The notes: generated by a model from the sequence alone, not told the origin. A stretch of DNA of 28,742 nt from a virus (IMGVR_UViG_3300024346_000384:1-28742), one strand, 5' to 3'. Positions 1 to 28,742 are shown, counted from the stretch's first letter. A program made the numbers and translations.

Positions 1-1
1 T

Positions 2-1327
2 ATATTACCGTTTTTGGGTGTTGTAGAGAATCCAGTTGAGAGAGAGGAATTGCATAATTTAGAATCGCGCCTTATCGATAAGGGTGAGATGGAAGAGAAG
101 GATAGGTTTGTGTGGCCTAATAATAAGCTGATAATACTTTCATCTCCGAGTTTCAAATTCGAATACATGTATAAGCTTTTCAAAAAATATGAAGATCTTA
201 TTCTGGGGAATAATGAACAAAGAAGCCGAGAGGAAATTACAGAAAGTGAAGAGGGTGAAGATGAAGCATACAGGTTAATTATGCAACTAAGTTATGATTG
301 CGCTCCTAAAAGACTTTACGACCAGAACTTGCTTAAACAGGCGAAAGCCACAATGAGTGAAATGCAGTTTAATCGGGAATTTGGAGCTCAGTTTGTAGAT
401 GAGAGTGATGGTTACTTTAGATTATCAAAAATGTCTGCTTGTACAATAGCTGATGGAGATTTTCCTGCTGTAGAGATTGTGGGCAACCCTAGTGATGAAT
501 ACATAATGGCTTTTGACCCTAACTGGGCTGGGAATACAAGCGCCGACCATTTTGCGATGCATGTATTTAAGGTTATGCAAGAAGATCAAAAAATATGTCT
601 TGTTCATAGCTATGCAGTAGCAGGAGTATCATTGAAAGAACATATGAGATATTTCCTGTATCTGGTTACTCATTTTAATATAATAGGTATATGTGGTGAC
701 TATAATGGAGGAGTACAATTTATCAATGCTTGTAATGAGAGTCAAATGTTTAAAACAGAAAATGTAAATATAGGTGTTATAGAAATTGATATAGAAAAAC
801 CAGAGTCATATCACGCAGACATACTTGATTTTAAAAACCAATATAATGTTAAGTCTAAAAAATACTGTATACTAAGAAAACCAACAGTAAACTGGATAAG
901 AAATGCAAATGAAATGTTGCAAGGAGCTATAGATCATAAAAGAATACTGTTTGGGTCTAGAGCTGTAGACTCTCACTTCGATGATCAAAGAAAAAAGAAT
1001 TTGCCAATAGACACTTTAAAGTGGGACATGAAGATAACCTCTTCCTCTAAGGGAGCTAAGATGATTGACTTTATTGATCATCAGAAAAGCATTATTGAAC
1101 TTACAAAAACAGAATGTGCCAATATTGAGGTGACAACAAATCCACAAGGGTCTCAGTCTTTTAATTTACCCCAAAACATAAAAAGACAAACTGGACCAAA
1201 TAGAGCAAGAAAAGACTCTTATTCTGCTTTACTGCTAGGCAACTGGTTTGCGAAAATTTATTTTGATTCAAAGCATGCAAAAGCGAGTAAACCTCCATCA
1301 TCTTCATTTATTCCTTTTACTATTTAA
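2..1327 (+). CDS. Terminase large subunit, 5'-truncated by the window edge
   Basis: The large terminase is the DNA-packaging motor that docks on the portal, pumps DNA into the prohead using ATP and cuts the concatemer. The reading frame is open from base 2, so the true start and the Walker A and B motifs lie upstream of the window. The first residues seen (LIILSSPSF, near base 118-144) fit the segment just after Walker B in terminase ATPases. The RNase H-like nuclease half follows: a first acidic motif AFDPNW with its Asp at bases 515-517, and a second, ICGDYNGG, with its Asp at 698-700. A third acidic residue is probably near base 1008 (PIDTLKW), but this is less certain. The gene ends with TAA, and a 69-base promoter region separates it from the portal gene. 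The family call rests on motifs and on position before the portal gene. Confidence 0.9.
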   Translation: MLPFLGVVENPVEREELHNLESRLIDKGEMEEKDRFVWPNNKLIILSSPSFKFEYMYKLFKKYEDLILGNNEQRSREEITESEEGEDEAYRLIMQLSYDCAPKRLYDQNLLKQAKATMSEMQFNREFGAQFVDESDGYFRLSKMSACTIADGDFPAVEIVGNPSDEYIMAFDPNWAGNTSADHFAMHVFKVMQEDQKICLVHSYAVAGVSLKEHMRYFLYLVTHFNIIGICGDYNGGVQFINACNESQMFKTENVNIGVIEIDIEKPESYHADILDFKNQYNVKSKKYCILRKPTVNWIRNANEMLQGAIDHKRILFGSRAVDSHFDDQRKKNLPIDTLKWDMKITSSSKGAKMIDFIDHQKSIIELTKTECANIEVTTNPQGSQSFNLPQNIKRQTGPNRARKDSYSALLLGNWFAKIYFDSKHAKASKPPSSSFIPFTI

Positions 1328-1333
1328 TTTACA

Positions 1334-1363
1334 AGTTGACTTTACAAAGTTAAAGTTAACTTT
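1334..1363. repeat. Operator-like repeats upstream of the portal promoter
   Basis: AGTTGACTTT (1334-1343) and AGTTAACTTT (1354-1363) match at 9 of 10 positions and start exactly 20 bases apart, about two helical turns. The second lies inside a perfect 12-base palindrome, AAAGTTAACTTT (1352-1363), whose last base is the first base of the -35 box. The layout would suit a dimeric regulator, but no regulator gene is visible in the window. Confidence 0.4.
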
Positions 1364-1391
1364 TGATATTTAGTTTCTTTCTGTGTATAAT
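1363..1391 (+). promoter_or_regulatory. Sigma-70-like promoter for the portal gene, probably leaderless
   Basis: TTGATA (1363-1368, 5 of 6 to the consensus) and TATAAT (1386-1391, 6 of 6) are separated by exactly 17 bases. The portal ATG at 1397 is only 5 bases beyond the -10 box. Transcription normally starts 6-8 bases after the -10 box, so the mRNA should begin at or next to the start codon. The -10 box is embedded in GTGTATAAT, related to the GTGTAAT motif found in other gaps. Confidence 0.7.
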
Positions 1392-1396
1392 GAGTT

Positions 1397-3385
1397 ATGG
1401 CAAAAAGAAAATATACGAAGAAATCAGATTATTGGGGTAAGTTCGACAAAATCGAAGGCAACCCTGTTAGTCTGGATGGTTTCGAACCAGAAATTTTAGG
1501 GACTTCTTTCTACGAGTCTGAAGCTGCTTCTTGCCGTACAACTAAAACTGCAAGCAATTCAACAAGAACCAATAAGGCAGCTACAAAAACTGTAGCAGGA
1601 AGATTTGCTAATATCAAAGAAGGTCTTTTGCCATTCGAGTTTTCAAAGGATGGGGTAGATGCCAGTGAAGCTATTGTGTTGTGCCAAAAAGCTTACTTCA
1701 ATATACCCGCATTTAGATCTACTATTGATTTGATGTCAGAATACGCCGACTCTAAGGTTTATCTTGAAGGTGGTTCTCAAAAATCTCGTAAGTTTGTAGA
1801 AGCTTGGTTCAAGAGAATAAAAATACACGATTTACAAGCACAATATTTTAGAGAGTTTTACAGGTCTGGCAATGTATTCATGCTGAGACTAGATGGCACT
1901 TTGGATATTTCCAGCGTAAGTAAGATGATGGAAATTTACGGTGGCACTAAAAAGAACGCAAAAATACCTATCCGATATATCATGCTTAACCCGTCTGATA
2001 TTGTCGCGAGGGGTTCTGTAACTTTTTCTGAGTATTCTTATTTTAAAGCTTTAACTCCATTTGAGGTTTCTAGACTAAAAGCTCCAAGTTCTGAGCATGA
2101 AATGGAAATGTTTAATAGTTTGCCTGAAGATGCTAAAAAGGTAATTAAAAACAACCCTACTTTGGCGGTTGATGCTCCAATGATTCCACTTGAGTCAGAA
2201 AAGCTTCATGTTATCTTTGCTGGTAAGCAGGATTATGAGCCAATGTCAATTCCTAGTGGGTTTGCCGTTCTTGATGATTTAAATAAAAAAATGGAACTCA
2301 AGAAGATAGACCAAGCAATTGCTCGTTCTATAGAAAATGTTGTTCTATTGGTTACAATGGGTGCTGAACCAGACAAAGGCGGAATTAATCACAAGGCTCT
2401 TTCTGCGATGCAAAATATTTTCAAGAATCAAAGTGTAGGCAGGGTTCTCGTATCTGATTATACAACTAAGGCCGAGTTTGTTATCCCAGATTTGAAGAAA
2501 GTCATGGGAGCAGAAAAATATCAAATTTTAGATCAAGACATTAGAGAGGGCTTACAAAATATTCTTATTGGTGAATCTAAATACGCTCAACTTGAGCTTA
2601 AGATGAAAATCTTCTTCCAGAGACTTCAGTCTTCAAGAGATTTGTTTATCAAAGAGTTTTTACAGCCAGAAATTAAAAGGGTATGTAAAGCCGCTGGCAT
2701 GAAAGTTTGGCCAGAGGCTAAGATGGTAGATACCTCTATTATAGAAGACCAAGATATGACCAAGCTAGCGACAAGAATGATGGAACTTGGATTGCTAACC
2801 CCAGAACAAGGTATGGATGTCATACATAAAGGATCTTTTCCAGATTCAAATCAAATGCAAAGTGCTCAAAAGAAATTCAAGGAGCAAAGAGAAGAGGGCT
2901 ACTATATGCCACTTGTTAATACAGTTAATCTTTACAGCGAAGACCAAGAGGAAAACGGAGAAGATGGAACATCACCAGAAGGAACTCAAAGAGCTAAAGA
3001 AGGCAAGGACGGTTCGGTAACAAACCCGTCTCCAAGCGGGGGTAGACCTGTTGGGGTTTCTAACTCTACTCATTATTCTAAAGCAAACATTATAGAGGCT
3101 ACTAAAAAAGTGAGTGAACTTGAAATAGAAGCGTCGGCAAAGTTTGCTGTCAAGTTTGGATTAGAAGAACTTGATGAAGACAGAAAAGATCTCGTATCAA
3201 GAGTATGTGAATCTATTGTAGTATCTGAAGAGGTCAATAACTGGTCAGATTGTTTGGATTCTATTCTTGCTAATTTGGATCATATGAATAATCTGGAAAC
3301 AAATAATGAAATTCTTGATTTTGGTGCTAAACACCAACTTGATGATCTGTCCGCATCTATTTTGTACCATTCTACCAAGATTTAG
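1397..3385 (+). CDS. Portal protein with a C-terminal extension
   Basis: The portal forms the ring at one capsid vertex that DNA passes through and on which the terminase and neck assemble. The protein is 662 residues, longer than most portals. After a basic, Ser/Thr-rich N-terminus the core shows typical portal features: a segment on residues crossing and dying in the wing (FNIPAFRSTIDLMSEYA), YRSGNVFMLRLDG, and a long helical stem region with LQNILIGESKYAQLELKMKI. A low-complexity linker rich in Glu, Gly and Ser follows at about residues 515-560. A separate mostly helical, acidic domain of about 100 residues forms the C-terminus and has no obvious portal role. The ATG at 1397 is chosen because it directly follows the promoter. 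The gene sits between the terminase and protease genes, as is usual. Confidence 0.88.
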   Translation: MAKRKYTKKSDYWGKFDKIEGNPVSLDGFEPEILGTSFYESEAASCRTTKTASNSTRTNKAATKTVAGRFANIKEGLLPFEFSKDGVDASEAIVLCQKAYFNIPAFRSTIDLMSEYADSKVYLEGGSQKSRKFVEAWFKRIKIHDLQAQYFREFYRSGNVFMLRLDGTLDISSVSKMMEIYGGTKKNAKIPIRYIMLNPSDIVARGSVTFSEYSYFKALTPFEVSRLKAPSSEHEMEMFNSLPEDAKKVIKNNPTLAVDAPMIPLESEKLHVIFAGKQDYEPMSIPSGFAVLDDLNKKMELKKIDQAIARSIENVVLLVTMGAEPDKGGINHKALSAMQNIFKNQSVGRVLVSDYTTKAEFVIPDLKKVMGAEKYQILDQDIREGLQNILIGESKYAQLELKMKIFFQRLQSSRDLFIKEFLQPEIKRVCKAAGMKVWPEAKMVDTSIIEDQDMTKLATRMMELGLLTPEQGMDVIHKGSFPDSNQMQSAQKKFKEQREEGYYMPLVNTVNLYSEDQEENGEDGTSPEGTQRAKEGKDGSVTNPSPSGGRPVGVSNSTHYSKANIIEATKKVSELEIEASAKFAVKFGLEELDEDRKDLVSRVCESIVVSEEVNNWSDCLDSILANLDHMNNLETNNEILDFGAKHQLDDLSASILYHSTKI

Positions 3386-3391
3386 TGTAAC
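3385..3391 (+). promoter_or_regulatory. GTGTAAC motif before the protease gene
   Basis: GTGTAAC overlaps the last base of the portal stop codon and ends 8 bases before the protease ATG. It is one of several near-copies of GTGTAAT in gene gaps. A -35 match upstream is weak (TTGTAC at 3362-3367, 18-base spacer), so promoter activity is only a proposal. Confidence 0.35.
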
Positions 3392-3399
3392 ATCATTTT

Positions 3400-4926
3400 A
3401 TGAACAATGATGATTTTGAAGTTTGCCTATTTTCAGGTAAAGTCAAAGCTTTAGATAAAGAAGATTTCTGTAATTTTGGCATTTCTCAAGCGAGCTTAGA
3501 TGCTCAAGCAAAGAGTTTGATGCCAGACACCTTTAACCCAGAGGACAATCTTGATGTTATACCAGTTGTATTTAATTTAGCTGTTGTAAATGAGTTTAAT
3601 AAAAACGGAGACGGCATTGATACCGACACAGCTATTGCTGCCGTAAAAAGGTTTGTTAATAAGCCTATAAACATTGAACACCAAAAGCACAAGATAGTTG
3701 GGCATATGATTAACGCGTCCTTCTCTGAGGAAGAGTTCGACTTCAGAGATAACGACATTGAATCATACGCAAATAAAACAGAACCGTTTTACATAAATGC
3801 AGCGGGGTTTATTTACAGAAGTATATTCCCAGATCTGGCCGAAGCAATTGAAGAGGCTGCAGAAGAAGATAATGAGCAGTATCAGAGTATCTCAACGAGT
3901 TGGGAGCTTGCGTTTTCTGAATATAAAATTGCAAAAGGTTCAAAAAAATTATCCGAGTCGATTTTGCTTGGAGGCCAAGACGAAATGATCAACAGACAAT
4001 ACGTTCGTGGATTTGGCGGAGAAGGTGAAGATGAGGCTGGAGTCCCTGTAAACAGGTTAATCGTTGGTAAAACTTACCCACTTGGAGCGGGTATAACGCT
4101 TAACCCAGCAGCAAGAGTAAAGGGGGTTTATTTGTCAGAAAATTTAGAAGAAAGCAACAAAAACCAAGAGATAAAGAACACCAACAAGGCAGAAAAAATT
4201 TCCCTAAACAAGAAAAACAATGTAAACAAAGAAAAATTAAATATTTTTAATCATATGACAAAAGAAGAATTCGAAAAAATGATGGAGGACGTCGCCGAGA
4301 ACGTCGCTTCAATCGTTAAAAAGGAAGACCAAGCCAAGTCTATTGGTGAGGTTATGCGTGATGCTCTAACAGCTCATAGCGAAAATTGGAAATCAAAGGT
4401 TGAACTAGAGACCGAGGCTAAGGAAAAAGCTCTCTCAGACCTAGAGGCTCTTAAATCTTCTTTTGAGGAGACTCAAAAAGAGTTAAGCGGTATTAAGGAA
4501 GAAGTTGAAGCTAAGGCTTCGATTGATCTTTTTAATGCTCGTATGAATTTCATCGACGACACTTACTCACTAACAGAAAAAGAGTTGGAGTATGTTGTTG
4601 CCGAAATGAAGGGATTAGATAAAACAGAAGAATCTTTCGACGGACTGAAAGAAAAGCTTTCCGTTATCTTCTCTCACAAAAACAAAGAAGCAATTGCTCA
4701 AGCCGAAAAGGCCGTCGAAGAAAAAGTCGAAGAAATTGTTGCTTCAAAACTAAAGTCTACTGAAAAGGAAGAAGTTAAAGAGGAAATCTCCGAAGCTTCC
4801 GAAGAGGAGTTAGAGGTTAAAGATGTGGAAACATCTACGATCCCTAACAACAGCGCCGAAGCTTCTAACGAGGTATCTTTGCTGGAGAAACTTAAACAAA
4901 CCTTCTCTGTAGAAGTAACTAAATAA
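3400..4926 (+). CDS. Prohead protease fused to scaffold
   Basis: This protein is 508 residues and appears to combine a capsid maturation protease with a scaffold domain. The protease half covers about residues 1-250. It includes NIEHQKHKIVGHMI with His94 and His97 as candidate catalytic residues, and QSISTSWEL with a Ser cluster at 163-167, the pattern of herpesvirus-like or U35-like phage proteases (His and Ser on separate strands). A Lys/Asn-rich linker spans about 245-285. Residues 286-508 are acidic, Glu/Lys-rich and predicted to be coiled coil, as expected for a scaffold that is degraded during maturation. The location between the portal and capsid genes supports this. Phage lambda and P2 have comparable protease-scaffold arrangements. 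Which Ser is the nucleophile cannot be settled here. Confidence 0.8.
   Translation: MNNDDFEVCLFSGKVKALDKEDFCNFGISQASLDAQAKSLMPDTFNPEDNLDVIPVVFNLAVVNEFNKNGDGIDTDTAIAAVKRFVNKPINIEHQKHKIVGHMINASFSEEEFDFRDNDIESYANKTEPFYINAAGFIYRSIFPDLAEAIEEAAEEDNEQYQSISTSWELAFSEYKIAKGSKKLSESILLGGQDEMINRQYVRGFGGEGEDEAGVPVNRLIVGKTYPLGAGITLNPAARVKGVYLSENLEESNKNQEIKNTNKAEKISLNKKNNVNKEKLNIFNHMTKEEFEKMMEDVAENVASIVKKEDQAKSIGEVMRDALTAHSENWKSKVELETEAKEKALSDLEALKSSFEETQKELSGIKEEVEAKASIDLFNARMNFIDDTYSLTEKELEYVVAEMKGLDKTEESFDGLKEKLSVIFSHKNKEAIAQAEKAVEEKVEEIVASKLKSTEKEEVKEEISEASEEELEVKDVETSTIPNNSAEASNEVSLLEKLKQTFSVEVTK
4255..4926 (+). CDS. Probable internal scaffold gene within the protease frame
   Basis: An in-frame ATG at codon 286 of the protease-scaffold gene follows an A/T-only stretch (4236-4254) that looks like the leaders of the phage's separate genes and contains a small ATTAAA/TTTAAT inverted repeat. 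Codons from about 4280 onward use more C- and G-ending forms than the upstream half, resembling the capsid gene. Starting here would give a free 223-residue acidic, coiled-coil scaffold in excess over the protease, as lambda Nu3 does within gene C. That this start is used is inference; no Shine-Dalgarno is present, but most genes here lack one. Confidence 0.5.
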   Translation: MTKEEFEKMMEDVAENVASIVKKEDQAKSIGEVMRDALTAHSENWKSKVELETEAKEKALSDLEALKSSFEETQKELSGIKEEVEAKASIDLFNARMNFIDDTYSLTEKELEYVVAEMKGLDKTEESFDGLKEKLSVIFSHKNKEAIAQAEKAVEEKVEEIVASKLKSTEKEEVKEEISEASEEELEVKDVETSTIPNNSAEASNEVSLLEKLKQTFSVEVTK

Positions 4927-4948
4927 AATTTAAAATAAAAAATAAACT

Positions 4949-5521
4949 ATGGCTAATAATATTACAAAACTATTGCCTTTCCGTCAATATGATGACAACA
5001 ACGTTGTCAACATGTTTTCATACGACGGAGGCGAGGTAGGCGCTGGCCTCATTGTTAAGATCACATCTGCTGATCTTAATAGCGATGCTGTGCAATACGG
5101 TGAAGGGGGTTTCCTCAACACTATCGGAAATGCTTCTTCCATGTATGCAAGTGTACCTCACAAGGTCCAACTTGCTGATTCTGGTGACGCTGCTCTTGGA
5201 ATTCTCCTCCGCGATGTTCGCGAAGAGGACGAAAACGGAGAGAAGATTCGCTTTTATCCTGAGAAGAAAGCTGAACTCCAGTGTGTAGCTTCTGGCGAAG
5301 CTGTCCCTGTAGCAACAAAAGGAATCTTCACTTTCACAAGTGATGCTTTCGAAGGCGGTACTGTTCCTGCTCCAATGTCCACCCTCGCTGTACGCGACGG
5401 AGGCCTTCTTGGATCTTCAGAAGCAGCCGACACCGTAGCTGGAATGGTTCTTGCAACTGGTAGTAGAGAGTCTGGCGATGCATTCGCAGGTGACTACGCA
5501 ATCGTAAAAATCGAACTCTAA
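4949..5521 (+). CDS. Putative capsid decoration or stabilisation protein
   Basis: The protein is 190 residues, rich in Gly, Ala, Val and Ser and in beta-strand-like segments (AALGILLRDV, GEAVPVATKGIFTF, YAIVKIEL), without a signal peptide or membrane segment. It lies directly before the major capsid gene, 22 bases after the scaffold and 14 before the capsid ATG. That is the usual place of decoration proteins such as lambda gpD or DUF2190-type proteins, which bind the outside of the expanded capsid. Its codon use is strongly biased to C/G-ending codons, like the capsid gene, suggesting an abundant virion protein. The leader is A/T-only (AAATAAACT before ATG). The role is inferred from position, composition and codon bias rather than a recognised motif. 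Confidence 0.55.
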   Translation: MANNITKLLPFRQYDDNNVVNMFSYDGGEVGAGLIVKITSADLNSDAVQYGEGGFLNTIGNASSMYASVPHKVQLADSGDAALGILLRDVREEDENGEKIRFYPEKKAELQCVASGEAVPVATKGIFTFTSDAFEGGTVPAPMSTLAVRDGGLLGSSEAADTVAGMVLATGSRESGDAFAGDYAIVKIEL

Positions 5522-5535
5522 AATAAATCACGAAT

Positions 5536-6690
5536 ATGAAGATTACAATTAAAAGAACAGAAGATCAATTGGCCCTAGTTCGCGCTATGGCTTCAAATAA
5601 TCGTGAAGAGGCTTTCGAAGCACAAGCGGCTGTCGCATCTCTTATTGGACCAGTAGTTAATGAGGTTATTAACAATGCCGTTACAGTCGGCAACCTCTTT
5701 AGCACTCTGACCTATGAGTGGGACGACAATCCTTCCCTTCCATTGGACCTTTTCCACGATATTACCGACGAAGACTATATTCAAATTTACTCGCAACAAG
5801 TTGCAGGTGGACTTCCTTATAACCAAGTTTTCCCATCTCATAACGAGCTCAAGTTTAACACCTACAGCCTTGACAGCGCACTTGCCTTTGACCGCAAGTA
5901 TGCTCGTAAGGGTCGCGTTGACGTTGTCAGCAAGGCCTTCACACGCATGGCTCAAGAAGTTATGCTTAAGCAAGAGCGTACTGCATTTAACGTGCTTGCC
6001 TCTGCTCTTATCAAGGGTAACGGTACTACTAACGAGCGCATTATTTCCTCAAACAACTCAGGACGCATCATCCTTGATGACTTGAACAGACTTATCACCA
6101 AATCCAAGCGCATTAATAGCTCTTGGGCAGGTGGCACCCCTGTTGGCGGATCTACTGTTGGAGTTACCGATCTTCTGGTTTCCCCAGAAATGGTAGAGAA
6201 GCTTCGCTCAATGTCTTACAACCCAATCAATACTGAGGGTGGTGCAAGAACAGTTGGCGGAACCGATTCCTCTACAGAAAGTGCTGTTAGCGCTCCTGAG
6301 AGTCTTCGTGAGACGCTTTACAACGGAGCTGGACTTCCTAGCTTCTACGGCATCAACATTATTGAGGTTCTTGAAATGGGCGTTGGACAACGCTTTAACA
6401 AGATTGCTCTCGCAATTGACGACGGTGATGCAGCTACTGTTACTTCAGGTGGACAAGGTTCATCTCCAGACACAGGCTTCAACGCAGCAGACGAACTTCT
6501 TATCGGTGTTGACCGTTCTAAGGAGTCCCTAATCCGCCCTGTCGTTCTTGACGAAGGTGCTTCTGACTCATTCAACATCATGGTTGATGATCAGTTCTCC
6601 GTACGCCAAGAGAAGATCGGCTGGTTTGGTAAGCTCGAAGAGGGTCGCCTCTGCATCGACGACAAAGCCCTTGTGGGAATCGTCGCTTAA
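5536..6690 (+). CDS. Major capsid protein
   Basis: This 384-residue protein would build the icosahedral shell. Its length and layout fit HK97-fold capsid proteins of siphoviruses: a helical N-terminal arm (about 1-50), a middle region including RKGRVDVVSKAFTRMAQEVM and TAFNVLASALIK resembling the spine helix, VTDLLVSPEMVEKLRSMSY typical of the P-domain to A-domain segment, and a beta-rich C-terminus. No large N-terminal delta domain is obvious, consistent with a separate scaffold. Codon bias is the strongest in the window, with many CGC, CGT, CTT, AAG and GGC codons in an otherwise AT-rich sequence, as expected of the most highly translated gene. A strong terminator follows, ending the head transcript. 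The exact fold is inferred from family knowledge and position. Confidence 0.87.
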   Translation: MKITIKRTEDQLALVRAMASNNREEAFEAQAAVASLIGPVVNEVINNAVTVGNLFSTLTYEWDDNPSLPLDLFHDITDEDYIQIYSQQVAGGLPYNQVFPSHNELKFNTYSLDSALAFDRKYARKGRVDVVSKAFTRMAQEVMLKQERTAFNVLASALIKGNGTTNERIISSNNSGRIILDDLNRLITKSKRINSSWAGGTPVGGSTVGVTDLLVSPEMVEKLRSMSYNPINTEGGARTVGGTDSSTESAVSAPESLRETLYNGAGLPSFYGINIIEVLEMGVGQRFNKIALAIDDGDAATVTSGGQGSSPDTGFNAADELLIGVDRSKESLIRPVVLDEGASDSFNIMVDDQFSVRQEKIGWFGKLEEGRLCIDDKALVGIVA

Positions 6691-6710
6691 CGGACTTAGT
6701 TTCTAAACAG

Positions 6711-6746
6711 AAGAACCACTCCTTTTTGGGGGTGGTTCTTTTTTTT
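6711..6746 (+). terminator. Rho-independent terminator after the capsid gene
   Basis: AAGAACCAC (6711-6719) pairs perfectly with GTGGTTCTT (6732-6740), and the stem can extend inward by three more pairs (one a G-T wobble) around a T-rich loop. A run of eight T follows at 6739-6746. The loop region contains TCCTTTTTGG, shared with the terminator after the tail tube gene. Confidence 0.92.
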
Positions 6747-6773
6747 GACTTTTTTTAGTGTAATATATATCAT
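6745..6773 (+). promoter_or_regulatory. Sigma-70-like promoter for the connector genes, probably leaderless
   Basis: TTGACT (6745-6750) and TATCAT (6768-6773), each 5 of 6 to consensus, are separated by 17 bases. The next ATG, at 6779, is 5 bases beyond the -10 box, the same geometry as the portal promoter. The -35 box overlaps the T-run of the terminator, so termination and restart are adjacent. GTGTAAT (6758-6764) lies inside the spacer. Confidence 0.65.
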
Positions 6774-6778
6774 ATACT

Positions 6779-7273
6779 ATGAAGAATAGCAAAAAACAAA
6801 ATAAATTATCTCACGCTAAAGCTAGAGAAGAGGAACTAGAGTCACTTCTTGAAGTAGACGGCTCCCTTACTCACGCTATACAGGAGGATGATAAAGATAA
6901 ACAAAAAAAATCACTTCAGGAATTTGACGTAGCAGATGGTAAGGATCGTAGTGACAAAGAGAAACAAATAGAACAAGCCCAAGAGTTAGAAGACCTTTTG
7001 GGTATTCGAGAAATGAATCCATATAGAACTCTTAATAAAGATATCTTCGCGAGTAAGCTTGAAGATATGTCTCTTGGGGATATGACATCTTTGGCATTGC
7101 ATGTCGGAGTTACTCCTCAACAAAATTCAAGGCAACTCAAGAAGGGCTTAATGCAATCTTTCGAGCTTTATGCAAGGAAGCATAATGTTAACGTACCTAG
7201 TGCGGCCAAACCAATCATAGACCAAAATTCCCCAAACTACAAAAAAACTGTAAAGTTGTTTAAAGATATTTAA
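6779..7273 (+). CDS. Unrecognised protein between capsid and head-tail genes
   Basis: I do not recognise this 164-residue protein. It is highly charged. The N-terminal 80 residues are Lys/Glu/Asp-rich and likely helical or disordered (SHAKAREEELESLLEVD, EKQIEQAQELEDLLGI). The C-terminal half is more globular, with SLGDMTSLALHVGVTP and KKGLMQSFELYARKH, a helix-turn-helix spacing loosely like SAP or Rho-N small domains that bind nucleic acid. It is the first gene of the connector unit, directly behind its own promoter, and is followed 3 bases later by the head-tail adaptor gene, so a head or neck role is plausible. There is no signal peptide or membrane segment. The domain comparison is tentative. 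Confidence 0.6.
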   Translation: MKNSKKQNKLSHAKAREEELESLLEVDGSLTHAIQEDDKDKQKKSLQEFDVADGKDRSDKEKQIEQAQELEDLLGIREMNPYRTLNKDIFASKLEDMSLGDMTSLALHVGVTPQQNSRQLKKGLMQSFELYARKHNVNVPSAAKPIIDQNSPNYKKTVKLFKDI

Positions 7274-7276
7274 ATA

Positions 7277-7747
7277 ATGAACGACTTAGGAGAACTTGCG
7301 ACAAATATAATTAATATAGAATTCCCCGATGATACGGATAGGTTTCCAGTTTCATATGTTTCTGGGTGGCTGGAATCAAACATAGGAGAATTAAATATAC
7401 TTTTAAATCAAAACTTCCAAATTGATGCAAGTGGCTTCTTTGAGCCGAGCTTGTGTTCTGAGGAGGAGGCAGTATATACAGAGCTCTATATCATAAACTA
7501 CTATGAAAAGCTCTCCAGAGACGTTCTAAGGGGAATAACGTCTACTTCTAGCTGTGCTTCTGATTGGGTTTTGTTAAAAGAGGGTGATACCACCATACAA
7601 AAACAAAATAAAAACTCAATAGCCAGAACTCTGAATACTTTTAAAACAGATTCTATGGGCAGACTAAATGAACTAGTCGCAAAATATAATATGTATCAAG
7701 CATCACCTGTTCAGGTATATGGTGCAGATGGAGAAACCACTCTATAA
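7277..7747 (+). CDS. Putative head-tail adaptor protein
   Basis: This 156-residue, mostly helical protein sits where siphoviruses encode the first head-tail connector that binds under the portal (SPP1 gp15, HK97 gp6 class). Supporting features are the early helix SYVSGWLESNIGELNILLNQ, the paired helices EEAVYTELYIINYYEKLSRDVLRG, and a long C-terminal helix SMGRLNELVAKYNMYQA after a glycine-containing loop (WVLLKEGDTTIQ). The start at 7277 lies 3 bases after the previous stop and 2 bases separate its stop from the next ATG, so the connector genes are likely co-translated from one transcript. No motif proves the family; the call depends on helical pattern, length and gene order. Confidence 0.6.
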   Translation: MNDLGELATNIINIEFPDDTDRFPVSYVSGWLESNIGELNILLNQNFQIDASGFFEPSLCSEEEAVYTELYIINYYEKLSRDVLRGITSTSSCASDWVLLKEGDTTIQKQNKNSIARTLNTFKTDSMGRLNELVAKYNMYQASPVQVYGADGETTL

Positions 7748-7749
7748 TA

Positions 7750-8205
7750 ATGTCATCTTTATTGTCAGACTCAGAAAAAGAACAAATACAATTAGAGCTT
7801 GATTGTGTTAGGGATACTTTTTTTAGAGATATATATTTATACATAAAGAAGGTTACTGAATCTCCAAATGAATTAACAGCTGATTTCAACCCGCTTTACG
7901 GGGCTCCAGAACAAACGACTAGTCACACAACGACAAGAAATACAATGGAGAAAGTTACAATACAAGCTATTGTAAAATACGAAAACTGGCAGGATGAAAG
8001 AATTATAGATAGTAAAAGCCAAATAAATTTGTCAGCTTCGGAAGGTAGGATCAGGTTAAAGGTAAAAAAAGAAGGTTACGAGAAACTGAAAATAGCTTCA
8101 AGAGTTGAGGTAGATGGAGACCTGTACACCATAGAGAGTGACGCAAAACACATTGGTCCATTTGATTCTCAATATTACCAGATTAATTTGAAACGAGAGA
8201 ACTAA
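7750..8205 (+). CDS. Putative head-closure protein
   Basis: The 151-residue product has a short helical N-terminus (EKEQIQLELDCVRDTFFRDIYLYIKKV), a polar loop (NPLYGAPEQTTSHTTTRNT) and then alternating beta strands: KVTIQAIVKYENW, EGRIRLKVKKEGYEKL, SRVEVDGDLYTIESDAKHIG and QYYQINLKREN. This small beta-barrel pattern, with the core DGDLYTIESD, fits the head-closure or stopper class (SPP1 gp16, lambda FII) that seals the filled capsid and joins the tail. Its stop TAA overlaps the next start as TAATG. Role is inferred from strand pattern and order between the adaptor and tail-completion genes. Confidence 0.6.
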   Translation: MSSLLSDSEKEQIQLELDCVRDTFFRDIYLYIKKVTESPNELTADFNPLYGAPEQTTSHTTTRNTMEKVTIQAIVKYENWQDERIIDSKSQINLSASEGRIRLKVKKEGYEKLKIASRVEVDGDLYTIESDAKHIGPFDSQYYQINLKREN

Positions 8206-8810
8206 TGGCTAGGCGGATCTCAGTGAGAGTTAACAGAAATGTTACCCTTAAGGAGGTTATGACCTCAAACAAGGGCGCATTAGCCCGTTTGCTGAGAAAG
8301 GAAGTGGGTCCAGAAATAGAAAAAAAACAAAGAGAGCTTATCTCTGAGTTTGAAAAACACCCCGTTACTTTAGAAATTAAAGGAGGCAATTCTGCTCCTG
8401 CATCAAGTGGAGTTACTGGTGGCTATGGAAACCTTTTCTCATTCATAGGTTTTGAGAACGGTGCTCGTCCTACAGCAAGTATCAGGCAGTTGTTGGATGA
8501 AAAAATTCAATTTAATGTCAGGAGCTTGTCTTCAAATGGCTTATTTAAAGTAACAATGAAAATACCTGCATTGGAAGAGATTTTTTCAGTTTCCCCTATT
8601 CCTTGGGCGGAAGGGTCTAGTTGGGCAGAGGGAATAGAAAAAGGAATAAGTAATATCGGGTCTTATGTGTATACTACTAGTGGATTCTCTGGGTCTAGGT
8701 CTGGGTCTGGATTACAGTCATCAAACGGCGCTGGAACTACATTCAACGCGACTCCCTATATGTCCAAAATAATAGAGGACTTCAAGAAAAATTTAAAAAA
8801 ACTTAACTAA
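8205..8810 (+). CDS. Putative tail-completion (HK97 gp10-like) protein
   Basis: The protein is 201 residues. It starts with a basic segment, then a helix (GALARLLRKEVGPEIEKKQRELISEFEKHPV) followed by a glycine-rich part containing LFSFIGFENGARP. HK97 gp10-like tail-completion proteins share this plan: an N-terminal helix of the form KKEVGPEI, then a strand pair. The region SSWAEGIEKGISNIGSY could hold the amphipathic part that packs in the neck ring. The C-terminus is Ser/Gly-rich and ends in IIEDFKKNLKKL, a common ending in this family. Both its start and stop overlap the neighbours as TAATG, which suggests coupled translation. A role between head closure and tail terminator is inferred. Confidence 0.55.
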   Translation: MARRISVRVNRNVTLKEVMTSNKGALARLLRKEVGPEIEKKQRELISEFEKHPVTLEIKGGNSAPASSGVTGGYGNLFSFIGFENGARPTASIRQLLDEKIQFNVRSLSSNGLFKVTMKIPALEEIFSVSPIPWAEGSSWAEGIEKGISNIGSYVYTTSGFSGSRSGSGLQSSNGAGTTFNATPYMSKIIEDFKKNLKKLN

Positions 8811-9685
8811 TGAAAGCCCAGTTTGATCAAAATTTACTATCAAGTTTTTACCTTTGGTTTGAAAACCGATTGTTAAAAGATGATATAAAAGCTTACGTAC
8901 AGGATTTAGATAACACATTTAAATATGTGGAGTTTTCAGATCTGCCAAGTGATTTTATTGGTTATCAAGGACAGTTTAGACAACTTGTTGCAGAGAATTC
9001 TGTAGAAAGCCCTAACTCTGGCGTGTTTATTAATGGAGACTTTGTCACTGGAGATAGCAGTGCTAATGGGAGTGTTTTTATAGACAACCAAGAAGGCCGA
9101 GTTGTTTTGCCTCTGGCCTCTGGAACTAATCTAGAAATAACAGCTAATTCAACAGTAAAGGAAATTAATACATACATCTCTAATGATAGTGATCTAAATA
9201 TTATTCTTCAGTCAGACTTTATTGAAAACGGTCAAACAAGCCCATACTTTTTTAATCAGTCCGAAAAGCTTGATGAAAAAACGTTTTTTTTACCTGCTTG
9301 TTTTATATCTTTAGCTTCTTCAGGCAATGACGAGCATTGTTTTGGAGGGATGGAGGAAACAAAAAGCAGAATACAAGTAATGGTTCTCACAAGAGATAAT
9401 TTTATAATAGATAGTATTATATCTAAATTTAGAGACACGGCTAGAGAAAGCATAAACAACATACCATATGAAAGTTTTCCTTATGGTTTTTCTTATTCGG
9501 TGAAAAGCTTCCCTTACGAGTACGATGAGTTAAAATCTAACTTTGAAGATGGCATGACAACACACATAGATAAGGTTGGTGTATCCAAGGTTTTTTCTGA
9601 AAAGCTAAGAGAAGCTATTAACAAAGACTTCTCAATAGCTACGATGGACTTTGATTTGTCAACTTATAGATTCCCAAGACTGTAA
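8810..9685 (+). CDS. Putative tail terminator or neck protein
   Basis: This 291-residue protein occupies the place of the tail terminator, immediately before the tail tube gene. The N-terminal helix LLSSFYLWFENRLLKD resembles the opening helix of terminator proteins, and the C-terminal half has a mixed helix-strand pattern (RIQVMVLTRDNFIIDSIISKFRDTARESI), where a strand is followed by a helix as in the gpU/gp17 fold. The middle, about residues 55-160, is a Gly/Ser/Asn-rich insertion with beta-like segments (GVFINGDFV, NGSVFIDNQ, GRVVLPLASG), making the protein about twice the usual terminator length. The inserted part may be exposed on the virion. Function is inferred, and a different neck role is possible. 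Confidence 0.5.
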   Translation: MKAQFDQNLLSSFYLWFENRLLKDDIKAYVQDLDNTFKYVEFSDLPSDFIGYQGQFRQLVAENSVESPNSGVFINGDFVTGDSSANGSVFIDNQEGRVVLPLASGTNLEITANSTVKEINTYISNDSDLNIILQSDFIENGQTSPYFFNQSEKLDEKTFFLPACFISLASSGNDEHCFGGMEETKSRIQVMVLTRDNFIIDSIISKFRDTARESINNIPYESFPYGFSYSVKSFPYEYDELKSNFEDGMTTHIDKVGVSKVFSEKLREAINKDFSIATMDFDLSTYRFPRL

Positions 9686-9689
9686 TCTT

Positions 9690-9696
9690 GTGTAAT
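9690..9696 (+). promoter_or_regulatory. GTGTAAT motif before the tail tube gene
   Basis: GTGTAAT (9690-9696) lies in the 33-base gap before the tail tube ATG at 9719, leaving 22 bases after the motif. TGTAAT occurs again at 9681-9686, ten bases earlier and across the stop codon of the previous gene. No convincing -35 box was found, so activity is a proposal based on the recurring motif. Confidence 0.35.
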
Positions 9697-9718
9697 TTTA
9701 AAAAACATTCTCATTAAT

Positions 9719-10813
9719 ATGGCAAGAACAAGAATTATCTCACAGAACAAAGCAGTATTCGCATCAGCCACTGGCTGGGGCGGAGGACCAACGACCCCTA
9801 ATCAAATCCACAGGGTCGATACATTTTCATTCGAAGTTGATCAGGCTGGAGCACGGACCGATATTCGTGAATTCGGACAACTATCTCGAATTGCAACAGA
9901 AATTACCTCAGAAATCACCCCAACGCTTTCGTTTGGATACTTTCTTGGTGAAGGTGAAAACGAAACTAGACTCGGACTAACCACTTCCGATCTAGATGCT
10001 CAAATCATCAGCGGCATTCTTACCGAAGACGCTATTGCAAGACAAAAAAACATTTATGTTGTTACAGTCAAAGAGGGAGAGGATGCGTTTAACGCAACTT
10101 CTTGGGATGCCGATGTAGCAGAACAAGACACCATTGGTTTCGGCAATGTAACTCTTACGAGTTACACTGCAAGTTTCTCTGTTGGTGAAATCCCAAGGGT
10201 TGATATTGAAGCTGAAGCTTCCAATGTTGTATTTATTACTGGAGCTCACGCTGGGGATAACCCTTCTGTTGACGAAGGTTATAATAGACAAGCAGGAACA
10301 TTTGATATAGATGCGCCAAATACTGGAGTCATGGACTTTGCAGTATTAAGACCCCAAGATGTTCAGGTGAGCTTCGAGAACGATGCTATTTCAGCTGGAG
10401 ACAACATTGGAGTTGATTTATCAAACATCTGTGTTCAAAGCGCTACGGTAGAAGTTCCTCTAGCGAGAGAAACTGTTGAGTGCTTGGGCAAGGAAAGAGG
10501 AAATAAATATCTTGAGTTCCCAATTAACGTTACCGTTAATCTGAGCGCTCTAGTTAGCGACTTCAAAGAAGGGTCTCTTGAATATGTTCTTACGGGAACA
10601 GCTGGAGAAGACAAGACAGACATCACTATTCGCGTTGACGACAAGCTGAACGTCCCTGTTCATTACTTCAGACTTAAGAATGCTGTTCTTGATAGTCAAG
10701 GTTTCAACACATCTCTAGATGACAACGAAACTGTAGATCTTACCTTCTCCGCACAAATTGCTGGAGCGGCTACGAACACAGAGGGTGTCTTCTGGAGCGG
10801 CAAATCAGCATAA
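9719..10813 (+). CDS. Major tail tube protein
   Basis: The 364-residue product is beta-rich and non-membrane, and should polymerise into the hexameric rings of the tail tube. Signs of this family are the N-terminal strand region HRVDTFSFEVDQAGARTDIREFGQ, NVTLTSYTASFSVGEIPRVDIEAEASNVVF, and a later block VDLSNICVQSATVEVPLARETVECLGK, after which KYLEFPINVTVNLSALVSDF follows; proteins of this type often carry two related tube-like domains. The C-terminus (QGFNTSLDDNETVDLTFSAQI) is typical of tube proteins. Codon use is intermediate and leans to C-ending codons, as expected for an abundant protein. The gene is followed by a strong terminator and no sheath gene precedes it, which points to a non-contractile tail. 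Confidence 0.78.
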   Translation: MARTRIISQNKAVFASATGWGGGPTTPNQIHRVDTFSFEVDQAGARTDIREFGQLSRIATEITSEITPTLSFGYFLGEGENETRLGLTTSDLDAQIISGILTEDAIARQKNIYVVTVKEGEDAFNATSWDADVAEQDTIGFGNVTLTSYTASFSVGEIPRVDIEAEASNVVFITGAHAGDNPSVDEGYNRQAGTFDIDAPNTGVMDFAVLRPQDVQVSFENDAISAGDNIGVDLSNICVQSATVEVPLARETVECLGKERGNKYLEFPINVTVNLSALVSDFKEGSLEYVLTGTAGEDKTDITIRVDDKLNVPVHYFRLKNAVLDSQGFNTSLDDNETVDLTFSAQIAGAATNTEGVFWSGKSA

Positions 10814-10831
10814 TAAAAATTAATATAATCT

Positions 10832-10868
10832 AAGCAAGCCCTTCCTTTTTGGTTGGGCTTGTTTTTTT
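10832..10868 (+). terminator. Rho-independent terminator after the tail tube gene
   Basis: CAAGCCC (10835-10841) pairs with GGGCTTG (10855-10861), and outward pairs AAG/TTT (one G-T wobble) lengthen the stem to ten. A run of seven T follows (10862-10868). The loop carries TCCTTTTTGG, as in the terminator after the capsid gene. The gap of 69 bases between genes holds only this terminator and the GTGTAAT motif. Confidence 0.9.
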
Positions 10869-10875
10869 GTGTAAT
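10869..10875 (+). promoter_or_regulatory. GTGTAAT motif directly behind the terminator
   Basis: GTGTAAT starts at the first base after the terminator T-run and ends 7 bases before the ATG at 10883. If TGTAAT (5 of 6 to TATAAT) acts as a -10 box, the transcript would be nearly leaderless. A good -35 box at 16-18 bases upstream is absent, because that region is the terminator loop. A gene start this close to a terminator needs a promoter, which supports the proposal. Confidence 0.45.
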
Positions 10876-10882
10876 AAAGGGT

Positions 10883-11371
10883 ATGGCTTGTATTTCGCAT
10901 CTTGATTTTATCGAAAAAGGACTTTATGGTTTCACTTTGAACATAAACCCCAGTTATGATGGCTTTGAACTTCATTTGGGTAAGTATTTCGAGGATTCAG
11001 AGTCTTCGTGTGAATTGTCTGAAACAGGAGTTTCTTTTTCTGGTTCTAATGGTTTCATTTTTGACCAAAGTGGAAATTTCTTTGGGGGATACACTCCAAA
11101 CGAAAACTTTTCTATACAGATAAACAAAAAGGACTATGATTCATTCTCTTATTCGTTTAATAATAAGCTGATTGCAAACAACATGTTTTTTGAAGACGAC
11201 GCTATAAATGCAATAAAATTTGAAAATCAAGAACTGTCTAGTTTGGAGGGTGTTGTAAAATCCCCAGAAAAGGGATTTGTTGCCGCAGGTACTTTTGGTG
11301 AATTTGTTAAAGATAATTTAGAAAATAGGTTGTATTCTTCAGATAATATACTACTAATTAGTCATTTATAA
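10883..11371 (+). CDS. Unrecognised protein between tail tube and chaperone genes
   Basis: I do not recognise this 162-residue protein. The ATG at 10883 is chosen over an upstream in-frame start at 10853 because the latter lies within the terminator hairpin. The sequence is rich in Phe, Ser, Asn and Gly, with short beta-like segments (GLYGFTLNINPSYDGFELHLG, SETGVSFSGSNGFIFDQSG, ENFSIQINKKDYDSFSYSFNNKL), which resembles a small beta-sandwich virion protein and loosely the style of the LamG-like protein at 22426. There is no signal peptide or membrane segment. It is the first gene of the late tail unit and ends 3 bases before the first chaperone-like gene. Minor tail protein is the best guess. 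Confidence 0.55.
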   Translation: MACISHLDFIEKGLYGFTLNINPSYDGFELHLGKYFEDSESSCELSETGVSFSGSNGFIFDQSGNFFGGYTPNENFSIQINKKDYDSFSYSFNNKLIANNMFFEDDAINAIKFENQELSSLEGVVKSPEKGFVAAGTFGEFVKDNLENRLYSSDNILLISHL

Positions 11372-11374
11372 CAT

Positions 11375-12139
11375 ATGAAAGAACTCTACTCATTCGACAT
11401 CACAAGGGATATTGTAACCAAAACGCCATATACAAAGAAAACAAAAAAAGGAGAAGTCGAAGCCTTTAAAAATAAAACCTCAAAAAAGAAAACAAAAATT
11501 ATAATCGAAAAGCCTAGCATTTCTGCTATAGAGAAGGCCGAGTTCTTCTTTGGGCAAAAGTATAATGAGTATATTAACGCTGGGTTTTTAACAAAAGCAA
11601 TGTTGCTGAATAAGATCGGAGAAACAGGAACATCTATGGTTAGCGAAGAAGTGGCTAATGCTGTTACAGAATATTTAGAAGCTTCTAGGGTTATTGAGTT
11701 TTATGGCGGAGCTGATAAATTAACAGATGATCAAGAAAAGAAGCTAAATGAGGCAAAGAAAAAATTCTCAGAAACTCAAATGCTTGTTCACGAACATGAA
11801 AGTAATGTCAGAGGTCAATACAGCCAAACAGCAGAAACAAAAGCTGAAGAAAAGATGATCGAATGGTTTATCTTTAACTTCTCTTATTACGAGGACGAAG
11901 TAGATGGAGAAAAAACTTATTTCCCTTTGTTCGAGGGTAACAGCTTTGGAGAAAAAAGATCGTTCTTCCTAGAGCTTTCAGAAGACAAGGAGGACATCCA
12001 GACGGAAAATGTCCTTAATGCTAAGGATATTTTTGATGAGTCTTTCGATATGATAGCTAAGGCTGTAAACATCTGGTATAATAAGCTAGGTTCTAACAAG
12101 CAGGAAATAGACGCAAAAATAAAAGAGATCTTTGGTTAG
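11375..12139 (+). CDS. Putative tail assembly chaperone, upstream partner (gpG-like)
   Basis: This 254-residue acidic, helical protein lies two genes before the tape measure, where siphoviruses encode the chaperones that coat the tape measure during tail assembly. The first 45 residues are very basic (TKKTKKGEVEAFKNKTSKKK). Then come helices such as SAIEKAEFFFGQKYNEYINAGFLTKAMLLNK, ADKLTDDQEKKLNEAKKKF and AETKAEEKMIEWFIFNFSYYED. The end of the protein (DIFDESFDMIAKAVNIWYNKL) resembles the C-terminal helix of G-type proteins. It ends in TAG, and the next gene continues in the same frame 6 bases later. Lambda makes its G and GT proteins by a -1 frameshift; here the frame relation would need readthrough or reinitiation instead. 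Confidence 0.6.
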   Translation: MKELYSFDITRDIVTKTPYTKKTKKGEVEAFKNKTSKKKTKIIIEKPSISAIEKAEFFFGQKYNEYINAGFLTKAMLLNKIGETGTSMVSEEVANAVTEYLEASRVIEFYGGADKLTDDQEKKLNEAKKKFSETQMLVHEHESNVRGQYSQTAETKAEEKMIEWFIFNFSYYEDEVDGEKTYFPLFEGNSFGEKRSFFLELSEDKEDIQTENVLNAKDIFDESFDMIAKAVNIWYNKLGSNKQEIDAKIKEIFG

Positions 12140-12148
12140 AAAAAAGTG
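12137..12148 (+). other. In-frame amber junction between the two chaperone-like genes
   Basis: Bases read GGT TAG AAA AAA GTG AAG, with TAG closing the first gene and GTG the first possible start of the second, in the same frame. Between TAG and GTG there are only two lysine codons and no other start. Readthrough of TAG would make a fusion of about 547 residues. The A after TAG is a context generally regarded as leaky in bacteria. Reinitiation at GTG is the simpler alternative. Confidence 0.45.
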
Positions 12149-13018
12149 AAGTCTAATAATAAAATTTCTGACTTAATAATGGTAGACATATTAAGGGGTT
12201 ATAGCATACTTAGACACGAAAATAAAAAATTCTACTTTAAGCATTTCTCTATGCTTGATTATTTGGGACTTGACGAGATCGAGGAAGAAAGTTATGAAGA
12301 TGCCGTAAAAAGCGGCATTAAATCAGAAAAAGAGCTTTTAGAGAGGGCTGTTGAAATAGGATTTTGGTCTAGAGAGTTAGAGGAAGAATGTAAATCCTTA
12401 CAGTGGGCTGTTGAAAAACACCAAAATGCACTTGACAAGATGCAAGATAGGGCTCAAAAATTAATATTTGAGAAATCAACAAAAGAAACCACGGAAAGGT
12501 TTGAACAGATACAATCTAAAAGAAACAAAATCATAAATTATAGCGCAGAATCATTAGCCTTAAGAAAAAGGAGTTCTATGCTTATTGATGGGAGTATCTA
12601 TAAAGACCCCGATTTCAAAGAACCTATGGAGGACGCCGCAGATGGAGTTATAGGTCTTCTGTGTTTTAGTAAGGTAAAAGATCTTTTTGATAGAAATAAT
12701 TTAATTAGAGCTTCCTATAGTAATTTGTTTTTTGAATCTTTTATTTATCAAAGCAAAAACCCAATAGCGTTATTCAGTAAAGACTTTGCCTCAATTACTG
12801 TTTTTCAAAGCAAGTTGTTGGCTTTTGCTAATATTTTATTAAACAAGCTTAAAAATGTTGATAAAATACCAGAAGCCGTTAAAGATGACGCTGTTAAATT
12901 GTATAATTACGATAAAGATAGCAAAGTAGCAAAAGAAAACACAACAGAAGGTATGGATGATTTAAAGGCCAAAATGAAGAAAAATGGCAAGATATCATCT
13001 GAGGACCTTTTATCTTAA
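12146..13018 (+). CDS. Putative tail assembly chaperone, downstream partner (T-like)
   Basis: The product is 290 residues from GTG at 12146; an ATG at 12179 (codon 12) is an alternative but would leave an unusually long 39-base gap. The protein is helical and charged. It contains ISDLIMVDILRGYSIL, an alanine-glycine helical block (SYEDAVKSGIKSEKELLERAVEIGFW) and coiled-coil stretches (QWAVEKHQNALDKMQDRAQKL). The C-terminal part (VFQSKLLAFANILLNKLKN) is hydrophobic-helical and could contact the tape measure. It ends 18 bases before the tape measure ATG, the standard place of the T domain of G/GT chaperones. The same frame as the preceding gene suggests a possible extended product. Family membership is inferred from position and pattern. 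Confidence 0.55.
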   Translation: MKSNNKISDLIMVDILRGYSILRHENKKFYFKHFSMLDYLGLDEIEEESYEDAVKSGIKSEKELLERAVEIGFWSRELEEECKSLQWAVEKHQNALDKMQDRAQKLIFEKSTKETTERFEQIQSKRNKIINYSAESLALRKRSSMLIDGSIYKDPDFKEPMEDAADGVIGLLCFSKVKDLFDRNNLIRASYSNLFFESFIYQSKNPIALFSKDFASITVFQSKLLAFANILLNKLKNVDKIPEAVKDDAVKLYNYDKDSKVAKENTTEGMDDLKAKMKKNGKISSEDLLS

Positions 13019-13021
13019 AAC

Positions 13022-13028
13022 GTGTAAT
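13022..13028 (+). promoter_or_regulatory. GTGTAAT motif before the tape measure gene
   Basis: GTGTAAT lies in the 18-base gap and ends 8 bases before the tape measure ATG at 13037. No Shine-Dalgarno is present. As a -10 box TGTAAT would give a nearly leaderless mRNA; no clear -35 box is seen, and the function is unproven. Confidence 0.35.
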
Positions 13029-13036
13029 AATTGTAA

Positions 13037-16000
13037 ATGCCGTCTTCATTTACAGTAACCGCCGATGTTAAGCTTAATCCACAAAGCTTAACCCAGTCCG
13101 CTAGTCAGGTAAAACAAGCGCTAGGAAGGATAACGGGTCAAGCATCAGAATTTCAAAAATCACTGGATGCCTCCACAGCTAGGGTGTTCGCTTTCGGGGC
13201 TACAACAGTAGTTCTCAACTCTGTTTCGCAAGCGTTTAGGAAGTTGGTTAGTTCCACAATAGAGGTTGAGAAAAGAATGGTAGAAATCAATGCTATTTTT
13301 CAGCAAACTGAAGGTGTTATGAACAACTTTAGGGAAACAATTTTTGATGTAGCCCAACAAACTGGACAGTCATTTGAGACTGTAGCTGAAGCCGCTGGAG
13401 AATTGGCCAGACAGGGTTTAACAGCAGAAGAAACGGCAACAAGACTACAGGCCGCTTTAATATTAACTAGAATATCTGGTTTAGGCGCAGAAGATTCTGT
13501 AAAGACATTAACGGCTGCAATAAATGGATTTACAAGCGCCGCTTTAGATGCGGAAGAGGTTACAAATAAAATAGTTGCAGTTGACACCGCTTTTGCAGTG
13601 TCTGCTCAGGACTTGGCTCAAGGATTGGCTCGAGCAGGATCAACAGCGGAGGACGCTGGAGTTTCATTTGACCAGCTACTTGGCCTTATAACGGCCGTAG
13701 AGCAGAGAACTGCCCGTGGTGGCGCAGTTATTGGTAACGCATTCAAATCTATCTTTACGAGGCTTTCTCGTGGATCTACCATTGATGATCTGCAGGCACT
13801 AGGGGTAGAGATTGACGCAACTCAGACTGGCGTACAAAAACTACAAGCTCTGTCAGAGGCTATTGAGGGTATAGGGGACCCAACCGTAGTAAGTAAAATA
13901 AAAGAGCTTGCTGGTGGAGTTTTCCAAATAAACGTTGTAAGTGCCGCCTTAAAAGATTTAACCTCAGAAACTTCTGTGTTTAAAAAGGCAACCGTTGAAG
14001 CTGCAAATGCTTCTGACGATGCTTACAAAAGAAACGAAGATCTAAATAAATCTTTAGCTGCTCAAATCAATTCATTAGTTCAGGGAGTTACAAATTTAGC
14101 TTCTAAAATTGGCACATTGACATTTGGTCCTTTGTTAACTAATTTAATCTCTATTGCTGGGAAAATAACAGAGGTATTTAATAATGCTTTAGACCCAGAG
14201 AAAGGAAATGCTTTCATAAAGGCTTTTATAAAAGGTATAGGCACTTTCATATCAGGCCCAGGTTTAGTAATAATTACTGCGGCCTTCTTGAAGATAGTAG
14301 GCTTAGTTGCTAAGTTTGCTGCTGATGGCTTTAAGGCTGTTTTGAAAATAGGATCTGCTTCAGAAAAAATAAGTCAGATAGAAGGAGGTATAGTAGGTCT
14401 TCTTTCTAGGGATAAAGATTTAAGAAAAATCATAGCAAGCACAACAGCCACACAAGCTCAAAAAGAAGAAGCCGTTATAAACGCCATAAAAAGAGAAAAT
14501 CAGCTCTTAAGGGAACAAAAAGCACTTCTAAGCAGCCTAACCGCAGCAGCTGCTCGTAGGGGAGTATCTGGGTTTGATCCTGCTTCAGGGTTTGCTGGAG
14601 GGAGGCGGCGTAGATTTGCTGAAGGTTACGTTCCTAATTATGCTAGAAGTAGCGACTTTGCTTTAGAGAAACAGGAAGCCATTTCTCTTGGTGCAACAAA
14701 ATCCGTAAAAGCAATTAAGGGTAAAGGAACTATTGGTGGTAGAAGCTTCATAATGAACGACCAAGAAACCGAAATTCCTAATTTTGGTAGAAACGGTGAC
14801 TCTGCGGTAATTCCTAGTTACGCGAGGGGTTACGTTCCTAATTACGCAGACGCAAAACCATTTTTTAATGAAACTCGTTACGTTTCTTACGGTAAAATAA
14901 AAGGGACTCAACCAAGCAAATTATTTACAGAAAAAAATTCTGCAAAAAATTATCCATTCTTAAGCCAAAGCCTTAAAAACACTTATAATGAGCTTGTCGA
15001 TGGAGCTGGTCCGTTGATTAGATCTAAATTTACAAAATGGAAAAACGGAATAAACGAAAAATCGGTTAGCCTAAAAGATGATCTTAAAACTCCAAACCCT
15101 ACAATTCTTGTACCTCAAGGTAAATCTGGGGGTATATTAGCTACAAGTAAAAATGCTGGAGAAGGGTTTAAAAAGGTTGATTTTGGTTTTCCTATAATAG
15201 GTATTCAAGAAAAAGTAAAAGAAGGTTTAGGTAAGGATTTTGAAGCTAAATTTAATCCTGATGAAATTGAAGCTAATGCTAGAGAAGATGCGGTAAATCA
15301 AGCTAATTCTATAACAAGGATATTGGGTGATCCGCCAGTAAAAGAGGCTCAAATAAGAGATCCAGAAGGGTTCACTGGGGCAATAAGAGCTGCCGCTGGA
15401 GCTGTATTTGACGCTGCAGTGACAAAAGCCCTTCAGCTTAAAGCCTCTAAAAAAGGTGAAGGTGCCGATTTTGATGTTAGAGTAGGAGGAAACGAAAATC
15501 TTAAAAGATTGTTCTCAGGTGAGCCAACACCAACGGAAGGTGCTCTAAAAGGATTGGGTGATTTCAAATATTCATCAAGTGCTCAAAAGAGCATGAAGGC
15601 AAAAACGCTAAAAGAATTAAGGTTAAAACACAAAGATATATACGACGAGCTAAGGTTTGAAAAAGCGGCCCCTCCAAAAAAGAATGTGCTAGCAAACGAT
15701 CCTACTGATCCCAACCCAAAAGATAAAGCAAAGAAAAAAACAGCCAAAAAGAAAACACCAATAGTAAGAGCAAGAAGGGCTTCTGGTTATATTCCTAATT
15801 TTGCTGCGGGAGGAATTCTTGGAGACTTACTAAGAGGAAAAGAAACTACTGATTTAGCTGGAGGTGGGGCTTTAGGAGATGCAATAAAAAGAGAAAAGGC
15901 CGCTGGGTTGCCAGAGTCTCAAATAAGGGTAGAGCAAAGCCAAAAACTAGTTAATAGGGATAACCCTACTGGTTTAGCGGTAACAAACACAAGAGACGAA

Positions 16001-19000
16001 CCAAGAGGATTGAAAGATGTTTTTGCAAGTGGCTACGTTCCAAATTTTGCACAAAAGAAAGAAAGCACTTTCGATAAATTCAAGAAAAAATCGATAGTAG
16101 ATTCCGAAACAAAATTATTATACGGTCTTAAAGATAGAGTAACTAACGTCGAGTCTGATGTAAAAATATTAAAAAACATCTCCGATAATGAAACCTCAAA
16201 CAGGAGAATAACAAAAGACAACTTTGCTTCTGGCTATATATCCAACTTTGCTGGTGGGGGAGCTTTGGGAGACGCTATACAAAGAGAAAAGGACGCTGGA
16301 TTACCAAAATCAAAAATAAGGGTTGAAAGAAGCAAAAGATTAATAAATAGAGATAATCCTAGTGGGTTAGCCGTAACAAATACTATAGACGAGCCTAGGG
16401 GTTTGAGGGATGTTTTTGCACAAGGAAGGGGTAAAGAAAAACAAGGATTTGCGAAGGGGTATGTTCCAAATTTCGCTGCGGCTGCTGCGGCGAGAAATGT
16501 TACAGGCTTCTTGACTAAAAATACAAAATCATTAAGTAAAGAAACAGCGTCGTTGAATAAAGAAACAGATGGGGCGAGGAAGGCTATGAATCTATTTGGG
16601 GGCTCTATTTTAGCTGGATCTGCAGTTTCATATGCTAGCGGGAGGGTTACAGAATCTGCAGATCGAGTAAGAGAGGCGGAAATAGAGGCTATAAGCAAAA
16701 GCGTGGAAGCCAGAAAAAAAGAAACAAACGAAAGGAATGACCTCACACAAAGTGAAAAAGAAGTCATAATTAAATCAATTGATGACGATGCTAGTGCCAA
16801 AACGAAAGAAGTATCTGAAGGAAAGACTACGGCCGAAAGTGTTTTGTCTTACGCTGGTCTTGCCGCCAACGCTCTTATATTTAAAGATCAGATAGCGTCA
16901 GCTGGTAAGGGTATTGGTAGATTCGGCAAGGAAACAAAAAAAAGAGCCGATCAAATCAAAAGACTCGGAAAAAAAGGAATCTTACCAAGCGGTAAAGCTA
17001 TAAGGCCAACGACGACTTCCTCCTCATTACCGAGCAGGTTCGCAGGAAAAGTCGCTACAGACAGCAAGAAAACAGTTGGTAAAAAACTTGCCAAAAAAAC
17101 TGTTGAAAAAGCATCGGGGGGCTTCGTTCGCAAAGCCGCAGTTCAGGTTGGAAGTCGGCTTGTCGGTTTAGTCACTGGAATATTTGGATCGATAGTCGGA
17201 GCGGGGGCAGTTGGTGCCGCTATAGGAACCGCGTTGGACAAGGCTGATCTAAATCCCATCCAAAGGTTCGTTGAAGGAGGGTCTCAAAAAGAAGTTGCTA
17301 AAAGAGAGAAGGTTGAAAGTAGAAATAAAAATTTTGAAAGATCTACTGAAGTAATACCAGCAAGACTCGAGACAATTTTAGCAAAAGCTTTTCCAGAGCA
17401 GGGGTCTTTAATCAGAGAAGAAAGAAAAGATGACATAAGGAGGATAAATGAAAACACCTCCTTAACGGATCGAGGTAAAAAAAGAGAAGTAGAATTTATA
17501 AAACAAGCAGCAAACCCAGAGGGTATTATAACAGAATTAAGAAAGACACTACCAAAAAGGGAGTTTGACTACTTAAAGAGTGCTGCTGCGGAATATGCAG
17601 CAGCCTTAGAAAACGCCGCACAAAAAGAAAAAGAAGGTTTAGATGGGGATGGCTCGGTTATAAGAAATAATGCGGATAAGACATTTGACGCGAAAATTAA
17701 AGTCGTAAAGGGCGGAGGAGAAGCTAAAATACTTAAAAAATATACTGCATTAATAGGCCAACAAGTATCAATACAGCAAGCAATAAATTTAATAACAAAA
17801 AGAAGGGCCGAGACAGAGAACCAAATTCTATCATCGCAGATAAAGGAAAACTTAATTCGTAAAAATATAATTAAAACGTTAAGCAGGTCTAAATCATTAC
17901 TCCCAAAAGATATCTTAGCAGCTGGCGGAGGTAGCATTGTTGATGCCGATATATCTACAATAAAAAATCAAGATGCAAAAAGCAAAGCGGACAAACTTGG
18001 AGCAAAGGCTCAAAACTTAACTGCTCAGTTTTCATCGAAAAGAGAAGAACTTGAGAGGAGTTCCCCGAAAATAAAAAGGCTCAATGAACTCAAACAGAAA
18101 GAAGCTGGCGGAGAAGAACTAACTGATGGTGAAGTAAAAGAAAAAGAATCACTAGGAAAACAGATTAGCTCGATAACAGGAGAGCTTGACGCCCTTCGAG
18201 AAGCGAAAGATCAAGCTGTAATTGATTTCACAATTGCAACAGACGAATACAATAATTCAGTACTTGATGGAGCCAGAGACATTCGTTTAGGGTTAAAATC
18301 AATAGCGGAAAAAATAAAAAGCGACGGATCTCAGGCTATGATAAGAGCTTTTGAAGAATTCGAAGCATTAGCTGAAAATCCTGATGAAGTAGATCCATCT
18401 AAATATAAATCAGCTGCAGACTCATTTTTCAAGGCTTTAGAAGAAGAAGTTAAAAAACAGTATGCAACAAATGCCGTTGCGGCTGGAAACTTTTATTCCA
18501 AAATCGTAAAGGATCTACAAAATCCAGTTCAAGCTGGCAAAGACATAGAAACGAGCGTTGCGGGTTTACAAGCCATAAATTCTGATGATGTAAGTACCCA
18601 AGAAAAAATAAACATTCTTGCTGAGATACAACCCCTACTTAAACAAATTGGGGGAGAGAGAGGGGCGGATTCTGCTCAACTTCAAGAGGTGCTGAAAGCA
18701 GCTTTTGGTAGTAAGGACAGAGAATCTGCTGCCGCTACGTTTAAAAAAATTACAGAAGAGCTTTCAAGAGCGACTATAGCTAACAGGGTCGGAAGTACTA
18801 ACGATATTAACAATGGCGCCATTGAAGATAGAAATTTTCTAGCTGAAAAGAATAAACCAGAAGATCCTGAGGGGTTTGACAAACGGCAAAGAGAACTTTT
18901 CGATAGTTATGACAAATTAACAGGAAAACTTAAGCTTTACGAAAAACAGTTTGAATCAGCAAAATCAGTTAAAACAGCTACAGACGAGCTTATATTAGCT

Positions 19001-19258
19001 ATTGAATCTGCATCCAGTACAGTAAAGATATTGGAGAGTGGGTTTAGTGCGGCGGGTTCTTTTGGGGAAAAAGCGAACAAGGCCATAGAAGCTTCTCAAG
19101 GAAATATAGAAGATTTAGTTGAAACAGCATCAGAAATGACAACTAACTTGCAAAATCTTTCGGAAAGAGAGAAAAATATAGCTTCTGCAATAACAGCTGT
19201 TCAAGCAGTTGTAAATACCATCCTCACCACAAGAGGAGCAGGTGGAGGCGCTGAATAA
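13037..19258 (+). CDS. Tail tape measure protein with repeated motifs and an inserted domain
   Basis: The 2073-residue protein sets tail length and is probably ejected with the DNA. Residues 1 to about 340 match the phage minor-tail tape measure domain (TIGR01760/PF10145), including a segment FGATTVVLNSVSQAFRK and the Ala/Gly-rich helical run EELAGGVFQINVV-like region near 290. Hydrophobic helices at about 401-425 and 1375-1400 could insert in or cross the host membrane during injection. From residue 530 to 1147 there are six GY[VI]xN[FY]A motifs, a 56-residue duplication, and an inserted region of about 605-916 with nuclease-like residues. The C-terminal third is charged, long coiled coil. 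At roughly 0.15 nm per residue, a fully helical protein would give a tail up to about 310 nm; the inserted parts would shorten this. An A/T-rich leader without Shine-Dalgarno precedes the ATG. Confidence 0.9.
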   Translation: MPSSFTVTADVKLNPQSLTQSASQVKQALGRITGQASEFQKSLDASTARVFAFGATTVVLNSVSQAFRKLVSSTIEVEKRMVEINAIFQQTEGVMNNFRETIFDVAQQTGQSFETVAEAAGELARQGLTAEETATRLQAALILTRISGLGAEDSVKTLTAAINGFTSAALDAEEVTNKIVAVDTAFAVSAQDLAQGLARAGSTAEDAGVSFDQLLGLITAVEQRTARGGAVIGNAFKSIFTRLSRGSTIDDLQALGVEIDATQTGVQKLQALSEAIEGIGDPTVVSKIKELAGGVFQINVVSAALKDLTSETSVFKKATVEAANASDDAYKRNEDLNKSLAAQINSLVQGVTNLASKIGTLTFGPLLTNLISIAGKITEVFNNALDPEKGNAFIKAFIKGIGTFISGPGLVIITAAFLKIVGLVAKFAADGFKAVLKIGSASEKISQIEGGIVGLLSRDKDLRKIIASTTATQAQKEEAVINAIKRENQLLREQKALLSSLTAAAARRGVSGFDPASGFAGGRRRRFAEGYVPNYARSSDFALEKQEAISLGATKSVKAIKGKGTIGGRSFIMNDQETEIPNFGRNGDSAVIPSYARGYVPNYADAKPFFNETRYVSYGKIKGTQPSKLFTEKNSAKNYPFLSQSLKNTYNELVDGAGPLIRSKFTKWKNGINEKSVSLKDDLKTPNPTILVPQGKSGGILATSKNAGEGFKKVDFGFPIIGIQEKVKEGLGKDFEAKFNPDEIEANAREDAVNQANSITRILGDPPVKEAQIRDPEGFTGAIRAAAGAVFDAAVTKALQLKASKKGEGADFDVRVGGNENLKRLFSGEPTPTEGALKGLGDFKYSSSAQKSMKAKTLKELRLKHKDIYDELRFEKAAPPKKNVLANDPTDPNPKDKAKKKTAKKKTPIVRARRASGYIPNFAAGGILGDLLRGKETTDLAGGGALGDAIKREKAAGLPESQIRVEQSQKLVNRDNPTGLAVTNTRDEPRGLKDVFASGYVPNFAQKKESTFDKFKKKSIVDSETKLLYGLKDRVTNVESDVKILKNISDNETSNRRITKDNFASGYISNFAGGGALGDAIQREKDAGLPKSKIRVERSKRLINRDNPSGLAVTNTIDEPRGLRDVFAQGRGKEKQGFAKGYVPNFAAAAAARNVTGFLTKNTKSLSKETASLNKETDGARKAMNLFGGSILAGSAVSYASGRVTESADRVREAEIEAISKSVEARKKETNERNDLTQSEKEVIIKSIDDDASAKTKEVSEGKTTAESVLSYAGLAANALIFKDQIASAGKGIGRFGKETKKRADQIKRLGKKGILPSGKAIRPTTTSSSLPSRFAGKVATDSKKTVGKKLAKKTVEKASGGFVRKAAVQVGSRLVGLVTGIFGSIVGAGAVGAAIGTALDKADLNPIQRFVEGGSQKEVAKREKVESRNKNFERSTEVIPARLETILAKAFPEQGSLIREERKDDIRRINENTSLTDRGKKREVEFIKQAANPEGIITELRKTLPKREFDYLKSAAAEYAAALENAAQKEKEGLDGDGSVIRNNADKTFDAKIKVVKGGGEAKILKKYTALIGQQVSIQQAINLITKRRAETENQILSSQIKENLIRKNIIKTLSRSKSLLPKDILAAGGGSIVDADISTIKNQDAKSKADKLGAKAQNLTAQFSSKREELERSSPKIKRLNELKQKEAGGEELTDGEVKEKESLGKQISSITGELDALREAKDQAVIDFTIATDEYNNSVLDGARDIRLGLKSIAEKIKSDGSQAMIRAFEEFEALAENPDEVDPSKYKSAADSFFKALEEEVKKQYATNAVAAGNFYSKIVKDLQNPVQAGKDIETSVAGLQAINSDDVSTQEKINILAEIQPLLKQIGGERGADSAQLQEVLKAAFGSKDRESAAATFKKITEELSRATIANRVGSTNDINNGAIEDRNFLAEKNKPEDPEGFDKRQRELFDSYDKLTGKLKLYEKQFESAKSVKTATDELILAIESASSTVKILESGFSAAGSFGEKANKAIEASQGNIEDLVETASEMTTNLQNLSEREKNIASAITAVQAVVNTILTTRGAGGGAE
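14849..15784 (+). other. Inserted domain in the tape measure with PD-(D/E)XK-like residues
   Basis: This is residues 605-916, bordered by GYVPNYA (598) and GYIPNFA (917). In order it has an Ala-rich helix with Asp792 (GAVFDAAVTKAL), a strand-like ADFDVR with Asp811 and Asp813, and LGDFKYS with Asp842 and Lys844 as the D-x-K. This order and spacing resemble PD-(D/E)XK nuclease cores. The 31-residue gap between Asp811 and Asp842 is on the long side. Activity and fold are unproven. Confidence 0.4.
15860..16420 (+). repeat. 56-residue duplication within the tape measure
   Basis: Residues 942-997 (bases 15860-16027) and 1073-1128 (16253-16420) align without gaps, with 45 identical residues of 56 by hand count. 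Shared features are GGGALGDAI at the start, NRDNP, GLAVTNT and DEPRGL, then DVFA. Each copy is followed by a GYVPNFA motif, at once in the first copy and after a 12-residue linker in the second. The copies are 225 bases apart. Confidence 0.9.
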
Positions 19259-19265
19259 AAATTAA

Positions 19266-20828
19266 ATGGCTCTTATAATAAATAACGTAACTAGCGCTTC
19301 TCAATCAATAAGATATAATTATCTTTCTGAAGAAGAGGCTTTTGGTTTTACTAAAGAAGGCTCTTATGAAATAAACGTTTCTGACATTGAATTTGATGAG
19401 GGTACTGTATTGTTGTCTGGTGTTGAGGCTATAAAACTAGCTTATGAAAATCGTTTTATAGCCGCAAATATTGCTGGGCATCAATATACTAGAGGTAGAA
19501 TTGTATCATTAAGTTTTAGCGAAAGCAACTTGGCTGGGTCTATGGTTGCTTCTGTAGTCATAGAGGAGAGCGAAGTGATGGAAAACAGAGACTCTGGTCT
19601 TTTTGCGAATAATCTATCAAGGCCTGAACATATAGAAAGCTTCAGCGAAAGTTATTCTTTTGATCGCTCTGGAGACTCTTACAGATATTCAAGAAATTTA
19701 AATATAAAATACAAAGAGAGTAGTGGAGCTATAGACTTTTTAACTGAATCAAAGACATTCCTTTTAGATTATTTTAATACAAGACCACAATACGGAAACG
19801 AAATAGATGGTATTTCAGAAGATGCTAGGTTTGATAAGGGTTTCTACGGAAAACTAAATGAACAAGTAGACTTAATTAACCTTTCTTTTTCTCTTAGTGA
19901 AAGTTTTGATTCTGGCGATATTGATTTGGACAATAATGTAAGTATTAAAAAGACATATACTTTATCTGTAGATCAAGGGGGGTATGAAACAAAAACAATA
20001 AATTTAGACCTCTCTAGCTTAAATTATAATACGAATACAACTCTTAAGAACGCCGTTAAAAACTTAATTACCACTATAATTACGGAAGAAGGGTCAGACC
20101 CAAACAGTGTAAGTAAAGGTTTTACTGTCGATGGACGTCAGGCTAATATAACATTAAGTTTCAGTAATAACCCAAACAATGCTGGAGGCGATAATATTTC
20201 TTTTGATTGTAGTAAATCTGAAACTGATGGTAAGGCAACTTATAGTTTAAATATTTCTTATTCCTCTTCAAGCGGAGATAGCAACACGCAAAAATTCCAA
20301 AATTCTATTAATTTATGGAAGATTCAAGACCATTCTTTAGACGCTAGTTTTGTAGCTAGATTATTCCCAGAGGCTGTGCCTATTTATGAGACAAATAGAT
20401 CATCTAAATTTGATTCTGAGAATTCAATTGTATCAGAGACAATAGCTTTCTCTGAAGAAAACTTGTACCAAGAGGTTGCAGTGGGTATCGTAAAATATGA
20501 ACTAAGCGGGAACTCAAACAACTTAAAAAAATCAAGCACGGAACATAGGCATAATATAGGCTTTGATTTGGCTAAAAAGGAAGATTTTTATGAAAGCAAT
20601 AAAAAAAGTAAGCTTACAAACGTTAGTGTAACCTTAAGTGTATCTTTTACTGGAGCCAAGAGGACATCTATAATGAGTTATATGGAATCGAACACCAGAT
20701 TGACTGATATAACTAATTATGCTTTAGGTTTAGCTTCTACAAACCAAATCTTTTTATCGAGTGATTCTATAAGCGTTGATTTTGATAATTATAAAGCATC
20801 AAGAAGATCATCATTTGTAGGATATTGA
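19266..20828 (+). CDS. Putative distal tail or tail-tip structural protein
   Basis: The 520-residue protein directly follows the tape measure, the place of distal-tail (Dit-like) proteins. It is beta-rich throughout, with Ser, Asn and aromatic repeats of the form SYSFDRSGDSYRYSRNLNIKY, INLSFSLSESF and LTNVSVTLSVSFTGA. The N-terminal 100 residues include GVEAIKLAYENRFIAANI followed by RIVSLSFSESN, a block that recurs in pattern in the next gene. No catalytic motif, signal peptide or membrane segment is visible. The ATG at 19266 follows an A/T-rich leader (AAAAATTAA) with no Shine-Dalgarno. Role is inferred from position and composition; it could equally be a tail-tip adhesin scaffold. Confidence 0.55.
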   Translation: MALIINNVTSASQSIRYNYLSEEEAFGFTKEGSYEINVSDIEFDEGTVLLSGVEAIKLAYENRFIAANIAGHQYTRGRIVSLSFSESNLAGSMVASVVIEESEVMENRDSGLFANNLSRPEHIESFSESYSFDRSGDSYRYSRNLNIKYKESSGAIDFLTESKTFLLDYFNTRPQYGNEIDGISEDARFDKGFYGKLNEQVDLINLSFSLSESFDSGDIDLDNNVSIKKTYTLSVDQGGYETKTINLDLSSLNYNTNTTLKNAVKNLITTIITEEGSDPNSVSKGFTVDGRQANITLSFSNNPNNAGGDNISFDCSKSETDGKATYSLNISYSSSSGDSNTQKFQNSINLWKIQDHSLDASFVARLFPEAVPIYETNRSSKFDSENSIVSETIAFSEENLYQEVAVGIVKYELSGNSNNLKKSSTEHRHNIGFDLAKKEDFYESNKKSKLTNVSVTLSVSFTGAKRTSIMSYMESNTRLTDITNYALGLASTNQIFLSSDSISVDFDNYKASRRSSFVGY

Positions 20829-20830
20829 TT

Positions 20831-22420
20831 ATGAACATAACTTACGACTCATATACATTCCCAGATCCTTCTCCTTCTGTGGCTATATCTAGTAATCCTG
20901 TTTATCTTGCTGGAAATTACGATTATAATGTTGGAAGCATATCGTTGGCTGGTATAATAACTGGGGATGGTATTGTTGAACTAAACTCTAGCAGGGAAGA
21001 AATTATTTCCAATCTTTCTTCTGAGTTTAAAACTTTAAAAGTAGATAATGAAATCTATGATTTTGTTAAAGTAGAAGAAATATCATTTGAGGAAAGCGAC
21101 TATACTACTGTGTTGCCATATAGTGTCACGTTTTCTTATTATGAAGAAAAAGTTTTTTCTGATTTTTTTGGAGTCTCAAATCCAGTTGATTCATGGTCAT
21201 TTCAAGAAGAAGACAAGATTGTAACAGCAATTCATATTGTTTCAGCGAAAGGAATAAAAAAAGATGCTAATAGGCCGATAGATAACGCAAAAAGTTTTGT
21301 CAATTCCAAAAGACAAGAAAACATAAATAATGTGTCGGCATTTTTTACAACAATAAATGCCAGTTCTTATGTTCTTGAAGGAACTTCTGAAAAAATAGAC
21401 GAAGCATTAGGGTCTTATTCAATTACCGATACCTATAGGTTTCACGAAGATTCTGCTTATGATTTTGGACTTTCAAATAAAATAGTTAATTGTTCTGTAT
21501 CAATTGATACAGACAAAGAAAGCAAGGTAAAAGCCAAGGTTGACGGAACTGTGATTGGGGGCCTTGACGAAAATAATGTTTCTGTTTCTGATTTTGATTT
21601 TTCTAAAGCTCAAACCATAGCTTTGGAATATTTGAGCGAAAGTAAAGCTACAGGGGAAAACTATTCAATAGCCGATTTGACGGCAGATGGATTCAGTTAC
21701 AACATAAACGAAAAAGCTAACACTATGGGGTTTTCTTTTTCATTGGTTCAGGAAGATCAATCGCAAATTATTAACGGAAACGTTCTTCATAAGTATAGCG
21801 TAGATTTTTCCATATCTAAAGAAAAAGGTTCTTTTATAACGGCGTCAGTTAATGGTTCATTAAGTTATTTTGGCGTAGACAACCCAATACAAGCAGGAGA
21901 AGAAGAAAACAGTGCTAGATGGATAGCTGTTTCCTCTGCTTTCAATACAATAGACCCTTATGCTGCTGCTTCAACAAACTATAATAATTATAAGATTGAA
22001 GTAGGTTCAATTTATGATCTTTCAGCGACTCAATCATTAAGTCCAAAGGAAAAAAATTATAACATAGAAAAAAGCCTCAAATCAACAACAATAAATTATT
22101 CTTATACCTATAACGATAAGTTCGATTTTGGAGCGGCAACAAACCTTAAAAACTTAAAAATAAGTTTAACTAACACCCTTTCTATACCTAAAATAGCTCC
22201 TCTCCAAACGGTCGCTGGATTCTATTCTCAGGTAGTTTCCAATAAGGTTAGGGGTGTTTTTGGAGTAACTGCAAGTGCGTCAAATGGAGCCGCCGATTTA
22301 CCTGCTTTAATGTCTGTAGCAGAGAGTCTTTTTGACAGGGGTTATTTTGTGGCAGACAGCTCCAAGAATATAGGTGTAAAAGAAATTAGTTATAGTTTAA
22401 CCAAATATTATTTAGCGTAA
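20831..22420 (+). CDS. Putative distal tail protein, likely paralogue of the preceding gene
   Basis: The 529-residue protein is beta-rich like the preceding one and seems to share its plan. Its N-terminus has SSREEIISNLSSEFKTL and VEEISFEESD then VTFSYYEE, matching the order of GVEAIKLAYENRF, RIVSLSFSESN and VVIEES in the preceding gene. The middle has beta-like repeats such as YSITDTYRFHEDSAYDFG and INYSYTYNDKFDFGAA. An in-frame TTG at 20825 precedes the ATG at 20831, but ATG is preferred: it follows the previous stop by 2 bases and has AGGA (20819-20822) at a usable spacing. Tandem paralogues in the tail tip may form successive rings. Function is not proven. Confidence 0.55.
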   Translation: MNITYDSYTFPDPSPSVAISSNPVYLAGNYDYNVGSISLAGIITGDGIVELNSSREEIISNLSSEFKTLKVDNEIYDFVKVEEISFEESDYTTVLPYSVTFSYYEEKVFSDFFGVSNPVDSWSFQEEDKIVTAIHIVSAKGIKKDANRPIDNAKSFVNSKRQENINNVSAFFTTINASSYVLEGTSEKIDEALGSYSITDTYRFHEDSAYDFGLSNKIVNCSVSIDTDKESKVKAKVDGTVIGGLDENNVSVSDFDFSKAQTIALEYLSESKATGENYSIADLTADGFSYNINEKANTMGFSFSLVQEDQSQIINGNVLHKYSVDFSISKEKGSFITASVNGSLSYFGVDNPIQAGEEENSARWIAVSSAFNTIDPYAAASTNYNNYKIEVGSIYDLSATQSLSPKEKNYNIEKSLKSTTINYSYTYNDKFDFGAATNLKNLKISLTNTLSIPKIAPLQTVAGFYSQVVSNKVRGVFGVTASASNGAADLPALMSVAESLFDRGYFVADSSKNIGVKEISYSLTKYYLA

Positions 22421-22425
22421 AACCA

Positions 22426-23766
22426 ATGAGTGAAGAAAGCATAAAATATTCACTTTCATCCGTTTTGGGTGGTTATAGCGATTTAGAGTTTTGTTTAGAT
22501 TCAGAACATTCTGTTGTGGAAGCGACTGGGAGCGGGTCTTTTTGGACAGGTTATTTCCCAAATTTATCTCCAGCTGATGATGAATATAGAAATATAGCAT
22601 TAATTTTAAATGGGACTGGGTCTAGCAAGGTAGATGCTATAGCAAATAGTAATAATTTAATAGACAATAATGGTCTATCTTTAATGGATACAAATCTAAA
22701 GATACCATTAAGAGATCTGGACTTGTCGGAGTCTTCGTTTATTTTAGACTTTCAAATGGAAGGCGAAGTATCTAGCGGGATTTTATTTGGGGCTTTTGAA
22801 AAAGAAGTTCTTCTTCTACCAGATTCATCTTACATAACAGGATCGAAAGGATATAATTTTGGAATAACAGATAGGGGTCACTTATTTGTTCAGGGTTTTT
22901 CCTTAAATAGCGGTTTTGTAGAGGTTTTTACTGATATAGAACTTTCCGAAAGAAATGTTTTTTGTTTTAATCACTCTAGCAATTTGTTAGAGGTTGGATT
23001 TTTTGATTATTTTGACGATAATGTAAAAAGTTTTACAAAAGAACTTGATAGTTTTTACTGCCAATCGCCAGAAAATATATATATTGGAGGGACATCAGAA
23101 CTGATTGAAGAAACGATCCCGAACGAAACAACTTTTGACGGTTATTTAAAATCAATAAGTATATTTAATAAAAAAATAAATACAAATTCATTGTATGAAA
23201 TAAACACGGGATTTTTGTCAGATTACTATTTCAACGATGGTGGTCAGGTTTTTATAGAAGAGAAATATTTATCTGGAGAGGTTATAACATATAAAACAGG
23301 TGTAACTGGACACGACTGTAGCATTCTTACTGGATCTGAGACTTTAGGTGTGGTTGGATTAACTGGCGAACCTTATATTACTGGAGAAATTACTGTCCAA
23401 GAGGGTAGCTTGTATACATTTTTGAAAAACGGTAGTCTTGAGCAGGGCAGATATATAAGCAATTTGCACAGCGGTGAATACAATACGACTGGAGAAGGCG
23501 CTTTTGATACGTTAGGTTTAGAAAGCTATTCAGCAAATGTTTCTGGTTACTCGTTTGATTCAGATTATACTTTTAATTCTGGAGATTACAACTATTACGA
23601 ATGCACACCTTTAACTGGTTTTTTAGATGAGGTCAGTGGGGTAGATTTAATTTATGGAACAACTGGGTATTATATTGATTTACCAGACTCTTCTGGGATA
23701 AATTTTGAATTGGATTCTGAAAAATTTAAAATGGAATACATTTATTACGTAGGAGATAGATCATGA
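22426..23766 (+). CDS. LamG-like (concanavalin-fold) tail protein
   Basis: The 446-residue protein probably binds a carbohydrate on the host surface or another virion protein. Residues about 55-255 resemble a LamG/concanavalin-like lectin domain: an early NLIDNNGLSLMDTNLKIPL strand block, SSFILDFQMEGEVSSGILFGAF, GYNFGITDRGHLFVQGFS, and the typical closing FDGYLKSISIFNKKI. The second half is rich in Gly, Tyr, Thr and Ser with TG-containing segments (ITGEITVQEG, YNTTGEGAF, TGFLDEVSG), perhaps repeated strands. There is no signal peptide. The last codons overlap the next gene as ATGA and hold its Shine-Dalgarno. The fold call rests on pattern; binding specificity cannot be read. Confidence 0.6.
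   Translation: MSEESIKYSLSSVLGGYSDLEFCLDSEHSVVEATGSGSFWTGYFPNLSPADDEYRNIALILNGTGSSKVDAIANSNNLIDNNGLSLMDTNLKIPLRDLDLSESSFILDFQMEGEVSSGILFGAFEKEVLLLPDSSYITGSKGYNFGITDRGHLFVQGFSLNSGFVEVFTDIELSERNVFCFNHSSNLLEVGFFDYFDDNVKSFTKELDSFYCQSPENIYIGGTSELIEETIPNETTFDGYLKSISIFNKKINTNSLYEINTGFLSDYYFNDGGQVFIEEKYLSGEVITYKTGVTGHDCSILTGSETLGVVGLTGEPYITGEITVQEGSLYTFLKNGSLEQGRYISNLHSGEYNTTGEGAFDTLGLESYSANVSGYSFDSDYTFNSGDYNYYECTPLTGFLDEVSGVDLIYGTTGYYIDLPDSSGINFELDSEKFKMEYIYYVGDRS
23751..23755 (+). promoter_or_regulatory. Shine-Dalgarno AGGAG for the overlapping downstream gene
   Basis: AGGAG lies inside the end of the LamG-like gene, 7 bases before ATG at 23763. It is the clearest Shine-Dalgarno in the window; most other genes lack one. 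It suits translational coupling at an ATGA overlap. Confidence 0.75.
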
Positions 23767-24527
23767 ATACAGGAATAGCATATCTTTTGTCCACGGGTGT
23801 TAATGGTGTGGTTGGTTGTAGGGATTTTTTAAAGAAAAAAAATAATACATCCAATGTTGTTAACAATACCTCTTTTATCTCTGCAGATATACTAACAGGA
23901 CATTTTTCTACTAGAGTATCTCTAAATGGAAAGACTTTGTTTGAAGAGTATCCAGAAAAAACAAACATAAACGGAAAAGAATTTTTTAATATAGATTCTG
24001 GAGATTATTATGTCACAATAGAGGAAAACGAAAGCACATTACTTTATTTTAATGATTTAGATTTACAGAGTTCTGATTTTGTTATTTATGATTCAAAAAA
24101 TATAGACAGTGGGGCTTTTGCCTTACAGGAAATCACTGGGTATGGAGTTTGGGAAAACACCACAATACCAGAGTTAACGGGAGTTATTTCAGAAAGCCCA
24201 CCAACAGATTTAAATGATTTTTTTGATAGATGGGGGGTATTCTTTAATGGAGAAAGGTTTTCTTTACAAGACTCCTCTTATCTTGATACATTGACAGGAA
24301 AAGCCTTTATATATAAAAAAGATCCCTTTTTAACTGAAATAAACCCAATCACATTTGACGTTTATGGATCTGGAGTTATATCTAATCAATCAGATTATTA
24401 TATAAAAGGACTAGAAAAGGAACAAAACTGCATTCTAGAGATGTATACAGGTGTAACTATTGTAGAAATAGGTGTTCCCGCCACTGTAGAATTCGAAGAA
24501 GACATTATAAATAATTTTACTTTTTAA
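23763..24527 (+). CDS. Unrecognised tail-region protein
   Basis: I do not recognise this 254-residue protein. It is beta-rich with segments GDYYVTIEENESTLLYFNDLDL, FVIYDSKNIDSGAFALQEITGYG and LEMYTGVTIVEIGVPATVEF. Style and TG content match the second half of the preceding LamG-like protein, with which it overlaps by 4 bases and shares a Shine-Dalgarno-driven coupling, so the two probably act together. There is no signal peptide or membrane segment. It stands between the LamG-like gene and the tail hub gene, which supports a minor tail or tip role. There are no catalytic motifs. Confidence 0.5.
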   Translation: MNTGIAYLLSTGVNGVVGCRDFLKKKNNTSNVVNNTSFISADILTGHFSTRVSLNGKTLFEEYPEKTNINGKEFFNIDSGDYYVTIEENESTLLYFNDLDLQSSDFVIYDSKNIDSGAFALQEITGYGVWENTTIPELTGVISESPPTDLNDFFDRWGVFFNGERFSLQDSSYLDTLTGKAFIYKKDPFLTEINPITFDVYGSGVISNQSDYYIKGLEKEQNCILEMYTGVTIVEIGVPATVEFEEDIINNFTF

Positions 24528-24530
24528 AAA

Positions 24531-27032
24531 ATGCCAGAAGTAGCAACAAGCGTTGATTTTAATTTCTCAAACTCTTCTGGATCGTCTCAAAAAGCGACGG
24601 TCCAGACCTCTTTGGATGCTTTTAATTTTGATGGAAGCCCAAAAACAGATGGAATAGTTGTTTCTGGAGTTAATGGACAAAAAATTACAATTGGCCAACC
24701 ACAGATACAATCTTTATTAAAAAACTTCTCAATAACAGAAATAACACAAAATCAAGACGCTATTTCAAAAGTCAAGACTTACAAACTACAAGACGATCTG
24801 TCTTTGGAGCTTGAGTCTAGGGTTGTTTTACTGAGGGGAGAACAAACTGGACCAGAGGGAGAGTTTGATTATGATGATTGGGTTTATAATTGGGCTGAAG
24901 TTCCAAATAATATAAAATATAATACAGGAAGACTTGCCGTTGGGAAACAAGCTCCAAAGATAGATGGTAGAGTTATTATTATTGGAGATCTATATAATGA
25001 AGTAGGTCTTGAGGATGTTAAAGGAGAAGCTTATAGCAGAGTATATTTAGGCGCAACAGAATATCCTAATTTTAATAAAGACCCAGATAATAATATATGG
25101 TTCATAAACTACAACTGGCCATCGCTTGGAGCCTTTATACCAGACAGGGGTAGCTGGCAGGATTCAAGACTAAGAATTGGGTATACACTTACCGATTTAA
25201 AAGCAGCTTTGGATTTGGCGGGCATATCTCATCAAGGCATACCCGACAATCAAGACTATTTAATGGACTCAAATGGTACATTGAGCTCGGTTTTGTCTGC
25301 TGCAGCTTCTCAAATAGGTTATTACTGGTATATTGATCCAGTTCAAGAAAAAATTGTCTGGCTTAATTCGAACAACATAGATGATCTTTCTGTTGATTCA
25401 TATATTGATACAACAGACCCAAAAATAATATCTTCTTCTTATACAGAGAGTATTATAAAACCAGCAAAAATATTGGCTTATAACGGAAACATTCAAAATG
25501 GAAACCCCGTAGATCCCCAAAAAACCCAAAAAGAAAGAAAACTATTAAAACCTTTTAAAAGAATGAATCTTTCTGATTCGGTTCAAAGTGATCTTGAATA
25601 CATGATGGGTATATATTATCTTTTTTGGAACAAAGGTGTTTTAGACCAAGATGTTTTTGATAAAATTTGGTATTATGGACATCATAAGTCAAGTAGTTTT
25701 AAGAGAGCATCGGAAGATTTAGGATATGACGACGTACTAGAGTATTATATGACAGGGGCTGATGGCTCTGCTAGTATTGGGGGACCTATTGGTGGGGCCC
25801 CATTGGATCTTTATGCGGCTTTTAATGCTTGGGCAGCTCTTCAAGACAGCGACAAGACTTCAAAGGGATCGTCTTTCTGGAATATTGTAAAGAAAAAAAA
25901 TATAGCCGAACAGTTTTTGACCGATAAAGATGATCAAAAAGGTAAGGACGCATTATATAAATTTGCCTATAGTTTACAAAAGCGAGGATCTCTACCAAAC
26001 TTAAATCTACAAAAATCAATAGCTTCACCTAGTGAATCTTATTTATTTGAGCTTATAAATTTATTCTTTGAATCTGCTTTTGGTGGACTGTATATTTCTT
26101 CTCCTATTAGTAACTATAGCAAAGAAAGAATGGTATTCAGCGAACAGGGAGAGTATAGTGTTATGGGTATATTTAGATCCGACACCCTTTTGTCGGAAAT
26201 AGATACGCTAAGGCCATTAGGTGATTTTTTGTCAACATTTGCTGGTTACGATGATGATTTAGAGGTAAAGGATCTTGTTAAAGAGTTTTATCCTAAATAT
26301 AAAACGACAAACAGATATTTTGCTTTTGCCATAAGACAAGTACCAAAAGAATATATTAAACAAGATGCCTTAGATGTAAAGCTCGCGGTCTTAGATAAAT
26401 ATAACGCTAAAATTGTAGAAGATCAATCTTCTATAAGATGGTTATTAGTAAATAACAGTCAAGCTATTGAAGAGAAGATTCAAGAAAGTCAAGACCTTTA
26501 TAATGCACAAAAAAACTTTATAATTCCAGATAATTATATAACAATACCATACGAAAAAAGAAGAAATCCTATTGCCGAAGAAGACGCCGAAAGAACTCAA
26601 GACGACAACGATGTACCAACGGAAACAAACTTTCGGGACTTAGATTTTAACAGAGATAAAAGAATATTTAAAGTAGAACAACCAGATAACTTAACAAATT
26701 TAAATCCTTTATCTTTAGAACAATATTCAGGAAACAATAAGTTGGAAATAAACGCTCTAATTTCGGTTAGGCAAAATACATTGAACCCAACACAAAGAAA
26801 GTCTTCAAGTAGAACGATTTATGATCTTTTTATACCAAGTTTTTCCCCTCTTTTGTCTTCCATATCTATAAAATTTGGTTCTGATGGAGTAAAAACCTCA
26901 ATAACTGAATCTAACTTGGATGTATTACCTAAAGACGAAAATATAATCATAGACAGAAACAAACAAGCTAAGTCTATTAACTCTACATTTACTAAAGTTA
27001 ATGCAGCGAGAAAAAATTCACTGGGGTTATAG
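24531..27032 (+). CDS. Putative tail hub (baseplate hub or Tal-like) protein
   Basis: The 833-residue protein is the last plus-strand structural gene. It shows a hub-type segment: YTLTDLKAALDLAGISHQGI (about 217-236), followed by VLSAAASQIGYYWYIDPVQEKIVWL (about 255-280). This run of a helix then a two-strand pattern with YYWYIDP is typical of the hub proteins that close the tail tube end (Tal/gp27-like). The N-terminus is Ser/Asn-rich. The middle (about 400-560) is helical with a Gly-rich loop (GGPIGGAPLD). The C-terminal 200 residues are charged and less ordered. No lysozyme or peptidase motif was recognised. The gene overlaps the convergent minus-strand gene by 6 bases and has no terminator between. 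Hub identity is inferred. Confidence 0.6.
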   Translation: MPEVATSVDFNFSNSSGSSQKATVQTSLDAFNFDGSPKTDGIVVSGVNGQKITIGQPQIQSLLKNFSITEITQNQDAISKVKTYKLQDDLSLELESRVVLLRGEQTGPEGEFDYDDWVYNWAEVPNNIKYNTGRLAVGKQAPKIDGRVIIIGDLYNEVGLEDVKGEAYSRVYLGATEYPNFNKDPDNNIWFINYNWPSLGAFIPDRGSWQDSRLRIGYTLTDLKAALDLAGISHQGIPDNQDYLMDSNGTLSSVLSAAASQIGYYWYIDPVQEKIVWLNSNNIDDLSVDSYIDTTDPKIISSSYTESIIKPAKILAYNGNIQNGNPVDPQKTQKERKLLKPFKRMNLSDSVQSDLEYMMGIYYLFWNKGVLDQDVFDKIWYYGHHKSSSFKRASEDLGYDDVLEYYMTGADGSASIGGPIGGAPLDLYAAFNAWAALQDSDKTSKGSSFWNIVKKKNIAEQFLTDKDDQKGKDALYKFAYSLQKRGSLPNLNLQKSIASPSESYLFELINLFFESAFGGLYISSPISNYSKERMVFSEQGEYSVMGIFRSDTLLSEIDTLRPLGDFLSTFAGYDDDLEVKDLVKEFYPKYKTTNRYFAFAIRQVPKEYIKQDALDVKLAVLDKYNAKIVEDQSSIRWLLVNNSQAIEEKIQESQDLYNAQKNFIIPDNYITIPYEKRRNPIAEEDAERTQDDNDVPTETNFRDLDFNRDKRIFKVEQPDNLTNLNPLSLEQYSGNNKLEINALISVRQNTLNPTQRKSSSRTIYDLFIPSFSPLLSSISIKFGSDGVKTSITESNLDVLPKDENIIIDRNKQAKSINSTFTKVNAARKNSLGL

Positions 27033-27809
27033 CTTCTTTATAGCAGTCAGTATTTTGCGACATTCTTTGGCGGGTACGTCTAAAAACGAAACCCAAGACT
27101 TAGCATCTTCGTTTCTGTAACCGTTAGAGGTCCATAATTGCCTCAGGAGGTCCTTAAAGGACTCAAAGGAATCAGATCCCGTCTTTTCGGAGAAAGACTT
27201 CTGGAGCATCATATGGGGCGTTAAAGCAATATTTTGTAAAGATCCTGTTTCAGTAACTAAATTGTCATACTTTACTGAAGTTCCAGTCTGAGTCTTGTCT
27301 GATTTGTCAATTTCGTCAGCGCCGACGATATTAATATTAAGAAAGTTTCTGACACAGCGAACAAAAGATCTGTTACAAGCGATGGTTTCCAAAAACTTAG
27401 CACAAAAATTGTCTGTATTTTGTAGTGTAGCATTAGCAACGTCTTCATAATGTACAATATCATTGTTGCCTTCGTAGTTTGCGGACCAAGTAACGCGACA
27501 CTTGGCGGTAACATAGCCAGATTCGGTATTAGTCTTGAAAGAAACGCTTTCAAAACCTCTTAGTCGAGCTAGGTCTTTAATTCCACCGAGCATTATTAGT
27601 AGTTGGTTGTCTTTCAACCCATCAATAGACTTTGGTACGTCTTTCTTTCGGGCTTCAAACCAGCCTTTGTTTGGATAAAGGAATTCGTCCTTGACCATCG
27701 ATCTCCAATCAACAGAGCCATCTTCATTGAAAGTATAATCAATATTTTCAAGCAAACCATGCTCGTTTCTTTTATAAATGTCTGGGCCGTAAACTTTTTT
27801 CTTACTCAT
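27027..27809 (-). CDS. Possible single-strand annealing protein
   Basis: The product is 260 residues from ATG at 27809; an in-frame ATG at 27818 is 3 codons upstream and may also be used. The pattern VTAKCRVTWSANYEG (about 100-114), a polar loop, and then a helix with ETIACNRSFVRCVRNFLNI (141-159) recalls phage annealing or recombination proteins of the ERF/Rad52-like group, where a conserved basic helix of the AxxRAxxRALR type follows a beta sheet. The basic N-terminus (KKKVYGPDIYKR) fits DNA binding. It starts inside the last codons of the glycosyltransferase gene and is co-directed with it. It marks the turn from structural to replication or recombination genes. Family identity is tentative. 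Confidence 0.35.
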   Translation of the reverse strand: MSKKKVYGPDIYKRNEHGLLENIDYTFNEDGSVDWRSMVKDEFLYPNKGWFEARKKDVPKSIDGLKDNQLLIMLGGIKDLARLRGFESVSFKTNTESGYVTAKCRVTWSANYEGNNDIVHYEDVANATLQNTDNFCAKFLETIACNRSFVRCVRNFLNINIVGADEIDKSDKTQTGTSVKYDNLVTETGSLQNIALTPHMMLQKSFSEKTGSDSFESFKDLLRQLWTSNGYRNEDAKSWVSFLDVPAKECRKILTAIKKL

Positions 27810-28742
27810 GGGAGGCATAGTAACACATAAGCCAATCCAAGTCAAGAAACAAATCTTCTTTTTCTTCAGAAATTTGGAAATAGGAATTGTATTGTTTTCC
27901 TTCGCATATTATTTTTCTTCTAGAAAATATATTCAGCTTTTCAAAATCTACCTCGCCTATTTTCTTTTTATTTTTTTCTATTATTTCTGATTTATAATAA
28001 GGATGTATTTTGTGATCAAAGTTTTTGAGCCTCTGATCGCTTACCTTTTCTTTATCGGTACACATCAGAATAAACTTTATTCCTTTTCTTGAAATTTCAT
28101 TAATAAAATCACCATCAAAAGAATCAGAAATATAATTTATGCATTTAATTTTTTCTTTTATTAGTAAATTTACAGGTATTGGCTTATCGGTCGTTATTTC
28201 TAATTTTGTCTGTGATATAAACTTACTCAAAACTTCAAGAGAAAAGTGTTTATCCATTCTTAGATTAATATTAGAACCTTTTGTTATACTTATTGATTTT
28301 CCTTTAGGTATTACTTCAATGTTTTCTAATTTATATGAATGTCCAAAATATACAGACTCAAATTCTTGATGGTTTTTTATATTTAATAACTTTAACACCG
28401 CGTTTGCAATTACCTCTGGTTTTATTTCGTCAATCCTCTTCGGATTTTCTTTTAGAGAAAACGTCGGTTTTATTTTTGAAAAGTCTGGAGCTAAATTTAT
28501 TATGTCTTTTTTGTCAGACCAGTATGGTCCAGCACACTCAGGGTAAAGATTGCCAAATATATTTACTATTTTTTTATTATAAGCAGAAGCAACATGAACA
28601 GGAAGACTATTAATACCAAGATGCAATAATGACTTTTTTATTATGTAAAAAGAGTTTTTATATGAACAGTTATTTAAAATCTTGTCAACAAATGGTAGCT
28701 TCTCTGTTTTTTCAGAACCTATTTGTATTACTTTTATGCCGT
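27802..28742 (-). CDS. Family-9-like glycosyltransferase with C-terminal extension, 5' end off the window
   Basis: The frame is open to the right edge, so the start lies beyond it; about 312 codons are visible. The visible N-terminal part contains KVIQIGS (near 28720-28740), a segment LHLGINSLPVHVASAYNKKI, then VNIFGNLYPECAGPYW. This is the arrangement in the C-terminal domain of heptosyltransferase-type enzymes (GT9), which transfer sugars from nucleotide donors. The usual Asp or Ser before HxA is replaced by a more hydrophobic run (NSLPVHVAS). After about residue 130 a further 180 residues of unknown type follow, with LEITTDKPIPVNLL and LDLDWLMCYY. A phage-encoded sugar transferase may modify host surface glycans or phage components. 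Only the C-terminal half is seen. Confidence 0.65.
   Translation of the reverse strand, partial: GIKVIQIGSEKTEKLPFVDKILNNCSYKNSFYIIKKSLLHLGINSLPVHVASAYNKKIVNIFGNLYPECAGPYWSDKKDIINLAPDFSKIKPTFSLKENPKRIDEIKPEVIANAVLKLLNIKNHQEFESVYFGHSYKLENIEVIPKGKSISITKGSNINLRMDKHFSLEVLSKFISQTKLEITTDKPIPVNLLIKEKIKCINYISDSFDGDFINEISRKGIKFILMCTDKEKVSDQRLKNFDHKIHPYYKSEIIEKNKKKIGEVDFEKLNIFSRRKIICEGKQYNSYFQISEEKEDLFLDLDWLMCYYASHE

What the first reader, a model, noticed from the sequence alone, without database searches (positions are those of the whole stretch)
14624..16477. GY[VI]PNFA motifs mark module borders in the tape measure
Six copies, two degenerate ones, all within residues 530-1147 and each at an edge of a distinct segment. 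They may be short binding motifs for a partner (chaperone or tube), cleavage sites, or points where cargo domains are inserted. I recall similar motifs in large aquatic phage proteins but know no proven role.
Basis: partly seen in the sequence, partly recalled or inferred. Interest (0 to 1): 0.7.

Follow-up and report, generated by a model that had tools for sequence, protein, structure and literature searches.

The report
Swappable cargo joints in tape measure
A seven-letter protein motif marks the exact points at which uncultivated aquatic phages swap whole domains, some enzyme-like, in and out of the protein that fills their tail, which suggests that this protein also carries exchangeable cargo into the host cell.

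Summary
The 2073-aa tape measure protein (TMP, 13037-19258) has six motif copies exactly at aa 530-1147. Shuffled sequence would give 5e-5.

In IMG/VR the motif marks one TMP family, and it is a precise module joint. Between close relatives, identity falls from 92% to 13% at the motif's last residue. At DNA level whole modules are swapped or inserted with both breakpoints at the motif. All 11 motif copies in two AlphaFold models lie in low-confidence linkers.

The modules form at least 36 sequence clusters. One is P-loop-kinase-like by fold. Others resemble HAD or GNAT enzymes by sequence only. The commonest, also in the window, keeps an E-D-(D/E)xK tetrad in 87 of 90 proteins while the rest diverges: a PD-(D/E)XK nuclease signature that no fold match confirmed.

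Best reading: the TMP doubles as a reconfigurable cargo carrier, and the motif is the conserved linker between modules. Ejection into the host and enzymatic action are inferred. The motif's molecular role (docking or cleavage) is open. A 45-aa "REK" module nearly always follows a motif and may read it.

This resembles injected polyvalent proteins and Sle1-type effectors, but on a phage TMP with a dedicated joint motif: a new variant of a known kind.

The parts
13037..19258 (+). tape measure protein, 2073 aa
   Evidence: PF10145 E 1.5e-24; 13 PHROG tape-measure families
13037..14596 (+). conserved TMP N-terminal domain (aa 1-520)
   Evidence: aligned in A1 with 28 relatives at 35-44% identity
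14234..14320 (+). hydrophobic segment aa 400-428, upstream of the module array
   Evidence: Kyte-Doolittle scan; present before the first motif in 103/107 TMPs
14624..14644 (+). motif 1 GYVPNYA (aa 530-536)
14645..14827 (+). small beta domain (aa 537-597) holding degenerate motifs EIPNFG and AVIPSYA
   Evidence: pLDDT about 90 over most of it; E544, N574, E577 nearly invariant in A2
14828..14848 (+). motif 2 GYVPNYA (aa 598-604)
14849..15784 (+). cargo module aa 605-916 with PD-(D/E)XK-like tetrad D792, D813, D842-x-K844 (codons 15410, 15473, 15560, 15566)
   Evidence: all four positions kept in 87/90 relatives; no Pfam or PDB fold match
15785..15805 (+). motif 3 GYIPNFA (aa 917-923)
15869..16003 (+). 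REK module copy 1 (aa 945-989)
   Evidence: alignment A6; found with motif in 39/39 sampled loci
16031..16051 (+). motif 4 GYVPNFA (aa 999-1005)
16052..16231 (+). 60-aa segment without relatives (aa 1006-1065)
   Evidence: singleton in segment clustering
16232..16252 (+). motif 5 GYISNFA, degenerate (aa 1066-1072)
16262..16396 (+). REK module copy 2 (aa 1076-1120), 35/45 identical to copy 1
16457..16477 (+). motif 6 GYVPNFA (aa 1141-1147), end of the module array
16478..19255 (+). TMP C-terminal part (aa 1148-2073)
   Evidence: ORF; helix-rich by eye, not modelled
17168..17224 (+). hydrophobic segment aa 1378-1396, downstream of the module array

Best explanation
The motif (consensus A-[AS]-x-G-[YF]-[IV]-P-N-[FY]-A) is the standard joint of a modular tape measure protein. 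SHOWN by sequence: modules of about 50-440 aa are inserted, deleted and swapped between the N- and C-terminal parts of the TMP with breakpoints at the motif; the motif sits in linkers that are predicted flexible, between separately predicted domains. INFERRED: the modules are cargo that rides in the tail with the TMP, is ejected when the phage injects, and acts in or at the host membrane or cytoplasm. Several would be enzymes (nuclease-like, P-loop-kinase-like, HAD-like). The array lies between hydrophobic segments, so after membrane insertion it would end up on one side. The motif keeps its sequence because a partner, most likely the TMP chaperone, the tail tube or the REK module itself, binds each linker so that any module can be threaded and packed the same way. 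Its 21-bp DNA also gives a short homology at which modules can recombine. My estimates: module joint 0.9; cargo delivered to the host 0.6; docking role 0.4; cleavage role 0.2.
For: Module swap: L073/L099 N-term 99%, cargo 29%, REK 100%; L023/L105 96% / 2% / 96%; L030/L121 one of six modules 2%, its neighbours 93-98%. Identity profile over 783 motif-anchored pairs: 92% at the motif's last residue, 13% at the next. Independent of that anchoring, 3' ends of high-identity BLAST alignments lie within 12 aa of a motif end in 75/130 cases, against 3.1% of residues. DNA junctions: 17-21 of 21 motif bases shared while the flank beyond falls to 0.18-0.48 identity from 0.82-0.98; L054 against L071 gains or loses exactly one module plus one motif. 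At least 36 module clusters. The kinase and HAD modules were found only inside these TMPs, nearly always with motifs at fixed offsets. P-loop module: fold match to adenylate kinases (prob 0.97-0.99) and to the PezT toxin (0.87). Nuclease-like tetrad in 87/90 although mean column identity is 17%. All modelled motif copies lie in pLDDT<50 segments. Hydrophobic helices: 103/107 TMPs before the array, 70/107 after it, 5/107 inside. That a TMP reaches the host inner membrane is shown for phage lambda (PMC13190303).
Against: No virion or host data. The window's own main module has no structural match, and its catalytic E is a D (as in 4/90). The nuclease-like module is present in most relatives (61/74), so it may be a fixed TMP function rather than free cargo. 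Relatives closest to the window often keep the module with only degenerate motifs, so the strict motif is not essential. Folded modules may not fit a tail lumen of about 40 A (own knowledge).
Confidence: 0.6

Rival explanations
1. The motif is a protease site. During tail maturation or after ejection a phage or host protease cuts at each GY[IV]PNFA and frees the modules.
For: Conserved short motif with small residues before it (A-[AS]-x-G) in flexible linkers on both sides of every module, as in processed polyproteins; polyvalent proteins are thought to be processed by built-in metallopeptidases (PMC5512222).
Against: No HEXXH peptidase signature in the window's TMP and only 2 of 214 related TMP ORFs have one. 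No window ORF scanned matches a protease family. The beta domain and REK, which look structural, are bounded too.
Confidence: 0.2
2. The modules are ordinary fixed functions of the TMP (envelope penetration, DNA channel, tip anchoring) that evolve fast to escape TMP-sensing host defences; the motif is a generic linker.
For: The nuclease-like module is in 61/74 relatives. The host defence SNIPE senses TMPs and selects TMP changes (PMC13190303).
Against: The strongest column conservation is a catalytic-like tetrad. Several unrelated, partly enzyme-like modules occupy the same slots, up to six per protein.
Confidence: 0.25
3. The motif is only a recombination seam: DNA homology that spread because it helps modules move, with no protein function.
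For: Junctions share 17-21 of 21 bases.
Against: Copies within one protein use different synonymous codons while the residues hold; across 492 distinct instances N is 95% and F/Y 99%, so selection acts on the protein.
Confidence: 0.08

Closest known systems
Polyvalent proteins of phages and conjugative elements (Iyer et al. 2017, PMC5512222)
   Same: Large polypeptides with several unrelated, mostly enzyme-like domains predicted to be injected with the DNA; mosaic, fast evolving.
   Different: The paper's text does not hold the term 'tape measure'. It describes MuF, portal, N4 RNAP-like and plasmid carriers with metallopeptidase domains. Here the carrier is a TMP, the modules are internal, no HEXXH was found in the window, no LPD or other Pfam family clearly matched, and a dedicated joint motif exists.
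Sle1-type effectors of actinobacterial contractile injection systems (PMC13277306)
   Same: TMP-related scaffold with an exchangeable functional domain, packaged in a tail-like particle.
   Different: Sle1 is a bacterial injection-system effector with one C-terminal domain on a coiled coil. Here it is an infectious phage's own TMP with up to six internal modules and a joint motif.
MuF polymorphic toxins of temperate phages (PMC5576092)
   Same: Virion-associated carrier with variable toxin-like domains proposed to be delivered to the host.
   Different: Head-region protein of Firmicutes phages with C-terminal toxin domains; here a tail protein with internal modules.
TMP mosaicism surveys (PMC10684548)
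   Same: TMPs show mosaic signals by sequence.
   Different: The authors could not confirm any genuine recent TMP mosaicism. Here swapped modules lie between 93-100% identical flanks with exact breakpoints.
TMPs with lysozyme, peptidase or Rpf-like domains (own knowledge; not tested)
   Same: Enzymatic domains inside TMPs.
   Different: Those attack the cell wall and are not known to be exchanged at a conserved motif.

Membership tests
phage tail tape measure protein | homology to curated TMP families, gene among structural genes | tested here: met
   PF10145 E 1.5e-24, 13 PHROG TMP families; terminase and cement-like genes upstream
phage tail tape measure protein | length sets tail length | not testable with these tools
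   no virion data
polyvalent proteins | several domains of disparate activity in one polypeptide | tested here: inconclusive
   suggested in relatives by sequence and one fold; in the window itself one enzyme-like signature only
polyvalent proteins | metallopeptidase (HEXXH) processing domain, a common theme | tested here: not met
   none in the window TMP, 2 of 214 related ORFs
polyvalent proteins | injected into the host with the DNA | not testable with these tools
   inferred from TMP biology (PMC8718954, PMC13190303)
polymorphic toxins (incl. MuF) | variable toxin domain at the C-terminus | tested here: not met
   variable modules are internal; TMP C-terminal part follows
polymorphic toxins (incl. 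MuF) | adjacent immunity gene | not tested
   not examined
PD-(D/E)XK nucleases | conserved E...D...(D/E)xK | tested here: met
   87/90 with all four; D813 90/90, K844 89/90; window has D for E
PD-(D/E)XK nucleases | PD-(D/E)XK core fold | tested here: inconclusive
   model pLDDT about 80-90 in core but no Foldseek match, best E 3.2; no Pfam nuclease family in 91 members
P-loop kinase (module in relatives, e.g. L018, L103) | Walker A and kinase fold | tested here: met
   GPAG[ST]GK[ST] in A4; PDB profile hit 6c2u E 4e-4; adenylate kinase and PezT fold matches
HAD-like (module in relatives, e.g. L018) | DxDGT motif and HAD fold | tested here: inconclusive
   YDWDGT and later DDEE motifs by eye; no PDB sequence match; absent from the listed top Foldseek rows

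The most novel reading that the evidence does not exclude
A widespread uncultivated phage group uses its tape measure as a plug-in cargo rack. GY[IV]PNFA is a universal connector read by a dedicated domain (the REK module), so that nuclease-like, kinase-like and other effectors can be swapped as cassettes and injected ahead of the genome: a natural, reconfigurable phage-tail delivery system.
Probability: 0.35. Interest if true: 0.9.

Novelty: new variant of a known kind. Interest (0 to 1): 0.72.

Why it matters
Tape measure proteins are usually seen as rulers and DNA conduits. If this reading is right, a large environmental phage group delivers exchangeable effectors by tail rather than by head, with a short connector that defines where cargo can be placed. 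It makes three questions directly testable: how TMPs carry folded domains, what phages inject in the first seconds of infection, and whether a defined peptide connector sets where a domain can ride in a tail. It also supplies clear cases of recent TMP mosaicism, which a broad survey could not confirm (PMC10684548).

Tried and rejected
No literature on the motif strings. No relative of the module region in 50,697 phage records; only distant TMP N-termini (20-27% identity), three of which lack the motif. phrog_9836 matched the REK module weakly but not consistently: treated as chance. Pfam gave only sub-threshold hints for modules (GNAT 0.015, AAA 0.0026), so ART-like and kinase-like readings of L042 and L047 stay by eye. 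Foldseek of the window model against PDB and BFVD gave nothing, so I do not file the module as a proven nuclease. Motif-REK coupling looks strong (close clade 15 both, 2 motif only, 0 REK only, 22 neither; Fisher 5e-9) but rests on only 3 independent pairs on a tree (3/3 same way, p 0.25). One DNA pattern scan was lost to a spacing error of mine. The first residue numbers I derived for the tetrad were off by one; corrected. Cluster counts are rough: single linkage merges kinase and nuclease modules in cluster 0.

Full report
OBSERVATION. The ORF 13037-19258 encodes a 2073-aa tape measure protein. Three copies are strict; two end NYA and one has S for P. Shuffling the protein gives 5e-5 matches. 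The copies use different codons, so the constraint is on the protein.

DISTRIBUTION. Of 126 ORFs with the motif, 93 carry the same TMP N-terminal domain and the others are 5'-truncated fragments, apart from one short spurious ORF. An unbiased search with the N-terminal domain alone found hundreds of relatives. Of 74 long enough to judge, 48 have the strict motif, 68 at least a degenerate form, and 61 the nuclease-like module. A close clade often has degenerate borders such as GHIPRYA or GFMPKFA. No cultured phage in the 50,697-record collection has the module region. Related contigs are binned mostly with Flavobacteria, which is weak evidence for the host.

ARCHITECTURE. The common layout is: TMP N-terminal domain with a hydrophobic segment; a small beta domain; motif; one to six modules separated by motifs; a 45-aa module here called REK (DAIxREKxAGxP...NPxGLAVTNTRDEP); motif; TMP C-terminal part. 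Hydrophobic helices occur before the array in 103/107 TMPs and after it in 70/107, but inside it in only 5/107. In the window the flanking helices are at aa 400-428 and 1378-1396.

MODULE EXCHANGE. Pairs with nearly identical N-termini differ completely in single modules: L073/L099, L023/L105, L030/L121, L001/L003, L018/L117. Averaged over 783 pairs, identity is 92% at the last motif residue and 13% at the next; on the right border it rises from about 10% to 51-66% two or three residues before the motif and 100% at its G. These pairs were anchored on motifs, so the independent check matters: 75 of 130 3' ends of high-identity BLAST alignments fall within 12 aa of a motif end, where 3.1% of residues lie. 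At DNA level both borders of a swap coincide with the motif, whose 21 bases are 17-21 identical. L054 and L071 differ by exactly one module plus one motif.

WHAT THE MODULES ARE. 170 segments of at least 85 aa fall into 36 clusters, a lower bound because single linkage merges some. The largest includes the window's aa 605-916. Across 90 aligned relatives (mean column identity of the whole alignment 17%) D813 is invariant, K844 is in 89, E (or D, as in the window's D792) in 89, and D/E842 in 88; 87 keep all four, with K/Q856 following. That is the order of a PD-(D/E)XK active site. AlphaFold gave a fair model (core pLDDT about 80-90), but neither PDB nor BFVD gave a match, nor did Pfam. So the signature is shown and the fold is not. 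A second module (about 155 aa) is a P-loop kinase by Walker A, PDB profile and fold: adenylate kinases prob 0.97-0.99, PezT toxin 0.87. HAD-, GNAT-, ART- and protein-kinase-like readings of others rest on motifs and weak Pfam hits. Searches with the kinase and HAD modules found them only inside these TMPs, nearly always with a motif at a fixed offset on each side.

WHAT THE MOTIF IS. In both models every motif copy (4 in the window model, 7 in the L018 model) falls in a segment of pLDDT below 50, while most segments between them are predicted as domains in the window model; the L018 model is poor overall (mean pLDDT 52), so its linkers say less. Conserved sequence inside a flexible linker points to a binding or cleavage partner. 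The extended consensus is A-[AS]-x-G-[YF]-[IV]-P-N-[FY]-A. The REK module is one candidate partner: a scan with REK alone hit 346 stretches, and of 39 sampled all lie in motif-bearing ORFs, 38 with the motif 9-10 aa upstream. In the close clade REK never occurs without the motif. But motifs do occur without REK (L176, L182, L183, L185, L187, L188, L196), and on a tree only three independent pairs test the link. REK is circularly permuted in L127, L128, L131, L133, L137, L138, L141 and L166 (by eye), which suggests a compact fold with adjacent ends.

MECHANISM. TMPs fill the tail tube, leave it before the DNA on infection and reach the host membrane (PMC8718954; PMC13190303). A TMP holding enzyme-like, exchangeable modules would deliver them then. 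This is inference: nothing here shows that the modules are in virions, folded there, or active. The rival that they are fast-evolving fixed TMP functions, for example under pressure from TMP-sensing defences, is not excluded.

COMPARISON. It works like polyvalent injected proteins (PMC5512222) and Sle1 effectors (PMC13277306), but it is not shown to be a member of either: no HEXXH peptidase in the window, no LPD Pfam family, internal rather than C-terminal modules. A survey of phage protein shuffling flagged TMPs but could not confirm genuine recent cases (PMC10684548); the swaps above are such cases. I rate it a new variant of a known kind.

Noticed in passing
L127, L128, L131, L133, L137, L138, L141, L166 (middle region): The REK module is circularly permuted: hairpin first (VPxSxMRVHKDxxGxPxAVTNLRDEP), helix (GLQDAIxRERxG) last, instead of helix first.
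   Followed up: partly
window 14645-14827 and L127, L128, L133, L166: The small beta domain after the N-terminus is replaced at the same place by the 'GTKDDVPAMLTAGEFVMRKSAVDKFG' element that is common in tape measures (own knowledge), hinting that the two are equivalent.
   Followed up: no
window 15869-16003 and 16262-16396: The window carries two REK modules, 35/45 identical, with a 60-aa segment without relatives between them.
   Followed up: no
window 1397-13018 and 19266-27032: Apart from terminase (2-1327), a weak cement-protein hit (4949-5521) and a weak primosomal hit (11375-12139), the scanned structural-region ORFs match no PHROG or Pfam family clearly.
   Followed up: no
L169, L172, L174, L179, L180, L185, L199, L211: TMP ORFs of 3000-3900 aa with five to eight motif copies and modules of unknown type.
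   Followed up: no
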